The translations under genes were made by a program, and so were the position numbers. From positions 62,001 through 126,000 of the forward strand of contig JAFWMR010000010.1 in assembly GCA_017513905.1 (NCBI GenBank): DNA of 64,000 nt, written 5' to 3'. Positions 1 to 64,000 of this stretch are shown piece by piece; the first letter of the stretch is position 1; each line of letters begins with the position of its first letter. A model generated the notes under the pieces. That model worked only from the letters and a program-made list of their open reading frames with translations, searched no databases and was not told the origin of the DNA. The DNA comes from Candidatus Saccharimonadota bacterium (GTDB lineage Bacteria > Patescibacteriota > Saccharimonadia > Saccharimonadales > Saccharimonadaceae).

Positions 1-648
1 TTTTTATTCAGGAAACCCAAGACATTCTCTATAAATTTCACTGAAATCGAAGATGATACCTCTTCCGAGACTCCTTTTTGGGAAATCCAGCGTGCCGAAG
101 CACTAGAAATTATTACAAGATTTTATTCATCTTGGCAAGTACTTTGGGAATCCACCCGTCTGTCTTTTGGGGACCTTGGATTATCCGAAGAAGGGCTTCG
201 CCGCTTGATTTATTACGAAAACGAACAAAAGAAAACAGTCATTAATCTCCTTGCTGAAATGCTCGTCGCTTGGGAAAAAGACGACCAAATCGACTTTTCT
301 GCAGCTGTCCTTTGCTTGGCGAAAGAACTCCGTCCAAGTCTTACTCATTTCGAAACTACCGAATCAGAATCGTTTGCTCTAACCCCCGAACAACTAGAGC
401 GCCTCAAAGTCTATACAAAGAACGAGGCGAACTCGCTAAAAACCGCTATTGAAGACCTTCAACGTCTTTCTTGGCACAAGTTCGAATTCGGAGATAAAGT
501 TCTCACTGTACCGATCGCTGAATCGCTCATTAAAGAAAAACTCAATATCTCAAGCTTAGAATACCTAGATTTCGCAACTGAACCTGAGTTCAACGCGCAC
601 GGATTCTTCCCGGCACTTCTTCAAGAATCCACTGATTTTGGCTTTTAG
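1..648 (+). CDS. Unidentified protein, C-terminal part
   Basis: The reading frame is open from the first base of the window to a TAG at 646-648, giving at least 215 residues, so the gene starts outside the window. A TTG at 205 is only an internal codon. The product is soluble, rich in Glu, Leu and Phe, mostly helical in character, with no signal peptide or membrane segment. I do not recognise the family. The next gene has its own promoter 30 bases downstream, so the two need not be co-transcribed. Confidence 0.7.
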   Translation, partial: FLFRKPKTFSINFTEIEDDTSSETPFWEIQRAEALEIITRFYSSWQVLWESTRLSFGDLGLSEEGLRRLIYYENEQKKTVINLLAEMLVAWEKDDQIDFSAAVLCLAKELRPSLTHFETTESESFALTPEQLERLKVYTKNEANSLKTAIEDLQRLSWHKFEFGDKVLTVPIAESLIKEKLNISSLEYLDFATEPEFNAHGFFPALLQESTDFGF

Positions 649-672
649 AAAAATGCATGAAATTATAACGCT

Positions 673-690
673 TATGTTATAATTTTTCCA
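673..690 (+). promoter_or_regulatory. Extended -10 promoter placed for a leaderless mRNA
   Basis: TGT at 675-677 precedes a perfect TATAAT at 678-683, and the ATG begins at 690. With six bases between the -10 box and ATG, transcription would start at or next to the A of the start codon. No Shine-Dalgarno sequence is visible and no -35 box is evident. Confidence 0.65.
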
Positions 691-1241
691 TGGAAAGCTC
701 AATCCTAACATTTATTCTAGAACAAGCCTTCGGCATTTTTGCATTGATTTGCACAGTAGTTAGCATGCAGCTCAAAAAGAAGCGCACACTAATGATCTAT
801 CAGACCGCATCCGAAGCCTTTGCTGTGGCGCAGTATTTTGTTAAAGGTGCTATTACCGGATCATTCATGACGATAGTTGCTTTTATTCGCGATCTCGTTC
901 TTACAAAGTTCGACAAAAAACGAGCGCCACTTTGTTTTCTAATTTTGCTCTACACTGTCATGACTATACTCGTAATTATTAGCTGGAGCGGACCACTCTC
1001 GCTCTTACCATTTATCGGATCGCTCATTTTTGCCTGGTCTCTATGGTATGGCGAAGTCAAATGGATACGACTTGGAGATGCCGTCGGCAACTCGCCATAT
1101 CTCGTATATACTCTATTAACAGGGAACTATGCTTTATTTGCAATGACCTTACTAGAAGTTATTTCTGCTGCAGTCGGATTCATTCGCATTGATATTCTAG
1201 GTAAGAAAAAGAAAAAGGCAACTCGCAAACGCAAAAAATAG
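690..1241 (+). CDS. YgjV-like inner membrane protein
   Basis: A 183-residue protein with about five to six hydrophobic segments, and a very basic Lys/Arg-rich tail over the last 15 residues. The first segment followed by a short KKKR loop, a central aromatic WSLWYGE stretch and a late GNSPYLVYTLLTGNY stretch match the pattern of the YgjV family (Imp-YgjV), which is of unknown function. The start is fixed by a -10 box six bases upstream, consistent with leaderless translation. It sits between an unidentified gene and a convergent HD-domain gene and has no clear operon partner. Family assignment is from memory of its pattern. Confidence 0.6.
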   Translation: MESSILTFILEQAFGIFALICTVVSMQLKKKRTLMIYQTASEAFAVAQYFVKGAITGSFMTIVAFIRDLVLTKFDKKRAPLCFLILLYTVMTILVIISWSGPLSLLPFIGSLIFAWSLWYGEVKWIRLGDAVGNSPYLVYTLLTGNYALFAMTLLEVISAAVGFIRIDILGKKKKKATRKRKK

Positions 1242-1257
1242 CTCTGAGACCCAATTA

Positions 1258-2379
1258 CTAATTATTTTTGAACCGCTCAAATTGTTCTTTTGAAAGATTA
1301 TCAGAAACAATTCTCCATGAAGAGACAACGTTAAATCCTTCTTGAATCAAATACGCTAACACTCTATCAAAAACAACTGGGGCCTTTATTCCAGTCTCCG
1401 TAACAAATTTATCACTCGTGTAGCACGGGACGCCAAAGCAAGGAGCGCCTGCGAGGCTAGGTTTTTCCAACTTCACAGGCATAAAATTAGATAGCCTCGA
1501 ATCAATCCAACGGCTTTCCGTCACGTATATTTCCGTTCTAACGGGAATTATATTCGAACCAACAGGGCCAAAAACCATAATAGGAACCCGGCTAATAATA
1601 TAAGCAAGATGCTCTTCTTCAACCTCCGATAATGCATCCGGATCAATTTTAATAACTTGATATCTATCACTAAACTTCTTCAATGCCATCTCATACCCTT
1701 TTTTACTAGCGCCAAAAATTATCAAACGTCGTGGTTCGAGTCTTTGTTTATTGAACTCCGTCTGAACTCTATAAAATATGTCTTGAGTAGCAGTAACTTT
1801 CTCAATTTTTTCGACAAAATCTTCAAACTCTGGATTCTTGAAATACATAGTCTTAACAGCATAACCACCATGAGAGTATTTTTCTCTAAGATGTATACGA
1901 ACTTGTTCAATAACTTCCTCTTCAGACCAATCGGGGTGAAGACTCTTTTCATAATCATAGGCACGGCCAAGAGGTTCGGCAATATTCGTAGACCGATCCG
2001 CGCAAGAAACAATTTTTCCATAGATACTTCTAGGTTCGTGTCCCAGACTAGCACGATGATCTTCGACTGCTTCAGACATAACAATAACCTCTTCAGGAGT
2101 AAAGAAATCCTTAAGTGCCTCATCATTACGTATCATTTTGGCAGATTCCAAGTTATGAGTCTCATTGTCTATGAGACGACCAAGGTCGTGGTAAGCTGCT
2201 ATTACGTAGACCATATCAAGATTAACATCATCAAAATCTTTGGCGATAATAAGACTACGACGAATCACATCGGCAATATGAGCATCCGTATGACCTTTAA
2301 GCCCACGATATTTAGGAAGAATCTCGTCCTCTATATATCTACAGACTTCAGGGTCTATCTTCTTCAATTTTGGTTCCAT
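1258..2379 (-). CDS. HD-domain protein with a nucleosidase-like C-terminal half
   Basis: A 373-residue protein if started at the second ATG (2379). That start is preceded by TGC-TATCAT exactly six bases upstream, the same arrangement as the other leaderless backbone genes, so the longer start at 2409 is unlikely. Residues 15-190 form an HD phosphohydrolase domain: an AYHDLGRL motif carries the HD pair, and later D/H residues (ESAKMI, VEDHRAS) fit metal ligands. HD proteins cleave phosphate esters, often nucleotides. The C-terminal half begins with a GASKKGYE stretch. It ends with CFGVPCYTSDKFVTE and later RIVSDN, which resemble the end of MTA/SAH nucleosidase-like phosphorylases. That second assignment is tentative; if right, this is a fusion acting on nucleotides or nucleosides. 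Confidence 0.6.
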   Translation of the reverse strand: MEPKLKKIDPEVCRYIEDEILPKYRGLKGHTDAHIADVIRRSLIIAKDFDDVNLDMVYVIAAYHDLGRLIDNETHNLESAKMIRNDEALKDFFTPEEVIVMSEAVEDHRASLGHEPRSIYGKIVSCADRSTNIAEPLGRAYDYEKSLHPDWSEEEVIEQVRIHLREKYSHGGYAVKTMYFKNPEFEDFVEKIEKVTATQDIFYRVQTEFNKQRLEPRRLIIFGASKKGYEMALKKFSDRYQVIKIDPDALSEVEEEHLAYIISRVPIMVFGPVGSNIIPVRTEIYVTESRWIDSRLSNFMPVKLEKPSLAGAPCFGVPCYTSDKFVTETGIKAPVVFDRVLAYLIQEGFNVVSSWRIVSDNLSKEQFERFKNN

Positions 2380-2501
2380 GTTTACATGATAGCATAAAAG
2401 ACTATTCAACGATCACGAAGAAAAAAGACGATTAACATTTTACTTAAAAGCCATAAATACCAAAAAACATTTCAGACTTGCAAAATGACTAGTTCGTATA
2501 T

Positions 2502-2522
2502 TATACTAAGCATAAGTAGAGT
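2502..2522 (+). promoter_or_regulatory. Conserved promoter-leader element of the secreted-protein family, copy 1
   Basis: A 21-base element begins with the -10 box TATACT (2502-2507), continues AAGCATAAG and ends TAGAGT. It is identical at 7815-7835 and 23080-23100, ahead of two paralogous genes. Identity extends well past the -10 box into the transcribed leader, so the leader itself is probably under selection. A GAGG(T)CAT ribosome-binding stretch follows before the ATG at 2563. Confidence 0.7.
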
Positions 2523-2562
2523 AGTATCACTACATATAATTCAAGAGGTCATAAAACAAACT

Positions 2563-5500
2563 ATGCTAAGTCATAAAATAACTATTGTAGGAGGTATGCT
2601 ATTATCTCTTACTCTCCTTTCTGGAGCCGTCCTTTCTGCTCCAAAAGCTAATGCTGATACATCTGCTACAGTAGATCTTACGGTCAACGTTCCAGTTGCT
2701 TGTTCGCTCTCTCCAGAAAACACATATTTAGAAAACACTATATATCCTGGAACACCCGGAACAATTGGTACCGCAAAAATCAAAGCTGTTTGTAATGACC
2801 CATCTGGCTTTGCTATTTATTCTGTAGGTTTTACTGGTGATAATTATGGTGATAATAACCTGCGTATGATAGAAAATGGTTCTCTCAGCCAAACATATAT
2901 CATCCCGACCGGTACTGCCACAACTGGCGATACATCCGGTTGGAATATGAGCATAGCAAAAGACAACTCCGTATCTGGCAATTATGAAGCCATAATAGAA
3001 AATGGTTTTGACACAAATAATAATGTTCCGTCAACCTTTACAAAGATCGCTTCCCTTAACTCTACCACTGATCAAATTATAGGGGCCAACTTACTTGCAC
3101 AGTTTGATGCCTATGTTGCTCCAGCTCAAGCTGCTGGCTCATATCAGGGAAAAGTAAAGTTCACCCTTGTGCATCCTTCGGCCAGTCCGAATCCGGGAGG
3201 CATGATTTATTATGACGCTAATGGGGGTATCAATGCCCCAGATCCTCAGGCCGGTGAAGAAGGTAGTGAAACCGGGACTTATAACTACACTATCTCATCT
3301 CAAATCCCATATAAGTTCGAATCCGTATTTCTAGGTTGGGCAGAGTCACCTGACGCTACCGAACCGCAATACCAACCAGAACAGTTCATTACAATAAGCA
3401 AGCCCATGACGCTCTATGCTGTCTGGCGGGAGGCTCAAATAACTATACTAGATACAGGAAGTACTATTAATGCTAAATTGAAGAATCTTGCTAACAATAT
3501 TACTGATGCGAATACCGACACTATCGATAGCAAGATCAAAGCTTTCCTACGCACAGATACTCTTCCAGAAGGTTTTGTAGCAACATCAGACAACACTATT
3601 TCCAGTTCAACGTCCACAATCCCAATCTATATCTTCTTTGATGATACTGACGAAAAAGGCATTATGCACTACTTCTCTGAAGCTGATATTATTTATGCTA
3701 ATCCACAATCTGCGGCAATGTTCAAAAACGCGAAATCCCTCGCTGATATTTCTGGTCTCGCCTCATGGGACACGACAAATATAACTGATATGGGCAGTAT
3801 GTTTCTTGGAACGAGCATTACAAACGTTGACGCTCTTGCAACCGGCAAAAACGGTAATCCTAACATTTGGAACACAAGCAATGTGACAACTCTGTTTCAA
3901 TTATTCAATGGAGCTAATTCCTTGGCAGATATTTCGGGTCTTGCAAATTGGGACACAGCCAAGGTGACCAACATGGCAACAATGTTTGGCGGTGGCGTTA
4001 AAATCACAAACGTTGACGCTCTTGCAACCGGCAAAAATGGCAATCCTAATATTTGGAATACGAGCAATGTAACCAGTATGAACTATGTGTTTACCGGCGC
4101 TACTTTACTTACTGATATCTCAGGTCTTGCAAATTGGGATACCGCTAAGGTAACAAGTATGACAGGCATGTTTACAGACACCGACATTTCGAATGTTGAC
4201 GCTCTAGCCACCGGCAAAAATGGCAATCCTAACACTTGGAATACAGGCAAAGTGACTAGTATGAGTAGTATGTTTGCTGGTGCGCATTCTCTCGCCGATC
4301 TGTCAGGCCTTTCAAACTGGGATACAGCAAAAGTTACCAATATGAGTAGTATGTTCGCTGGAGTCAATAAGATTAATAACATAGAAGCGCTTACTCCAGG
4401 GAAAAATGGGAATACCAATATCTGGAACACAGGTAATGTAACCAATATGAACAATATGTTCATTAATGCCGCATCCCTCGTCGATATTTCAGGTCTTGCA
4501 AATTGGGATACGGCTAAGGTAACTGATACAGGGGGCATGTTCTATGGAACAAAAATAACTAACGTTGACGCTCTTGCAACCGGCAAAAACGGCAATCCTA
4601 ATATTTGGAATACTGGGAATGTAACGAATATGAGTTACATGTTCTATAACACTACTTCACTGACCGATATTTCCGGCATTGCTAAGTGGGATACAACCAA
4701 GGTGAACAATATGAGTCAGATGTTTAGGGGCGCAAGGATTGTAGACGTTGACGCTCTTGCAACCGGCAAAAACGGCAATCCTAATATTTGGAATACTGGG
4801 AATGTAACGAATATGAGTTACATGTTCAATGGTTCTGCTCTCGCCGATATATCCGGGCTTTCAGATTGGGACACAACAAAACTGGTTAACATGACCAACA
4901 TGTTCTCCTATTCTAAGATAACTAACGTCGATGCTCTTGCAACGGGTAAAAACGGAAATCCAAATATCTGGAATACCGGAAATGTAACTAACATGAATGG
5001 TGTATTTTCTGCCGCAACTTCTCTAGTGGACATTTCGGGTATAGCCAATTGGGATACATCAAGCGTGACTGATATGAGTCACATGTTCTCAGATACACGA
5101 ATCACTAATGCAAACTCCTTAGCGCCTGGTAAAAATGGTAATCAGAATATCTGGAATACTGGAAATGTAATCAATATGACCAGAACATTCTATCGCGCGA
5201 CATCTCTCTCTGACATTTCTGCTATAACTAACTGGAATGTGAGCAATGTACAGGCAACAGACGGAAGCACATCAGAAGACACAAATAAGTTTTACTGGAT
5301 GTTCGATAGTGTTCCATCCTCTGCAGTCTCTGGCTTTTCATTCACAAGCCGTCCTGGAAGTGTCATCAGTGGCACCTATGTCCCAGGTGCTAATTCCAGC
5401 AACTCACCAGCCAACAATGGATCCCCAGCTAATACGTCAGGGAATGCAACTCCTATGAGCACCAACTCATCCTACTCGGGTACTCCTTTAGCGATGCAGT

Positions 5501-5781
5501 ACTACAGTGGTCAAACATTAAGCGATCCTGAACAGACAGGAGTAGATGAATCTGATGACAAAAAAGATGATACGACCAGTACTAAATCAGAAACCGTAAA
5601 CACAAAACCGCTTGGAGTTCAGATGTATAATGAAACCAGTACTGGTTCTCAAGAAACTGATGAGACTAATGAATCTAATGTCTTTACTACAGTTGCAATA
5701 GCTGGTGCGGGTCTGGCTGCCGTAACTGGTGCTGTGATTCTACTTGGGAAAAAGCGTAACAAAAACGAAGCAGAACAATAG
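2563..5781 (+). CDS. Secreted BspA-like surface protein (DUF285 repeats, C-terminal membrane anchor)
   Basis: A 1072-residue protein counted from ATG 2563, which lies after the leader motif AGAGGTC and matches the start of its paralogues; the frame extends further upstream to 2485 but those residues are not conserved. Order: signal peptide (1-31, cleavage after ANA); family N-terminal module (about 32-210, with conserved Cys residues, IENGF and KVKFTLVHP); an InlB B-type repeat (about 214-290, ending LYAVW); then DUF285/BspA repeats from about 376 to 896. The repeats are pairs of NVTNMSYMF-like and WDTAKVTNM-like units with a period near 61 residues. A Ser/Thr/Asn-rich stalk leads to a hydrophobic segment (about 1043-1062) and a KKRNK stop-transfer tail. 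There is no LPXTG motif. It is a probable surface adhesin held by its C-terminal helix. Confidence 0.85.
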   Translation: MLSHKITIVGGMLLSLTLLSGAVLSAPKANADTSATVDLTVNVPVACSLSPENTYLENTIYPGTPGTIGTAKIKAVCNDPSGFAIYSVGFTGDNYGDNNLRMIENGSLSQTYIIPTGTATTGDTSGWNMSIAKDNSVSGNYEAIIENGFDTNNNVPSTFTKIASLNSTTDQIIGANLLAQFDAYVAPAQAAGSYQGKVKFTLVHPSASPNPGGMIYYDANGGINAPDPQAGEEGSETGTYNYTISSQIPYKFESVFLGWAESPDATEPQYQPEQFITISKPMTLYAVWREAQITILDTGSTINAKLKNLANNITDANTDTIDSKIKAFLRTDTLPEGFVATSDNTISSSTSTIPIYIFFDDTDEKGIMHYFSEADIIYANPQSAAMFKNAKSLADISGLASWDTTNITDMGSMFLGTSITNVDALATGKNGNPNIWNTSNVTTLFQLFNGANSLADISGLANWDTAKVTNMATMFGGGVKITNVDALATGKNGNPNIWNTSNVTSMNYVFTGATLLTDISGLANWDTAKVTSMTGMFTDTDISNVDALATGKNGNPNTWNTGKVTSMSSMFAGAHSLADLSGLSNWDTAKVTNMSSMFAGVNKINNIEALTPGKNGNTNIWNTGNVTNMNNMFINAASLVDISGLANWDTAKVTDTGGMFYGTKITNVDALATGKNGNPNIWNTGNVTNMSYMFYNTTSLTDISGIAKWDTTKVNNMSQMFRGARIVDVDALATGKNGNPNIWNTGNVTNMSYMFNGSALADISGLSDWDTTKLVNMTNMFSYSKITNVDALATGKNGNPNIWNTGNVTNMNGVFSAATSLVDISGIANWDTSSVTDMSHMFSDTRITNANSLAPGKNGNQNIWNTGNVINMTRTFYRATSLSDISAITNWNVSNVQATDGSTSEDTNKFYWMFDSVPSSAVSGFSFTSRPGSVISGTYVPGANSSNSPANNGSPANTSGNATPMSTNSSYSGTPLAMQYYSGQTLSDPEQTGVDESDDKKDDTTSTKSETVNTKPLGVQMYNETSTGSQETDETNESNVFTTVAIAGAGLAAVTGAVILLGKKRNKNEAEQ
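4562..4827 (+). repeat. Identical 83-bp direct repeats inside the DUF285 array
   Basis: Bases 4562-4644 and 4745-4827 are identical by eye over 83 bases and are 183 bases apart, i.e. exactly 61 codons or one repeat unit. Neighbouring units are similar but diverged, so this pair looks recently duplicated or homogenised. Confidence 0.75.
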
Positions 5782-5791
5782 TCGAAAATAC

Positions 5792-5822
5792 GACCGGCGG
5801 TTGAACTTGTCGGTCTTTTTTT
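5792..5822 (+). terminator. Intrinsic terminator after the first surface-protein gene
   Basis: GACCG at 5792-5796 pairs with CGGTC at 5811-5815 and is followed by seven T residues. It lies 10 bases after the stop codon of the upstream gene. Confidence 0.7.
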
Positions 5823-5947
5823 CGTCACAATACAAACACGTTGATAAAAATGGCAGAAAATAAGCGCCATTTACGCGAATATTGAATTTTCGGAAATCAC
5901 GTCTGTGGCATATAATAATCATAAGAAATGAAGAAAGGGCAACCACA

Positions 5948-6133
5948 ATGATCACCAAATCCGATTTACGTTTGTATCTGGATTCTCCAAGGCATCTTTG
6001 GGCCAAACACCATGATGCCTGGCATCCGCAGATTTCTGATTTTGACAAGAAAAATTCAGCTGATGGATATCGCGTGGAAGCCTTTGCTATGGATTATCTT
6101 CGCCGATATATAGCTGTTGACGGGAAATTGTAA
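5948..6133 (+). pseudogene. Truncated 5' copy of the DUF2779 nuclease gene
   Basis: Sixty-one codons from ATG 5948 are nearly identical to the first 58 residues of the intact gene at 24742 (MITKSDLRLYLDSPRHLWAK is shared exactly). Then a TAA interrupts where the intact gene continues with ELRTQQ. The DNA upstream of the ATG is also similar (AAGGG ribosome-binding region). Both the fragment and the intact gene lie about 170 bases after the end of a secreted-protein gene, so a block including that junction was probably duplicated and this copy then lost its 3' end. Confidence 0.85.
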
Positions 6134-6193
6134 TAGGCAATGATTTTGTGTTTCGTTGAACCAAACGATACAATTTAATAACCCTAGCCAAAT

Positions 6194-6275
6194 TGACACA
6201 CTTTAGACAAATGTATCATTTATGGTTCTATTACACGATTTTGTGAAAAATAAAATCTTCGTCTATTTGTGTCAT
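6194..6275. other. Composite TTACACGATT / TGACACA site, left
   Basis: This AT-rich stretch lies within a 362-base gap without an intact gene (6134-6495). It contains TGACACAC (6194-6201), TACACGATT (6232-6240) and TGTGTCAT (6268-6275). The same two words occur close together at 14.65-14.72 kb and at 45.65-45.80 kb. They are candidate recombinase or regulator binding sites near present or former element ends. Confidence 0.45.
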
Positions 6276-6310
6276 TTTTCAATTTGAACCATCTCTATTA
6301 CACCAAAAAA

Positions 6311-6333
6311 TAAGATCCCCTTAGGAGGATCTT
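6311..6333 (-). terminator. Hairpin with T-run on the minus strand
   Basis: AAGATCC and GGATCTT pair around an eight-base loop, and on the minus strand the hairpin is followed by ATTTTTTGG. It overlaps the stop codon of the small minus-strand remnant. Confidence 0.5.
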
Positions 6334-6428
6334 ACCGGCTTCCCAATCGCGGGCGTGCCTAAGTGTAATGGTGTCGAAATCACGTTGCCATTAATGTAAG
6401 TCCTCATTCCTGCGCCGTTTAGCGTGAG
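6321..6428 (-). pseudogene. C-terminal gene remnant or 28-35 codon ORF with its own terminator
   Basis: On the minus strand a frame of 35 codons (from ATG at 6406, 28 codons) encodes a peptide ending GTPAIGKPVRSS. Its TAA sits in the loop of a hairpin whose arms are AAGATCC/GGATCTT (6312-6333), followed on that strand by a T-run. A stop codon lies just upstream in frame. The combination of stop codon and terminator suggests the end of a broken gene. I do not recognise it. Confidence 0.3.
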
Positions 6429-6495
6429 TTATTGCTTTTCTTTCAGAAAGCGTTAGCGTATAATAATTGTAACGATAAACAGGAAAAACAATCTT

Positions 6496-7245
6496 ATGGA
6501 ACAAAAGATGAATACAAACATGGATGACGGCACGATGGTGGATGCTGCCGCCGGAGCCGGTAAAACTGGCAAAGGTATGATGGTCGGGATGATTGCATGC
6601 GCTGTTCTTGCTGTTGGTGGTATCGGCTTCGGAGTCTACGAGATGATTCAGACAAACTCTATCAAGCAACAAATCTCCGATCTTAAAGTGGAAATCAAGA
6701 ACCAGGACGGAACTACGACAACGCTTGAGACCGACAAGATCGAAGTTAAAGAAGATACCAAGACCGTCGTCATATCTGATCCTGCCGCAGCGGTCAACGC
6801 CAAGGAATACATCTATATTGGAGAATGGGGAATTAAGATCAAAATACCAGATACAGTAAAAAATGTCGGCTTCTTATACAATACAGACGGCGATTATTCT
6901 TCTCTCTATGTTTCCGCTCGCGTAACCGATGATAATACCGAAAACCCAGCTTTCAATGATAACTTTTCCGATATGTATTATAATTCGGGTGGACAGGGCG
7001 CTATCGGTATAATTAGAAATCCGCACAAATGCGCTATGGGAGAAATCGACGTTGAAGGAGACCCCGGTTCTGGAGTTGATTGCCCGATTATCCTTACGAA
7101 TTCCTTCGGAAAGGAAATCGGCATCCGGTATAGCCATCCACAAGCTATTTATTCTTCATCCGAAGAACAAAAAGAATGGGAGCTTAAAGCTGTTGGCGCC
7201 ATACAGGAGATGCTTTCTAATCCTGATAATTATTCCGCTATCTAA
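6496..7245 (+). CDS. Membrane-anchored extracellular protein of unknown function
   Basis: A 249-residue protein. Residues 1-27 are a polar cytoplasmic stretch with a GAGAGKTGKG segment (not a P-loop in a nucleotide-binding fold). About 28-50 is a single hydrophobic helix, followed by a short coiled stretch (SIKQQISDLKVEIKN). From about 90 onward there is a globular region with EYIYIGEWGIKIKIP and two Cys residues near 170-190. The likely topology is N-in with the C-terminal domain outside. A TATAAT at 6459-6464 and a weak CAGGAA before the ATG give a leadered mRNA. Its own terminator follows. I do not recognise the C-terminal domain; it is plausibly an envelope protein of the host lineage. 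Confidence 0.7.
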   Translation: MEQKMNTNMDDGTMVDAAAGAGKTGKGMMVGMIACAVLAVGGIGFGVYEMIQTNSIKQQISDLKVEIKNQDGTTTTLETDKIEVKEDTKTVVISDPAAAVNAKEYIYIGEWGIKIKIPDTVKNVGFLYNTDGDYSSLYVSARVTDDNTENPAFNDNFSDMYYNSGGQGAIGIIRNPHKCAMGEIDVEGDPGSGVDCPIILTNSFGKEIGIRYSHPQAIYSSSEEQKEWELKAVGAIQEMLSNPDNYSAI

Positions 7246-7253
7246 CAAGTTTC

Positions 7254-7275
7254 AGCCCCGCCCTGCGGGGCTTTT
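7254..7275 (+). terminator. Intrinsic terminator of the membrane-anchored protein gene
   Basis: AGCCCCGC (7254-7261) pairs with GCGGGGCT (7265-7272) around CCT and is followed by TTTT. It lies nine bases after the stop codon. Confidence 0.8.
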
Positions 7276-7276
7276 C

Positions 7277-7553
7277 TGACTAACACAATTCCTCCTTCTT
7301 TGCCCCATCCCAGAGTACAGTGTGTAAGTTCTTCCGGCGTGATAACAAGGAAGATGCGGGCATATCCTTTTAAGAAAGCTTTTTTGATGTTTCCCGTCAT
7401 TCGTTCTTTTCGCTCGACAGTTGGCACGATCCAGACTATAAGCGGAAACACACTGGTCGCCTGCTGTTCTCTGTTGGTCTGGTAGTATTCATGATAGCGG
7501 CGACATTTTTCTATGATCTTATTCTGACCTTCGGTCGCAAGATCCATTTCTAT
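7277..7553 (-). pseudogene. 3' fragment of a Replic_Relax (replication-relaxation) gene
   Basis: The minus strand encodes about 90 residues matching the C-terminal third of the intact protein at 16353-17183. IEMDL, IEKCRRYH.YY.TN.EQ.AT, WIVP and VITPE are shared in order. A TAG lies immediately upstream of the homologous stretch, and the frame then runs on into the terminator of the convergent gene. It is therefore a 5'-truncated remnant, not a functional gene. Together with the fragments at 5948 and 12169 it suggests a decayed relative of the island. Confidence 0.8.
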
Positions 7554-7629
7554 ACCCTACGTCAATTTTAGCATATTGCCGAACATGATTATGCTTGGGT
7601 TATGAATTTCTGTATGCTACAATCCTTTT

Positions 7630-7780
7630 ACTGAAACTTTTATTCGCGATCATAGTTTCAGCATCTTTACTCCATGTAAAGATTTCTATTATTGGATGCG
7701 GAAGAAGTGTCTCTCCGACCGATTCCTCATCTTTTCTACTAGAAACCGTCACAATGACCCGTGACGGCTTTTTGTTTTTT
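7630..7780 (+). ncRNA. Candidate structured small RNA
   Basis: An extended -10 (TGC at 7615-7617, TACAAT at 7618-7623) is followed after six bases by a run of perfect hairpins. CTGAAACT (7631-7638) pairs with AGTTTCAG (7654-7661). ATCTTTAC (7663-7670) pairs with GTAAAGAT (7676-7683). CCGTCAC (7746-7752) pairs with GTGACGG (7761-7767), followed by CTTTTTGTTTTTT. That gives a transcript of about 145-150 bases with a promoter and an intrinsic terminator but no credible ORF on this strand. A 67-codon TTG-started ORF lies opposite (7600-7803, minus) and cannot be excluded. I do not recognise a known RNA family. Confidence 0.45.
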
Positions 7781-7814
7781 GCAAAATAGTGTATTACATT
7801 CAAATAAAGTATGC

Positions 7815-7835
7815 TATACTAAGCATAAGTAGAGT
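7815..7835 (+). promoter_or_regulatory. Conserved promoter-leader element, copy 2
   Basis: The same 21-base element as at 2502-2522. TGC precedes TATACT, so it is an extended -10 promoter. A leader of about 70 bases follows, with GAGAGGTCAT at 7881-7890 before the ATG at 7901. It should drive the two tandem genes 7901-9832 and 9861-11993. Confidence 0.7.
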
Positions 7836-7900
7836 TGGTCAACAATATAAAATAAACAAGTAATAAAAGTTACTTAACTTGAGAGGTCATAGTTATTACC

Positions 7901-9832
7901 ATGTCAAACCATAAAGCATATCTAGGAGCAGGCTCTTTACTTAGCTTAACTCTTCTTTCTGTAGCCATCCTTTCTGCTCCCAAAGCTAATGCTGATACAT
8001 CTGCTACGGTAGATCTCACAGTTAATGTTCCTGCTGCTTGTTCTCTTACCCCAGCAAATACTAGTTTAACTAAGACTATTAATCCTGGTACAAGTGATAC
8101 TATTGGTACCAGTAATCTCAAAGCTGTTTGTAATGACCCAAATGGTTTTGCTATATATGCTATTGGCTATACTAACAATACTCATGGCAATACTGACCTT
8201 ATTACTGATCTAGGTACTGATTATAGCATCCATACTGGTACTGGCACTTCTGCTTCCAACTGGAATATGACCATTGCTAATGCAGAGGCTACTGGGAACT
8301 ATACTGCTACAATAGAAAATGGGTTCAACGAGCCTCATGTAGTTCCTGATATGAACACCAAAATCGCAACCGTCACATCAACTACTGACCAAACTATCGG
8401 CACTAACTTAACCGCTACTTTTGATGCTTACATTGCTCCCGATCAAGTTGCTGGTACTTATGAGGGGAAGGTGAAGTTTACGTTGGTGCATCCTTCTACT
8501 CATCAAGCTCCGATTAGTCGTCCGGCTATGCTGGATACAGGTATGAATGTCAACGCCAAGATGAAATCCTTAGCTGCTGACTCAAGCAAGACATATTCGG
8601 ATTCGGACAATCTCATCAAATCCATCCAGACTGCTGATGATCTCCCAGAAGGCTTTGAACCTACTGACGCTAACACAATCTCCTTAGCTGATTCAGAAAA
8701 CCCAGTCTATATTTTCTTCGATAATACCGACGATAAGGGTATTATGTATGTTTATTCCGGCAACGCTACGTCAATCATGAATCCGGATTCATCGTATCTA
8801 TTTAGCCGTATCGCAAATCTCTCCGCGGTTCCAGCCGTTTCCTTCTGGGATACTTCCAACGTAACAAATATGAGTTATATGTTCTCTGATGCTGGTCGCA
8901 ACGCTCGTGTCTTCAATCTCGACCTTTCTTCTTGGGATACTTCCAATGTAACAAATATAAATAATATGTTTTACTATACCGGTGAGTCAACCTCTACCTT
9001 CAATCTCGACCTCTCTTCTTGGGATACTTCGAGCGTAACAGACACGAGTAACATGTTTAACCATGCTGGCAGCAGCGCAACCGATTGGACTATTGTTGGC
9101 CTCTCTTATTGGGATACTTCAAGAGTAATAAATATGGAAAGCATGTTTTATCACGCTGGCTATAAAGCCACCAATTGGTCTATAGGTGATCTTTCTTCAT
9201 GGGATACTTCTAGTGTAACAAATATGCGTACCATGTTTTCTGATGCTGGTGGCAGTGCAACTAATTGGTCTATTGTTGGCCTCTCTTATTGGGATACTTC
9301 AAGCGTAACGGATATGTATGGCATGTTTATCGGTGCAGGCTCTGACGCTACCACCTTTATTCTTGATCTATCAGGCTGGAATACTTCCAGCGTAACAAAC
9401 ATGGGCAGCATGTTCTCTTATGCCGGCCGCAATGCTACCACTTGGTCTATCGGCAATCTCTCTTCGTGGGACACTTCAAATGTAACGAATATGTCTAATA
9501 TGTTTAGCAACACCGGCCATAACGTCACCACTTTCTCTCTCGATCTTTCATCATGGGATACTTCGAACGTAACGTATATGGGCAATATGTTTGATTGCGC
9601 TGGTTATAATGCCACTACCTTCTCGCTTAATCTTTCCAGTTGGAATACTTCTAGCGTGACAAATATGAGTAATATGTTTTACCGTTCCGGTTATAGCGCT
9701 ACTAACTGGTCTATAACTATTCCTCAGATCAATGGAAACAGCATCAGCAATACTACTAGTCAAATGTATGGAAGCACGATATCTACTTACGCTTCACCAG
9801 CCAGCGGCAAAAGTTTCACAATAGCGCAATAA
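7901..9832 (+). CDS. Secreted BspA-like protein (DUF285 repeats, no C-terminal anchor)
   Basis: A 643-residue protein. The signal peptide (1-about 31, ending ANA) and N-terminal module (about 32-205) are close to those of the three paralogues in this window (SATVDLTVNVP, ACSLTPANTS, KVKFTLVHPS shared). A short linker with a MLDTGMNVNAKMKSL stretch resembles a segment of the first paralogue. From about 316 to 605 there are about eleven DUF285 repeats near 27-30 residues long (pattern LSSWDTSNVTNMSYMF). The protein ends soon after without a hydrophobic helix or LPXTG, so it is secreted or held non-covalently. GAGAGGTC lies 13 bases before the ATG. The next paralogue follows after 28 bases, so the pair is probably an operon. 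Confidence 0.85.
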   Translation: MSNHKAYLGAGSLLSLTLLSVAILSAPKANADTSATVDLTVNVPAACSLTPANTSLTKTINPGTSDTIGTSNLKAVCNDPNGFAIYAIGYTNNTHGNTDLITDLGTDYSIHTGTGTSASNWNMTIANAEATGNYTATIENGFNEPHVVPDMNTKIATVTSTTDQTIGTNLTATFDAYIAPDQVAGTYEGKVKFTLVHPSTHQAPISRPAMLDTGMNVNAKMKSLAADSSKTYSDSDNLIKSIQTADDLPEGFEPTDANTISLADSENPVYIFFDNTDDKGIMYVYSGNATSIMNPDSSYLFSRIANLSAVPAVSFWDTSNVTNMSYMFSDAGRNARVFNLDLSSWDTSNVTNINNMFYYTGESTSTFNLDLSSWDTSSVTDTSNMFNHAGSSATDWTIVGLSYWDTSRVINMESMFYHAGYKATNWSIGDLSSWDTSSVTNMRTMFSDAGGSATNWSIVGLSYWDTSSVTDMYGMFIGAGSDATTFILDLSGWNTSSVTNMGSMFSYAGRNATTWSIGNLSSWDTSNVTNMSNMFSNTGHNVTTFSLDLSSWDTSNVTYMGNMFDCAGYNATTFSLNLSSWNTSSVTNMSNMFYRSGYSATNWSITIPQINGNSISNTTSQMYGSTISTYASPASGKSFTIAQ

Positions 9833-9860
9833 AAACAAGAAGATAAAAGGAAACCAACAA

Positions 9861-11993
9861 ATGTACAAAACCAACTATAAACCCTTAGGCTCACTCCTTG
9901 CTCTTACTCTTCTTTCTGGAGCCATCCTTTCTACTCCCAAAGCTAATGCTGATACATCTGCTACGGTAGATCTCACAGTTAATGTTCCTGCTGCTTGTTC
10001 TCTCACTCCAGCTAATACTAGTCTAACTAAGACCATTAATCCTGGTACAAGTGATACTATTGGTATTTCTAACATTAAAGCTCTATGCAATGACGCTAAT
10101 GGCTTTGCTATCTATGCTGTAGGCTATACCGACAGCGAATACGGCAATACTGACCTTATTACCGACCTTGGTACTAACTATAGTATTCACACTGGTACTG
10201 GTACATCTGCTTCCAACTGGAACATGACTATTGATAATGATGACGATGTAGTAAATGACCATGTTGCTACTATAGAAAATGACTTTGATGAGGCTAGCAA
10301 CATTCCGGCTACCTATACCAAGATTGCTTCCTTTGCTTCTGCTACTGATCAATCCATTGGCTCTAACTTAACTGCACAGTTTGACGCTTACATTGCTCCT
10401 AACCAACCTGCTGGGACTTATCAAGGGAAGGTGAAGTTTGCATTAGTCCATCCGAGCGACACTCAAGCCCCAGATCGTTTTTACGGTGTAACTATGCAGA
10501 CTGTGGCTCAATGGGGTGGAGAAGTCGCCGGTGGGCAGACAGTTACAGCTATCGATAAACGTGATGGAGAAGAATACACAGTCACAAAACTCGATGATGG
10601 GAATCTATGGATGACAAAAAACTTAAGATTGAATTTGAAGACGGCCAATATCACAGTGGAAAATACAAATAACCCAACAGAGTACTTCATGAGTGCGCTG
10701 AGTATACCCCCCGAACCGACAGATGTGTGGTGTAACGATAATTCTGCAGAATGTATTAATAAGATTTCTTTCGATGTAAGCAAAATCGGAGACAATACCG
10801 TTGATCCTTCGGGACATACTTATGATGAGTATGGAGCTTACTATAACTGGTTTACTGCAACAGCTGGGAATGGAACATATGAAATGACAAGCGGTAATAC
10901 TACTGGTGATATATGCCCCTCTGGTTGGCATTTGCCAAGCGGAACAGAGGACGGAGAGTATTATAGATTAAAGCAATTGACTGCAGAGCAGAATGGCGAT
11001 TTAATTACCGGATCAGCTCATTTTGTTTATTCTGGAGATGCACGTTATCCATCCTATTTTGGAATGACAGGCTTTTATTGGACATCATCGGCTGATTCGG
11101 GTGGTGGATCTAGTACAAATTATGTCGCGAAAATGGCTTGGATTAATAATGGGACGTTGAATCCTAATAGTCAGTATCCCAAAACAGGTAGTTTTACAGT
11201 ACGTTGCGTTGCAGATCGGAGGACGATGCAAAATGTATCCAAATGGGGGAACGATGTTCTTCAGGAGCAAACGGTCACTGCCATTGACGAACGTGATGGG
11301 CAAGAATACACTGTCGCAAGACTTGCTGATGGTAAACTATGGATGACAAAAAATCTAAGGCTTGACTTGCAGACGGCAAATATAACCGCTACGAATACAA
11401 ATAACCCTACCGCAGAGTTTCTTAGCGGCGTTGCCAATCATCCAACACCCAACAATGGTGATTGGTGTAACAATTTGGCGGCAACATGCACTGATAAAAT
11501 ACAATTCTCGACAATAAGTATCAATGATCCAACTGTCGATTCAAATGGAAATTCATATGATGAATACGGAGTATACTATAACTACTATACAGCATCAGCT
11601 GGAAATGTAAGCGCCAGCGTAACAAGCGCTGCCGTAACAAATGGTGGCGGTGAAGCTGCAGGAGATATTTGTCCAAAAAACTGGCATCTACCAAAGAAAA
11701 CTGATTATCCCACACTTGATCTTGCTATGGGAGGCTCAGGACAGTCTCCTCAATGGACTACAGATGCAGTACAGCGATGGTTTGCATCTCCTTCAAATTA
11801 TGTGACTTCTGGCAGCATGGATTACTTTGGTCAATATAACCGTGGTAATACCGGTTATTACTGGACGTCAACTATTTATCCTAGGTCAGGAATGAATGTT
11901 TACGGAACTGCAATTGGTAGTAATTATATTGATTTAGGGACATACGTATTAGGCACGTACTTCGGGTACTCAATTCGATGCGTAACAGAATAA
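9861..11993 (+). CDS. Secreted protein with two FISUMP domains
   Basis: A 710-residue protein. The signal peptide and N-terminal module are again those of the family (to about residue 205). Two FISUMP (Fibrobacter major paralogous) domains follow in tandem, about 208-455 and 456-710. Each has TVTAID.RDG.EYTV, LWMTKNLRL, DEYG.YYN, GDICP..WHLP and GYYWTS in order, and ends in RCV. FISUMP domains are extracellular modules, often of paralogous surface proteins in host-associated bacteria; their ligands are unknown. AAAGG lies 11 bases before the ATG. It is probably co-transcribed with the DUF285 paralogue just upstream. No clear terminator follows. Confidence 0.85.
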   Translation: MYKTNYKPLGSLLALTLLSGAILSTPKANADTSATVDLTVNVPAACSLTPANTSLTKTINPGTSDTIGISNIKALCNDANGFAIYAVGYTDSEYGNTDLITDLGTNYSIHTGTGTSASNWNMTIDNDDDVVNDHVATIENDFDEASNIPATYTKIASFASATDQSIGSNLTAQFDAYIAPNQPAGTYQGKVKFALVHPSDTQAPDRFYGVTMQTVAQWGGEVAGGQTVTAIDKRDGEEYTVTKLDDGNLWMTKNLRLNLKTANITVENTNNPTEYFMSALSIPPEPTDVWCNDNSAECINKISFDVSKIGDNTVDPSGHTYDEYGAYYNWFTATAGNGTYEMTSGNTTGDICPSGWHLPSGTEDGEYYRLKQLTAEQNGDLITGSAHFVYSGDARYPSYFGMTGFYWTSSADSGGGSSTNYVAKMAWINNGTLNPNSQYPKTGSFTVRCVADRRTMQNVSKWGNDVLQEQTVTAIDERDGQEYTVARLADGKLWMTKNLRLDLQTANITATNTNNPTAEFLSGVANHPTPNNGDWCNNLAATCTDKIQFSTISINDPTVDSNGNSYDEYGVYYNYYTASAGNVSASVTSAAVTNGGGEAAGDICPKNWHLPKKTDYPTLDLAMGGSGQSPQWTTDAVQRWFASPSNYVTSGSMDYFGQYNRGNTGYYWTSTIYPRSGMNVYGTAIGSNYIDLGTYVLGTYFGYSIRCVTE

Positions 11994-12168
11994 ACAGACT
12001 CATGATAAAACTTCATGAAAACAAGGCTATTCATCTGATGCTGAAGCCCGGTGGCGTAGGCTATGCGAGAGGTAGTATGCGAGAGAAATGCTACTCTTTC
12101 TTGGAGATTAACGTGTGAAGGTTTATTCGATAGGACACTTGATAATGTACGGATAGATTGAGGTACCT

Positions 12169-12405
12169 TTAGATGTGGTAATCAACAATTGTCAGAATCC
12201 ACTCCGGATCGGCGGTATCGATAAATTGCTCCTTATAGTGGTTTACCCACTCGTATTCATCTTTTGCCGAAGCAGAAGATAATCCAAACCAGCCCATAGA
12301 GCCTTCCTCGTGCCAGACACCATCAGGCGTAATAACGGCGAATGTAGAAAATGCTACGTTACACTTGGCATAAGTTTCCTTATCTTTTTCTAACGAATCA
12401 TAAAA
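12169..12405 (-). pseudogene. 3' fragment of the MSHF-type island gene
   Basis: Reading the minus strand gives about 78 codons ending TADPEWILTIVDYHI and a TAA at 12169-12171. This matches the last 75 residues of the intact protein at 15426-16115 (TYA....FAVITPDG.WH..GSMGWFG, HYKE.FIDTADPEW). An in-frame stop precedes the homologous part and no start or leader remains. It is a 5'-truncated, diverged copy, too short to function as the full protein. Confidence 0.85.
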
Positions 12406-12429
12406 TTAACACATCTCTCAAAGGAACTC

Positions 12430-12438
12430 TACACGATT
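12430..12438 (+). other. Isolated TACACGATT word
   Basis: TACACGATTCTGCGAAAA here resembles TACACGATTTTGTGAAAA at 6232. It lies between the broken gene and the NERD-domain gene, without the TGACACAT partner seen elsewhere. Confidence 0.3.
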
Positions 12439-12455
12439 CTGCGAAAATATTCTTT

Positions 12456-13157
12456 TCAACGAATTCGTTTAGTGCGTCTGTCTTTTTTTCGAATACTGAC
12501 AATATGCTCTTCTCTAATACTGGAATCTGGCCTAGAATAACGCGAGAGGATGCCTATTATCGGCTTAAAGCACTCGGACATTCGTTCAAGATCGGGCATA
12601 GCGTGATAAATCGTCCCGAAATGGCAGTTAACCCCGAGAATATAGTCTTCATCGCCAAGATTTCTAACTTTCCATTCCCCTCGAGAAGTTACACTTACAA
12701 GCGGAACAATTGGTATCCTTATATCGTTCTTCTCAAGAAGCTCCTTTAGGATTTTTACGTGAGTCTTATTTTGCAATAATGGATTATAAAATGACTCCTT
12801 TTTGCTACCGATATATTGCAACCATTCATTATATTTGGCATCCCCATAAATGCGTCCACCGTAATTTTTACACTCAAAGACAAAAAGCCCTTTTTTAGAA
12901 ACTACAATTAAGTCTATCTCTGAGGTAGTACCGTTTTTAGCTGGAATATAGACATTACGAAAAATCTGTTCTTCAGGTACATAAAATTTTTTAATTAAAG
13001 CATTATACAGAACCCTCTCCCCAGAGCTTCCAGCGTCTTTCCATTCTTCGGGGTGCTTAATCTTATCAATTCCGTGATTAAAGAACAACCAGCATAAGAT
13101 TCCTAAAGCAAAGGATATTACAATAATGACAATAAAAAACTGAATATCGAATATCAT
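12456..13157 (-). CDS. Membrane-anchored NERD-domain protein
   Basis: A 233-residue protein. Residues about 7-27 are a hydrophobic N-terminal helix, and the rest is cytoplasmic or soluble. From about 42 it shows a NERD (nuclease-related) domain: GERVLYNAL, then TSEIDLIVVSKKGLFVFECKN. This gives the Glu, Asp and Glu-x-Lys positions of the PD-(D/E)XK-like fold. NERD proteins are presumed nucleases, and some sit in defence regions. The start codon overlaps an AT-rich TATAAT stretch, so no ribosome-binding site is clear. It is divergent from the transposase gene and next to a broken island gene. Confidence 0.75.
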   Translation of the reverse strand: MIFDIQFFIVIIVISFALGILCWLFFNHGIDKIKHPEEWKDAGSSGERVLYNALIKKFYVPEEQIFRNVYIPAKNGTTSEIDLIVVSKKGLFVFECKNYGGRIYGDAKYNEWLQYIGSKKESFYNPLLQNKTHVKILKELLEKNDIRIPIVPLVSVTSRGEWKVRNLGDEDYILGVNCHFGTIYHAMPDLERMSECFKPIIGILSRYSRPDSSIREEHIVSIRKKDRRTKRIR

Positions 13158-13270
13158 TATAATAATAATACACCATATAAAACTCTGATTTCTAAAGAGA
13201 ACAGAATCCGATTCGTATTATGCTACATATAAAACATAATAATAGAAATAAAATAAGTAATGGAGAAACA

Positions 13271-14440
13271 ATGCCCAAACACCATACACGAAATTATATT
13301 CAAGCAATTGTTAAGAAAATAGAAGACGGGGTATCGATTCACGAAATTCATGATCAATACGCCATTCCTCAGAGCACAATATATAAATGGTTGTCAAAGT
13401 ACAGAAAACACAAAACACCATACGGCGAATTTACAGTATATAAATACCTATTATTAGAAAAGAAGTGCACCGACTATAAGAAAATGTTGGAAATCGTTAT
13501 TAATTCTCCTTTCATTCAAAATACGCCAATCACAATCAGGGAGTCATATATGCTTGGACTTCAAAGAAAATATAAATATCAAAACTATCTAGTTTGCGGC
13601 GCATTCGGAATTCATCATACTACTTACCATCACTTTCTTTATGACAACAAAGGCAACAACGCTTGGTTTGTGGAACGAAAAAAACGTCTAGAAAAGCTAA
13701 TCTCGAAAATCTTTATGGAAAGCGGAAAAAGTTACGGTGCGTCAAAAATTCGCTATATATTAAATAGCAAATATAAAGAGAAAATTTCAGAAAACTATAT
13801 TCGAGAGATTATGCGTGATTTAGGTCTTAAAGGCTCGTCCCCTAAGAAGCGTAAACGCGACACGAATGAAGCATTCAAAAGAAAAAGAGAGAAAGAAAAC
13901 CTAATAAAGCAAAACTTTGACGCTACCAGACCAAACCAGAAGTGGGTGTTAGATTGCAAAATGTTTTATTGTAAAGATCGACGCGTTGAAATATGCGCAA
14001 TTGAAGACTTATTTGCTAGAAGAATAATCGCATACCGATTAGGCAGTAAAGAATGTGGGCGTCTAGTCTGTGGAACATTAAACGACACATTCTCTGTCAG
14101 GAACCCAGAGAAAGGGCTGATTATCCATAGCGACGGCGGAGCAACAAACCGATCGATAAGCGCAAACCGCATTATCACGAGGCATAAGGCGAAACACTCG
14201 TATTCAAGAAGCAGAAACCCCTTTGATAATGCAGCAATTGAATCATTCTTTTCTCGTTTCACGGCGGAATTCATATACGATGCTTACAACATGCATCCCT
14301 TTTCATCCATAAAAGAAATGAAGATGAGGGTAGAGAAATTCATCCATGATTACAATTACAACCGCCCACACGGACATAATGATGGGCTGCCGCCAGTAAC
14401 TGCCGAAAGGATGTATTTGATTGGCGTAAGAAAAAAATGA
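13271..14440 (+). mobile_element. IS3-family (IS150-like) transposase, single fused frame
   Basis: A 389-residue transposase from ATG 13271, which has TGGAGAAAC just upstream; the frame opens earlier at 13220. Residues 1-50 hold a helix-turn-helix (IHEIHDQYAIPQSTIYKWL). About 150-210 resemble the HTH_21 segment (GKSYGASKIRYIL). From about 215 comes the rve catalytic core: D in WVLDCKM, D in IIHSDGG, and E in NAAIESFF with 35 residues between the last two, the DD(35)E pattern. OrfA and OrfB of this family are usually joined by a -1 frameshift; here one frame covers both. Ends are unclear: ATTCGTATTA at about 13209 and the reverse complement of TATTACGAAT near 14454 are possible short inverted ends. 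Confidence 0.85.
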
Positions 14441-14454
14441 GAAAATTCTCATTT
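14435..14454 (+). terminator. Palindrome at the transposase stop codon
   Basis: AATGAGAA and TTCTCATT pair around two bases, overlapping the TGA of the transposase gene and followed by an AT-rich stretch. It is a weak terminator candidate. Confidence 0.35.
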
Positions 14455-14573
14455 ATTACGAATAAACCAAAAAAATAAAAGAGGTTCAACTCCTATCATT
14501 TAAGCACATCATTCGCAATTTTTTTTCGATATCTTACAGTGCCATATTCTTGAGTTTCCCTGTAAAATAAGAA

Positions 14574-14591
14574 AACCTCATTTTTGAGGTT
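14574..14591 (-). terminator. Minus-strand terminator below the leftmost island gene
   Basis: AACCTCA (14574-14580) pairs with TGAGGTT (14585-14591) around TTTT. Read on the minus strand it is followed by TTCTTATTTT. It lies about 300 bases below the stop codon of the 14897-15223 gene and could end the minus-strand transcript. Confidence 0.5.
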
Positions 14592-14650
14592 CTAAAATGG
14601 TAGGACTACACATCTGTATTCCTGTCGCGCAAAAGATACGTTTTAGCCTT

Positions 14651-14718
14651 TTCTACACGATTCGTAAATAGTGTAGAATAGCTATTTTAACTCGCCAAAT
14701 GACACATTTTACACGATT
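14651..14718. other. Candidate island end with inverted repeat and TACACGATT / TGACACAT words
   Basis: TTCTACAC (14651-14658) and GTGTAGAA (14671-14678) form a perfect inverted repeat. Beyond it lie TGACACAT (14700-14707) and TTTTACACGATT (14707-14718). The same two words, on the opposite strand, occur at 45.73-45.80 kb just past the recombinases. It lies in a 456-base gap without an intact gene, immediately left of the first island gene. An end of the roughly 31-kb island here is inference. Confidence 0.45.
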
Positions 14719-14812
14719 ATAATTCAATAAGGTTAGAATTATCCTTTATTCTCACATCTGTAAATGGATGGAAAAACGACATGTTCTCGCCTCCTTCCTC
14801 AAGATCGTAATA

Positions 14813-15296
14813 CCCAAAGCTCACAGGTGCACAGGGAGAAGAAACACGAGGATGATTTAGCAAAGGTAATTGGGCAAAGGATCTCTTAGCCAGAAGCTAG
14901 ATATCTGCACTGCAAGCAGCCGATAGACCATAAAATCTACCCAAATCTTCCCACATAGCCTCTGGAGTTTCTTCCTCAAGAACCTTCCATGTTGGATAGT
15001 TGTATTCGAGCATGATTCTTGCGACATCCTTAGGATCCACCATCAGTTGGCAAAAATGATTTGTGTTGGTGTATCCTTCGAGCATGATTGGCGATTGCTC
15101 CTCCGCAGAGGCAATCTTTTTGAGTCGCTCCTCTTCTGCGTGGATTGCTTCGTTTACGAGTTTTATGGCCCTGTCGAGCTCTTTTGCAGTTGTTTTCTTT
15201 TGATTGGTTTCTTCTCCTGTCATGGATATTCCTTTCGAGTTTATGTTGATACTTTTCGTCCCGCGTTTCTCTCCCTGTGCACTTCTGAACTTTGGG
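14813..15296. repeat. Gene cassette bounded by 27-bp inverted repeats (24/27)
   Basis: The plus-strand sequence 14813-14839 (CCCAAAGCTCACAGG... ending GTGCACAGGGAGA) recurs inverted at 15270-15296 with three mismatches. Weaker similarity continues inward as far as an AAAGGA like the ribosome-binding site of the enclosed gene. The 3' flank therefore looks like a degraded, mirror-image copy of the gene's own leader. No target-site duplication is visible. Confidence 0.65.
14897..15223 (-). CDS. Small hypothetical protein
   Basis: A 108-residue acidic soluble protein. The N-terminal half is a charged probable helix (KELDRAIKLVNEAIHAEEERLKKIA). The C-terminal half contains HFCQLMVDPKDVARIMLEYNYPTWKVLEEETPE-type sequence with several aromatic residues. 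I do not recognise the family. GAAAGGAATATCC before ATG 15223 is a good ribosome-binding site. It lies within a cassette bounded by inverted copies of its leader and points the same way as the next gene upstream, 15426-16115. Confidence 0.6.
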   Translation of the reverse strand: MTGEETNQKKTTAKELDRAIKLVNEAIHAEEERLKKIASAEEQSPIMLEGYTNTNHFCQLMVDPKDVARIMLEYNYPTWKVLEEETPEAMWEDLGRFYGLSAACSADI

Positions 15297-15313
15297 TTTT
15301 GTCACTGGATTCC

Positions 15314-16234
15314 CCAGCAGCAGAGAGTATGCTAGGAGTGAACGGATTGCTGGTTTGCTGATAGCGATTTAGTGGTTTGCTTTGTAAGGTACAGGTGATT
15401 CCAGTTTTCTTTCGGTTGGAATCCCTTATATGTGACAATCAACAATTGTCAGTATCCATTCCGGGTCAGCAGTATCAATGAACCGCTCTTTATAATGAGT
15501 ACGCCAGTCTCGTTCCTCCTCAGTCGAAGCGGAGTCCATTCCGAACCATCCCATACTGCCTTGTGCATGCCATTTCCCATCAGGAGTGATAACGGCATAC
15601 GTGTGGAAACAGGCATAAACTGTGGCATAGGTATCTCTGGTCTTATATATCTTGACTAGCTCATCCTTGTCGACAAACGGATCTGGCGGCAGACCATCAA
15701 CTGTTTTTCCTTCAACCACCGCATCCCATTCAACGAGCGCATCGTTATAGAAATTCGGGTTTGGAGAAAAATCAATGTCAGATACTCTGGCTAAGTCTAC
15801 TTTTTCTTCAGAGCTTTTGATTGTCAGCAGTTTGTTCCATCTGCCTCCAATCGTCCACCAGTCCCATTTACCTTCAGGATTGCTGAGATAGATAATCCCA
15901 TCTTTTTCCGGTTTGTTTCTTGCCACAATCTTCTTCATGCATGTTATCTCGGTACAGTTTTTACAATCATCATAATGACGTCGGGCGAACTGAATAGCTC
16001 TCTTTTTCGAGTGACTATCGCGAGGATCGATGCTGATAACTTCCTCATAGGGGTCAAGCAGTTCTTCGATACTTTGATCCTCCTTATGGAATACTGCTAC
16101 TGTAAAATGTGACATATTCGGGTCTCCGGTTGGTTAAAGTTAATTTGGTTCATATTGTTCCTTTATAGGTTAAGGTTGCTATTTCTATCAGCTGACCGTT
16201 TTCCGTTTTCCCCTAGCATACTGTCTGCTGCTGG
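15314..16234. repeat. Second gene cassette bounded by 23-bp inverted repeats (22/23)
   Basis: The plus-strand sequence 15314-15336 (CCAGCAGCAGAGAG... ending TATGCTAGG) recurs inverted at 16212-16234 with one mismatch. Similarity continues inward: AACGG, GCTGATAG, an AAGG.ACA stretch, GGA..CCC and an ATATG occur in the same order and spacing on both sides, about 115 bases in all. On the right this is the leader of the enclosed gene up to its ATG; on the left it runs in mirror image up to the gene's 3' end. The first cassette lies 17 bases away. Confidence 0.7.
15426..16115 (-). CDS. Conserved phage/ICE-type hypothetical protein (MSHF...VDCHI)
   Basis: A 229-residue soluble protein. It begins MSHFTVAVF, has WDWWTIGGRWN near residue 90, AVITPDGKWH near 170, and ends DPEWILTIVDCHI. 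These marks recall a family of uncharacterised phage and mobile-element proteins that share the YxIGGRW and ITPDG.W motifs and the VDCHI ending; the function is unknown. Four Cys residues (DCKNCTEITC, then VDC) could bind metal. GGAGACCCGAAT before ATG 16115 supplies the ribosome-binding site. TATGCT on the minus strand at about 16215 may be the promoter -10. A broken copy of its 3' part lies at 12169-12405, and inverted leader copies bound the gene. Confidence 0.75.
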   Translation of the reverse strand: MSHFTVAVFHKEDQSIEELLDPYEEVISIDPRDSHSKKRAIQFARRHYDDCKNCTEITCMKKIVARNKPEKDGIIYLSNPEGKWDWWTIGGRWNKLLTIKSSEEKVDLARVSDIDFSPNPNFYNDALVEWDAVVEGKTVDGLPPDPFVDKDELVKIYKTRDTYATVYACFHTYAVITPDGKWHAQGSMGWFGMDSASTEEERDWRTHYKERFIDTADPEWILTIVDCHI

Positions 16235-16352
16235 AGAGGGGCGTGGTTCGCGTTTTGTGGCCTTTCCTGGCCGATAGCAGAGGGAACTGCGATACCGGCT
16301 GGCCCTCAAGCTATTGGTGGCACGCGTGGGGCATTTGGGCGATGTATAGCGT

Positions 16353-17183
16353 TTAGCATAAATCCTCCTTCTTCACGCCGTTGAGTAAGATATCGTGTAG
16401 CCTTTCCGGGGTGATCACAATGAACATATGCACATAGCGGTCACCAAAGGTCTGCTTGATCGCGGAAACGATATTTTGCTTCCTTCTCTCGCTCGGTACG
16501 ATCCACATCACCACTGGAAACTTGCCAGTGGCAAGCTGCTCCTTGTTGGTTAAATAGTATTGATGGTAGCGGCGACACTTTTCTATCACAACATGGGTCG
16601 ACTCTGTGTCCAGATCCATTTCTATAAACCATCTGTCCCGGTATTCTCCACACAGGGTTTCTGCGTAAAGGTCAGGTCTTAGAGAAATGGTCTTACCATC
16701 CTTCTGGTATACCCTCCAGCAATCCGGCTCCATCTCCATGCGGTTAATTGACAGCTGCTTTTCCGCTTTACAGATCTCCGAGAATTGAAGATGGCATTCC
16801 GCTACCGCAATGGTGTGCCTGACTGAACTGGTAGTAGGCTCAACGAACCTTCTGCGTTTATCTTCCGGTTCGGTATCAAGCGTCAGTAACCGGTATCCGG
16901 CCTCAGTGAGATGCCAGATCAGTTGCTGTGGGCCATAACAGCCGAGAATGTATTGCTGGGCGAGGTGATCAATCAGGCCGTATGCTTTGAGCCGACGCAG
17001 GATTTTTGTGGTGTGCGTCTTGGAGGCTTGGAGCGAAGCATGTCCGTCTGCAAAGAACATTCGTCTGAGCTGATCGGTCTTGAGTAGCTTGAAGAACAGC
17101 AGAGTTTTGAGGATTCGGCGTTCGACTTCCGTGATGCGCATCTCGATTTCTCCGAGCTGCCGGTTGCTGATCCGAGGGCTCAT
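16353..17183 (-). CDS. Replic_Relax family protein
   Basis: A 276-residue protein resembling the replication-relaxation family (PF13814), DNA-binding proteins of plasmids and conjugative elements thought to help initiate transfer or replication. Residues about 15-100 form a winged helix: EVERRILKTLLFFKLLKTDQL, then KILRRLKAYGLIDH. The rest is a mixed fold with FIEMDLDTES, a catalytic-looking D/E patch, CRRYHQYY and WIVPSERR. GGAGGTACCCC before ATG 17183 is a strong Shine-Dalgarno site. It lies directly downstream of the TraG-like ATPase gene, separated only by a small ORF with which it shares ATGA. A truncated relative lies at 7277-7553. Confidence 0.75.
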   Translation of the reverse strand: MSPRISNRQLGEIEMRITEVERRILKTLLFFKLLKTDQLRRMFFADGHASLQASKTHTTKILRRLKAYGLIDHLAQQYILGCYGPQQLIWHLTEAGYRLLTLDTEPEDKRRRFVEPTTSSVRHTIAVAECHLQFSEICKAEKQLSINRMEMEPDCWRVYQKDGKTISLRPDLYAETLCGEYRDRWFIEMDLDTESTHVVIEKCRRYHQYYLTNKEQLATGKFPVVMWIVPSERRKQNIVSAIKQTFGDRYVHMFIVITPERLHDILLNGVKKEDLC

Positions 17184-17392
17184 GGGGTACCTCCTGGCCT
17201 GGCCGGGTGGCAGATAGAATTATTATTAGCAACAGCTAATAAGTCGCTTCCCATAACTACCCATGTCTGCGTTTCTGTCGGGGATTTCTGCTTAGTGTTC
17301 ATCAAGCGGAGATTCCAACACAGGTTCCGCCAGAGATTCCAAGACAGATTCCTCATATCATCCTGATTTGAGTGAGTGAAGTCGTCGTTCAT
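17180..17392 (-). CDS. Possible small coupled ORF
   Basis: A 70-codon frame. Its ATG (17392) follows the TraG stop after four bases, with GGGAGGGGGAG as ribosome-binding sequence, and its TGA overlaps the ATG of the Replic_Relax gene (ATGA). The peptide is polar with a repeated WNL.RNL.WNL stretch and no recognisable domain. The tight coupling on both sides argues for translation; the low-complexity content argues against an independent function. Confidence 0.4.
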   Translation of the reverse strand: MNDDFTHSNQDDMRNLSWNLWRNLCWNLRLMNTKQKSPTETQTWVVMGSDLLAVANNNSICHPARPGGTP

Positions 17393-17396
17393 AGTC

Positions 17397-19583
17397 TTAA
17401 CTCCCCCTCCCGAGATTCACGTCATTAGGTGGAGTGTCAGCCATAGTAGGCTGATCAGCTGCATCGGCATTACTCTTTTCTCGTACCGCATCATAGAGCT
17501 TGAGAAACTCAGCATCCACTTCCTCAGCTGGTTTACCATAGCGTTTCATGGACTCAGCTTTGAGTTCTGCCGCCATTCGGATCGGAGGATCAGGTGCCTT
17601 AGTCACTCCTTGCATCCACCCTGTCGCTCTCCGGTTCTGCATGATATTGGTATAGACTTGGTACCTCGGTAGCATCATAAAATCATCTGGTGTTAGCTCC
17701 GGGGCGAAGTGAGCGATCTCCTTTGCGTCAGTGCCGTTCAGTCCAAAGATGATTTTGTTCCTGGCATTGGCATCCACCCCGGCTCTGATTTCAGGAGGAA
17801 GCTGCCCGCGGTATTGGTGGGCCAGGGTCATACCAACTCCCAGTCCTCTTGCCTGAGCGAGAGCATCCGCCAGATCTGTCGGCAGTGACAGATAGTCCTG
17901 AAGCTCGTCAATATAAACCGATACCAAATGGCGTTTTTCCGGTGGAAGGTTCGCCCGTGACAAAGCCAGCGTCCATGTCAGGCCCACAATGAGTGAACCA
18001 AGTAGCCTAGCTGACTCACCTCCAATGATTCCACGGTTCAGTGGTACCAGAACGATCTTTCTTTTCTGGAACAACTCCATCAAGTCGAACTTTGGTTTTG
18101 CCTGTCCGAGCACCGCTCTCAGCCCCGGCCGGAATACAAACTGTTGCATCTTATTGAGCACCGGCGCGATGTTAGTATTACGCTCGGATTCCTTCATAGC
18201 CTCATACTGTTGCCAAAAGGGAAGTAGCCCAATGCGATCATGACATTGGCTGACCACCCGGTGACGGAATGCCTCATCCGTGAGCAGCATTGGGAGCCAA
18301 AGTAGTGTGGCTTCCTTTTCTTCGGTTAGGGTCAAAAGTCCGGCAGACAGAATCTGCTGTGTTCTGATACCCCACGACTCGGAGAAGAGTTCTTTCATGA
18401 CGGTGAGGATTGCGTCTGCCACCAACTCTTTTTTGTTGAACCCTTTGAAGGCCAGCGGATTGAACCCTACCGGGCTTGGATCGCTCGGATCAATTACTAC
18501 TACATCTCCCCGGCGTTCCTCTGGGATACGCTCAAGGATATTGGTGACCAGATCAGCTTTCGGGTCGAGCACCAGCACAGAACGTCCAGCCCGGATATCG
18601 GAGAGAATCAAATGTTCCATCACCGTTGATTTACCTGAACCGGTGGGCCCGAGGATAATCGTGTGCTCCAAGGAATCTAAAGGAGAGATGCTGATAGGCT
18701 TCTGTGTACTGTTCAAAGCTCGCGCAAAAGTACGATCCTGATTTGGTTTGTCCGGAGCCTGATACCAGCGCGGCGGTAGCAAACGTTTCGGGTGAAGACC
18801 TGGCACGCCGGGAAGATCATCTTCGCCAGCTGGGAGCATCAGAAACGGCGCGATTTCTTTGACCGACAGTCTCAAATTGATTGTCCATGGAATATGCACT
18901 CCGTCGATATAATACGGTTCCTCAGGTTTAGCTCGGATGTTTACTCCAGCCGATTCGAGCACCCTAAGAGCAGAAACAATCTGATCAACTCTGCCCACCG
19001 CGTTTTTGCCGCTTGCTCCTACCCGGATAATCACTTGGAACATGAATTGATCCAGTTTTTCCTTCGCGGAACGGACACTGTCAGAGGTCGCTTCGCGGAT
19101 GCCGAACAGGGCCAGATCCAGCCATGATTCGTGCGGATCTTGTAATTTATGAGGCGTCGGGCTGGGAGAAAATCCTCTGCCGAGTACCACCTGAATAACG
19201 GACTCCTCGCCTGTCCGGGTTGCAGCCAGTGCCGCCAATCCGGAACGGATCACGCTACCAGTTACATCGATATTGAGGGAAAGAATGGGTTTGCTGACCG
19301 TAAGATACCGTGCTTCATCCATCGGTTTACGATTCGGTTTCTCGCATTCGAGGAACTCAATGCTGCCGTGAGCGGCAAATACTTCACGGAGCTTGCTGCT
19401 GTATTCCGGAGCAATACCTACCTTATAGTTCACTTGCCCGTCACGGCTTCTGACTTCCATAACCATATAGCCTCGCGGTGTCAAGCTCCCAATATGGGAA
19501 AGCAGAGCGTATATGTCTTCCAGCTCAAACGGTCGTTCCCAATTCATCTCATACCAAGAGAAATCTCTACTGGGTTTCTTCAT
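17397..19583 (-). CDS. TraG/VirD4-like conjugative ATPase
   Basis: A 728-residue ATPase. ATG 19583 is chosen because GGAGGT lies just upstream of it; a longer start at 19595 would fall in that site. Walker A is GPTGSGKST (about 311-319), the DPKADL strand follows, and Walker B is YIDELQDY (about 559). The C-terminal FGLNGTDAKEIA and YTNIMQN.RA stretches fit the type IV secretion coupling-protein/HerA-FtsK superfamily. There is no N-terminal membrane helix, unlike VirD4. The 64-residue two-helix membrane protein encoded just upstream may supply the anchor. It would pump DNA during transfer. No relaxase or VirB4 gene is visible in the window. Confidence 0.8.
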   Translation of the reverse strand: MKKPSRDFSWYEMNWERPFELEDIYALLSHIGSLTPRGYMVMEVRSRDGQVNYKVGIAPEYSSKLREVFAAHGSIEFLECEKPNRKPMDEARYLTVSKPILSLNIDVTGSVIRSGLAALAATRTGEESVIQVVLGRGFSPSPTPHKLQDPHESWLDLALFGIREATSDSVRSAKEKLDQFMFQVIIRVGASGKNAVGRVDQIVSALRVLESAGVNIRAKPEEPYYIDGVHIPWTINLRLSVKEIAPFLMLPAGEDDLPGVPGLHPKRLLPPRWYQAPDKPNQDRTFARALNSTQKPISISPLDSLEHTIILGPTGSGKSTVMEHLILSDIRAGRSVLVLDPKADLVTNILERIPEERRGDVVVIDPSDPSPVGFNPLAFKGFNKKELVADAILTVMKELFSESWGIRTQQILSAGLLTLTEEKEATLLWLPMLLTDEAFRHRVVSQCHDRIGLLPFWQQYEAMKESERNTNIAPVLNKMQQFVFRPGLRAVLGQAKPKFDLMELFQKRKIVLVPLNRGIIGGESARLLGSLIVGLTWTLALSRANLPPEKRHLVSVYIDELQDYLSLPTDLADALAQARGLGVGMTLAHQYRGQLPPEIRAGVDANARNKIIFGLNGTDAKEIAHFAPELTPDDFMMLPRYQVYTNIMQNRRATGWMQGVTKAPDPPIRMAAELKAESMKRYGKPAEEVDAEFLKLYDAVREKSNADAADQPTMADTPPNDVNLGRGS

Positions 19584-19595
19584 GGCGACCTCCAA

Positions 19596-19790
19596 TCAGA
19601 ATTTGCTTCCTTTATAGTATTTGTGAACCCGGATGACGACGACAATCACTCCGGTGATGACAGAAAGCAGAATTAACCAACCCCAAACACTCTGGATCAT
19701 GCACACCCCCGTCCGCACTAGCCAAGCGGCTAGTGCGAAGAGAGCGGCAGATTCAAGGATTTTTTGGAAGAAGGATTTTTGCGGGATCAT
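19596..19790 (-). CDS. Small two-helix membrane protein
   Basis: A 64-residue protein with a hydrophobic helix at about 12-30 and another at about 33-54, ending in a short basic tail (HKYYKGSKF). Its ATG overlaps the stop of the methylase gene upstream (ATGA), with GGAGATGAG as ribosome-binding site, and the ATPase gene follows 12 bases after its stop. Position and topology suggest a membrane partner of the soluble TraG-like ATPase; that is inference. Confidence 0.65.
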   Translation of the reverse strand: MIPQKSFFQKILESAALFALAAWLVRTGVCMIQSVWGWLILLSVITGVIVVVIRVHKYYKGSKF

Positions 19791-20443
19791 TGTGGCTCAT
19801 CTCCTTCAAGGTCGTTTTTCTTAGCCAGCTTTATTGCCTTACTGTAGTTACCAACCGGATAGCCAGGAATGAAGATGTCACTGCCACCCTCGGCCTCCAG
19901 GCCCCAAATCCGCCAGCCTTTATTGGTCGGGCGTTTACGAGCGAACAGTTCGACATAGGAGCGATTCTTATATAGCCGTTCAATGATGGCATACATTTCT
20001 TCCGGCTTTTTGCTGTGTTCCTGGCGGGGAAGAAACTCCCAGTTCGGTTGTGCCCGGAAATCCACTGGCATCTTCCCCTTAACTCCGAGCAGAAGCGTTT
20101 CCGAAGCGTTCCTGAGGTACTGGCCGAGGCCCATTTGGGATTTGACCCAGTAGAACGGACTCCGATAAGAAAATCCCCAGCTTTTGAGCACATCCAGCCC
20201 TTCCTGCAGCAGGCCATTCGTCACCCACAGGAAACAGGCAGCGTCTTCGTTACACAGATCAGCGACAGGCATGGCTTTGATCCTATTGAGCGTCATCAAT
20301 TCATAGTGCTGGCTGGCTCCGAAATGGCCTTTCTGATTAATGTCCCAGGGCGGATCAGCGTAGATCACATCAGCTTTGGGCTGATTGACGGCCACAAGGT
20401 TCTCCTCAGGGTTGATACTGTTTTGTATTCTATTGTGTTTCAT
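19787..20443 (-). CDS. MT-A70 family adenine-N6 methyltransferase
   Basis: A 218-residue protein with the catalytic DPPW motif at residues 30-33 (IYADPPW), then CFLWVTN, YWVKSQMGLGQYLR and ETLLLGVKGK. These are characteristic of MT-A70-like DNA or RNA adenine methylases. SAM-binding residues of the beta-class order are expected near the SRPHSKKPEEMY-like C-terminal segment (EHSKKPEEMYAIIE). Such orphan methylases are common in phages and conjugative elements, where they modify the element's DNA against restriction. AAGGACAAGG lies upstream of ATG 20443, and a TTGACA-containing palindrome (20489-20503) sits at promoter distance. It heads the methylase / membrane protein / ATPase / Replic_Relax run. 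Confidence 0.85.
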   Translation of the reverse strand: MKHNRIQNSINPEENLVAVNQPKADVIYADPPWDINQKGHFGASQHYELMTLNRIKAMPVADLCNEDAACFLWVTNGLLQEGLDVLKSWGFSYRSPFYWVKSQMGLGQYLRNASETLLLGVKGKMPVDFRAQPNWEFLPRQEHSKKPEEMYAIIERLYKNRSYVELFARKRPTNKGWRIWGLEAEGGSDIFIPGYPVGNYSKAIKLAKKNDLEGDEPQ

Positions 20444-20488
20444 GGAAATGTACCTTGTCCTTTCTGCGATTGGTATATCGCGGTATTA

Positions 20489-20503
20489 TTGACAACTTGT
20501 CAA
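20489..20503 (-). promoter_or_regulatory. Palindromic -35 region upstream of the methylase gene
   Basis: TTGACAACTTGTCAA is a perfect inverted repeat containing TTGACA. On the minus strand GATATA follows 18 bases later as a possible -10 box. A regulator binding the palindrome would cover the -35 box. Confidence 0.5.
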
Positions 20504-20550
20504 AATCATATCAGAGTATGAATCATTCGAAAGCTTTCGGTCGGCGATTT

Positions 20551-20567
20551 GGCGGGAGATTCCCGCC
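20551..20567. promoter_or_regulatory. GGCGGGA-N3-TCCCGCC palindrome, copy 1
   Basis: A perfect 7-bp inverted repeat with spacer GAT. It lies about 108 bases upstream of the methylase start. Identical arms occur at 22325-22341 and 38722-38738. It is a candidate operator; no T-run follows, so it is not an obvious terminator. Confidence 0.55.
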
Positions 20568-20601
20568 ATTTTACAAAACTCGCGTTCACCTATAGAGGCG
20601 A

Positions 20602-21015
20602 TTACTCTCGGTACCGCTCTTTAACCCGGCGATAGATTTCCCCCATTGAAGGGGAATCGTCATACATGGCATCCAGAATGTCTTCATGGGTAGCTAAGCA
20701 TTCTGCCATGGAGTCTTTGCACATGCGCTCAGTATGTCTTTTGTCGGATTTCATGATCCATTTCCGGCGGCGGCGCGATATAAATGGTAAGAAGATTCTC
20801 CACTTACGTCTACGCCTACGATGGACTGCTTGCTTCCTCCTGCGCCTTTCTTCTTCTTGATCCTCGTCTAGCGGTTCGGCGAAAAACAAGTCAAAGAATC
20901 CTTCAAAGAAATCGCAGATACCATCCCAACACACCACGAGGAAAGTCATCAGACCGAGGCCACCTAATCCTATCAGCCAGTACGTCCAGAATGTCCTATG
21001 TGCATTTTCAATCAT
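20602..21015 (-). CDS. Small membrane protein with arginine-rich loop
   Basis: A 137-residue protein from ATG 21015, placed after GGAGGTGACC; the longer start at 21030 would overlap that site. One or two hydrophobic segments (about 10-42) end in an acidic aromatic stretch (DFFEGFFDLFFAE). A very basic stretch follows (about 60-90, RRRRRKWR and SRRRRKW), then a charged C-terminal domain. I do not recognise the family. The basic patch next to a membrane segment could bind DNA or a partner. It is the second gene of a two-gene run with 21021-21365. Confidence 0.55.
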   Translation of the reverse strand: MIENAHRTFWTYWLIGLGGLGLMTFLVVCWDGICDFFEGFFDLFFAEPLDEDQEEERRRRKQAVHRRRRRKWRIFLPFISRRRRKWIMKSDKRHTERMCKDSMAECLATHEDILDAMYDDSPSMGEIYRRVKERYRE

Positions 21016-21020
21016 ACTGG

Positions 21021-21365
21021 TCACCTCCAATATGGATCGTAGTCATCCAGGATCAGTCGGCGGATATACTCCGCATTAGCTTCCGCCAAAGAGCATAAGT
21101 TGGCCGCAGCATGAGGACGTGGATTGCGACAAATGCCCGCTGTAACTACATCCTCCAACTGAGTTTGGCAGAGTGTACCGACCATTACCACCTTCTGATG
21201 ATTGGCGAGCCGAATGGCGCGTATCATTGCGGTGGTGGCTTCATAATCCGAACAGCGTCTGACCCGTTTTTGTGATGGAGTGGAAAGAGCAGTTTCGTCG
21301 AACTGGGGAATGTAGTTTGTCATCTCTTTTTCGGTCTCTTCGTTCCAGATTCGTTGCCTGTTCAT
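21021..21365 (-). CDS. Small hypothetical protein
   Basis: A 114-residue soluble protein from ATG 21365, which follows GAAGGTGCAATCG; the frame opens earlier at 21419 but passes through a terminator hairpin. Residues about 45-114 include AMIRAIRLANHQKVVMVGTLC, then AHAAANLC-like and EANAEYIRRLILDD stretches with three Cys residues. I do not recognise the family. It lies five bases ahead of the small membrane protein gene, so the two are probably co-transcribed. Confidence 0.55.
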   Translation of the reverse strand: MNRQRIWNEETEKEMTNYIPQFDETALSTPSQKRVRRCSDYEATTAMIRAIRLANHQKVVMVGTLCQTQLEDVVTAGICRNPRPHAAANLCSLAEANAEYIRRLILDDYDPYWR

Positions 21366-21390
21366 CGATTGCACCTTCTTTCTAACTTGA

Positions 21391-21480
21391 GAGAAGAAAA
21401 AGACGGCTAGAAAGTGCATGAGGGGGATGCACCTTCTGCCGTCTCGCGGGTTACCGGAGGAGTTGGTTCCTTGCTCCTCC
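21391..21480 (-). terminator. Strong minus-strand terminator or attenuator ahead of the 21365 gene
   Basis: AGACGGC (21401-21407) pairs with GCCGTCT (21438-21444), AGAA with TTCT, and GTGCAT with ATGCAC. That is about 17 bp in one stem, followed on the minus strand by TTTTCTTCTC. Just upstream, GGAGGAG (21456-21462) pairs with CTCCTCC (21474-21480). The hairpin sits between a gene's 3' end and the next gene's ribosome-binding site, so it may attenuate read-through. Confidence 0.6.
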
Positions 21481-21554
21481 TTTCGGTGATAAGTCTATCA
21501 CAACCGATGATATCAGTCTAATGGACATATGTTGTACATGTGTTGTCGGATACT

Positions 21555-22271
21555 TTAGCCTTCTTCTTGCTGAAGAAACGGTGACATAGCATCTTCGATT
21601 TCTTGAACTCTGCTTTTTCCTATGAATCCAATTAGATTGATCAGCTTTTTGCAATCATCTACATTTTGCAAAGCGAACCCGCGTTTACTCCATAAAATCA
21701 GCACGATCCTTAAACAAACAGCAAACCATCCGAACAGGAATTCTTTTATATCTGGACTATATGAGTTCCACTCTTCGGCAATCAGCGGATAGAAGCCATG
21801 CAGCGCAGTTGCCCAGAATTCTTCATTGAACCTTCTCAGCGCAAAGTTCAGCCTGATTCCAGCTGAATTATCTGCTTTTTCTTGGTCTTGTGCCAGGAAG
21901 CTAAACAGTTTTGTGATCGCCACATCATAAGAAAACCCTCTGAATGCCCCGATTGCATTTGTGTCTATATCCTTTATAATCTGCGCTTTTGTTAAGACGA
22001 TCATTCCATTCATGGTGGAGTAGTTCCGTTCAAACGTGCTCTCCAGTAATCCTATGCTTCTATAAAGGTACGCTGTGTTCTCAGGAATATAATCATCGTT
22101 GCCGGAAGATTCCATATCGTATAGCATTATGGCTAATAATCTGTCCAGTATAGTTAGATTCGTTTTTTGTGTTCTGACAGTTTGTTTTATAGCCTCCTCT
22201 TGCTGTAGTAGTTTATTAAGGCGTGTTTCCCATGTTGGGATGTAATTGTTTTCTTCTTCCTGATCTTTCAT
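21555..22271 (-). CDS. Hypothetical helical protein
   Basis: A 238-residue protein from ATG 22271 (MKDQEEENN); the open frame extends to 22343 but crosses the palindrome at 22325 and an unlikely leader. The N-terminal 60 residues are charged and coiled-coil-like (NKLLQQEEAIKQTVRTQK). About 160-190 contains a hydrophobic stretch (FLFGWFAVCLRIVLILW) that could be a membrane helix. The rest is helical and amphipathic. I do not recognise the family. It is divergent from the 22383 gene, and the shared intergenic region holds a GGCGGGA palindrome. Confidence 0.5.
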   Translation of the reverse strand: MKDQEEENNYIPTWETRLNKLLQQEEAIKQTVRTQKTNLTILDRLLAIMLYDMESSGNDDYIPENTAYLYRSIGLLESTFERNYSTMNGMIVLTKAQIIKDIDTNAIGAFRGFSYDVAITKLFSFLAQDQEKADNSAGIRLNFALRRFNEEFWATALHGFYPLIAEEWNSYSPDIKEFLFGWFAVCLRIVLILWSKRGFALQNVDDCKKLINLIGFIGKSRVQEIEDAMSPFLQQEEG

Positions 22272-22324
22272 ATTTCTTATGGTATTAGAACAATAGAGAA
22301 AGCGGGGAACGACTTTCAGAAATT

Positions 22325-22341
22325 GGCGGGAATATCCCGCC
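22325..22341. promoter_or_regulatory. GGCGGGA-N3-TCCCGCC palindrome, copy 2
   Basis: A perfect 7-bp inverted repeat with spacer ATA, centred between the divergent genes that start at 22271 (minus) and 22383 (plus). This is the classical place for the operator of a divergently encoded regulator. Confidence 0.6.
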
Positions 22342-22382
22342 AAAATGAATAACTCATTATTCTTCTATCTGTTCTTTCCATT

Positions 22383-23051
22383 ATGATAAAACCAAACGAG
22401 AAAACTATTATGTTCAAATACAAAGCTAACTCAAACAAAAAAATAAGTGACAAAAAGAATCCGATGGTGGATTCACAGTATTGCTATTACCAATCGTTCG
22501 GAAGAGTCATCGTCGGATTGGAAAAAGCCTTGGAACTTCATCAAGGAAGAATCGAATACGTTACAGATGAGGACATTTTAGAATACTCCGGTACTGATCC
22601 GGAAGAATATGATCGTTTGTTCAAAAGTCCAGAAAGGATCCTCCGTGATGTTCGTGAAGAGATTTATCAAATGATGTCCGATGCGGCTATTATGCCTGAA
22701 GGATCGTCGAGGGAAGATCGATTATCCTTTGCTTTTCGGTTCCTACAGAAAAACTGTCCAATGGTCAGAGTCCTGCAAAAAGTGAATGATCATCATATAT
22801 GGAGAATGAGCCTCAGAAAAGTCGTTGCGAATACCGCAACGGATTGGCCTCCGGTCAATACTCCGGCATGGGAATACCTATATGCAAATTTCTGTTGTCA
22901 ATTCGCCCTAATTATGGAAAAGTGGGAAACTGCTAACTTCTCCGATTCTCGCCTGAAAGACTGTGTTCGGCTCGCTGATGTTTGGCTGAGTGCAGACGGT
23001 ATGCTAGGAGATACTTCAGAAAGCCTACTGGATGATTGGACAGAATCATAA
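22383..23051 (+). CDS. Possible TetR-like regulator
   Basis: A 222-residue soluble protein. Residues about 35-90 (ALELHQGRIEYVTDEDILEYSGTDPEEYDRLFKSPERILRDV) follow the spacing of a TetR helix-turn-helix, which usually reads as a T..DIA..AGVS...FY.YF.SKE.LL pattern. The match is weak and the recognition helix is atypical. The helical C-terminal part would be the ligand and dimer domain. It is encoded divergently from 21555-22271 with a palindrome between them, which supports a regulatory role. An ATG at 22410 after GAGAAAACT is an alternative start. The end of the gene overlaps the promoter region of the fourth secreted protein. Confidence 0.45.
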   Translation: MIKPNEKTIMFKYKANSNKKISDKKNPMVDSQYCYYQSFGRVIVGLEKALELHQGRIEYVTDEDILEYSGTDPEEYDRLFKSPERILRDVREEIYQMMSDAAIMPEGSSREDRLSFAFRFLQKNCPMVRVLQKVNDHHIWRMSLRKVVANTATDWPPVNTPAWEYLYANFCCQFALIMEKWETANFSDSRLKDCVRLADVWLSADGMLGDTSESLLDDWTES

Positions 23052-23079
23052 AAAAGCTCTTGTTTTTAGAAAAGTGTGT

Positions 23080-23100
23080 TATACTAAGCATAAGTAGAGT
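23080..23100 (+). promoter_or_regulatory. Conserved promoter-leader element, copy 3
   Basis: The 21-base element of the secreted-protein family, preceded by TGT (extended -10). GAGAGGTCATAA at 23124-23135 precedes the ATG at 23144. It shows that this gene inside the island shares regulation with the three paralogues on the left. Confidence 0.7.
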
Positions 23101-23143
23101 TGTAATCAATACAAAAAATAATCGAGAGGTCATAAAACTCACT

Positions 23144-24571
23144 ATGCATAGTTATAAAAAAACTTTTCTTGGAGGAGGGCTGTTGAGTCTTACTCTTCTT
23201 TCTGGCGCAGTTCTTTCTGCTCCCAAAGCCAATGCCGATACATCTGCCACAATAGATCTCACAGTTAATGTTCCTGCTGCTTGTTCTCTCACTCCAGCCA
23301 ATACTAGTCTAACTAAGACCATTAATCCTGGTACTTCAGAAACTATCGGAACCGCTAATCTCAAAGCTGTTTGTAATGACCCAAATGGTTTTGCTATTTA
23401 TGCTGTAGGCTATACCAATGAAGAATATGGTAATAACTATCTCACTACTACTCTTGGTGAAGACTATAAGATTGCTACAGGTAATGTAGCTTCTCCTTCT
23501 ACTTCACAATGGAATATGACTATTGGTATTGATTCTACTATTGCTAATAACCATGTAGCTACTATAGAAAACCAATTTGAAGAAGTTCATGAAGTACCAG
23601 AAACATATACCAAAATAGCCTCTCTTAACTCCACTACCGATCAATCTATTGGTGCTAACCTCACTTCAACCTTCAATGCTTATATTGCTCCAAATCAAGC
23701 TGCTGGTACTTATGAGGGGAAGGTTAAATTTATGTTGGTGCATCCGAGTACTGAAGCCCCAGATACTACACCACTTGGCTTAGCTTATGCAAGCAGAAAC
23801 AAAACTAAAGTTAATGGTTACTACTCAATGCAAGATATGTCTTCTGACATTTGCGGTGCTTTGTCTATTGGTGATGAAGGAAGCTTAATCGATACTCGCG
23901 ACAATACTGTTTACCCTATTGCTAAGCTTGCCGATGGAAAGTGCTGGATGACGAAGAATTTAGGACTAAATCTTAGCCAAGCAAATATAACCAAAGAAAA
24001 CACGAATAATCCATCTGAAGCTCTCATGGCGGCAATAGATAGCAAAACGATTCCGGAACCAAATACTGGGAGTTGGTGCTCAAGTGACATCTCAGACTGC
24101 CAAGACAGAGTAAACTATAACCCTCCATATTATAACTGGTATACAGCCACTGCCGGCCACGGTCTCACGTCACTCAATAATACTACGCCGGTATCCGGCG
24201 ATATCTGCCCAAGCGGTTGGCGTTTACCTACGAGCGATTACTACCTAAACCAACCAAATAACGAATACGGTCAGTTAGCCAGTGTATTAGTCGGGCATCT
24301 GCCAGAAAGCGGATACAGTTCATATAGTGACTCTGAGGGGATTGCCGTATCTATTCTTCTTCGAGAGCAGCCAAATAATTTTTCGTTTGATGGGTATTAT
24401 GTTTACGGAAGGATAGAACAGTCTGGAACGACGGGGGCTTATTGGACATCTAGTGCATATGGCGCCTCCCGTGCTCTCTCCTTGTGGTTTACAAGCAATT
24501 ATGTTCAGCCTGGTACTGGTTATTATAGTATGAAATACTACGGCATCCCGATGAGATGTTTGGCAGAATAA
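23144..24571 (+). CDS. Secreted protein with one FISUMP domain
   Basis: A 475-residue protein from ATG 23144, 13 bases after GAGAGGT, as in its paralogues; an ATG at 23036 lies upstream of the promoter and is excluded. The signal peptide ends ANA near residue 31. The N-terminal family module runs to about 205 and ends KVKFMLVHPS. A single FISUMP domain covers about 225-475 (DTRDNTVYPIAKLADGKCWMTKNLGL, then YYNWYTATAG, GDICPSGWRLP, GAYWTSS, MRCLAE). There is no membrane anchor. It lies inside the mobile island although its nearest relatives flank the island, and the DUF2779 gene follows it as a fragment of that gene follows the first paralogue. Confidence 0.85.
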   Translation: MHSYKKTFLGGGLLSLTLLSGAVLSAPKANADTSATIDLTVNVPAACSLTPANTSLTKTINPGTSETIGTANLKAVCNDPNGFAIYAVGYTNEEYGNNYLTTTLGEDYKIATGNVASPSTSQWNMTIGIDSTIANNHVATIENQFEEVHEVPETYTKIASLNSTTDQSIGANLTSTFNAYIAPNQAAGTYEGKVKFMLVHPSTEAPDTTPLGLAYASRNKTKVNGYYSMQDMSSDICGALSIGDEGSLIDTRDNTVYPIAKLADGKCWMTKNLGLNLSQANITKENTNNPSEALMAAIDSKTIPEPNTGSWCSSDISDCQDRVNYNPPYYNWYTATAGHGLTSLNNTTPVSGDICPSGWRLPTSDYYLNQPNNEYGQLASVLVGHLPESGYSSYSDSEGIAVSILLREQPNNFSFDGYYVYGRIEQSGTTGAYWTSSAYGASRALSLWFTSNYVQPGTGYYSMKYYGIPMRCLAE

Positions 24572-24629
24572 ATAATTATGGGTCGATAGCCATAACGCTG
24601 TTGATTTTTATCTTTTGCTTTCAGGAAAC

Positions 24630-24666
24630 GTAGCGATTTTCTAAACCAGCAGGAAAATCCCGCTAC
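24630..24666. other. Hairpin between the FISUMP gene and the DUF2779 gene
   Basis: GTAGCG plus ATTTTC (24630-24641) pairs with GAAAAT plus CGCTAC (24653-24666) with a two-base bulge. No T-run follows on either strand, so it may be a processing or regulatory structure, not a terminator. Confidence 0.4.
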
Positions 24667-24741
24667 ATCAACGAATAGTTAATTTCTTACTTCTGAGATG
24701 TCGTCATACAATTGTCTATCAATTTAGAAAGGGTAAGTACC

Positions 24742-26154
24742 ATGATCACCAAATCCGATTTACGTCTATATCTGGATTCACCAAGACATCTCTGGGCCAA
24801 ACATCATGATGCTTGGCATCCGCAGATTTCTGATTTTGATAAGAAGAACGCTACTGACGGTTATCGTGTGGAAGCCCTTGCTATGGATTACCTACGCCGT
24901 TACAAAGCTGTTGACGGGAAAGAACTCCGCACCCAGCAAACCTTTACTGATGGCGAATTCCTGGCTCGTGCTGACGGTCTGGTTTATAAACCGGAAACCG
25001 ATTCGTATGATCTGTATGAAGTCAAAAGCTCCACCATCAAGCCTGACAATCCAAAGCCTGATAATGAACACATTTACGATATTACGTTTCAGGCACTGAT
25101 TCTAGAAAAACATATTAAATTCGACAATTGCTATCTTCTCATGCTGAACGCCAATTACCGTCGAGGAAAAGAACTGAATCTACAGGAGCTTTTCTTCCCT
25201 GTAAACATGAATGAGCAGATAGAAAACTTTCACACCGATGTTCTAAACATGCGCGAAGAGGCTCTTAGGGTATCCACTTTGGATGATTATCATGCCCTCG
25301 AAGCCTGTTTTTCTCCCAAAGATTGCGGCTGTAAAGCAATTTGTCATCCCGATCTTCCGGAGCATAATATCTATGAACTACTCTCCCGTTCAAGGAAAAC
25401 TTTGATCAAGCTCCGGGATGCTGGCAAACTCGATCTGCTGGATCTTCCGGCTGATCTCGCCCTCTCCGGAAAAGCTGCCATTTATCTTTCTGTCTATCAG
25501 GGTGCACCTGTGAAGATTGATACAGAAAAGATACGGGACATTCTTTCTTCATATGAATACCCCATCTATTTCCTAGATTACGAAACCACATCCGATCCCA
25601 TCCCGCAGTTTGAAGGTATTACGCCATATCAACGATTAGCCACACAATACTCGCTTCATATCGCCAGAGAAGACGGGACGCTTGAACACGTAGAATTTAT
25701 ATATGAAGGAAAAGATTGTCCTTTGCGCTATACAGTGGAAAGCATGCTGGATAATATCGGCGCCGAAGGTACTGTTTTGGCCTGGAATGAAAGCTTCGAG
25801 AAAGGCGTCAACGCTGACGCCGCCAAGAGCTATCCGGATCTGGCTGACCGGCTCATGGCTGTGAACGACAGGATCAAAGACCTCGGTGATGCGTTCAAAA
25901 ACCAGTATTACCTCAACCGGGACTTCCATTGCAGTTGGTCTATCAAAAAGGTTCTGCCTGTCATGTGTCCGGAGCTTTCCTATAAAGAATTACCTATCAA
26001 CCATGGCGATCAGGCCACGTCCGAATGGAACCGTATGGTCTCCGACGAAACCTCCCCGGCAGAAAAAGCAGAAATCAAAGCAAACCTTCTCCGTTATTGC
26101 GAGCTCGACACCTTTGCCATGGTCAGGATCTGGGAAGAATTAGAGAAGCTATAA
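24742..26154 (+). CDS. Two-domain nuclease: RecB/Cas4-like plus DUF2779
   Basis: A 470-residue protein from ATG 24742 after AAAGGGTAAG. The N-terminal half looks like a RecB/Cas4-type PD-(D/E)XK nuclease: D in ARADGLVYK (about 78), then YEVKSS (E93, K95). A Cys cluster near 190-203 (CFSPKDCGCKAICHP) could hold an iron-sulfur cluster, as in Cas4. The C-terminal half is DUF2779, an RNase H-like fold with FLDYETT (about 277) and a late CELDTFAM aspartate (about 455) that fit DEDD-type exonuclease positions. Proteins of this architecture are uncharacterised but often sit near defence genes, as here, upstream of an XRE regulator and a type I restriction system. A truncated copy is at 5948. Confidence 0.75.
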   Translation: MITKSDLRLYLDSPRHLWAKHHDAWHPQISDFDKKNATDGYRVEALAMDYLRRYKAVDGKELRTQQTFTDGEFLARADGLVYKPETDSYDLYEVKSSTIKPDNPKPDNEHIYDITFQALILEKHIKFDNCYLLMLNANYRRGKELNLQELFFPVNMNEQIENFHTDVLNMREEALRVSTLDDYHALEACFSPKDCGCKAICHPDLPEHNIYELLSRSRKTLIKLRDAGKLDLLDLPADLALSGKAAIYLSVYQGAPVKIDTEKIRDILSSYEYPIYFLDYETTSDPIPQFEGITPYQRLATQYSLHIAREDGTLEHVEFIYEGKDCPLRYTVESMLDNIGAEGTVLAWNESFEKGVNADAAKSYPDLADRLMAVNDRIKDLGDAFKNQYYLNRDFHCSWSIKKVLPVMCPELSYKELPINHGDQATSEWNRMVSDETSPAEKAEIKANLLRYCELDTFAMVRIWEELEKL

Positions 26155-26276
26155 AAAACCGAACACAAGCATAATCGGCATTGGTGTACGTTATCGCAAA
26201 CTTTCTGTTTGAAAAAACAGACACGTTGTGATAGAATAAGCTGTAGCATTATTTCATATTTCGCGAGGTAAAGCCT

Positions 26277-26480
26277 ATGACCACCAGTTATAAGAAATTG
26301 TGGAAACTACTTATTGATCGGGATCTCAAAAAGCGAGATCTGGAAAAACTAGCCGGGGTCAGCCATTACACTATGAACAAACTCACTCACGGCGACAATG
26401 TCACCACGGATGTGCTTGGCCGTATCTGCAAAGCCCTGAACGTATCCATCGATGACATCATGGAATTCGTTGAGGATTAA
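26277..26480 (+). CDS. XRE-family (Cro/CI-type) regulator
   Basis: A 67-residue protein that is almost entirely a helix-turn-helix of the Cro/CI type (KRDLEKLAGVSHYTMNKLTHG, then RICKALNVSIDDIMEF). GAGGT lies 8-12 bases before the ATG, and TAGAAT at about 26232 may be its -10 box. It is the kind of small repressor often placed ahead of restriction-modification genes, where it can time expression of the nuclease. It ends 67 bases before hsdM, and a separate promoter for hsdM lies in that gap. Confidence 0.85.
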   Translation: MTTSYKKLWKLLIDRDLKKRDLEKLAGVSHYTMNKLTHGDNVTTDVLGRICKALNVSIDDIMEFVED

Positions 26481-26485
26481 TCGAT

Positions 26486-26503
26486 TATGCTATACTAAAT
26501 TAC
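26486..26503 (+). promoter_or_regulatory. Extended -10 promoter of the hsd operon
   Basis: TGC followed by TATACT (26491-26496) gives a start near 26503, about 44 bases before the hsdM ATG. It separates transcription of the restriction genes from the XRE gene. Confidence 0.55.
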
Positions 26504-26546
26504 ATGAAGGCTACGATCGTCTTCGCGAGAAAGGACACGTGTCAAT

Positions 26547-29309
26547 ATGAACAAGCAACAACTTGCTGCTAAAATCTGGGAGTCAGCCAATAAACTCCGC
26601 TCAAAAATTGAAGCAAATGAATATAAGGATTATATTCTGGGCTTTATCTTCTATAAATTCCTTTCCACAAAGGAAGAACAATTGCTCAAAAAAGACGGTT
26701 GGGGCGAAGATGATCTAAAAGAACTCACCGAAGCGGATGAAGATACCGTCAAATACTGCCGCCGTCAGCTTGGGTATTTTATAGCTTATAAAGACCTTTT
26801 CTCGACGTGGCTGAAAAAGGGCAATGCTTTTGACGTATCGAATGTGACGGATGCCCTATCTGCATTCAATCGTCTGATTGACCCAAAGCACAAAAAGGTA
26901 TTCGAGAAAATCTTTAATACCCTGGAAACCGGCCTTTCCAAATTGGGCGACACTTCCGGCGCACGCACCAAAGCCATCAGCAATTTGATTCAGCTGATCA
27001 AAGATATCCCGATGGACGGAAAAGAGGATTACGATGTCCTCGGTTTCATCTATGAATACCTGATATCCAATTTTGCCGCGAATGCCGGAAAGAAAGCCGG
27101 AGAATTCTATACGCCGCATGAAGTGTCCTTGCTTATGTCCGAGATTGTCGCCAATCATCTGCGGGATCAGGATAAAATCGAAATCTATGACCCGACGTCG
27201 GGCTCTGGTTCGCTTCTGATCAATATTGGCCGCGTTGTCGCCAAACACACCGGCAATCCTGATAAGATCAAGTATTATGCCCAGGAACTGAAAGAGAATA
27301 CTTACAACTTGACCCGTATGAATCTTGTCATGCGCGGCATTCTACCTGACAACATCATTACCCGTAACGGCGATACGCTGGAAGAAGACTGGCCATTCTT
27401 CGATGAAGAACATGTTTATTCTCCGCTTTATGTGGACGCTGTCGTTTCCAATCCACCATATTCTCAGCATTGGGAGCCGACCGAGGATAAAAAGCACGAT
27501 CCCCGGTATGCCAAATATGGTATGGCCCCGAAATCAAAGGCCGATTACGCCTTCCTGCTTCATGATCTTTATCACCTCAAGCCTGAAGGAATCATGACCA
27601 TTGTTTTGCCGCATGGTGTCCTGTTCCGTGGTGGTGAAGAAGGTGACATTCGCCGGAACCTGATTGAGAAAAACAATATTGATGCGATTATTGGCTTGCC
27701 AGCAAATATTTTCTTTGGCACTGGCATACCGACCATCATTATGGTACTGCGACAAAAGCGCGAGAATACCGATGTGCTGATCGTTGATGCGTCTAAGCAT
27801 TTTGAAAAAGTCGGCAAAAACAATAAGCTCCGGGCGTCCGACATCAAGCGCATTGTCGATGCCGTTGTTGGCCGCCGCACGATCCCGAAATTCTCCCGAA
27901 AAGTTGAACGTCAGGAAATCCGCGACAATGATTATAACCTGAACATCCCTCGCTATGTGGATTCTTCCGAAGCTACGGAAAGCTGGGACATACTGGCTAC
28001 CATGTCCGGCGGGATTCCGAACAGCGAGATTGACACCTTGAAGGATTTCTGGGCAGCATTCCCCGGTCTGCGTGATGCGCTCTTTATTTCTGATGAATCT
28101 CCGTACTCTTCCATGCGCGTAGAGGATGTAGCTGGGACAATTACCGGTCATTCCGATATCGTTTCCTTTAAGGGCAAGTATAGCGAGTCTTTCTCCGATT
28201 TCGGCGATTATCTTCGCGAGCACCTTCTTTCCCGGCTACACAGCCAGCAAGTGGACGTCAATGAGGAACAGGTGAGCAGCAATATATTCGGGCGTCTTGC
28301 CTCGATTCCGTTGGTGGATCGTTATGTTGCCTATCAACTGTTGGACAATGCTTGGTCAGTGATTGATGCGGACGTAGAAATGATTCGCCGTGAAGGTTTT
28401 TCCACCACAAAAATCGTTGACCCCAATATGGTTATAAAGAAAAAAGACGGAAAGGAAGAGGAAATTCAGGAAGGATGGGTTGGCAGGATCATCCCATTTG
28501 ACCTTGCTCAGAAGCATCTTCCGGCATTGATTGAAGAAGCAAAGACGGTTCGGGAAAAGGAAGCACGCCTTGCGGAAATAGCCTCCGAATACGAAGAAAT
28601 CATCGATTCTTTGAGTGAAGAAGAAAAAGACGGCGATTATCTGAATGATGATAATACCGCCTTTGTTGCCGCAGAACTGAAGAAGAAAATAAAGGAAATT
28701 TACGACGAAGTTGATTCGGAAGAACTTCGCGGCCTGTATGGCTATATCGAGCTGCTGGATCAAAAAGCCAGCAAAGGGGATAAACTTCGATATGTCGCAG
28801 AGCACACCGAAGTGAATTGGGCTGCAATTGAAGGGAACGGGGTCTATGTCAAAGGGAAAGTGACTGCCCGAGTCAAGGAATTACAAGCAGCATATCCTTT
28901 TGGTTCCGAATCCTTTGAAGGGAAAATGATTCGCGTTCAGAGTTTGATGGAAGAAGAAAAGGATGTCAAGAAAGTGGCCAAGGAGCTTTCCATTGCCCTC
29001 CACAATCATACGAAGGAAGTAATCGAAACCCTTTCCGATGAGGAAGTGATTGCGCTTCTGGATCAGAAGTGGATCGAACCGTTGATTGCATCCATCCATG
29101 CGCTTCCGAAATCCGTGATTGATGATCTGACCAAGAAAGTGATCGCTCTCTCGCAAAAGTACGCCGTTACGCTGAATGATCTGGAAACGGACATTGCCAG
29201 AACGGAAAAAGACTTTTGCGGTATGCTTGGTTTGCTGATCGGAAACGCCTACGATCTCAAGGGAATTGCGGAACTAAAAACGCTGTTGGGAGGGGATGAA
29301 GATGCCTGA
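26547..29309 (+). CDS. hsdM: Type I restriction-modification methyltransferase subunit
   Basis: A 920-residue N6-adenine methyltransferase. The N-terminal HsdM helical domain (about 1-140) is followed by the SAM-binding motif DPTSGSGSLL (about 215-224) and the catalytic NPPY (about 302-305, in VSNPPYSQHW). With HsdS it methylates the recognition sequence and protects host DNA. It is longer than a typical 500-550 residue HsdM: after about 480 a 440-residue, mostly helical, charged extension carries coiled-coil-like stretches. AAAGGACACG precedes the ATG. It overlaps hsdS by eight codons or less, so the two are translationally coupled. Confidence 0.9.
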   Translation: MNKQQLAAKIWESANKLRSKIEANEYKDYILGFIFYKFLSTKEEQLLKKDGWGEDDLKELTEADEDTVKYCRRQLGYFIAYKDLFSTWLKKGNAFDVSNVTDALSAFNRLIDPKHKKVFEKIFNTLETGLSKLGDTSGARTKAISNLIQLIKDIPMDGKEDYDVLGFIYEYLISNFAANAGKKAGEFYTPHEVSLLMSEIVANHLRDQDKIEIYDPTSGSGSLLINIGRVVAKHTGNPDKIKYYAQELKENTYNLTRMNLVMRGILPDNIITRNGDTLEEDWPFFDEEHVYSPLYVDAVVSNPPYSQHWEPTEDKKHDPRYAKYGMAPKSKADYAFLLHDLYHLKPEGIMTIVLPHGVLFRGGEEGDIRRNLIEKNNIDAIIGLPANIFFGTGIPTIIMVLRQKRENTDVLIVDASKHFEKVGKNNKLRASDIKRIVDAVVGRRTIPKFSRKVERQEIRDNDYNLNIPRYVDSSEATESWDILATMSGGIPNSEIDTLKDFWAAFPGLRDALFISDESPYSSMRVEDVAGTITGHSDIVSFKGKYSESFSDFGDYLREHLLSRLHSQQVDVNEEQVSSNIFGRLASIPLVDRYVAYQLLDNAWSVIDADVEMIRREGFSTTKIVDPNMVIKKKDGKEEEIQEGWVGRIIPFDLAQKHLPALIEEAKTVREKEARLAEIASEYEEIIDSLSEEEKDGDYLNDDNTAFVAAELKKKIKEIYDEVDSEELRGLYGYIELLDQKASKGDKLRYVAEHTEVNWAAIEGNGVYVKGKVTARVKELQAAYPFGSESFEGKMIRVQSLMEEEKDVKKVAKELSIALHNHTKEVIETLSDEEVIALLDQKWIEPLIASIHALPKSVIDDLTKKVIALSQKYAVTLNDLETDIARTEKDFCGMLGLLIGNAYDLKGIAELKTLLGGDEDA

Positions 29310-30558
29310 AACAAAAACCACTCCTGAACTCCGTTTTGCTGGATATACCGACGCTTGGGAACAGCGTAAGCTGGGAGATATCAGCACTTCATATTCTGGA
29401 GGAACGCCAACTGCGGGGAAAAATGAGTATTATGGTGGCGATATTCCTTTCATCAGATCTGGCGAAATCAGCGAAAATCATACAGAGCTTTTTATCACTG
29501 AAAGCGGCTTGAAAAATTCCTCTGCCGCAATGGTAAATGTGGGTGATATTCTCTATGCGTTGTATGGTGCAACCAGTGGAGAAGTTAGCCGATCTAAGGT
29601 GAAAGGGGCTATAAATCAAGCAATTTTGGCCATCTTGCCACATCAAGGATATGACTCTGAGTTCCTTATGCAATGGCTTCGTATGAAGAAAAAATCTATT
29701 GTAGATACATACTTGCAAGGTGGCCAAGGCAACCTGTCTGGGACGATAGTTAAAGACTTAGTTGTAGATCTTCCGAGCTATGAGGAACAGGCTCGCATTG
29801 GCGAGTCGCTTGCAAGTATCGACACCCTTATCACCCTTCATCAGCGTAAGTATGAGAGACTAAAAACCGTTAAAGCATCTATGCTGGAAAAAATGTTCCC
29901 GCGCAATGGAAGCAATGTTCCAGAAATACGCTTTTCTGGATTCACTGATCCTTGGGAACAGCGTAAGTTGGGCGATATCTTTGCATTTCTGTCTAACAAC
30001 ACACTTTCAAGGGCAGAACTAAGCACTGAAACAGGGCCTGCAATGAACGTCCATTATGGTGATGTCCTTATCAAGTTCGGCGAGTATTTGGATGCAGCCA
30101 AGATTACCTTGCCCTTCATTCCATCCCAGCAGCTCGTTGACAAGTTTAAGAGCTCACTATTACAAGATGGCGATGTAATTATGGCAGATACTGCCGAAGA
30201 TGAAGCTGTTGGAAAATGCACTGAAATTGCGGGTTTACAAGGCTTCCCAACAATTTCAGGGCTGCATACTATTCCACTTCGCCCGACTCGTTCGTTTGCC
30301 CCAGGGTATCTTGGATACTACATGAATTCTGATGCATACCACGATCAGCTTTTGCCCTTGATGCAAGGTATAAAGGTAACGTCAGTTTCAAAGAGTGCAA
30401 TCCAGAATACAGATATTTCATATCCAGCTGACAGTGCCGAGCAGGTCAGAATAGGCAGGTTCTTCATCCAGCTTGACACCCTTATCACCCTTCATCAGCG
30501 TAAGTTGGAAAAGCTAAAGCAAATCAAGCAGTCTTTCCTCGAGAAAATGTTTGTATAA
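29302..30558 (+). CDS. hsdS: Type I restriction-modification specificity subunit
   Basis: A 418-residue specificity subunit starting at ATG 29302; GGGAGGGG (29288-29295) is too close to the alternative ATG at 29296. Two target-recognition domains follow the usual half-subunit repeat. Each begins ELRFAGYTDAWEQRKLGDI or a near copy and each ends with a conserved helix (SIDTLITLHQRK and QLDTLITLHQRK, then LEKMF). Each domain reads half of a bipartite DNA target. The matching DNA of both halves is identical over 17 and 30 bases, which would allow exchange of recognition domains by recombination. hsdR begins 14 bases after its stop. Confidence 0.9.
   Translation: MPETKTTPELRFAGYTDAWEQRKLGDISTSYSGGTPTAGKNEYYGGDIPFIRSGEISENHTELFITESGLKNSSAAMVNVGDILYALYGATSGEVSRSKVKGAINQAILAILPHQGYDSEFLMQWLRMKKKSIVDTYLQGGQGNLSGTIVKDLVVDLPSYEEQARIGESLASIDTLITLHQRKYERLKTVKASMLEKMFPRNGSNVPEIRFSGFTDPWEQRKLGDIFAFLSNNTLSRAELSTETGPAMNVHYGDVLIKFGEYLDAAKITLPFIPSQQLVDKFKSSLLQDGDVIMADTAEDEAVGKCTEIAGLQGFPTISGLHTIPLRPTRSFAPGYLGYYMNSDAYHDQLLPLMQGIKVTSVSKSAIQNTDISYPADSAEQVRIGRFFIQLDTLITLHQRKLEKLKQIKQSFLEKMFV
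29354..30504 (+). repeat. Direct repeats bracketing the hsdS recognition domains
   Basis: CTTGGGAACAGCGTAAG occurs at 29354-29370 and 29951-29967. A 30-base segment encoding DTLITLHQRK is identical at 29821-29850 and 30475-30504. They mark the boundaries of the two exchangeable recognition domains. Confidence 0.75.
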
Positions 30559-30571
30559 CAGGAGTAAGCAT

Positions 30572-33500
30572 ATGATTTTCAACAAAGAATCTGATTTTGA
30601 AAAAGCCCTAATCACACTCCTGTTCGATAAGGGGTGGTCACCCGAAGTGATCAAATACCCGACCGAGGCCGATTTGATCGAAAACTGGAAGCAAATCCTG
30701 TTTGAGAATAACCGGGATATCGACCGCCTTAATGATGCGCCGCTGACCGATGGCGAAATGCAGCAAATTCTGGAGCAGATCAAAAGCCTGCGGACACCTG
30801 TGCGTCTCAACGGTTTTATCAACGGGAAAACCGTTACAATCAAGCGGGACAATCCCAATGATCCGTGGCATCTGGGCCATGAGGTGAGCCTCAAAATCTA
30901 TGACCGGCAAGAAATCGCTGCCGGTCAAAGCCGCTACCAGATCGCAGAGCAGCCCTTCTTTGTCACAAAAGACAGAATGCTGCCCGACCGTCGCGGTGAT
31001 TTTATGCTGCTCATCAACGGGATGCCGGTCATTCATGTGGAACTGAAGAAAACCGGCATTCCCGTCACCCAAGCCGTGGAGCAGATCAAGAAATATGCCC
31101 ATGAGGGTGTTTTCACGGGGTTGTTTTCGCTGGTGCAGATCTTTGTCGCCATGAATCCCGATGAAACCCTCTATTTTGCCAACCCCGGGCCGGATGGCAA
31201 ATTCAATGACGATTACTATTTCCACTGGGCAGATTTCTACAATCGTCCCATCAATGACTGGCAGCAAATCGCCGAGCACCTGCTTTCCATCCCGATGGCA
31301 CACGAGATGATTGGCTTCTACAATGTCGCCGACAGCACCGATGATGTGCTGAAAGTCATGCGCAGCTACCAGTATTATGCGGCTAAAGCGATTTCTGTAC
31401 GTGTGGCCGGACGCAAATGGCGGGATGAAGACAAGCTGGGCGGACACGTTTGGCATACAACTGGCTCCGGCAAAACCCTGACCAGCTTCAAATCTGCACA
31501 CCTGATCGCGGAATCCGGCGATGCGGATAAGGTAGTGTTCCTGATCGACCGGGTGGAGCTTGGCACACAATCCCTGGGAGAATACCGTGGCTTTGCGGAC
31601 GATGCCACCACGGTACAGGAAACAGAAAACACGGGCGTTCTGATTACCAAGCTCAAGAGCAGCGATCCTGCTGATACACTGATCGTAACCTCTATTCAGA
31701 AAATGAGCCGCATTCAGGAAGAAGGCGGCTATAAGGCCAAGGATATCGAACTGATCAACCGGAAGCGCATTGTTTTCATCGTGGATGAATGTCATCGCGA
31801 TGTATTTGGCGAAATGATGCGGAAGATCAAAGAAACATTCCCGTTGGCTATGTTCTTTGGTTTCACCGGTACACCGATTCAACCGGAAAACCAAAAGAAA
31901 ATGAATACTACAACGGATGTGTTTGGGGATGAGCTTCATCGTTACAGCATCGCAGACGGTATCCGGGACGGCAATGTGCTGGGCTTTGATCCGACAATGG
32001 TGATGACCTACAAGGATCAGGATTTGCGTAAATCTGTCGCTTTGGAAAAAGCCAAAGCCAAAAATGAATCAGAAGTTGCCGCCGATCCGAAGAAACAAGC
32101 GATTTTCTTCAAATATATGGATCCCAGCCAGGTACCAATGGCGGGACATATGCAGGACGACGGCAAATGGTTTGCCGGTATTGAAGATTATATCCCCAAG
32201 TCACAATACAATTGTGAAAAGCATCATAAAGCCGTTGTAACTGATATCATTGCCAATTGGTCTGTGCTCAGCCGCTTCGGGAAATTCCATGCGATTCTGG
32301 CTACCAGCAGCATTCCCGAGGCCATTGACTATTATGACCTATTCCGTGAATTAGCCCCCGCCTTGAAAGTTGCCGCTTTGTTCGATCAGAATATCGATAA
32401 TGATGATGGGGCCATCGTAAAGGAAGATGCCATCAAAAAGATGCTCAAGGATTACAATGGTCTCTATGGACAGGATTACACAATTCCCACCTATCATCTG
32501 TACAAGAAAGATGTATCTTACCGCTTGGCGCATAAAAAGCCATACGAGGGAATCGAAAACGATCCTGAAAAGCAGCTCAATCTTCTGATCGTTGTCGATC
32601 AGATGCTGACCGGCTTTGACTCCAAATGGGTTAATACCCTGTATCTTGATAAGGTGCTGGTGAATGAACGCTTAATCCAGGCGTTCTCTCGCACCAACCG
32701 TCTGGCCAATCGTCATGAAAAGCCCCACGGAATTATCCGTTATTACCGTTATCCGCACTCTATGGCCAGGAATGTTGAGTCGGCTTTTGCGCTGTACTCT
32801 GGCGACCGTCCGTATGGGCTTTTCGTTGATAAGCTGGATAAGAACCTCACCAAAATGAACGAAATCTTCCGGGATATTGCCGATCTCTTTACCGCTGCTG
32901 GTATCGATGATTTCATTCGTCTTCCCGATGAACAGGCAGAGAAGGCGAAATTTGCCAAGCTTTTCAAAGAGTTTAATGCGTATCTCGAAGCAGCATATAT
33001 TCAAGGATTTGCCTGGGGAAAGCCCAATTCGGCAAACATAGAATTAGCGCTTGATGAGAATACCTATCTGGTTCTAGCCAAACGTTATAAGGAATTATTC
33101 TCCGGAGAAAGTGGCGGAGGCGGCGGAGATGATGATGTTCCATATGATATCGATTCTTACTTGACAGAAATCAACACGGAAAAGATCGATACAGATTACA
33201 TGAACTCCCGCTTCGTCAAGTATGTCAAAGCATTAACAAACGGTACTGATACAGAGCCGCTTTTGAACGAGCTTCATAAATCCTTTGCTGTACTTTCCCG
33301 TGATGAACAACGATTTGCGAATATGTTTCTGCTCGATGTCCAGCGGGGAAAAGTTACCGTCGATGAAGGCAAGACCCTGATGGAGTACATTTCTGAATAC
33401 CGAGCAGCTGCCAGAAACGACAGCATTCATCGCTTTGCAACCGATATCGGTGTGGATGAAGCCATGTTACGGTCGTTTATGGATCGCCATGTGACAAACG

Positions 33501-33667
33501 AAAACATCAATGAATTTGGCCTGTTCGATAGCTTAATGAATTCAGTCGATATGGCGGTTGCGAAAGCATACTTTGAAAAACAAGAGGGCCATGAAATCAA
33601 GCCCTTCCGGGTCAGGGCGAAGGTGGATAATGCTTTGAGGAAGTTTATATTGCATAATGCGGATTAA
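30572..33667 (+). CDS. hsdR: Type I restriction endonuclease/translocase subunit
   Basis: A 1031-residue protein from ATG 30572 after AGGAGTAAGC; the frame opens at 30551 inside hsdS. The N-terminal PD-(D/E)XK nuclease shows GDFMLLING followed by HVELKK (about 150-158). The SF2 translocase motor follows with TTGSGKTLTS (about 295-304), VDECH (about 403-407) and GFTGTP (about 428). Late motor motifs include QAFSRTNR. A short Gly-rich GGGGGDDD linker near 850 precedes the C-terminal helical domain that binds HsdM/HsdS. It cuts unmethylated DNA after translocation. Confidence 0.92.
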   Translation: MIFNKESDFEKALITLLFDKGWSPEVIKYPTEADLIENWKQILFENNRDIDRLNDAPLTDGEMQQILEQIKSLRTPVRLNGFINGKTVTIKRDNPNDPWHLGHEVSLKIYDRQEIAAGQSRYQIAEQPFFVTKDRMLPDRRGDFMLLINGMPVIHVELKKTGIPVTQAVEQIKKYAHEGVFTGLFSLVQIFVAMNPDETLYFANPGPDGKFNDDYYFHWADFYNRPINDWQQIAEHLLSIPMAHEMIGFYNVADSTDDVLKVMRSYQYYAAKAISVRVAGRKWRDEDKLGGHVWHTTGSGKTLTSFKSAHLIAESGDADKVVFLIDRVELGTQSLGEYRGFADDATTVQETENTGVLITKLKSSDPADTLIVTSIQKMSRIQEEGGYKAKDIELINRKRIVFIVDECHRDVFGEMMRKIKETFPLAMFFGFTGTPIQPENQKKMNTTTDVFGDELHRYSIADGIRDGNVLGFDPTMVMTYKDQDLRKSVALEKAKAKNESEVAADPKKQAIFFKYMDPSQVPMAGHMQDDGKWFAGIEDYIPKSQYNCEKHHKAVVTDIIANWSVLSRFGKFHAILATSSIPEAIDYYDLFRELAPALKVAALFDQNIDNDDGAIVKEDAIKKMLKDYNGLYGQDYTIPTYHLYKKDVSYRLAHKKPYEGIENDPEKQLNLLIVVDQMLTGFDSKWVNTLYLDKVLVNERLIQAFSRTNRLANRHEKPHGIIRYYRYPHSMARNVESAFALYSGDRPYGLFVDKLDKNLTKMNEIFRDIADLFTAAGIDDFIRLPDEQAEKAKFAKLFKEFNAYLEAAYIQGFAWGKPNSANIELALDENTYLVLAKRYKELFSGESGGGGGDDDVPYDIDSYLTEINTEKIDTDYMNSRFVKYVKALTNGTDTEPLLNELHKSFAVLSRDEQRFANMFLLDVQRGKVTVDEGKTLMEYISEYRAAARNDSIHRFATDIGVDEAMLRSFMDRHVTNENINEFGLFDSLMNSVDMAVAKAYFEKQEGHEIKPFRVRAKVDNALRKFILHNAD

Positions 33668-33705
33668 TACCATGTAAACTCCGAGGACAAGAAAGGGTGT
33701 TAAGT

Positions 33706-36426
33706 GTGCTCCGAATTGATAAAGCCATCCACGATACTGATAAAGTAATATGCGAGAATATATCGCATTTTAATATCATTGATCGAGGACTATTAAGCCA
33801 GAACATTCTTAGCCAAGTCAGAAACTTTGTTGAATATGTTGCCATAAAAGCAGTTTCTAACGGTCAAGATGTAAACCCTAATGACTATAAACTTAATGTA
33901 GATTCTCTTCAAGAAATGCAGCGGCATGGAAATCTGCGTTTCCTATATGATTTCCATGAAATGCTTCAAAAGTCTGTGTCTCATTATACTCTTGACAAAG
34001 ACGGTTCTGAACGACTAATGCTCAAATACTACGAGCATCTTCTCAAGGTAAAACTATACTTAAAAAGTAAGTTCAAAATGGATGTATTGAGCAATATAGA
34101 AGAATTCCCCCTCAATACTGATACGGAACTTTCAGACTATTACGCAAAAATTGCGGAAAAGATCGAAACGCCAAGTGCTACAAATACGCGCGTCAGGTAT
34201 GATGACCGTTATTATGTGCAGAAAGTAAAGCCTTTCTTTGTTAATCAAACAATATATTATGAGATTACCTTTACTGCTGCGAACACGAAAGTCAGCAAAT
34301 TCGATCGAGTGATTGCATTTTCCAAAATAGACATTATAGATAATTATGCGGTCAAGTTTTCGATCCATACTGATACAATTCACATCCTTGATAAAGATAT
34401 GTCTATCCTTGTCATAGATGCGTATGAAGTTTCAATTCGTCCTTGTGAATGGAATAACTTGTCGGAAATATTTGGCCCTCGTGTAAAGCATAGTACTACT
34501 TCTAACGAATATAGGGGGCTAATGCATTTCTTGTCGACTGTAAAAATGCCTTTAACGGAACTCGTCTGTAGCGATCAGCAATATTATGATTTGATTAAGG
34601 CACAGATTACCGAAAATGCGCAATCTATAAAACATTTTGACTTGCTTGATAAATGCAGAAACATAATTATCCACAATAAGCCCGGTGCAAATGTTTTGCG
34701 CTATCTTCTTCATAATATGAATAACAGGATTATTAAATGGCAGCTTTCAAGCGAAAACAATAACTATTTGTCAAACCTCTATTTGTCATACGGATGTATC
34801 CCATTTGATAGAATGCCATTCTGTACGTCTCTAAGACAACACAATCCGAGAATCTATGATTTGTTCGAGTCAATTCCTTCCGATAATCGAGAACATGAGT
34901 TATTTGCGCGATATATTAAAAATAATACAGAAATAGAAGGAAAACTCTTTACTCCCAAAGTAGAAATAGAAGGATTTGATAACCAAGATGCACTTATTCA
35001 ATTGTATAACTCATCCCTATATTACAGACATACTGGAAGAAGAATTGAAGAATACAAGAAGCATGTATACATAAAAGAATATGTCGATGATAGTACTGAA
35101 ATTATCAAAAAGCTTCAGATCTTAGCTTCCTCTGGAGTTTCCCAGTATTCATCTTCAGTTGATTCGTGGTTAATCAGAGAATCATATAGTATTGACGATG
35201 ATAGTAAAAAGGAAGCTCTACGTCAGATGTTTTCATCATCACATGTGGCTCTCATATATGGATCTGCTGGAACAGGGAAATCAACATTAATCCGGCATAT
35301 ATCAAATTTTTGGGCAGATCGGGATAAGATCTTTTTAGCTAATACACATCCCGCAGTCGATAATATGCGGAGAAAAGTGACTGCCGGTAAAAGCGAGTTC
35401 AGTACAATTGCAAAATTCATATCACCCAAAAATGAAGATGTGAACTGTGATGTACTCTTTATTGACGAGTGCAGTACAGTAAGCAACAGCGATATGAGAC
35501 AAGTCCTGGAAAAGGCGAAGTTTAAGCTTCTAGTTCTTGTAGGCGATGTATACCAGATCGAATCAATCTATTTTGGAAATTGGTTTAGCATTGCCCAAAT
35601 GTTTGTACCTAAGACTTCGGTATTTGAGCTCACACATCCTTATAGAACAACAAATAATGAATTATTAATGGTCTGGGATCGTGTGCGCAAGTTGGATGAT
35701 TCAATTCTTGAGTTGTTGGTTAAAGGTGGGTATGTAGCACGTCTTGACGAGTCAATTTTCGAAAATAGCGGTGACGATGAAATCATCCTCTGTTTAAATT
35801 ATGATGGTCTCTATGGAATTAATAACATTAACCGCTTTTTACAGAATAGCAATCCAAATGAGAGCATAACATGGGGGATCAATACATACAAAGTTGGCGA
35901 CCCGATTCTTTTTAATGAGTCCAATATCTTTTCTCCATTAATTCATAACAATTCAAAGGGAAGAATTGTAGCAATCAAACCAGAAGAACAAAAAATCACG
36001 TTCGATATTGAATTAGAAGATTCTATTAACGAATTAGATGCATGGGGATATGATTTTGAACTTGTAGGTGTCTCGCCAAATGGACACTCCATTATTTCTT
36101 TCAGCATCAATAAACTTAGAAGTACGGACGAAGATGATGACGACAACGACTCTACCGTTGTTCCATTTCAGGTGGCTTATGCGGTTTCTATCCATAAAGC
36201 TCAAGGTTTGGAATATGATTCGGTGAAAATTGTTATTACTAATGAAACAGAGGAAAGGATAACTCACAATATTTTTTATACGGCTATAACGCGAGCAAAA
36301 AATCAACTAAAGATTTATTGGAGTCCAGAAACAGAACAATCTATTCTCAGTAGACTAAAAACCAAGAATGTCAACAAAGATGCATTCCTTCTTGCGCAAT
36401 TATCCTCTCTAACAACGATAGTATAA
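33706..36426 (+). CDS. RecD-like superfamily 1 helicase linked to the hsd operon
   Basis: A 906-residue protein from GTG 33706, 8 bases after GAAAGGG; a GTG at 33697 is too close to that site. The first 500 residues are of unknown fold, helical then mixed. From about 515 it is an SF1 helicase: Walker A GSAGTGKST (about 519), motif II LFIDECST (about 584), GDVYQI (motif III), HPYRT, and C-terminal VSIHKAQGLEYDSV with YTAITRAK (about 828-862). These match RecD/UvrD-type DNA helicases. It follows hsdR by 38 bases in the same direction and is probably part of the operon. Helicases fused to large unknown N-terminal domains recur beside type I systems, but I know of no defined role. Confidence 0.75.
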   Translation: MLRIDKAIHDTDKVICENISHFNIIDRGLLSQNILSQVRNFVEYVAIKAVSNGQDVNPNDYKLNVDSLQEMQRHGNLRFLYDFHEMLQKSVSHYTLDKDGSERLMLKYYEHLLKVKLYLKSKFKMDVLSNIEEFPLNTDTELSDYYAKIAEKIETPSATNTRVRYDDRYYVQKVKPFFVNQTIYYEITFTAANTKVSKFDRVIAFSKIDIIDNYAVKFSIHTDTIHILDKDMSILVIDAYEVSIRPCEWNNLSEIFGPRVKHSTTSNEYRGLMHFLSTVKMPLTELVCSDQQYYDLIKAQITENAQSIKHFDLLDKCRNIIIHNKPGANVLRYLLHNMNNRIIKWQLSSENNNYLSNLYLSYGCIPFDRMPFCTSLRQHNPRIYDLFESIPSDNREHELFARYIKNNTEIEGKLFTPKVEIEGFDNQDALIQLYNSSLYYRHTGRRIEEYKKHVYIKEYVDDSTEIIKKLQILASSGVSQYSSSVDSWLIRESYSIDDDSKKEALRQMFSSSHVALIYGSAGTGKSTLIRHISNFWADRDKIFLANTHPAVDNMRRKVTAGKSEFSTIAKFISPKNEDVNCDVLFIDECSTVSNSDMRQVLEKAKFKLLVLVGDVYQIESIYFGNWFSIAQMFVPKTSVFELTHPYRTTNNELLMVWDRVRKLDDSILELLVKGGYVARLDESIFENSGDDEIILCLNYDGLYGINNINRFLQNSNPNESITWGINTYKVGDPILFNESNIFSPLIHNNSKGRIVAIKPEEQKITFDIELEDSINELDAWGYDFELVGVSPNGHSIISFSINKLRSTDEDDDDNDSTVVPFQVAYAVSIHKAQGLEYDSVKIVITNETEERITHNIFYTAITRAKNQLKIYWSPETEQSILSRLKTKNVNKDAFLLAQLSSLTTIV

Positions 36427-36678
36427 TACATCTTAAGACGTGAAAAATTGTGTAAGCAAAGAAATGACTGGCAACTACTCTTTACGGCTTAAAGGTAGTT
36501 GTACAGAGCTCATCTCTAGAAAACAAGCGAGGGAGGAGTATCTAATAATGGTTTATCTTATAAAACCTGCTGCTTGAGAAATGTGAAAACTACATAATAA
36601 AAAAACAGTTTTTTTGAAATCACGGAGACGATGAAGGAGAGTAACGATAAAGCCTTCAGTTTTCAATACAAAAGTAGA
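36427..36678. other. Intergenic region with hairpin, no clear gene
   Basis: CAACTA (36473) pairs with TAGTTG (to 36502) with an inner CTTT/AAAG. Further on, GGGAGGAG precedes a nine-codon ATG frame (MVYLIKPAA) that I do not consider a supported gene. Nothing else is recognised. Confidence 0.3.
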
Positions 36679-36710
36679 AACGCCCTCAAGTCTGGGCGTT
36701 TTCTTTTTGA
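36679..36710 (+). terminator. Bidirectional terminator at the end of the defence block
   Basis: AACGCCC (36679-36685) pairs with GGGCGTT (36694-36700) and is followed by TTTCTTTTT on the plus strand. It overlaps the last codons of the convergent minus-strand gene. Confidence 0.7.
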
Positions 36711-37972
36711 GGTATTTCGCTGAGCTCTTCATTCAAACTGTTATCTAGGTTCTCCCGCCGTTTCTCGTCTTCTTTCATTCTTTCAACAAAAGACAGATAA
36801 TCCAGCTTTCGCTCGATGATTTCTACTTCGAAATCCTCGCCGAACAAAGTCTTGAACATCTCCGCCATGGCATATAGATACGTTTCATTGGTCAACAGAC
36901 CCATAAAATTCGCTACAATGATTCCTGCTATGGTGAACCTGTAAACTGGTATTCTTATGCCCATGCTCTTCGCTCTTGTTTTTGCAGTGATTTTTAGCGC
37001 ATAATCTCGGTTCGAATCTTCAAATGGTTCAACGCCGAGATCGTGCGCAAATACCGCTATATGTTCCGGTGAATCCTCTAGCATTCCCATTTCTTGGAGG
37101 GTTTCTATATAGTAGGAAGAAATAAACAGACCAGGATACTTGAATTCACTAAAGTCATTCTCTTGAGCAAGATAAAAGTATTCTCTGAACATTCCCATAC
37201 TGCGGCACAGAATGCGATCTTTAGTATCGAGAAACATATGAAGTTCTGTTTCGGAAAGACCAGTCAATATTTCCTTTACATCCGGTGGTAAGGGTTCTTT
37301 TATTTCATCAAGATAATGATTCAAGTCTCTCAATACTTTTTTGAGATACCTGGATTTGATTTGCGGTTCGAGCTCGGAAGCCTTTTGAGCAAGAGACTCA
37401 TTATTGATTTGGTTTTCTTCCTCCTCCTCCTTAGTGGTCACCTTTTGAGCTTTTTCAAAAGCATCTGGATACTTGGTCGTATTTGCAATAGAGCGGAGAT
37501 TCTTCATCTCTGCCTTTGTTAGCTTTTGCTGTTTTTCTCGAAAACGCAATCCTGCTAGCAAAGCGGATGCTATGTATAGTTCAGGGCTATCAACCTCCAA
37601 GGCATGTTGCATGGCTAGCTTGTCAGCTGATCCGATTATAATTCCATGATCATCTATATACTGATGAAAAGCAGAAACAACATTTCTAATTGAATAAATG
37701 GTCAGTAAACCAATACGTTGAGCAATCACGTCTACTTTCTCAGCTTGCTCCAAATCCAGTAAGGCTTGGGTGTATTCTTTGGAAAACACCTTTTTCCCAC
37801 TGATCCATGTGCTAACTTTTGATCTATCATTACTGTTTTTTAATGGCTCAAGTTTGTAACCAAAAACCGTCTCTATGGCAGCAACCTGTCCGCCTTCTCC
37901 TCTTTCAAAATTTGTTTTATCCGCTATTAAGCAGTTCCACACTAAAGGAAAAGAAATCCTTTTTTCTTCCAT
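36686..37972 (-). CDS. Hypothetical protein, possibly DNA-binding at its N-terminus
   Basis: A 428-residue soluble protein. The first 100 residues (VWNCLIADKTNFERGEGGQVAAIETVFGYKLEPLK, then DRSKVSTWISGKKVF) read like a helix-turn-helix that selects a site by WISG, but this is weak. The middle is helical with an acidic coiled stretch (TKEEEEENQINNE). The last 60 residues are highly charged. I do not recognise the family. It is convergent with the helicase gene and transcribed away from the small-gene run that starts at 38091. The promoter is not evident. Confidence 0.5.
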   Translation of the reverse strand: MEEKRISFPLVWNCLIADKTNFERGEGGQVAAIETVFGYKLEPLKNSNDRSKVSTWISGKKVFSKEYTQALLDLEQAEKVDVIAQRIGLLTIYSIRNVVSAFHQYIDDHGIIIGSADKLAMQHALEVDSPELYIASALLAGLRFREKQQKLTKAEMKNLRSIANTTKYPDAFEKAQKVTTKEEEEENQINNESLAQKASELEPQIKSRYLKKVLRDLNHYLDEIKEPLPPDVKEILTGLSETELHMFLDTKDRILCRSMGMFREYFYLAQENDFSEFKYPGLFISSYYIETLQEMGMLEDSPEHIAVFAHDLGVEPFEDSNRDYALKITAKTRAKSMGIRIPVYRFTIAGIIVANFMGLLTNETYLYAMAEMFKTLFGEDFEVEIIERKLDYLSFVERMKEDEKRRENLDNSLNEELSEIPQKENAQT

Positions 37973-38090
37973 GATCGCACCTTCTCAAGTAATAGCCGAA
38001 ATCAGGACAACAAATGTTCAACATTCATCCATTCGACTGGGCAGAAAACTTCATTTACAATATAGCCATCAAAGAAAAGGAGGTAACCCC

Positions 38091-38651
38091 ATGAGAACCA
38101 TGAACAACTCTCTCGGACAGCCCACATACACAGTGAGGATCAGAAGTAACACCCTCAATCAACCTACTTTCCCAGCAAGGACGCAATACAACTCTCTCAC
38201 CCAATTCTCCAGCCCAACCAGAATCAGAAGTAACACTCTCGAACGGTCTACTCGTCCCACAAGAAGAAGTAACGATGTTCCGCTGGAGGATGTGTTCACG
38301 ACCCAGGACGGCCAAACCTTCGTGTTCTGGGACACCGAGCGTTATCGGCTGCTGATCAAGCATGGCTCCTACATCACCGTTGTATATTACGACGAAACCG
38401 ACGCAAAGTCCTGCCGTACAAGCTTTACAAGACTTCGCACAAATGGAAAACAGGAACAGTACATCTACTGCAACGGACGTCCGGTCGCCTCTTACTTGCC
38501 TGAATTAGGCTGCGTCGTTATCAAACGTGATGGAGAAATCTATTCCTTTGACAATCCCGAACCGCCTATTGGTTTTACCACAAGATCATCGCTTGACATT
38601 TATGTGGAAATGGCTGCTGATATGAAGATGAAAGCAGACTGGTACGACTGA
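38091..38651 (+). CDS. Hypothetical protein with N-terminal Asn/Thr-rich repeats
   Basis: A 186-residue protein from ATG 38091, which has the perfect site AAGGAGGT seven bases upstream; the open frame begins at 37875 inside another gene. Residues 1-62 are three imperfect repeats of an R.RSNTLNQPTFPAR-like unit and look disordered. Residues 65-186 are globular, with FTTQDGQTFVFWDTERYRLLIKHG, a YYDETDAKSCR stretch and DNPEPPIGF. I do not recognise a function. It starts the right-hand run of small island genes and is followed by a strong terminator. Confidence 0.65.
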   Translation: MRTMNNSLGQPTYTVRIRSNTLNQPTFPARTQYNSLTQFSSPTRIRSNTLERSTRPTRRSNDVPLEDVFTTQDGQTFVFWDTERYRLLIKHGSYITVVYYDETDAKSCRTSFTRLRTNGKQEQYIYCNGRPVASYLPELGCVVIKRDGEIYSFDNPEPPIGFTTRSSLDIYVEMAADMKMKADWYD

Positions 38652-38675
38652 TTCGCCAAAAACTGACCCGCAGAG

Positions 38676-38714
38676 ACGGCAGACCCACTACAGAGGTGGG
38701 CCCTGCCGTTTTTC
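38676..38714 (+). terminator. Intrinsic terminator
   Basis: ACGGCAG (38676-38682) pairs with CTGCCGT (38703-38709), with an inner CCCAC/GTGGG stem, followed by TTTTTCTC. It ends the 38091 transcript. Confidence 0.8.
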
Positions 38715-38721
38715 TCATTAT

Positions 38722-38738
38722 GGCGGGATATTCCCGCC
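38722..38738. promoter_or_regulatory. GGCGGGA-N3-TCCCGCC palindrome, copy 3
   Basis: A perfect 7-bp inverted repeat with spacer TAT. It ends 40 bases before a TATAAT (38779-38784), so a protein bound here would sit just upstream of the -35 position of the promoter for the following small-gene run. Confidence 0.6.
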
Positions 38739-38778
38739 ATAACCACAAGCACCATCTGGTTTTTCTGCAAAAATAGAA

Positions 38779-38784
38779 TATAAT
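38779..38784 (+). promoter_or_regulatory. -10 box of the small-gene run
   Basis: TATAAT lies about 95 bases upstream of the first start codon of the run (38880). No strong -35 box is seen, which fits control by an activator at the nearby palindrome. Confidence 0.5.
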
Positions 38785-38879
38785 CGCCGGCAAGATATGT
38801 CAAGCACAAGAACATATCTCGCAACATTAACAAATCCGTACAACTGACCGCTCCGCCACACCAAAGGAGGTGATTCATT

Positions 38880-39011
38880 GTGGCAACTGTTTTCGTACCC
38901 TTCGGTTACCTCACCGGGTCAGGATTCTTAGGATTCCTGCCCGACGGCACGAAGCTTCTGTTTCCCACACAGGATGAGTATCTCGATTATCTCTCTGATC
39001 TATCCAAGTAA
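38880..39011 (+). CDS. 43-residue protein with perfect Shine-Dalgarno site
   Basis: GTG 38880 follows AAAGGAGGTGAT at 38863-38874 with five bases between. The frame runs 43 codons to TAA 39009-39011. The peptide is neutral and aromatic (VFVPFGYLTGSGFLGFLPDGTKLLFP), ending in an acidic DEYLDYLSDLSK stretch. It is too short for family recognition. The strong site and the tight spacing to the next gene (24 bases) make it likely to be translated. Confidence 0.6.
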   Translation: MATVFVPFGYLTGSGFLGFLPDGTKLLFPTQDEYLDYLSDLSK

Positions 39012-39035
39012 AACCAAATTTAAGGAGGAAGATTT

Positions 39036-39263
39036 ATGACTAGACAAATCAAGGAACAAATCCTGGCCGTCCGTGACGATGGCCGCACCAACATGCTGGA
39101 CATCAATGGTGTTCAGTGGGTAGCTAACGACCTGGGTCTCTACGAACTGGTGGTTTACCTGATTGATGAACAAAGCCGCAAGGAATATTGGCATTTCATT
39201 ATGACGGGTGAAGCCCCGATGGAAGATGAGGAGGTAGCAGAAGATGAAGATGGCCTTTCCTGA
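39036..39263 (+). CDS. DUF5049 protein
   Basis: A 75-residue protein. IKEQILAVRDDGRTNMLDINGVQWVANDLGLYELVVYL and EYWHFI fit DUF5049, a small domain of unknown function common in phages and conjugative elements of Clostridia. AAGGAGGAAGATTT precedes the ATG. The acidic tail overlaps the start of the next gene by 20 bases. The domain call is from memory of the pattern. Confidence 0.7.
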   Translation: MTRQIKEQILAVRDDGRTNMLDINGVQWVANDLGLYELVVYLIDEQSRKEYWHFIMTGEAPMEDEEVAEDEDGLS

Positions 39264-39675
39264 AGCTCTCCGTAATATTTGCGGACGCTGCAAGGCTGAT
39301 AAAGGCCGTTGCAAGAGTTGTCCAGTCACCCGCATTGCGGAAGAATATGGCACCGAAGAATACTCCTTTCACCAGCTTGAGCTTATCCGCTCCATGATTA
39401 TCCGGAGGGAAGGCAACTGGTTTACAGGATCAATCGATGGCTATCCTTTCCAAGTGAAGGTAAGCGAAGAAGATTCTGCATGGGGAATCGATAACGGTCG
39501 CATCATCAAGTTATTTATCACCGAGAAACCCGAAGGAGACACCAAGGGCGACAAGGAGATTGTAGCTTATGAACGCGGCTGGTCAACCTACCCCGAGAAT
39601 CATCCGGAGTACGAAGAACTGATCGATGCTCTCCACGAGTATTTCCAAAACCACATGGATAGTGGGGTGACGTAA
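39244..39675 (+). CDS. Small protein with four-cysteine N-terminus
   Basis: A 143-residue protein. Near the N-terminus CGRCKADKGRCKSC gives four Cys residues spaced like a small zinc-binding knuckle. Residues about 55-95 (NWFTGSIDGYPFQVKVSEEDSAWGI) resemble a recurring domain of mobile-element proteins that I cannot name with certainty. It overlaps the DUF5049 gene and abuts the next GTG start, so it is translated in an operon. Its function is unknown. Confidence 0.65.
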   Translation: MKMAFPEALRNICGRCKADKGRCKSCPVTRIAEEYGTEEYSFHQLELIRSMIIRREGNWFTGSIDGYPFQVKVSEEDSAWGIDNGRIIKLFITEKPEGDTKGDKEIVAYERGWSTYPENHPEYEELIDALHEYFQNHMDSGVT

Positions 39676-40278
39676 GTGAACCCAAATATCCTTGTCAAAA
39701 TGGACTACGATCGCGGATACATCGGCCTCAAAACCGTTGACCGTGATCACCATAGCAGCATGAGATTCCTTTTAGCAGATCACCTGCTGCTAAAAGTATT
39801 GAATGAACCAGAAGGAAGAAGCGCCTTTGATTCCGACTGCGGCAATTTTGCCGAAGTCTGGCGTCATAAAGGTATGCTAACTTTCCGTCTGGTCTGGCTG
39901 AACAGCTATCCCAATAATTCTGTTCGCGGATTCGTACAATACGTTTCCGTACCGAAAGAAAAGGTTGCTGAACTGCTGGATGTTCATACCCCGCTCCGCT
40001 ACTTGTATAGGCCACCGCCGAGATCCGCTAAGATCAACGCGATCCACGCGGATACTACTATAAAGCGCATCCTGAACAACAAGCGAATAAAACGTGCTTT
40101 TTCCAAGGCAATGCGTGACTGTTTCAGGTGGCCAGAGGAAGAAATCACTCTAGAAAATGATGGAGGACATAATTTCTACTTCATCACAGCAAGTGGTTTC
40201 CCAAAGAACGGTGGACTAATTCTCAGCAATACGACCCGTAATGGATATCCGTGTTTCTACTATTCAGTGCACACATAA
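39676..40278 (+). CDS. Hypothetical protein
   Basis: A 200-residue soluble protein starting with GTG immediately after the stop of the previous gene; GGGGTGACG lies upstream. It has two parts. About 1-110 is of mixed type (VKMDYDRGYIGLKTVDRDHH). About 120-200 is basic then aromatic (KRILNNKRIKRAFSKAM, ending FYYSVHT). I do not recognise the family. It belongs to the small-gene run of the island. Confidence 0.6.
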   Translation: MNPNILVKMDYDRGYIGLKTVDRDHHSSMRFLLADHLLLKVLNEPEGRSAFDSDCGNFAEVWRHKGMLTFRLVWLNSYPNNSVRGFVQYVSVPKEKVAELLDVHTPLRYLYRPPPRSAKINAIHADTTIKRILNNKRIKRAFSKAMRDCFRWPEEEITLENDGGHNFYFITASGFPKNGGLILSNTTRNGYPCFYYSVHT

Positions 40279-40330
40279 ATTATCATGCATTTCCGGCTTA
40301 AGTCGGATGCAAATAGAAAGGAGTTTTCTC

Positions 40331-41269
40331 ATGAATCTCTATACCCAAAATGTTGACACCAGCAATCGGAAGCCCTTGGTTAAAGCCTTAGTTGAACTGT
40401 TGGCCCAACCACCCGTTTATTCCGGCCCTCCGTTCTACGCCTATAAAGTTGGCGACTATGTCGTTGACCGGCATGGCAACGTAATCGTTCCGGATGAGGC
40501 AAGCGACGAGACCATTCAGCGTCTCAAGGAGCAGTTGAAGGAGAAAGGCTTTGACTTTGATGATACGTCGGAAGCACAGCCTGAACCTTCCGCAGAAAGC
40601 GAATTTACCGAACCTGTTACCGAATCTGAATCTGATGATTCTGATGAGGTCAAGTCCGTCGAGGATAATACTGAATCGGAAGCATCTGAAGAAGAATCGG
40701 CTAAAGAGGAGACTGCGGATGAATCTGCGGAATCCCAGGAGATCACGGAAAAACCGGAAACACCAGTTGATGATAAAACGCATATCACTTTGGCACTACC
40801 ACGCTTTCAGTTTACACCTAATGCCATTACCCGGCTCAAGGCCATTGTACAGAGCAAGCAAACCCTGCTCAAAAAAGCTCTGGATACCGATGTGCTGGTC
40901 ATTCAATTGACGGATGACAAAGTATTGTTCCCCTGGTTTACCGATCACGGTATTACCGGAGAACTGGATGCTTACAGCAAATTGGTTTTCGCGATCGCTA
41001 GGTTGGCCGTCAATCAGAGACGGGCCTCTGCCGAAGAAAAACCAAATGACAATGAGAAACTGGCTATGCGCTTGTTTCTCATTCGACTGGGGTTCATCGG
41101 CGATGAGTATAAGACGGCTCGCGCTATCTTAACTCGCAACTTTAGCGGTAACAGTTCTTGGATGCATGGTCCAAACGGCGATTCTGCCGGTGTGGAATTG
41201 AGTGCTCCAGAAGTCTTCAATCCAACTCTGCAACCTAATAGCAATCAGGAGGATGAGGATGATAAATAA
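40331..41269 (+). CDS. 'Virulence-related' ICE protein with acidic linker
   Basis: A 312-residue protein from ATG 40331 after GAAAGGAG. The N-terminal 80 residues form a small domain (YAYKVGDYVVDRHGNVIV). About 80-155 is an extreme Glu/Ser/Asp-rich linker. The C-terminal half contains FTPNAITRLKAIVQSKQTLLKKAL and later FLIRLGFIGDEYKTARAILTRNFSGNSSW. That ending is the mark of proteins labelled virulence-related in clostridial conjugative elements, with no demonstrated virulence role. Expression is coupled to the neighbouring DUF4314 gene, whose start overlaps its stop. Confidence 0.65.
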   Translation: MNLYTQNVDTSNRKPLVKALVELLAQPPVYSGPPFYAYKVGDYVVDRHGNVIVPDEASDETIQRLKEQLKEKGFDFDDTSEAQPEPSAESEFTEPVTESESDDSDEVKSVEDNTESEASEEESAKEETADESAESQEITEKPETPVDDKTHITLALPRFQFTPNAITRLKAIVQSKQTLLKKALDTDVLVIQLTDDKVLFPWFTDHGITGELDAYSKLVFAIARLAVNQRRASAEEKPNDNEKLAMRLFLIRLGFIGDEYKTARAILTRNFSGNSSWMHGPNGDSAGVELSAPEVFNPTLQPNSNQEDEDDK

Positions 41270-41489
41270 TAGTTTCCCTCCCAAAGAAATCGTAGAGCAA
41301 CTGCGACAGCAATACCCTAAAGGTACTCGTGTGGAACTGGTCAGTATGAATGATCCCTATACCAAACTCAAACCTGGCGATCAAGGAACCGTCGAACTTG
41401 TCGACTCCATTGGCACCATCTTTGTGGCATGGGATTGCGGCTCCGGACTCGGGGTCGCGTATGGAGAAGATTGCATCAAAAAACTGTGA
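41259..41489 (+). CDS. DUF4314 protein
   Basis: A 76-residue protein from ATG 41259, six bases after AGGAGG. LRQQYPKGTRVELVSMNDPYTKL, GDQGTV, VDSIGTIFVAWDCGSGLGV and EDCIKKL match DUF4314, a small beta-rich domain of unknown function frequent in Firmicutes mobile elements. The stop codon lies in the first of a series of hairpins. Confidence 0.8.
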   Translation: MINNSFPPKEIVEQLRQQYPKGTRVELVSMNDPYTKLKPGDQGTVELVDSIGTIFVAWDCGSGLGVAYGEDCIKKL

Positions 41490-41863
41490 CAACTGCAGTT
41501 CAGTTGTAATGCACAAATCCCGGTCCGCACTCGCGGGCCGGAATCCCAAGACATGACCGGTCTGCCGGTAATCTGACAGATCGGTAGTACCTAACACTCA
41601 TATAAGGTGCGTTTATCCCGATCTTATTCTTATCAATTGGCAACTAATAGGATCGGGCCACATGCCCCGAATATCGGGGTACCAAACGACAGTTATAGCT
41701 GCTGTCTCAGCTATCGAACCTTTCGTCATAGGTGGTTCGTTTCCGCCTAAAGCAAAGTCTGTATGACTGCAGTATCAGTCATTGAACATTATTCTTTGTG
41801 CAAAATAAAGGAACAAGATTGGCTCGCTCACGAGCGGGCCACCATATGCCCCGGATTCGGGGT
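41489..41863 (+). other. Hairpin-rich noncoding region with repeated units
   Basis: No ORF is supported in the 410 bases between the DUF4314 and HTH genes. At least eight stem-loops follow one another: ACAACTG/CAGTTGT (41489-41507), CCGGTCCGC/GCGGGCCGG (41519-41541), ACCGG/CCGGT (about 41556), CCCCG/CGGGG (about 41665), AGCTG/CAGCT then CGAACC/GGTTCG (about 41696-41735), ATGACTG/CAGTCAT (41763-41782), GCTCG/CGAGC (about 41822) and CCCCG/CGGGG (about 41850). A unit reading CGGGCCAC, ATGCCCCG, CGGGGTACCAA occurs twice (about 41653-41684 and 41835-41868). It could be a transfer origin, a recombination site cluster or a structured RNA. Confidence 0.55.
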
Positions 41864-41899
41864 ACCAATAATATCAAATATAAGAGGAAAGGAGTCATG

Positions 41900-42292
41900 A
41901 TGAGATTTACTCAGAAGGATCTGATCGTAGCCTATCGTGAAGAAGGATTGTCGTATCGAGAAATAGCTGAAAAAACCAGTACTTCTGAACAATTCTGTCG
42001 CACAGTATGCTCCAGAGTTAATCAGAAACTAAAAGCTAATTCGTCTTCTACCGATATGTGTAGATACTGCGGAAAACAATTGCTCCACACGAACGGGGCT
42101 AAGAAAAAACAGTTCTGTTCTGGCAATTGCCGTACGGCCTATCACAATCAGGAAAAAATGCGTAAAAGCTATATCCGCACCTGCGAGTACTGCAAAAAAG
42201 AATTCGTCAGCTTCGGATATCCTCAAAAACGCTTCTGCTGTAGAGAATGTCGCACAGAAGCAGAGAGGAGGTGTCGTGAAGTTCGTCGATAA
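41900..42292 (+). CDS. HTH and zinc-ribbon DNA-binding protein
   Basis: A 130-residue protein from ATG 41900, five bases after AAAGGAG. Residues 5-45 form a helix-turn-helix (DLIVAYREEGLSYREIAEKTSTSEQFCRTVCSRV) like sigma-70 region 4 or RHH-associated resolvase helices. About 52-80 and 95-125 each hold a CxxC...C...C zinc knuckle (CRYCGKQ, FCSGNCR and CEYCKKE, FCCRECR). Such proteins often precede serine recombinases in clostridial elements, where they may regulate excision. The next gene starts inside its 3' end. Confidence 0.65.
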   Translation: MRFTQKDLIVAYREEGLSYREIAEKTSTSEQFCRTVCSRVNQKLKANSSSTDMCRYCGKQLLHTNGAKKKQFCSGNCRTAYHNQEKMRKSYIRTCEYCKKEFVSFGYPQKRFCCRECRTEAERRCREVRR

Positions 42293-42479
42293 CAATATGT
42301 TCGATGAGCTCTTCAAAGTAAGCATTTACCGCGACATTACTGAACAGCTTTTCGAACACAAATTGATCACTAGTCGTGAGTATGAAAAAATCTCTCGTCG
42401 CATTGACGCGATGGAAGATGATCTCATCAAGCCCAGTGCTGAAATTGATCAGCACCAACGGAAAAGAACGGCCTTATAG
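42276..42479 (+). CDS. Small recombinase-associated protein
   Basis: A 67-residue helical protein starting with GTG 42276 after GAGGAGGTGTC. It reads FDELFKVSIYRDITEQLFEHKLITSREYEKISRRIDAMEDD, a pattern like the small SHOCT-type or recombination-directionality proteins found ahead of serine recombinases. No function can be assigned from sequence. It overlaps the HTH gene and precedes the first recombinase by about 200 bases. Confidence 0.6.
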   Translation: MKFVDNNMFDELFKVSIYRDITEQLFEHKLITSREYEKISRRIDAMEDDLIKPSAEIDQHQRKRTAL

Positions 42480-42498
42480 CTCCTCTTAGAACCTTAAC

Positions 42499-42618
42499 AC
42501 AACAGAGAAAAACTATGGACTTCATTCCTGAACAGAGTTATCGTTGTGTCGATGATAACCGTAAGGAATATAACAGAGGAAAACTATGGGGACTACGGCA
42601 CACAAACCGGCAGTCCCC
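42499..42618 (+). other. Leader of the recombinase genes with direct repeat and hairpin
   Basis: AACAGAG(A/G)AAAACTATGG occurs at about 42500 and again at about 42571. GGGGACT (about 42588) pairs with AGTCCCC (to 42618). The frame opens through this region, but the real recombinase start is at 42686, so this is best read as a structured leader. Confidence 0.4.
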
Positions 42619-42685
42619 TTATTCATATATGACTCGGTTTTTAATCCGGTTGTTTATTACTCGACCCAAGAAAGGAGAATTTGCC

Positions 42686-44029
42686 ATGCATGAACGCAAA
42701 ACCCGAATGGAATATATTCCTGACCTTGATGCACACGTAGCTAAAAAACGTGTATGCGCCTATGCCCGTGTATCCTCTGATCGCGATGAAGCATTTCACT
42801 CTCTATCTGCGCAGATCAGCTATTATCAAAAGAAAATCGCTGAACATCCCGATTGGGAATACGTTGGCGTGTTCTCAGATCGCGGAATTACCGGTACAAA
42901 AGAAAACCGTCCTGGATTCCAAACAATGCTTGAGGCTTGCCGTAAAGGTGAAGTCGATATCGTATTGGCTAAATCCATCACCCGGTTTGCTCGTAATACC
43001 GTGATTCTACTTGAGACTGTCCGTGAACTGCGTAACCTTGGAATCGATATTCATTTTGAGGAAGAGCATATCGAAACTCTCTCATCAAAAGGTGAATTTA
43101 TGATCTCAATCCTTGCCGCTCGTGCTCAGGAAGAAAGCCGTTCAGCTTCGGAAAACCAACTTTGGCATATCCGCAAGAGCTATGAAAAAGGTATTCCTGT
43201 CACAGGTAATTGTCTTGGTTATCGTATGGTTAAGCACCAATTTTTGATCGATGAAGACGAAGAGCAGATCGTTCTGCGTATCTTCTCCATGTATCTATCA
43301 GGAATGGGGACATATGCCATCGCTAAACAACTAAATACCGAAGGCATTCCTAATCGGAACGGCCAAAATTGGTCGCATTATGGAATTAGCCATATTTTAT
43401 CCAATGAAAAGTACATAGGTGATTTGCGTCTTCAGAAATGGTATATCTCTGACTACGTCAGAAAAAAGAAAACTATCAATCACGGAGAAAAAACTTCTTA
43501 CTATGTTAAAGATTGTCATGATCCCATAGTTAGTCGAGAAACCTATGATGCCGTACAGATAGAAAGAGCGCGTCGCAAAGCAAATTGCAACTATCATCGA
43601 ACAATAAAACATTACCCGTTCACCAGTCTGATCCGTTGCAGCATTTGCGGTAAACACTATTGCCGACGCACAGCTAACTCCAGCACCAAATACGCTAAAC
43701 CAGTTTGGATGTGTGAAACCTCATATCACTTTGGGCAAGAAGTATGCGCTGCAACACAGTATATCCCTGAGTACATCTTGGAAGCAAAGACTTGCGAAGC
43801 TCTCGATATCCCCAAATTTGACTGCTCTATTCTTCAAAACCGCATTCATGAAATTGTGGCACTTGAGAAGAATGTACTTGTCTATGTATTCAAAGATGGT
43901 ACAGAAAAGCGTGTAGAATGGCAACACCGTTCCAGACGTGAATCCTGGACACCAGAGATGAAAGAAGCTGCGAGACAAAGAGCAATTGCTCAGCACAAGA
44001 AAAAGGGAGGGAATAACGATGGCTCTTAA
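42686..44029 (+). CDS. Large serine recombinase 1
   Basis: A 447-residue recombinase from ATG 42686, eight bases after AAAGGAG. The resolvase catalytic domain begins CAYARVSSD, whose Ser is the nucleophile near residue 30, and continues with GITGTKENRPGFQ and SITRFARN (catalytic Arg). The recombinase domain follows (about 165-270, AKQLNTEGIPNRNG). A zinc beta-ribbon (about 315-355, CSICGKHYC then WMC) comes next. A C-terminal SWTPEMKEAARQRA stretch ends it. It should integrate and excise the island. It is shorter than its partner and lacks the long coiled coil. Its 3' end overlaps the next recombinase. Confidence 0.92.
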   Translation: MHERKTRMEYIPDLDAHVAKKRVCAYARVSSDRDEAFHSLSAQISYYQKKIAEHPDWEYVGVFSDRGITGTKENRPGFQTMLEACRKGEVDIVLAKSITRFARNTVILLETVRELRNLGIDIHFEEEHIETLSSKGEFMISILAARAQEESRSASENQLWHIRKSYEKGIPVTGNCLGYRMVKHQFLIDEDEEQIVLRIFSMYLSGMGTYAIAKQLNTEGIPNRNGQNWSHYGISHILSNEKYIGDLRLQKWYISDYVRKKKTINHGEKTSYYVKDCHDPIVSRETYDAVQIERARRKANCNYHRTIKHYPFTSLIRCSICGKHYCRRTANSSTKYAKPVWMCETSYHFGQEVCAATQYIPEYILEAKTCEALDIPKFDCSILQNRIHEIVALEKNVLVYVFKDGTEKRVEWQHRSRRESWTPEMKEAARQRAIAQHKKKGGNNDGS

Positions 44030-45653
44030 AGCACCCGTAATCGACCATGAACGCAAAACAATTCTCGTTTTCAACCCTGAAGAACAAAAGAAACAGGATA
44101 TCGGTTATAGGCTGACTCGTAAAAAACGAGTCGCTGCTTACGCTCGTGTTTCCACTGAGCAGGATGCTCAACAGAACAGCTATGAAGCCCAAATTTCCTT
44201 CTACACGGATTACATCAAAAGTAAACCAGAATGGGAATTCGTGGATGTCTATGCTGACGAAGGTATCAGTGGTACGAGTTACAAGAAACGAGACGGATTC
44301 AATCGGATGGTTAAAGATGCCGAGGAAGGCAAAATTGATCTAATCCTCACTAAATCCATTTCACGCTTTGCTCGTAATACGGTTGATTCTCTCACAATTA
44401 CTCGTAAGCTCAAAGCTGTTGGAGTAGAGGTTTTCTTTGAAAAAGAGAATATCTCTTCTATGGATGCTCAGGCGGAATTGATCTTTACAATCATGTCATC
44501 TGTAGCCCAGGAAGAAAGTCGCTCAATTTCGGAAAACGTGCGTTGGGGAAAGCAACGTAGTATGGAAGCCGGAAAAGTCTATCTCCCGTATAATTCCTTT
44601 CTTGGTTATAGAAAGGGCGACGATGGTTTGCCGCAGATTGTTGAAGAAGAAGCAAAGATTGTACGAGATATCTATAAAATGTATCTTGGCGGAATGTCGC
44701 TTAACGGTATTGCTGATAAGCTTAATACTGATGGCATCAAAACGCCCAGTGGAAAAGAGAATTGCCATTGGACGAAAGATGGCGTTCGGCGCATTCTCAC
44801 TAATGAAAAGTACAAAGGCGATGCGAGACTACAAAAAACATATACGGTAGATTTTCTCACCAAGGAGGTTCGCGTGAACCGCGGAGAAAGAAAACAATGG
44901 TATGTACATGACTCTCATGATGCCATTGTAAGTCCTGAAACCTTTGAACTGGTTCAAAAGGAATTAGCAAGGCGAACTGGTAGAAAAGGCCGTTTTTACG
45001 ACAGCCCATTTACTGGAAAAATCATATGCGGCGAATGCAATGCATATTATGGTCATCGTGTATGGCATTCAAATGAGTCATGTCGTAGAAACATATGGCT
45101 CTGTAATGAGAAATACACTGGGTCGAGAATTTGCCGATCTCCACGCGTCACCGATGAGGAGATCATGACGGGCTTCATAAAAGCCATTCATGAATGCTTT
45201 GGAGATAATTATCTACTGTATTGTGATGATTACGAATCTAAATTCTTGCCCCTCATTGGAGAAACCAAAAAGCTCGATGAGCAGTTAAGCACCCTAACAT
45301 CGCAACTCAATGATCTAACGGCTCAAATCGAACGCTTGATCGATGATAACGCTAAGAAGGCTCAGAACCAGACGCAGTACACTACAAAGTTCAACCAACT
45401 GAATCTGGCCATAGGAGATAGAAAAGCATCGATCAATGCAGTGGAAAAGCAGATTTCTGAATCGCTTACTCGCCGAGAGAATGCACGCATCTTCTTACAA
45501 GGACTTCGCGAAGCTGATTCACTGTTCACTAGGTTTGATATTAAGACCTGGCATGCTTTAGTGGATTACGTTAAAGTTATGCCTGACAACACTCTTATCT
45601 ACCACTTCCGGAACAATGCAGAACAAACCATTAAACTGGATGAAGTTAGATAG
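44019..45653 (+). CDS. Large serine recombinase 2
   Basis: A 544-residue recombinase from ATG 44019 after AAGGGAGGG, overlapping the first by 11 bases. The catalytic domain shows AAYARVSTE (Ser near residue 42), then DEGISGTSYKKRDGFNRM and SISRFARNT. The recombinase domain is followed by a zinc ribbon (about 345-380, CGECNAYYGHR, later WLC, C). A long coiled coil comes next (about 425-500, KKLDEQLSTLTSQLNDLTAQI) typical of phiC31-type integrases, where it governs directionality. Paired recombinases of this type are frequent in clostridial elements; they may act together or on different sites. Confidence 0.92.
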   Translation: MALKAPVIDHERKTILVFNPEEQKKQDIGYRLTRKKRVAAYARVSTEQDAQQNSYEAQISFYTDYIKSKPEWEFVDVYADEGISGTSYKKRDGFNRMVKDAEEGKIDLILTKSISRFARNTVDSLTITRKLKAVGVEVFFEKENISSMDAQAELIFTIMSSVAQEESRSISENVRWGKQRSMEAGKVYLPYNSFLGYRKGDDGLPQIVEEEAKIVRDIYKMYLGGMSLNGIADKLNTDGIKTPSGKENCHWTKDGVRRILTNEKYKGDARLQKTYTVDFLTKEVRVNRGERKQWYVHDSHDAIVSPETFELVQKELARRTGRKGRFYDSPFTGKIICGECNAYYGHRVWHSNESCRRNIWLCNEKYTGSRICRSPRVTDEEIMTGFIKAIHECFGDNYLLYCDDYESKFLPLIGETKKLDEQLSTLTSQLNDLTAQIERLIDDNAKKAQNQTQYTTKFNQLNLAIGDRKASINAVEKQISESLTRRENARIFLQGLREADSLFTRFDIKTWHALVDYVKVMPDNTLIYHFRNNAEQTIKLDEVR

Positions 45654-45798
45654 AATCGTGTACCGATTTGCACAAAGTATACTTGCACATGCGGCTCGCC
45701 CCAACGGACGGGCCGTTTTTTATTATCAGAAAAATGTGTCAATCGTGTAAAACAGACGATCGAAACAAACAAAATGACACATAATGAAAAATGTGTCA
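45654..45798. other. Candidate right end of the island: TACACGATT / TGACACAT cluster
   Basis: Just past the recombinase stop, AATCGTGTA lies at 45654-45662 and again at 45741-45749 (TACACGATT on the minus strand). ATGTGTCA occurs at 45734-45741 and 45791-45798, and TGACACAT at 45775-45782; the last two form a perfect 8-bp inverted repeat with an 8-base spacer. The words recur on the opposite strand at 14.65-14.72 kb. No tRNA-derived direct repeat was found. Confidence 0.45.
45692..45722 (+). terminator. Terminator of the recombinase operon
   Basis: A seven-base stem (CGGCTCG with CGGGCCG, one G-T pair) around a ten-base loop is followed by six T residues. It lies 38 bases after the recombinase stop. 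Confidence 0.7.
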
Positions 45799-45864
45799 AA
45801 CATAGAAAAAAAACATACAGAAGGCAGCATTGTGAATGGACAAAAAAGGTCTTCAAACAGCCAA

Positions 45865-45902
45865 CAAAAAAGCACAGCCCCCGTGATAACAGGGGTTGTG
45901 CT
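45865..45902 (-). terminator. Terminator of the tRNA-Leu transcript
   Basis: On the minus strand AGCACAACCCC pairs with GGGGCTGTGCT (one G-T pair) and is followed by TTTTTTG. It lies 35 bases beyond the tRNA 3' end. A further perfect inverted repeat, GAGCAATAA/TTATTGCTC (45905-45929), lies between it and the tRNA. Confidence 0.75.
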
Positions 45903-45936
45903 TCGAGCAATAACGTATCTTTATTGCTCATGTTTC

Positions 45937-46023
45937 TGGTGGGCGAAGTGGGAATCGAACCCACACTCCATTGCTGGAACTAGATTTTGAGTCTGGCGCG
46001 TCTACCAATTCCGCCATTCGCCC
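45937..46023 (-). tRNA. tRNA-Leu (CAA), CCA encoded
   Basis: Reading the minus strand from 46023: acceptor GGGCGAA pairs with TTCGCCC, followed by A and an encoded CCA (45937-45939). The D arm is GGAATTGGTAGAC-like. The anticodon loop is CTCAAAA, giving anticodon CAA for leucine. A long variable arm (TCCAGCAATGGAG region) is typical of tRNA-Leu, and the T arm is GTGGGTTCGATTCCCAC. One mismatch is present in the anticodon stem. It marks the chromosome side of the island's right end. Confidence 0.9.
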
Positions 46024-46067
46024 AACAAAAACATTATATCATAAAAAGCCAAATCCGCCCACAGCTA

Positions 46068-47324
46068 CTAACCTTCCCCGAACAGCCACTTCCTGATTCT
46101 ATCAAACAGCGTATCTTCGTTTTGAGGCAATTCTGCTTCAGTGACCACCTCATCAACTTCTTCCTGCGCCACAGCCTCTTCTGTCGACGGACTAATCTGC
46201 TCAGCGTGAATCAGCAAACGCTGACGACTCGTTCCAAGCGGCCAACAAGTAACTAATGTCATCAATGGCTTATCCGTATTAATTATTAGCTTACTCACCT
46301 CTGTTGGCCAAATAATCTCATTACTTACCATTTTGTATGTGTAGCGCGTCGAATTATAATGCACATACATAATATCCCCTACTTCAAGTCGTTCTAAACC
46401 GGAAAAAATAAATTTATATTGATTGCCAGAATAAATATCACCAGCAGAATGCCCCATCACTACGAAATTTCCTACTTCGCCGGGGAACGCGCTGGCACCA
46501 TTAATTCTATAATGTACAACGCCACGATTCATTGCTTCCATTACACCATCTAGGCCTATACCAAAATTTAGCGGCACATCTACGTTCAGTTTTGGAATAA
46601 TCAATTTATTTTCAGCTGAAACCTTAGTCAAAGTAACAGTCGGATCCACAGCACTAATCTCTCCGGCTGGGGAATCGCCGGGGCTCACATATGCCGCAAT
46701 CGGAGCAAAAATCATACGATTATACTGCAAGAAAAGGATAGTCAACGTCACTGCGATACCCGCAAATACAGGAATTAGCTTCTTACGTCTAGATGTCATC
46801 TTAGCACGCTCCATTGCTTTCTCTTGAATACGCGCTTTAAAAGCACCTTGTTTTGCCTGCTCTTCAGAATCAGAACCCATGTTATGCGCAATCTCCGCAG
46901 GAGTCTTACCAGTATAGGTCTGTTCAACCTCGCGTTTTACCGCTTCTTCACGAATCGCCTTAACCTGCTGCTTCGCGACATACTCTTTCGCAGCATTTAG
47001 ATAATATTCACTATAATACTTCTGATAATAGTCCTGCCAAGCTGTATGATATTTCTTCCATTCTTCATTTGAAACAGTCTTAAGAACCGGCGTCACCGAA
47101 GTACCCAAAACACCGCTTGGCCTCTGTTGTTGTGCTGACTCGAGCGCAGAACGATTTTGCGACAAATTAGACGAATAAATCGCCTTATCTTGCTTTTTAA
47201 TAAACTCAGCAGCCTTATTTACCTCTTTCTGCTCATAGGCTAACAAAACTTTACGTCTAGCTATCTCTGCAGCCGCCATCCGTTGCTTGTCATCAGAAGA
47301 AAGCCCACCGGTTTTCGAATCCAT
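46068..47324 (-). CDS. Sortase with long N-terminal cytoplasmic extension
   Basis: A 418-residue sortase. Residues 1-185 are charged, helical and rich in Lys, Ala and Gln (coiled-coil-like, probably cytoplasmic). A membrane helix follows at about 190-210, after RRKK. The extracellular sortase domain carries His in VVMGHSAGD (about 291), Cys in LVTCWP (about 360) and Arg in TSRQRLLIHAE (about 371). Sortases anchor proteins to cell wall by transpeptidation. A -10 box seven bases before the ATG implies a leaderless mRNA. No LPXTG protein is visible in this window, so substrates are elsewhere or have another motif. Confidence 0.88.
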   Translation of the reverse strand: MDSKTGGLSSDDKQRMAAAEIARRKVLLAYEQKEVNKAAEFIKKQDKAIYSSNLSQNRSALESAQQQRPSGVLGTSVTPVLKTVSNEEWKKYHTAWQDYYQKYYSEYYLNAAKEYVAKQQVKAIREEAVKREVEQTYTGKTPAEIAHNMGSDSEEQAKQGAFKARIQEKAMERAKMTSRRKKLIPVFAGIAVTLTILFLQYNRMIFAPIAAYVSPGDSPAGEISAVDPTVTLTKVSAENKLIIPKLNVDVPLNFGIGLDGVMEAMNRGVVHYRINGASAFPGEVGNFVVMGHSAGDIYSGNQYKFIFSGLERLEVGDIMYVHYNSTRYTYKMVSNEIIWPTEVSKLIINTDKPLMTLVTCWPLGTSRQRLLIHAEQISPSTEEAVAQEEVDEVVTEAELPQNEDTLFDRIRKWLFGEG

Positions 47325-47340
47325 ATGTAGAATTATATCA
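47325..47340 (-). promoter_or_regulatory. Extended -10 promoter placed for a leaderless sortase mRNA
   Basis: On the minus strand TGA-TATAAT ends seven bases before ATG 47324. It is divergent from the frr promoter at 47351-47356. Confidence 0.6.
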
Positions 47341-47350
47341 CAAAATCATA

Positions 47351-47374
47351 TATAATGATATCATTAATAAGGAG
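47351..47374 (+). promoter_or_regulatory. -10 box and ribosome-binding site of frr
   Basis: TATAAT (47351-47356) gives a start near 47363. GGAG (47371-47374) lies in a short leader before ATG 47380. It contrasts with the leaderless neighbours. Confidence 0.6.
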
Positions 47375-47379
47375 TTTAC

Positions 47380-47922
47380 ATGTTTGACACTGACAAGTAC
47401 CAAAAAGAAATGGATACAGCCTTCAATAAGTTCAATGATGAACTTAAGAAGGTTCGTACCGGCCGCGCTCATCCTGACATGCTCGCCGGAGTCAAATGCG
47501 AAGCGTATGGTCAATGGATGCCACTCAATCAGGTTGCGAATGTCACCGTCTCAGGCGGAACAATGCTCCTTGTTACACCGTATGACCCATCTACTATCCC
47601 GGGCATCACAAGTGCCATTCGCTCCGATTCGTCTCTTGGCCTCAACCCATCAGATGATGGACGCGTTATCCGCGTACCAATCCCACCGCTCACAGAAGAG
47701 CGTCGTAAAGAAATAGTTAAGACCGCCTCAAAATCCGTAGAAGAAGCCAAGGTTAAAGTCCGTAATATCCGCGAAGATGCACGCAAAGACCTTAAGGCTC
47801 TCGAACTCCCTGAAGACGCCAAAAAACGCGCCGAAAAAGCCGTTGACGATCTTACGAAATCTTTCAACGACAAAATTGATGCCGCCTTCAAAGTCAAGGA
47901 AGCGGATATCATGCAAATCTAG
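47380..47922 (+). CDS. frr: Ribosome recycling factor
   Basis: A 180-residue protein of normal length. ELKKVRTGRAHPDML near the N-terminus is the family signature. The central VTPYDPSTIPGITSAIRSSDLGLNP-like region and RVPIPPLTEERRKEIVK follow, then a helical C-terminus (EEAKVKVRNIREDARKDLKALE). With EF-G it splits post-termination ribosomes. It has a short leader with GGAG. rseP follows 33 bases later with its own promoter. Confidence 0.95.
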   Translation: MFDTDKYQKEMDTAFNKFNDELKKVRTGRAHPDMLAGVKCEAYGQWMPLNQVANVTVSGGTMLLVTPYDPSTIPGITSAIRSDSSLGLNPSDDGRVIRVPIPPLTEERRKEIVKTASKSVEEAKVKVRNIREDARKDLKALELPEDAKKRAEKAVDDLTKSFNDKIDAAFKVKEADIMQI

Positions 47923-47942
47923 CTTATTCTATTCGCTTGTGC

Positions 47943-47955
47943 TAAAATTAGTCAC
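47943..47955 (+). promoter_or_regulatory. Extended -10 promoter placed for a leaderless rseP mRNA
   Basis: TGC (47940-47942) and TAAAAT (47943-47948) end seven bases before ATG 47956, with no Shine-Dalgarno sequence. Confidence 0.6.
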
Positions 47956-49350
47956 ATGAATATAGTTTTAGGTATCATTGTCGGACTCTTAGTCCTTACT
48001 TTCCTCATCACCGCTCATGAATTTGGCCACTTCCTAATGGCGCGTCGTTCTGGCGTTAGGGTTAAAGAATTCGGAATTGGTTTCCCACCACGAGCCATCG
48101 CTTGGGTTCGTAATAAACCAGAAAAAGGTAAGAGAAAAGGCAGATGGCATAAAATCTCCAAAAATGATTGGTCGAAGGACCAAGACTCTCTAGTCTTCAG
48201 TCTCAACTGGTTGCCAATAGGTGGCTTCTGTGCTATGGATGGAGAATCAGATGACGACGCTCGTCCGAAAACTTTTGGCTCTGTTAACTTCTGGAAAAAG
48301 ACCAAGATACTCTTCGGTGGCGTCATGATGAACTGGATCGTTGCCTTTCTTATTCTCACTGTACTTTGTTGGACTGGTTTGCCAGAAATACTAGATCATC
48401 AATTCACTATTAAGTCAGACGAACGAATCGATGCCGATTCCTATGTAACAGTTGGCACGGTCATGGAAGGTTCTCCTGCTGAAAAAGCCGGCTTTCTAAC
48501 CGATGATAGAATAATCAGCGCCGAAGCTCACAGCAGCCTTTCCGATGAAGAATGCTCAAGAATGGGCATAAACGCAGATGGCAGTTCTCCTTGCTATGAC
48601 AAACAGATTATCCAACTATCATCAGATGTGGTCGACTTTAATGAGGCTCACGCTGGGAAAAGTGTCACATATACTATCGAGCGCCGATATCTACAAGAGT
48701 GCGGTTTAGCTTGCTCTGAAAAGCATTCCGAAGACGCCGATGAACTTGCTGATTGCGTTAAGGACTGTCAGCCTTATGCCGAAACCGACCCAACACACCC
48801 CATAACACTCACTGCTACATTAAACGAATCCGATTCCGACTACCTCCTAGGCGTCACTATGTCTAGCCCTACCGTTAACCGCCGCTACACTTGGTCTGCA
48901 CCGATCGTCGCTGCCGGCCTTACAATACAAACAACTGGCGAAACCTTCAAAGGCCTTGGCAAGCTCGTCGTTGATCTCGTCACAGGCGCCGCCCGTCAAG
49001 TTTCTTCCGATGAGTCAGTTCGCAAAGAAGGCCAAGAACAACTTGAAGATGCAGGCAATAGTGTCTCTGGCATCGTTGGCATCATAGGCAACTATTTCCC
49101 AAATCTCCTCTCGGCCGGCCTCACCTATGTCTTCCTCTTCACTGCAATCATTTCGATATCTCTAGCTTGTATGAACGTCTTGCCTATACCGGCGCTTGAT
49201 GGCGGTCGTTGGTTTATGATCTTCCTCGCGCGTCTACGACACAAAAAACTATCAAAAGAGCGCGAACAGGCTATTGTTGCTAAAGCGTTCATATTCTTAT
49301 TAATCTTAATGGCGATTATCACGGTCCTCGATATCATTAAACTATTCTAA
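47956..49350 (+). CDS. rseP: RIP metalloprotease (site-2 protease)
   Basis: A 464-residue integral membrane zinc protease. HEFGH (residues 21-25) in the first helix supplies two ligands and the catalytic Glu. FGIGFPPRA follows, then a PDZ-like domain (about 165-280, GSPAEKAGFLTDDRI). NVLPIPALDGGR (about 406-417) in a late helix supplies the third ligand. It cleaves membrane proteins such as anti-sigma factors and signal-peptide remnants. The PDZ region has an insert with four Cys residues (CGLACSEKH, CVKDC), which is unusual. It is followed after five bases by a CPBP protease gene, probably co-transcribed. Confidence 0.92.
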   Translation: MNIVLGIIVGLLVLTFLITAHEFGHFLMARRSGVRVKEFGIGFPPRAIAWVRNKPEKGKRKGRWHKISKNDWSKDQDSLVFSLNWLPIGGFCAMDGESDDDARPKTFGSVNFWKKTKILFGGVMMNWIVAFLILTVLCWTGLPEILDHQFTIKSDERIDADSYVTVGTVMEGSPAEKAGFLTDDRIISAEAHSSLSDEECSRMGINADGSSPCYDKQIIQLSSDVVDFNEAHAGKSVTYTIERRYLQECGLACSEKHSEDADELADCVKDCQPYAETDPTHPITLTATLNESDSDYLLGVTMSSPTVNRRYTWSAPIVAAGLTIQTTGETFKGLGKLVVDLVTGAARQVSSDESVRKEGQEQLEDAGNSVSGIVGIIGNYFPNLLSAGLTYVFLFTAIISISLACMNVLPIPALDGGRWFMIFLARLRHKKLSKEREQAIVAKAFIFLLILMAIITVLDIIKLF

Positions 49351-49355
49351 AGAAA

Positions 49356-50165
49356 ATGAAACCAAATATGACTACGCAAAAAAAGCCAACAAATAAACTC
49401 ACTGACAAACCAACTAAAAAAGTCGCGGGGAATAAACAGCGGAAAACGCCATTTTGGCGCCAAGCATTAACGATAGTTATCCTTCTGGTTTGGGTCGCAG
49501 CCGTCATGATTGCGGTCCAGTATGTTATTGTATTTGGGCTATATTTCCTCATTGGTCGCGAACGGCTTACGCAACCAGTATGGACAACTGTCGCCAATGC
49601 ACTTATCTATTCAATAGCGACTTTTCTTATCATCTGGATACCAGTTAAGTTCCTCAAAAAACAACGCCCAACTCGTACTGATTTGGGTCTACAGGGACTT
49701 CCGACATGGGCAGACATTGGTCTCGCACCAGCTGGTCTTATAGTCTATCTTGTCTTAGCAACTATTTTAATTGCTATTTTCTCAAACTTCCCATTCTTCG
49801 ACGCGAGCCAAGCTCAAGAACTCGGATACAACCTCATTGACGGTTTCGATCGTCTCGTCGCCTTCTTTGCACTCTGCATTATCGCACCTATCGCCGAAGA
49901 AATCGTCTTTCGTGGCTGGCTCTATGCTAAACTGCGCAGCAAAATACCAGGCAAACGTCTTTCTCTCATTTTATCCATCCTACTTGTATCAATTCTATTT
50001 GGTATCTTGCACGGACAATGGAACGTTGGCGTAAACGTTTTCGCAATGAGCATAGTCCTTTGCGCTCTCCGAGAAATCACTGGCACTATCTACTCTGGGA
50101 TCCTACTACATATCATCAAAAACACCATCGCATTCGCCCTAGTCTACATTGTCGGTATAAGCTAA
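49356..50165 (+). CDS. CPBP (CAAX/Abi-type) intramembrane protease
   Basis: A 269-residue protein with a basic cytoplasmic N-terminus (about 1-35) and about seven hydrophobic helices. The motif EEIVFRGWLYAKL (about 178-190) is the EExxxR motif 1, and FGILHGQWN (about 212) is the FxxxH motif 2. It ends with a glycine-containing late helix. Members are glutamic intramembrane endopeptidases used for peptide processing or bacteriocin immunity. It lies directly behind rseP. A similar protein is encoded on the other strand at 51762-52652. Confidence 0.85.
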   Translation: MKPNMTTQKKPTNKLTDKPTKKVAGNKQRKTPFWRQALTIVILLVWVAAVMIAVQYVIVFGLYFLIGRERLTQPVWTTVANALIYSIATFLIIWIPVKFLKKQRPTRTDLGLQGLPTWADIGLAPAGLIVYLVLATILIAIFSNFPFFDASQAQELGYNLIDGFDRLVAFFALCIIAPIAEEIVFRGWLYAKLRSKIPGKRLSLILSILLVSILFGILHGQWNVGVNVFAMSIVLCALREITGTIYSGILLHIIKNTIAFALVYIVGIS

Positions 50166-50210
50166 AGAATGGTCGTATAACCTCAAACACAACATAATCA
50201 TCTGTTTTTA

Positions 50211-50225
50211 TGTTATAATAAAAAC
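50211..50225 (+). promoter_or_regulatory. Extended -10 promoter placed for a leaderless lysS mRNA
   Basis: TGT (50211-50213) and TATAAT (50214-50219) end six bases before ATG 50226. The wider sequence TATGTTATAAT is the same as at 673-683. Confidence 0.65.
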
Positions 50226-51731
50226 ATGACAATTGATGATTACCGAAATGAAAGATTAAGAAAACTAGAAGAAATACGCCAACTTGGTATTGACCCATAC
50301 CCGGCCAAGTCCTTCCGCACCACTAAAATTTCGCCCATCATCAGCGATTTCGAAAAATATAATGATCAAACCGTCACAATCGCCGGCCGCATCGTCGCTA
50401 TTCGTTCCTTTGGCAAACTTGCTTTCGTTAAGGTCCGCGATATCTCAGACGAAGTCCAGATTTTCATGACCCAAAAAGACCTCGAAGATGACAAACTATT
50501 CAATACAAAGAGGCTCAAACTCCTCGATACAGGTGATTTTATTGAAGCGACCGGCAAAGTCGGAAAAAGCTCCACTGGAGAGATTTCCGTTTTTGCCGAT
50601 TTTGTCCGTCTTCTTGGTAAAACTCTCCGTCCACTTCCCGGCCGCGATGGTTTCACCAATAAAGAAGAACGCTACCGCCGCCGCTATGTCGATATGAACG
50701 TTAACCCAGAAGTACGTGAACGCCTAGTCCGTCGCAGTAAATTCTGGCAAGCCACACGCCAATTTATGCTCAATCATGGTTTTATCGAAGTAAACGTCCC
50801 TGTCCTCGAGCATACGACGGGCGGCGCCGACGCTACGCCCTTTACTACTCATATGGACGCCTTGGATGAAGACTTTTATCTGCGTATTTCTCACGAGCTC
50901 CCTCTCAAACGCCTTCTCGGCGGTGGCTTTGAAAAAGTTTTCGACATTGGCCCTCGTTTCCGCAATGAAGGCATAGATGACGAACACCTGCCTGAACATA
51001 TAGCCTTTGAGTCTTACGCCGCATACGAAGATTATGAAGATGGCATGAATCTATACGAGGATATGCTAAAATATGTGGCCAAAGAAACATGGGGAACGCT
51101 TAAATTCCATGTGCAAAACTTCGATATCGATTTAGAAAACAACGGCAAACCTTGGCCACGTATAAAATACGCTGATCTCCTAAAGCAAGAATACAATGTC
51201 GACGTTTTTAACCCTAACCGTGAACAGCTCTGCCAAATACTTCGTGACGAGTTTGCAAAATCCGAAGACAAGAATGACACTGCCGCAAAAAAATCTCTAG
51301 AACATACACTCGAAACCGCAACTACGCCTCATCTAATCGACCATGTTTGGAAGCTTATCCGCAAGCGTTCTGCTGGACCATTCTGGTTAGTTGAAGAGCC
51401 CTTAGAGCTTTCTCCTCTAGCTAAGAAAAACCCAGATAATCCAAAAGTCACAGAACGCTTTCATCCTGTTATTGCAGGTACCGAAATGGGGAATGGTTTT
51501 AGTGAGCTAAATGATCCACTTGATCAGCTAGAGAGATTTAAAGAGCAACAGGCTGCTCGCGACGCTGGCGATACTGAAGCTCAAATGCTTGATATAGATT
51601 TTGTCGAAATGCTTGAATATGGAATGCCGCCAGCCTGCGGATGGGGTAACAGCGAACGTAACTTTTGGCTACTAGAGGGTGTCTCTGGGCGTGAGGCCGT
51701 TCCGTTTCCAATTATCAAAAGCAAAGTTTAA
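50226..51731 (+). CDS. lysS: Lysyl-tRNA synthetase, class II
   Basis: A 501-residue protein of normal length. The OB-fold anticodon domain (about 45-150) is followed by the class II core. Motif 1 is near RSKFWQATRQFMLNHGFIEV, motif 2 contains FRNEGIDDEHLPEHI, and motif 3 is WGNSERNFWLLEG-like with a variant ending. CPPAxGWG and the late motif 3 Arg region are recognisable, although the usual GxGIDR reads GWGNSER. That substitution is worth noting, since the terminal Arg is still present. It charges tRNA-Lys. Confidence 0.9.
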   Translation: MTIDDYRNERLRKLEEIRQLGIDPYPAKSFRTTKISPIISDFEKYNDQTVTIAGRIVAIRSFGKLAFVKVRDISDEVQIFMTQKDLEDDKLFNTKRLKLLDTGDFIEATGKVGKSSTGEISVFADFVRLLGKTLRPLPGRDGFTNKEERYRRRYVDMNVNPEVRERLVRRSKFWQATRQFMLNHGFIEVNVPVLEHTTGGADATPFTTHMDALDEDFYLRISHELPLKRLLGGGFEKVFDIGPRFRNEGIDDEHLPEHIAFESYAAYEDYEDGMNLYEDMLKYVAKETWGTLKFHVQNFDIDLENNGKPWPRIKYADLLKQEYNVDVFNPNREQLCQILRDEFAKSEDKNDTAAKKSLEHTLETATTPHLIDHVWKLIRKRSAGPFWLVEEPLELSPLAKKNPDNPKVTERFHPVIAGTEMGNGFSELNDPLDQLERFKEQQAARDAGDTEAQMLDIDFVEMLEYGMPPACGWGNSERNFWLLEGVSGREAVPFPIIKSKV

Positions 51732-51761
51732 AGATTTCTAGATCTGAGCTAATTCAAATTA

Positions 51762-52652
51762 TCATTCTAAATATTCTTTTTGCTTCTTCTCGCGAAGCAA
51801 AAACATAGCATAACCAACCCAGACTGAGCAAACAATAATTCCAATACCCAACATCAATACGACTGGATATTCTGCGAATTGCTCAAACGGCAATAAGTCA
51901 GCCTCCGTCACAAACCAAGCATTTGTCACCATACTTCCAAAATCCCAAAGACCGTGTAGCAGTGCGACGGCCCAAAGCGAACCACTTCGCGCGTAAATAG
52001 CCGCATAAATCATCCCCATTCCGCACACTACTAATGCTTGTGTAGCTACATAACTCCAATTAGCACCCTCTACATTGATGTTAGTAAGATGAGCCGCGCC
52101 AAAAAGCAAGCCAGTGATGATTACCGTCCAGATTACAGCCTTTCGCGTCTTCTTACCGAAAATATCAGACAAAATATTCTGCACTAAACCCCTAAAAAGC
52201 AACTCCTCTGCTATGCCAATGCCAAAAACAACTGCAATCGTCATAGAGACAGCATGCAGAAGCGGAGCATGTGCCATGCCGGACGAAAGCGAAGAAGAAA
52301 TATTAGAAATCAACGTAAGGGACGAGATAACTAATGACGCTAAGCCCATGAACAACCCCTTGCCTAGCTTGCTCCACGAAAAAGCCAATATCCCCCTCTT
52401 GTTCAGAAAAAAAGTCATCCCCAAAAGAACAACTATACTAAAAACGTAATCAATTAGCATCGTGACACCTTCATCTAGCTTGTCATATAACCCTAACCAT
52501 CTATCCATTATGAGATCTGATACTATGAAATCCATAAAGAGGAAATAAAACACCACTATTACTACGATTAGCAACAGCTTTCTTGCCACGACATACTTAT
52601 TATTGTTTAATTTTGCTCTCTTAACATTCTTTTTAGTTTTCTTTGTCGTCAT
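51762..52652 (-). CDS. CPBP (CAAX/Abi-type) intramembrane protease
   Basis: A 296-residue membrane protein with a basic N-terminus (KKTKKNVKRAK) and about eight hydrophobic helices. EELLFRGLVQNIL (about 149) is the EExxxR motif, FGAAHLTN (about 187) supplies the His, and LLHGLWDFG (about 237) is motif 4. It is a probable intramembrane endopeptidase. A TGA-TATAAT seven bases before ATG 52652 suggests a leaderless mRNA. It is divergent from the small membrane protein gene at 52714. Confidence 0.85.
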   Translation of the reverse strand: MTTKKTKKNVKRAKLNNNKYVVARKLLLIVVIVVFYFLFMDFIVSDLIMDRWLGLYDKLDEGVTMLIDYVFSIVVLLGMTFFLNKRGILAFSWSKLGKGLFMGLASLVISSLTLISNISSSLSSGMAHAPLLHAVSMTIAVVFGIGIAEELLFRGLVQNILSDIFGKKTRKAVIWTVIITGLLFGAAHLTNINVEGANWSYVATQALVVCGMGMIYAAIYARSGSLWAVALLHGLWDFGSMVTNAWFVTEADLLPFEQFAEYPVVLMLGIGIIVCSVWVGYAMFLLREKKQKEYLE

Positions 52653-52668
52653 ATTATGAATTATATCA
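52653..52668 (-). promoter_or_regulatory. Extended -10 promoter placed for a leaderless CPBP mRNA
   Basis: On the minus strand TGA-TATAAT ends seven bases before ATG 52652, back to back with the TGC-TATAAT promoter (52675-52683) of the divergent gene. Confidence 0.6.
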
Positions 52669-52713
52669 CGCTTATGCTATAATAAACCCAATAGCAATTA
52701 AAAAAGGACTTTC

Positions 52714-53214
52714 ATGCCAGCTCAAAAAACGAAAAAAGCTCCTGATAAAACCAGAAGGACTAACGTCCCCCAAAAAACAAACGCTTCCAAAAAATCAAGC
52801 GTCCAAAAAAACACAGATAAATCAAATTGCAAGAAGACATTAGCCATTATAGGCATCATTGTCCCCGCCGCATTTATCCTTATCACTACTTTTTATTGGC
52901 CGACAACAAAAACCGGATATTACGTTCGTGATGTCGTTGCTTTGCTCGCTGGCATAATTGGTATCGTATTAAGTCGCATCGGTAAATCACAAGAAACTAA
53001 AAAACTCGCTACAGCAGGCCTTATAGTCAGCATCATTGATGTAATTCTTATGGTTAGTGATTTGATGACCGTACCATATATTTCCAAAATACTCAAAAAT
53101 TGCGAAGTAAGTGACGATGGTACCACAGCAATTTGTGAAATGGAATTCGGTGGTCAAAAAACAAAAGTACCAACACCAATTCCAATCTACTTTATAGAAG
53201 AGGAGGAAAAATAA
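52714..53214 (+). CDS. Small membrane protein with basic N-terminus
   Basis: A 166-residue protein. Residues 1-42 are very rich in Lys, Thr and Ser. Three hydrophobic helices follow (about 45-63, 70-88, 100-120). The C-terminal tail (about 125-166) has two Cys residues and an acidic end (FIEEEEK). I do not recognise the family. TATAAT at 52678-52683 gives a leader of about 24 bases with AAAAGGAC before the ATG. The lactate dehydrogenase gene starts one base after its stop, so the two are co-transcribed. Confidence 0.7.
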   Translation: MPAQKTKKAPDKTRRTNVPQKTNASKKSSVQKNTDKSNCKKTLAIIGIIVPAAFILITTFYWPTTKTGYYVRDVVALLAGIIGIVLSRIGKSQETKKLATAGLIVSIIDVILMVSDLMTVPYISKILKNCEVSDDGTTAICEMEFGGQKTKVPTPIPIYFIEEEEK

Positions 53215-53215
53215 T

Positions 53216-54133
53216 ATGTCAAACAAAGTAATGATTATTGGAACCGGCAATGTCGGTGCGTCAATTGCCTTTTCTCTAATCAATCAACGCACTGCCGTTA
53301 ACGAGCTTGTGCTCGTAGATATTAATGCTGCTGATGCAGAGGGCGAAGCTATGGATCTACGTGACGCTCTTGCTGTTGCGCCTAGCTACATGAAGATTAA
53401 AGCTGGCACATACGCCGATGCGCGTGGTTGCGACATCATAGTTATTACCGCAGGCGCCAATCAAAAGCCAGGAGAGACTCGCTTAGATCTACTTAAGAAG
53501 AACGCTTCCATCTTCCGGCCTATGGTCAAAGAGATTATGTCAAACGGTTTCCGCGGCATTTTCTTAGTCATTACCAATCCGATGGACATCATGACATATC
53601 TAGTCTGGAAATACTCGGGTCTTCCATCCGACCACGTCATCGGCTCAGGCACAGTACTTGATTCCGCCCGTCTCCGACTTAAACTCTCTGAACGTCTCAA
53701 CATAAACCCAAAGTCGATTCACGCATTCCAAGTCGCCGAGCACGGCGATACGGAGTTTGCACTCTGGTCTACCGCCAGCATTTCCGGACAGCCAATTACT
53801 AGCCTGCTCAATAAGGAAGCTCTCTCGGAAATCGAAGATTACGCCAGAAACGAAGCCTACGAAATTATTGCTAGAAAGGGCGCCACACACTATGGCATAG
53901 GTGTATGCGCTACGCATATTATACACAGCATTCTTAACGATGAGCGTCGCGTTCTTCCAATTTCGTCATACGACGATTATCACAATGTCTTCACGGGTTT
54001 TCCAACCATTATAGGCCGGCACGGTGTAATTAAGCGCCTCGATATTAAGCTCTCCGAGGAAGAGGGAATTAAGTACCAGAAATCAGTCAACACCTTGCAA
54101 GAAGCCATCAAATCGCTTCATGTTCGAGCCTAA
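53216..54133 (+). CDS. ldh: L-lactate dehydrogenase
   Basis: A 305-residue NAD-dependent dehydrogenase. IIGTGNVGASIAF is the nucleotide-binding GxGxxG. VITAGANQKPGETRLDL contains the Gln of the substrate loop that favours lactate over malate dehydrogenase. ITNPMDIMTY, GSGTVLDSARLR and the catalytic His in VAEHGDTEFALWS follow. It reduces pyruvate to lactate and regenerates NAD+ in fermentation. GAGGAGGAAAAATAAT precedes the ATG. It is co-transcribed with the small membrane protein gene. Confidence 0.92.
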   Translation: MSNKVMIIGTGNVGASIAFSLINQRTAVNELVLVDINAADAEGEAMDLRDALAVAPSYMKIKAGTYADARGCDIIVITAGANQKPGETRLDLLKKNASIFRPMVKEIMSNGFRGIFLVITNPMDIMTYLVWKYSGLPSDHVIGSGTVLDSARLRLKLSERLNINPKSIHAFQVAEHGDTEFALWSTASISGQPITSLLNKEALSEIEDYARNEAYEIIARKGATHYGIGVCATHIIHSILNDERRVLPISSYDDYHNVFTGFPTIIGRHGVIKRLDIKLSEEEGIKYQKSVNTLQEAIKSLHVRA

Positions 54134-54150
54134 ATAATCTCAAAATCATT

Positions 54151-54163
54151 TATAATATATATT
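54151..54163 (+). promoter_or_regulatory. -10 promoter placed for a leaderless mRNA
   Basis: TATAAT (54151-54156) ends seven bases before ATG 54164. No Shine-Dalgarno sequence is seen. Confidence 0.55.
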
Positions 54164-56575
54164 ATGAAGAAGTTATTTTTGGCACTAATAACATCAACTT
54201 TAATCGTTGCGGGTGTCTTGTTAGAACCCAGTATTGCTTCTGCCACCGTAAACGATTTTTATTTTGACTCTTTCGAAGCCGACTATTTTCTTGCCAAATC
54301 TCCATCTGGACGAGGAGATCTCATGATAAAAGAAAAGCTGGTCGCCGTTTTTCCTGACTACGATCAAAACCACGGTATCGAACGCTGTCTTCCACAAACA
54401 TCGTTCAGCGGTACCGCTAGCCTTGACGAGTCATCCATCGCCGTTTCATTAAATGACGAACCTGTGCCGTACACCATAGAAGATAACTATTCAAAAACGT
54501 GCATCCGCATAGGAGACGCTGAAAAATACATACATGGAAACAATACCTACAAGATTGACTACATATACAAAAATGTAATCATCGATCCATATGATTCCGA
54601 CAATCAAGAGCTATACTGGAATACCAACGGCACTGGTTGGGCACAAAAGTTTAATTCTCTAACGGCTACAGTTCATATACCAAACGAGCTAGCTAGCTCT
54701 ATCCAAGACACGGAACCGTCTTGTTACGTAGGAGCCTATGGTGTATCTGGACCAAGTGCCCGCGAACGCTGCGAAATAACATCTTCGAACTCCAAACAGA
54801 CAATTGTTTTCAAGGTTACAAAAATTGATGAGGAATCCGCCGATGATTCATCTCCAAGTTTAAATGCATATGAAACTTTGACTTTCGACATAGAGTTTGA
54901 ACCAAACACATTCACGGTTGCAGAAACATCGTCCAGAACAGAAGAATACACATCAACGCTAACCGGGACAAATAAATTCTATTTTGAATCCGCCACCTTC
55001 GACTATTATTTATCTAAAAATCCGAACAATTCTTCCCACATGGAAGTCAAGGAAGTACTTACCGCAATTTTTCCTAATACTAATCAAAATCACGGTATTG
55101 AACGCTGTATCCCTAACAAATTCCGTAGTGTCAAAACGCTTAACAAAAGCTCTTTTTCCGTTACAAGGAACGGTGCTAAGGAAAATTTCTCAACAAACAC
55201 CGAAGATGATGTCACTTGCTATCGAATTGGCAATGCTGATTCATACGTTCACGGTACGCAAACTTATGAAATAAATTACTATTTCGACAACGTTATTCTG
55301 CAGCCATATAATTCCGATAACCAGGAGCTCTACTGGGACACTAACGGTACTAGCTGGCCTCAAAAGTTTCTTTCGCTCACTGCCACCGTTCATCTCTCTG
55401 ACGACATCGCAGAATCCTTCCTAGGGCAGACATCCTGTTATGTTGGCAGTTATGGCACATCTGGAAGCAATCGCTGTATAACCAAAACATCCGAATCTGG
55501 TAAAGAGATAACTTTCTCCACACAAAATCTCAGTGGCTACGAAAACCTCAGCCTTGATCTAGAATTTGCGCCAGACACCTTCTATATTACACCAGACTTA
55601 ACACCGATTATCACTGGAGTAATCGCCGCCTCTACCGCAATCGGCATCGCCGCCCGTTCCATCCACACACACAAAAAAGCTAAAGAACGCAATGCTGACA
55701 AAATCTCCGCAGCAAACAGTCCAAAGCCAGTTCAATACATCCCGCGCCATGATCTATCTGTGGCTCAAGCAAAAGAAGTTTGGATGAATTCAACCAGTAC
55801 CGACACTAAAGTAGCATCTTTAATGGAGCTAGCCGTCCACCATAAAATCGAATTAGAGAAAACGGAAAAAGAATCAAAATTCTTTAAAATCAAATCAAAT
55901 ACCTGGAAAATCCATGTCAAGAACCTAAACAACGTACCGGAAGAACAGGTTATTGTTCTGCAAATTCTAAACGGCGGTTCTTCCGTCCATGACGGAGATA
56001 TCATTAAAGTAGAGAACCAGTCCTACTCATCTAGAGTTGCATCTCTTGCTACTAAATATAACAACGTAATTGAAAACGAACTAAAAACTAAAGGGTTATT
56101 CGAGCACGACGATAGAAAAAAACATTATATTCTTGCTTCCAAATATAACAAATACGAAGATAGAACTATAAAAGGCATTGAAGCATCTAACTATTACGAC
56201 GGCCTAGAAGAATACATAAAGCTCGCCGAGAAAGATCGCATCAAATTCCTTCATTCCGTAAAAGGAGCCGACGTTTCTCATGCTGGTATCGTCAAACTAT
56301 ACGAAAAACTTCTTCCATATGCCATTATATTCAATTGCGAAGATTCCTGGCTCGAAGAGTTAAATAAATACTACCAGCTGCCTGATGTCGAGGAACCAGA
56401 TTGGCTCGCAACTGGGCTAATTCTTTCGTCATCTGACTTTAGTAGCTTCCGTTCTTCAACCATGTCGTCTGTGTCGTCCGCCACAATTTCGAGCGACTCA
56501 GGTGGCTCATCTGGCGGCGGAGGCGGGGGCTTCTCTGGCGGCGGAGGCGGGGGTGGCGGAGGAGGAGGATGGTAA
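54164..56575 (+). CDS. DUF2207-type membrane protein with duplicated ectodomain
   Basis: An 803-residue protein. The signal peptide (1-27, ending ASA) is followed by two similar extracellular domains, about 28-255 and 270-480. Each begins FYF(D/E)S..., has NHGIERC(L/I)P, YxHG..TYxI.Y and SDNQELYW(N/D)TNGT, and ends EFxPxTF. A membrane helix at about 480-500 leads to a cytoplasmic helical region (about 520-760). The tail is a Ser-rich segment and then a run of Gly ending in W, as in many DUF2207 proteins. A single ectodomain is usual, so the tandem copy is notable. Function is unknown. Confidence 0.75.
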   Translation: MKKLFLALITSTLIVAGVLLEPSIASATVNDFYFDSFEADYFLAKSPSGRGDLMIKEKLVAVFPDYDQNHGIERCLPQTSFSGTASLDESSIAVSLNDEPVPYTIEDNYSKTCIRIGDAEKYIHGNNTYKIDYIYKNVIIDPYDSDNQELYWNTNGTGWAQKFNSLTATVHIPNELASSIQDTEPSCYVGAYGVSGPSARERCEITSSNSKQTIVFKVTKIDEESADDSSPSLNAYETLTFDIEFEPNTFTVAETSSRTEEYTSTLTGTNKFYFESATFDYYLSKNPNNSSHMEVKEVLTAIFPNTNQNHGIERCIPNKFRSVKTLNKSSFSVTRNGAKENFSTNTEDDVTCYRIGNADSYVHGTQTYEINYYFDNVILQPYNSDNQELYWDTNGTSWPQKFLSLTATVHLSDDIAESFLGQTSCYVGSYGTSGSNRCITKTSESGKEITFSTQNLSGYENLSLDLEFAPDTFYITPDLTPIITGVIAASTAIGIAARSIHTHKKAKERNADKISAANSPKPVQYIPRHDLSVAQAKEVWMNSTSTDTKVASLMELAVHHKIELEKTEKESKFFKIKSNTWKIHVKNLNNVPEEQVIVLQILNGGSSVHDGDIIKVENQSYSSRVASLATKYNNVIENELKTKGLFEHDDRKKHYILASKYNKYEDRTIKGIEASNYYDGLEEYIKLAEKDRIKFLHSVKGADVSHAGIVKLYEKLLPYAIIFNCEDSWLEELNKYYQLPDVEEPDWLATGLILSSSDFSSFRSSTMSSVSSATISSDSGGSSGGGGGGFSGGGGGGGGGGGW

Positions 56576-56633
56576 TCCATCTTCAATACAAGCTATAATG
56601 CTTTAGAACAACCTCCACTATCAGGCTAAACTG

Positions 56634-56648
56634 TGCTATAATAATCCC
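56634..56648 (+). promoter_or_regulatory. Extended -10 promoter placed for a leaderless serS mRNA
   Basis: TGC (56634-56636) and TATAAT (56637-56642) end six bases before ATG 56649. Confidence 0.65.
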
Positions 56649-57956
56649 ATGTTAGACATTAATTATATCCGCACCCATAAAGCGGACGTCGAGTATGCCA
56701 TCAAATCCAAGGCTTACGAAGTCGATCTCGATGAACTGCTCCGCCTCAGCGACGAACGTAAATCCCTCACTCAGCAAATTGAACAGCTTCAACAATCACG
56801 TAATGCCAATTCTGCCGAGATCAAACGCCTCGGCGGCAAACCAGATCCAAAACTCATTGCATCTGGTAAGAAAATCAAGGCCGACCTTGCCAAACTCGAA
56901 GATAAGCTCGCTAAGCTCGAGCCTACTTATACCAATCTACTCAAGTCCGTACCAAACGTCCCTGAGAAGGACGTCCCATACGGTCTCTCCGAAGACGAAA
57001 ACGAAGTCGCTGAAGTTATTGGCGAACCAACAAAATTTGATTTCACACCTAAAAATCACTACGAATTAGCATCCATTCGCGATTGGATCGATAAAGAACG
57101 CGCTGCTAAAGTAACCGGCGCACGATTCGCTTATATCAAAGGCGATCTCGTCAAACTTCAGATGGCGATTATTAACTTTGTCATCAACTCTCTTACTAAT
57201 CAATCCGTCATCAAGAAAATTATCAAGGATAATCACCTTACGGAGCTTTCCGATAAACCTTTCACGCCCGTCCTACCACCTCTTATGCTCCGTACTGAGA
57301 TGTATGACGCCATGGATCGTCTCGAACCTCGCGAAGATCGCTACAAGATCGACGGAGAAGAGTTATGGCTCCAGGGTAGTGCCGAACACGTACTCGGTAG
57401 CATGCACGCTGGAGAAATATTCGAAGAAGCAAATCTACCTATTCGCTATTTGGGTTACGCCACCTCCTTCCGCCAAGAGGCTGGCACCTATGGCAAGGAT
57501 ATGGAAGGCATCATTCGCATGCATCAATTCGACAAGCTCGAAATGGAAAGCTTCTCCACCAAAGAAACATCTCGCAAAGAACATGAGCTATTTGTAGCTA
57601 TTCAGCGTTGGTTACTCGAACAGCTTGAGCTACCATATCGCGTCATTCGCAAATGCACTTTTGATATCGGCAAACCAGATGCGCGTGGTATAGATATGGA
57701 AGTCTGGCTTCCTGGCCAGAACAAATACCGCGAAACTCATACTGCCGACTATATGACCGATTATCAATCGCGCCGCCTCAACACCCGTGTTCGTCGTGAA
57801 TCTGGCGAGCTCGAGCTTGTCCACACAAACGACGCTACGGCATTTGCTCTCGGCCGTATCATGGTCGCCATCATCGAAAATTATCAGACTGCCGATAATA
57901 AAGTTAAAATCCCAACCGTTCTCAAACCCTATTTAAACAACAAGGAGGAATTATAA
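56649..57956 (+). CDS. serS: Seryl-tRNA synthetase
   Basis: A 435-residue protein of normal length. The N-terminal helical arm (about 30-100, coiled coil with KSLTQQIEQLQQSRNANSAEI) binds tRNA-Ser. The class II core follows with LPPLMLRTEMYDAMDRL, LQGSAEHVLGSMHAGEIF (the TAEV-type serine-binding motif with SAEH), RYLGYATSFRQEAGTYGKDMEG (motif 2) and a motif 3 near ALGRIMVAIIENYQ. It charges tRNA-Ser. It is followed by hpf after three bases, so the pair is an operon. Confidence 0.95.
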   Translation: MLDINYIRTHKADVEYAIKSKAYEVDLDELLRLSDERKSLTQQIEQLQQSRNANSAEIKRLGGKPDPKLIASGKKIKADLAKLEDKLAKLEPTYTNLLKSVPNVPEKDVPYGLSEDENEVAEVIGEPTKFDFTPKNHYELASIRDWIDKERAAKVTGARFAYIKGDLVKLQMAIINFVINSLTNQSVIKKIIKDNHLTELSDKPFTPVLPPLMLRTEMYDAMDRLEPREDRYKIDGEELWLQGSAEHVLGSMHAGEIFEEANLPIRYLGYATSFRQEAGTYGKDMEGIIRMHQFDKLEMESFSTKETSRKEHELFVAIQRWLLEQLELPYRVIRKCTFDIGKPDARGIDMEVWLPGQNKYRETHTADYMTDYQSRRLNTRVRRESGELELVHTNDATAFALGRIMVAIIENYQTADNKVKIPTVLKPYLNNKEEL

Positions 57957-57959
57957 ACC

Positions 57960-58325
57960 ATGATTAGCAAAGTTGACATCTCTGGCTCCAACTACAAAAT
58001 CGAAGAAAACTTCAAAAAATACGTCCAAAAAAAGATTGGGAAGCTCGATCGCTATCTGCCACGCGCCCACAAAAAAGACGTCGTCGCAAAAGTTGTCGTC
58101 ACGGAAGTAAATCGTGATCACGGCAATAAATACGAATTATCCGTAGCTATGGAAATCCCTGGTGGCAAAGTTATCTCTGCTAAAGACGAATGTTCTAACC
58201 TATATGCTGGCATAGACATCGTTGAAGCTAAGCTCACCGGCCAAATCCGTCGCTTCAAACTAGAACAGAACCCACATCTAAAGAAAGAAAAACGCGGCTT
58301 CAAAGGTTTGTTCAAGCGTGGCTAA
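57960..58325 (+). CDS. hpf: Ribosome hibernation-promoting factor (short HPF/RaiA type)
   Basis: A 121-residue protein of the short S30AE type. It starts MISKVDISGSNYKI, with LDRYLPRAHKKDVVAKVVV, ELSVAMEIPGGKVISA and DLYAGIDIVEAKLTGQIRR-like segments typical of the domain, then a basic tail (KKEKRGFKGLFKRG). It lacks the long-form C-terminal dimerisation domain. It binds the 30S decoding centre in slow growth. AAGGAGGAATTATAAACC lies between serS and this ATG. Confidence 0.88.
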   Translation: MISKVDISGSNYKIEENFKKYVQKKIGKLDRYLPRAHKKDVVAKVVVTEVNRDHGNKYELSVAMEIPGGKVISAKDECSNLYAGIDIVEAKLTGQIRRFKLEQNPHLKKEKRGFKGLFKRG

Positions 58326-58327
58326 TA

Positions 58328-58361
58328 TGGTAAAATAGAACAGATACATAATTCCGTGGAG
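58328..58361 (+). promoter_or_regulatory. Extended -10 promoter and ribosome-binding site of secA
   Basis: TGG-TAAAAT (58328-58336) gives a start near 58343. GGAG (58358-58361) precedes ATG 58368, so this mRNA has a short leader. Confidence 0.55.
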
Positions 58362-58367
58362 TAAGCA

Positions 58368-61100
58368 ATGACCAAAGATAAAGTTGTGGCTGCAAAGCCC
58401 CCTAAGACCGAAAAACCGAAAAAAATAAAAGAAAAGAAACCAACTGACAAACTTGCCGATAAGACCAAACTAGACAAATTTTTACAGAGTATTTTTGGTG
58501 ATGCGCAGAAAAAAATTCTTAAACGTCTCTATAAAAGAGCACAAGAAATCAACAAGCTCGAACCAAAATATAAGAGCATGAGCGATGAAGAACTAGCCTC
58601 ACAAACCGCCAAGCTCAAAGAGAGGTTATCTAAGAAATCGACTCTTGATGATATCTTACCAGACACGTTTGCACTCTGTCGCGAAGCCTCTAAGCGTATT
58701 TTAGGCCTACGTCCATATGACGTCCAACTCATCGGCGGTATCGTTCTCCACGAAGGAAATGTTGCCGAAATGAAAACTGGTGAAGGTAAAACGCTCGTCG
58801 CTCTCCTACCGGCCGTTCTTAATGCTCTTGAAGGAAAGGGTGTCCATATTGTTACGGTTAACGATTATCTTGCACAACGTGATGCAGGATGGAACGGTCC
58901 AGTCTATGATTTTCTCGGCCTATCTGTCGGCGTAATCATTAATAATGCATCATTTGTATACGATAGAGATTATATCAACGAAGAGCATGCCGATGAACGC
59001 TTCCGCCACCTCAAACCAGCCACTCGTAAAGACGCATACAATGCAGATATAACATATGGCACCAACAACGAATTCGGTTTTGACTATCTACGCGACAACA
59101 TGACTAGTGAGGTTAAATACTTACGCCAACGCGATCTTAACTTTGCTATTGTGGATGAAGTTGACTCAATTCTAATCGACGAAGCTCGCACCCCATTGAT
59201 TATCTCCGCTCCAGCGGGCGACAATCCAGACGCCTACTACGCGTTCGCTCGCATTGCTTCTCAGCTCACTCCAGATGATTATGTCTTGGACGAAAAACAT
59301 CGTTCCGTTACACTCACAGATAAAGGCGTCGAAAAAGTGCAAAATCTCCTCGGAATAGAAGATCTCTATTCTACCAAGCACACCAACTTCGTCTATCACA
59401 TGGAACAGGCCCTACGCGCTGAAACCATCTTTAAACGTGACAAGGACTACGTCGTTACGAACTCTGGCGAGGTTATTATTGTCGACGAACACACTGGTCG
59501 TCTCATGCAAGGCCGCCGCTATAACGAAGGTCTTCACCAAGCAATCGAGGCAAAAGAAGGCGTCGCCGTTAAGCAGGAGTCCATGACTCTCGCTACCATT
59601 TCTTTCCAGAATTTCTTCCGCCTATACAAAAAACTCTCTGGCATGACCGGTACAGCTTTTACCGAAGCCGAAGAGTTCCAACAAATCTACGCCCTAGATG
59701 TCATTCAGATTCCGCCCAACAAGCCTATCACGCGCGTCGATAAGGACGACCTTATCTTCCGCACTAAGGCTGGCAAGCTTCGCGCCATTGCGAATGAAAT
59801 CGAAAAATATCACGCGAAAGGCCAACCGGTCCTAGTTGGCTCCGACTCTATCGCCAACAACGAAGAGATTGCCCGCTACCTTGACCAACGTGGCATTACG
59901 TATGAAATCTTAAATGCTAAAAACAACGAACGTGAGGCTGCCATCATCGAGAAAGCTGGTCAAAAAGGTGCTATTACCCTTGCTACCAACATGGCCGGTC
60001 GTGGTACCGATATCAAACTAGGCGAAGGCGTCAGGGAACTCGGCGGTCTTGTAGTTATCGGTTCGGCACGTCATGACTCACGTCGTGTAGATAACCAGTT
60101 ACGCGGTCGCGGTGGTCGTCAAGGCGATCCTGGTACAACACAGTTCTTCGTTTCCTGCGAAGATGACCTCATGCGTATTTTTCAAGGTGATCGTGTAGCT
60201 ATGCTTATGTCTCGCCTCGGGGTTGATGAAGATACACCAATCCAAACCAAGTCTATTTCAAAAACCCTAGAAAACGCGCAGAAAAAGATTGAGGGCTTCA
60301 ACTTTGATTCTCGTAAAAATGTCGTCCAATACGACAACGTAATTAATCGTCATCGTAAAGTTGTCTACTCTATGCGTCGTCAGATTCTTGAAGGAGCTGA
60401 TATTCGTCCTGAAATCATGCGCCTCATCAAAGACGAAACCGACTTCCTTACTCGCGACTCATCGCGTATTAATAAGAAATTCAATGAGGAATTTCACTCC
60501 GTCTTTAGCACAATCGACGAAGATCTCGTTGATGAAATTGGAAAAATCAGAAAAGAAAAAGATCGTTCACACCTTGCTCGTATTGCAGTTGAAGAGGCCT
60601 ACGCCCTTAAGGAAGAAGAAGTCGGTGCCGAAACCATGCGCAAAATTGAGCGCGAAGTATATCTGAAAGTTCTAGACGCTCTTTGGATGCAACACCTCGA
60701 AAATATGCAACATTTACGCGAAGGCATCCATTGGCGTTCAGTCGGCCAACGCGATCCGCTAGTAGAATATCGTTCAGAATCTCAAAAACTCTTCGATAAT
60801 CTAGAACGCAATCTTCGCGAAGAAGTCCTCCGTGTACTCCTAACGCTAACCAAGAAGGAAGCAGCACTTCCGGAGAATAACGACGAAGAATACGACTCTG
60901 AACTTACCAAGATGGCAGAGACGGCTACCGAAAAAGGCGTTAATGAGATTTCTGCCGGCGACAAGAATCTCGACAAAGAATTTAGAGAAGAGACCGGCAA
61001 GAAGAGACCATCAGGAGCCAACACAAATTCGAACACGGCTCACAATAAGAACAAAAAGAAGCGCAAACAACAGCGCCAGAACAAGAAACACCGCCGTTAA
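58368..61100 (+). CDS. secA: Preprotein translocase ATPase SecA
   Basis: A 910-residue motor of the Sec pathway. The N-terminal 40 residues are a Lys/Pro-rich extension. Walker A MKTGEGKTLV (about 135-144), VTVNDYLAQRDAGW, FVYDRDYIN, the DEAD-type VDEVDSILIDEARTPL (about 262-277) and ATNMAGRGTDIKLG follow in order. HLENMQHLREGIHWR begins the helical scaffold. The C-terminus is a Lys/Asn/Arg-rich tail without the zinc-binding Cys motif of many SecAs. It drives export of signal-peptide proteins such as the secreted paralogues in this window. Confidence 0.97.
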   Translation: MTKDKVVAAKPPKTEKPKKIKEKKPTDKLADKTKLDKFLQSIFGDAQKKILKRLYKRAQEINKLEPKYKSMSDEELASQTAKLKERLSKKSTLDDILPDTFALCREASKRILGLRPYDVQLIGGIVLHEGNVAEMKTGEGKTLVALLPAVLNALEGKGVHIVTVNDYLAQRDAGWNGPVYDFLGLSVGVIINNASFVYDRDYINEEHADERFRHLKPATRKDAYNADITYGTNNEFGFDYLRDNMTSEVKYLRQRDLNFAIVDEVDSILIDEARTPLIISAPAGDNPDAYYAFARIASQLTPDDYVLDEKHRSVTLTDKGVEKVQNLLGIEDLYSTKHTNFVYHMEQALRAETIFKRDKDYVVTNSGEVIIVDEHTGRLMQGRRYNEGLHQAIEAKEGVAVKQESMTLATISFQNFFRLYKKLSGMTGTAFTEAEEFQQIYALDVIQIPPNKPITRVDKDDLIFRTKAGKLRAIANEIEKYHAKGQPVLVGSDSIANNEEIARYLDQRGITYEILNAKNNEREAAIIEKAGQKGAITLATNMAGRGTDIKLGEGVRELGGLVVIGSARHDSRRVDNQLRGRGGRQGDPGTTQFFVSCEDDLMRIFQGDRVAMLMSRLGVDEDTPIQTKSISKTLENAQKKIEGFNFDSRKNVVQYDNVINRHRKVVYSMRRQILEGADIRPEIMRLIKDETDFLTRDSSRINKKFNEEFHSVFSTIDEDLVDEIGKIRKEKDRSHLARIAVEEAYALKEEEVGAETMRKIEREVYLKVLDALWMQHLENMQHLREGIHWRSVGQRDPLVEYRSESQKLFDNLERNLREEVLRVLLTLTKKEAALPENNDEEYDSELTKMAETATEKGVNEISAGDKNLDKEFREETGKKRPSGANTNSNTAHNKNKKKRKQQRQNKKHRR

Positions 61101-61112
61101 AGGTCCAATAAC

Positions 61113-62387
61113 GTGCGCCACTACGTCGAAGAAGTAAAGCTGAAGAACGGCGCGAAAGGACTCCTGATTAATGTTCCTGGCGCTAGTGTCATGGCCACAC
61201 GTGTTCAATTTCGTGGCGGGCTACGCTTTTGCAAAAAAACAGACCTATACGAAATAGCACACGTCGTAGAACATTTAAGTTTTGGGGCTAACAGCAAATA
61301 CAAGTCCGAATACGCCTATGAGTCTGAGTTTACCAAGAATGGCGCTTATCACAATGCATGGACGTCTGATCTCTCCATTTGTTACGAAACGGAATGCGCT
61401 GATTTTGAATGGGATCGAATTCTAAACCTCAAACGACTAGCCATCACTGAACCGCGTTTTAACGAAGCAGAGCTTATCGCCGAAAAAAGCAATATCAAGT
61501 CTGAATTAGCAAGCTATATGAACGACTACAACCGACTGCTCTGGCCACGCCTACAAAAGACTATCGGAGAAAATGTCAATACACTTCAAGAGCGTCTTCG
61601 TACTATCTCTAATATTGAGCTAAAAGACATTCGTGAGCACTATCGCCGCACGCACACCGCCGAAAACATGCGCTTTGTGATTTCTGGTCATCTTAACTTT
61701 CTTCGTCGGCGCAAAATTATCAAAATGCTAAACTCGTGGGATTTAAAACCAGGAGAAAGGTTAGATGTTCCATTAGACGATCTTCACGGTTCCGATCCAG
61801 TTCTTATTCGACGCAAAGACGCAACCAACATAACATTCGGCTTTTCCTTTGTTACGCCGCGCCGTTTCGACTCCGCATGCACCATAGCAATGTCCTGTCT
61901 TAACCATATTCTAACCGGTACCATGTCCTCACGTATTTTTGGAGAAGCACGTCGTCGTGGTCTAGTCTATGGAATGGGGTCATCCCTCAACCTTGACGAA
62001 AGTAAATCATCCTGGGATTTTGACGGTGAAGTAGAAGAGGAAAATGCCATCGAACTGTTTGATCTCATACGTACCGAACTTGCTCGCGTACTAAACGGAG
62101 AAATCGACGACAAAGATCTAGAGGCCGCCAAAAGCTACTGCCTGGGTCGTTTTCAGATGGCCGCTCAAACAGTCGGGCAGCTCGCTGATTTTTACGCCGA
62201 GGAATTTTTTAAAGCCGACGAAGTGGAAAACTACTGGCTTGTACCAGATATAGTTCGCACTGTCGACAAAACCGAAATCATCGAGCTAGCGAGAGAACTA
62301 ATATCTTCCAACATCTCATCTCTCGTCGCCGTAGGATCGTGCGATAAAACACTCATTACCGAACTTGCAGCTCGTCTTTATCTATAA
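61113..62387 (+). CDS. M16 family zinc peptidase
   Basis: A 424-residue protein starting with GTG 61113, after AAAGG at the end of secA. The inverted zinc motif HVVEH (residues 50-54) is followed by the Glu ligand region NEAELIAEKSNIKSEL (about 125-135). A GASVMATRVQFRGGLRF strand precedes it. The C-terminal half (ITFGFSFVTPRR, GEARRRGLVYGMGSSLN) is the second M16 domain with the R..GLVY substrate-binding element. It degrades peptides, possibly signal peptides released by the Sec pathway. It overlaps or abuts secA, so co-expression is likely. Confidence 0.88.
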   Translation: MRHYVEEVKLKNGAKGLLINVPGASVMATRVQFRGGLRFCKKTDLYEIAHVVEHLSFGANSKYKSEYAYESEFTKNGAYHNAWTSDLSICYETECADFEWDRILNLKRLAITEPRFNEAELIAEKSNIKSELASYMNDYNRLLWPRLQKTIGENVNTLQERLRTISNIELKDIREHYRRTHTAENMRFVISGHLNFLRRRKIIKMLNSWDLKPGERLDVPLDDLHGSDPVLIRRKDATNITFGFSFVTPRRFDSACTIAMSCLNHILTGTMSSRIFGEARRRGLVYGMGSSLNLDESKSSWDFDGEVEEENAIELFDLIRTELARVLNGEIDDKDLEAAKSYCLGRFQMAAQTVGQLADFYAEEFFKADEVENYWLVPDIVRTVDKTEIIELARELISSNISSLVAVGSCDKTLITELAARLYL

Positions 62388-62459
62388 ACAATTAAACACT
62401 TATCATTGCTACTGGATAATTCTAGAGAAAAAGGAGATAACATCGAGCTGTGCCAAGCA

Positions 62460-62474
62460 TGGTATAATAATCCC
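62460..62474 (+). promoter_or_regulatory. Extended -10 promoter placed for a leaderless murD mRNA
   Basis: TGG (62460-62462) and TATAAT (62463-62468) end six bases before ATG 62475. It decides between the two possible starts of murD. Confidence 0.65.
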
Positions 62475-63821
62475 ATGAATATCTTAATTTTAGGCTATGG
62501 CGTCGAGGGAAAGTCTGTAGAGAGTTATTTCAAACACGCCTCATCCGATAATAAAATTGATATATTGGATAAATTCGAAAAAGAAGAATTGTTATTTAAG
62601 GATTTCTCCAACTATGATTTAATTTTTCGCACTCCGTCAATTCCACCTAAATTTATAAACGCACCTGCAGAAAAAGTCACCAGTTGTACGAAATATTTCT
62701 TTCATAACTGCAATTGCCCAATCATCGGCGTAACTGGAACTAAAGGTAAAGGAACAACTTGCACGCTAATACGCGATTTGATACAGGAAATTTTTAATTC
62801 CAAAAGTCAAAACGTTGTCTTTGAATCTGAACGTCCAAAGACATATCTCGTCGGAAATATTGGGACTCCTTCTTTAGACGTACTACCAGACATTAAAAAA
62901 AGTGATGTCGTTATTTATGAGCTATCTAGTTTTCAGCTATGGGACATGGATGTATCACCAACCATTTCAGTTGTTCTACGTATTGAACCAGACCATTTAG
63001 ATGTCCATGAAAACTTCGAAGAATACGTTTCCGCCAAACAGAACATTATCAATTATCAGAACAAACAAGATACTTGCGTATATTTCAAAAACAACGACAA
63101 TACGGCAAGGCTCATTAATCCAACAAAAGCTCAAAAACTTGAATATCCATACGAAGAACCAGCAATTTTAAACGAACTTCAGGTGCCTGGTGACCATAAT
63201 CGCGAAGACGCCGAAGCTGCACTCATGGCAGCTTTCGCATTTTTCAAACTCCACGACGATAGGCTCACATTCGAAAAATTCATAAAGTATAATGAAAAAG
63301 CACTGGGTAAGGCCCTACATAATTTCAAACCGCTTCCTCATCATATTGAATTTGTCCGTGAGGTTAATGGCGTCAAATACTATGATGATTCATTCTCAAC
63401 CGTTTCGCCAGCGCTCCGTGCTTGTCTTAATTCCTTCCCAGATACACCGTTCGTACTCATAGTTGGCGGCAAAGACAAAGGATTCGACATCTCAGAAATA
63501 AAACGCATAATTTTTGACAATCCACATCTTATCAAAGCTGTTCTTATAGGCGAGACAGCTGCAAAGCTCGCAGATGGCGAAGACCCAGAAAAATACATCA
63601 TCGCTGGGACAGATTTCGATCTAGCAATTAAGACAGCGAAAGAACTCGCCGAAAACAAACTCACACAGGAAGAAGAACTATCCGACACGTGTCTTGTCGA
63701 CAAAAAACCAGTCGTCAAAGAGCCAGTCGTATTGCTATCACCATGCGCCAGCTCGTTCGACATGTTCAAATCTTACAAAGACCGCGGCGATCAATTTAAA
63801 TCAATCGTAAACGCTCTATAG
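62475..63821 (+). CDS. murD: UDP-N-acetylmuramoylalanine-D-glutamate ligase
   Basis: A 448-residue protein from ATG 62475; the frame opens at 62406 but the promoter lies in between. The N-terminal Rossmann domain begins NILILGYGVEGKSVESYF. The ATP loop is GVTGTKGKGTTCTLI (about 84-98). YELSSFQLWDM and IEPDHLDVHENFEEY are Mur-ligase central-domain motifs. Late PGDHNREDAEAALMA and a C-terminal DDSFSTVSPALRACL with GGKDKGFD complete it. It adds D-Glu to the peptidoglycan precursor. The prfB start follows two bases after the stop. Confidence 0.92.
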   Translation: MNILILGYGVEGKSVESYFKHASSDNKIDILDKFEKEELLFKDFSNYDLIFRTPSIPPKFINAPAEKVTSCTKYFFHNCNCPIIGVTGTKGKGTTCTLIRDLIQEIFNSKSQNVVFESERPKTYLVGNIGTPSLDVLPDIKKSDVVIYELSSFQLWDMDVSPTISVVLRIEPDHLDVHENFEEYVSAKQNIINYQNKQDTCVYFKNNDNTARLINPTKAQKLEYPYEEPAILNELQVPGDHNREDAEAALMAAFAFFKLHDDRLTFEKFIKYNEKALGKALHNFKPLPHHIEFVREVNGVKYYDDSFSTVSPALRACLNSFPDTPFVLIVGGKDKGFDISEIKRIIFDNPHLIKAVLIGETAAKLADGEDPEKYIIAGTDFDLAIKTAKELAENKLTQEEELSDTCLVDKKPVVKEPVVLLSPCASSFDMFKSYKDRGDQFKSIVNAL

Positions 63822-63823
63822 AT

Positions 63824-64000
63824 ATGGAAGATTTAAAGAAACAGCTCAAGAACCTCAGAGAAAATTTTTTCGATTCTTGGAATAAACTCAATATAAACGA
63901 AAAAATTCAGGAGCTTGATGCGCTCGAACAGGAAATTGCCAAGCCGGAATTGTGGAATAATCCAGACAATGCAAAAGCTAAAAATGAAGCATTCGCGCAT
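63824..64000 (+). CDS. prfB: Peptide chain release factor 2, N-terminal part
   Basis: Fifty-nine codons are present before the window ends. ELDALEQEIAKPELWNNPDNA corresponds to the start of RF2 domain 1. The N-terminal stretch that in many bacteria holds an in-frame UGA and a +1 frameshift has no stop codon here, so synthesis is not autoregulated in the usual way, at least in this part. RF2 reads UGA and UAA, so UGA remains a stop codon in this organism. It is coupled to murD. Confidence 0.85.
   Translation, partial: MEDLKKQLKNLRENFFDSWNKLNINEKIQELDALEQEIAKPELWNNPDNAKAKNEAFAH

Follow-up and report, generated by a model that had tools for sequence, protein, structure and literature searches.

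Base pairing between the two flanks of one gene is known from icaR of Staphylococcus aureus, in which 5'UTR-3'UTR pairing comes with cleavage by RNase III (PMC3868564). The gene cassettes described here, two of which lie in the 64,000-nt stretch of Saccharibacteria DNA that we analyzed (the window), resemble icaR in that the flanks of one gene can pair across its ORF and that a double-strand RNase would be a natural partner. In icaR, a short 3'UTR motif reportedly covers the Shine-Dalgarno sequence. Unlike this single-gene case, the cassettes comprise dozens of unrelated cargo genes within a mobile element, and their frame of 25-36 bp leaves the RBS free. RNase III processing stalks also occur in rRNA precursors and T7 early mRNA. 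There too, a unit within a polycistronic RNA is bounded by long inverted repeats, and we know of no such stalks for the cargo genes of mobile elements.

Integron cassettes carry a folded attC site that has a conserved unpaired position and lies beside the gene (PMC3053210, PMC8946536). The site has a conserved core, is located at the 3' end, and is accompanied in integrons by an IntI integrase and attI. Like integron cassettes, the cassettes reported here are tandem, promoterless cargo in one orientation that is gained and lost as units, and like attC their arms are weak in motif but strong in structure, with a conserved position that is unpaired. They differ from attC in that the arms lie around the gene, not beside it, and have no fixed crossover point. 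ORF maps contained no integrase beside the arrays, and neither IntI nor attI was found. The pdif modules of Acinetobacter plasmids are small gene modules with sites of about 28 bp in inverse orientation (PMC6449649, PMC13141974). Our cassettes are likewise small gene modules within inversely oriented sites, but whereas dif/pdif sites bind XerC/XerD and are alike across modules, the cassette arms are partner-specific (18.5 vs 6.0, see below).

In pLS20-family plasmids, establishment genes have upstream inverted repeats, EGeRS1 (PMC8708921). In both cases, structured inverted repeats lie close to variable accessory genes carried by mobile elements; EGeRS1, however, is an upstream region of 400-600 bp that does not frame a gene, while the arms described here frame the cassette gene. 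Mobile insertion cassettes and MITEs carry passenger genes between inverted repeats without a transposase. Our cassettes, in contrast, have no shared ends and no convincing target duplications, and within the window each cassette's repeat was present only as its own two copies.

The open-licence literature on passenger cassettes, pdif, attC, Replic_Relax-type and Saccharibacteria elements, leading-region and anti-restriction repeats, and UTR pairing yielded no description of this arrangement, in agreement with a preliminary description of the locus that knew of no named element of such form. Rfam had no family matching the frames in five related loci and the first 18 kb of the window. Enclosing unrelated cargo genes one by one in a long-range, coevolving helix would be a novel way of adding genes to a mobile-element operon, with the frame possibly serving as an RNA insulation or processing module or as a structure-based cassette system. 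The frame architecture spans two phyla and gives a signature by which accessory genes of unknown function, possibly for establishment or anti-defence, can be found computationally.

Two framed genes and their element

Both window cassettes are read from the minus strand. Gene 1 (14897-15223; 108 aa, no Pfam family) is enclosed by a 3' arm at 14809-14839 and a 5' arm at 15270-15300, which are 31 nt long, 87% complementary, and have 430 nt between them. Gene 2 (15426-16115; 229 aa, phrog_10079 of unknown function) is enclosed by 36-nt arms at 15311-15346 (3') and 16202-16237 (5') that are 86% complementary with 855 nt between them and have a central mismatch (C against G at CAGA[C/G]AGTATGC). 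PADLOC and PHROGs gave no convincing function for the cassette genes. The inverted repeats that the preliminary description had placed around the two genes were found where it located them and were far above shuffled expectation, with arm alignment scores of 60 (cassette 1) and 62 (cassette 2) compared to maxima of 39 and 28 in 500 shuffles. As inverted repeats they scored 19 and 21 in the window, and the best score in 40 shuffled 64-kb windows was 16. Beyond its two copies, the repeat of the second cassette occurred nowhere else in the whole genome or in 79 relatives, and 80 genus and order genomes had no dispersed copies of the repeat arms.

The outer repeat on the 3' side of each gene had also been said to continue inward as a degraded mirror image of the gene's leader. 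Within the window this mirroring was weak. With the arms removed, the inward alignment of cassette 1 scored 20 vs 17.9 ± 3.3 in shuffles, which is not significant, and that of cassette 2 was marginal (24 vs 15.1 ± 2.6, shuffle maximum 26). Across the family, however, the inner flanks of 33 related frames aligned better with their true partner than after partners were swapped (p = 2e-11, a value inflated by relatedness and by the similarity used to find pairs), and the mirrored leader is therefore real for the family. A reported truncated copy of gene 2 was confirmed on the minus strand at 12172-12393, with 65% identity over residues 156-229, and this fragment carries no repeats.

The cassettes come after the cistron of a Replic_Relax (PF13814) protein (16353-17183, minus strand), in the window element as in related elements. 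A TraD/HerA-like coupling ATPase (17397-19595), which we used as the marker for finding related elements, and an MT-A70 methyltransferase (19787-20443) that is part of the same element are also on the minus strand. The integration module consists of two large serine recombinases (42515-45653, plus strand), named by sequence inspection and by analogy with the related loci L022 and L025, and a tRNA-Leu (45937-46023) adjoins them on the far side of the element. This set of genes, comprising the integrase, relaxase, and coupling ATPase expected of an integrative and mobilizable element, points to an element that is integrative and probably mobilizable. The window lies in a Saccharibacteria-type genome of 0.92 Mb, and by name the closest relative of the element was from a Candidatus Saccharibacteria bacterium.

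Several other features of this region were recorded. Directly after the gene-1 frame, the RBS GGAAGGAGG precedes what appears to be a truncated remnant of the next cistron (14717-14782, minus strand; 21 codons, MSFFHPFTDVRIKDNSNLIEL and a stop). An IS3-family transposase at 13220-14440, between the decayed and intact parts of the element, may have caused this truncation. A fragment of a second Replic_Relax gene (7311-7553, minus strand, 53% identity), together with the gene-2 fragment, suggests a decayed related element beside the intact one. The island also carries type I restriction-modification-like genes and a helicase-like ORF (24712-36426), and 2485-11993 and 23036-24571 encode paralogous secreted repeat proteins whose signal regions (SLTLLSGAxLSxPKANADTSATVDLTVNVP) are nearly identical. 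A third repeat pair in the window (20548-20582/22310-22344) was rejected as a frame: it is the self-palindrome GGCGGGAnnTTCCCGCC, has a further copy at 38722, and more likely represents an operator. The palindrome occurs three times in the element (20551, 22325, and 38722; 0.9 expected with 3 mismatches), at least two of these copies are intergenic and upstream of genes, and it is probably the operator of an element regulator.

Frames across the element family

We gathered 96 related loci with an alignment of the ATPase, covering Clostridia, Saccharibacteria, Actinobacteria, and viral contigs. Elements of cultured hosts are represented, for example, by Massiliimalia massiliensis (L058, L090) and Mediterraneibacter agrestimuris (L034). 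At least 22 related elements, integrative and probably mobilizable, from Clostridia and Saccharibacteria carried such frames. The framed elements share the Replic_Relax protein, the TraD/HerA-like ATPase, MT-A70, and paired serine recombinases, and their hosts are gut Clostridia and Saccharibacteria. The non-redundant set comprised 45 arm pairs around small cargo genes, with a gap of 282-1144 nt between the arms. Inverted-repeat pairs with a score of at least 18 numbered 21 downstream of the ATPase vs 3 upstream and 0 in shuffles of the related loci, and 27 of 595 ORFs downstream of the ATPase were framed vs 0 of 848 upstream. We consider it next to certain that the cassettes are a real class.

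Only variable cargo was framed, including a DUF5049 protein, while core genes (the methyltransferase, the recombinases, and amidoligase-like genes) were unframed. Many elements of the family had no frame at the cassette site. The more distant Saccharibacteria relaxase loci contained no frames, and the actinobacterial relatives (L086-L107) contained only chance-level or in-ORF pairs. Frames were often tandem, with about 0-150 nt between neighbours: L062 had at least five, and L069 and L071 had three each, with 11-41 nt between neighbours, while the three frames of L177 were more widely spaced (104-152 nt) and those of L180 directly abut, the 3' arm of one cassette lying against the 5' arm of the next.

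Whole framed units differed between related elements (L034 vs L092 and L075, L046 vs L040, L048 vs L035 and L043), and this gain and loss supports the earlier view of the two window genes as cassettes with different repeats. Inserted segments reached about 6-23 nt past the arms, with no clear target duplication and no fixed crossover point visible. Within the cassettes, most genes carried their own RBS, the 5' arm lay a median of 70 nt before the start, and the RBS of the next cistron followed within tens of nt after the 3' arm. Every cassette gene that was read had the orientation of the operon. Invertible units had been suggested in the preliminary description, and a gene between inverted repeats in an element that encodes serine recombinases is the layout of an inverton-like switch flipped by a site-specific recombinase; this explanation is not supported because the operon orientation was found wherever a cassette gene was read. 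The repeats are moreover imperfect with a conserved central difference, and we give such switches almost no credence.

Framing follows element context, not gene identity. Homologues of gene 1 were framed in L034 (11257-11646), L177 (1563-1952), and L180 (2060-2401), and homologues of gene 2 in L029, L077, and L177, with quite different arm sequences in these other elements. The same genes without repeats in related genomes had been named in advance as evidence against the cassettes. Relatives of gene 1 from the same genus were indeed unframed outside this type of element, but homologues inside it were framed. A search of viral contigs with gene 2 alone gave no match, and an alignment of the framed homologues retrieved 64 homologues of genes 1 and 2. 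All four that lie beside Replic_Relax or the ATPase were framed (scores 23-33), compared with 0 of the 60 elsewhere (scores of 12 or less).

Partner-specific pairing of the arms

All arms had one loose motif in common (CCAAGGGCTTGgcGCATGyAAGCCGG, about 15 bits) with partial local dyad symmetry (GGCTTG-N7-CAAGCC). With regard to Frpo-type single-stranded promoters, inspection of the consensus showed no spaced -35/-10 pair. A family-wide motif with a dyad would suit cassettes that carry, at each end, a DNA site recognised by a regulator or recombinase, as in pdif-like modules or paired operators, with the arms remaining unpaired. Sites of this kind should be equally alike across cassettes. Instead, partners matched each other: the local arm score was 18.5 for the two arms of one cassette, 6.0 for arms from different cassettes of an element, and 4.0 in shuffles. 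Covariation within local hairpins of an arm was also weak (2 of 8 column pairs), and we regard unpaired DNA sites as improbable.

The same scores bear on passenger-gene mini-transposons, another reading of the preliminary description, in which MIC- or MITE-like units with terminal inverted repeats are moved by a transposase in trans. Gene-sized units within inverted repeats of 25-36 nt and without a transposase inside have this appearance. The reading is nevertheless not supported because arms from different cassettes of an element show little similarity, because target duplication is not convincing (absent for cassette 1, and limited to 4 nt with shifted ends for cassette 2), and because pairing is maintained across deep divergence. 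Cassettes were furthermore found only beside the core genes of the element. Mini-transposons are thus a very unlikely explanation.

Pairing was retained while the arms changed. In orthologous cassettes, an arm and its own partner paired at a mean of 22.5 of 25, and chimeric combinations at 18.4. For gene 1 of the window and its homologues in L034, L177, and L180, own pairing was 22.5-23.5 and chimeric pairing 14.0-14.5; for gene 2 and its homologues in L029, L077, and L177 the values were 22-24 and 12-20.5. Orthologues with >80% protein identity differed by single-arm changes only, and no position had changed in both arms. This pattern favours a helix that evolves step by step over arms homogenised by gene conversion. 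The partial mirroring of the leader by the inner flank could be taken as a scar of head-to-head (inverted) leader duplication, as was initially proposed. A motif shared across cassettes and phyla and evolution by compensation are not expected of scars, and for these reasons the duplication reading is not supported; we see hardly any prospect for it.

Mismatches in the sense strand differed between the centre and the outer parts of the arms. Outer mismatches comprised 55 G-U and 23 A-C (p = 2e-4) and central ones 0 G-U and 18 A-C (Fisher p = 1.5e-8), where covariation p-values are inflated, as arms were found by similarity and related cassettes are non-independent. The centre was mismatched in 30 of 45 frames. 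The central bias is mostly due to a C, conserved in the 3' arm, that stands opposite a base other than G, and it is no independent proof of RNA. With position ignored, wobble in sense vs antisense (33 vs 29) was uninformative, the signal appearing only when centre and flanks were separated, and duplex energy did not differ significantly between sense and antisense (p = 0.11). The G-U excess could also come from single-stranded DNA folded on the same strand, or partly from a coding-strand C-to-T bias. Partner-specific compensation and the outer sense-strand G-U pairs together point to a selected sense-strand helix as opposed to a dead transposon, a switch, or a scar, and we hold selection for sense-strand pairing of the arms to be highly probable.

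Pairing as RNA or as single-stranded DNA

Our proposed mechanism is an mRNA panhandle. In this family, small accessory genes are inserted after the Replic_Relax cistron in operon orientation, each with complementary 5' and 3' arms. In the polycistronic transcript, the 5' arm would pair with the 3' arm and place each cargo cistron (RBS and ORF) in its own closed RNA loop. The loop-closing helix would measure ~25-36 bp, extending in some elements to 70-80 nt of gapped pairing towards the RBS. It would act as a processing and insulation stalk for a double-strand RNase such as RNase III, which would recognise or cleave it, and stalk processing would leave each cargo gene with a message of its own.

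We infer from the gene order that one transcript carries both arms. Complementarity of the sense strand with compensatory evolution, as expected of UTR-UTR pairing or an RNase III stalk, was found. The predicted folds contained the arm-arm pairs in the MFE structure with mean pair probabilities of 0.82 (cassette 1) and 0.91 (cassette 2), and arm pairing dominated the MFE of both window cassettes also inside a 1.7-kb transcript. RNase III is encoded in the host genome, and a helix of such length with a central internal loop suits this enzyme. The framing of variable cargo only, and not of core genes, would be unexpected for a general role in mRNA processing and speaks against the panhandle. We lean slightly towards an arm helix that acts as RNA, put even chances on cargo cassettes with a cistron-closing mRNA panhandle as the whole explanation, and offer the RNase III stalk tentatively, as the less probable part of the proposal.

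The main and serious rival to the mRNA panhandle is a cassette site of folded single-stranded DNA. Here the sense strand would fold arm to arm during transfer or replication, and a recombinase or relaxase would move the cassette in the way that an integron integrase acts on attC. As expected of such a site, whole framed genes come and go at the same positions and form tandem arrays of fixed orientation, but the insertions extend past the arms (about 6-23 nt) without a visible fixed crossover point. The arms combine a weak shared motif with strongly partner-specific pairing, and their conserved central mismatch recalls the extrahelical bases of attC; they enclose the gene, however, when an attC-like site would adjoin it. 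Confinement of framing to variable cargo agrees with a mobile cassette, as does the abutment of one cassette's 3' arm with the next one's 5' arm in L180. At L124 8301-8984, about 610 bp carrying a gene on the reverse strand have been inserted between direct, non-identical copies of a 5' arm, which possibly reflects recombination at an arm. Against movement as single-stranded DNA, no dedicated tyrosine recombinase was identified, and stepwise compensation has kept the arms paired in orthologous cassettes as well as in mobile ones.

Pairing of the sense strand is supported by the data, which cannot distinguish RNA from single-stranded DNA. We judge a folded single-stranded-DNA site unlikely, though well ahead of the other alternatives. 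Slightly less probable still is a new gene-cassette system in which cargo would lie in the loop of its own folded recombination site and travel as single-stranded-DNA hairpins from one mobilizable element to another in Clostridia and Saccharibacteria, recognised by structure rather than by sequence.

Two minor observations concern individual loci. A 3'-type arm directly abuts a 5' arm at L034 11131-11196 and L180 1951-1999, and the resulting local hairpin would be a competitor of the long-range frame. Separately, L029, from a Saccharibacteria genome, contains a 245-nt inverted repeat (14422-14666/16922-17166) with clustered substitutions, many of them in one arm towards A, which could be the template and variable repeats of a diversity-generating system.
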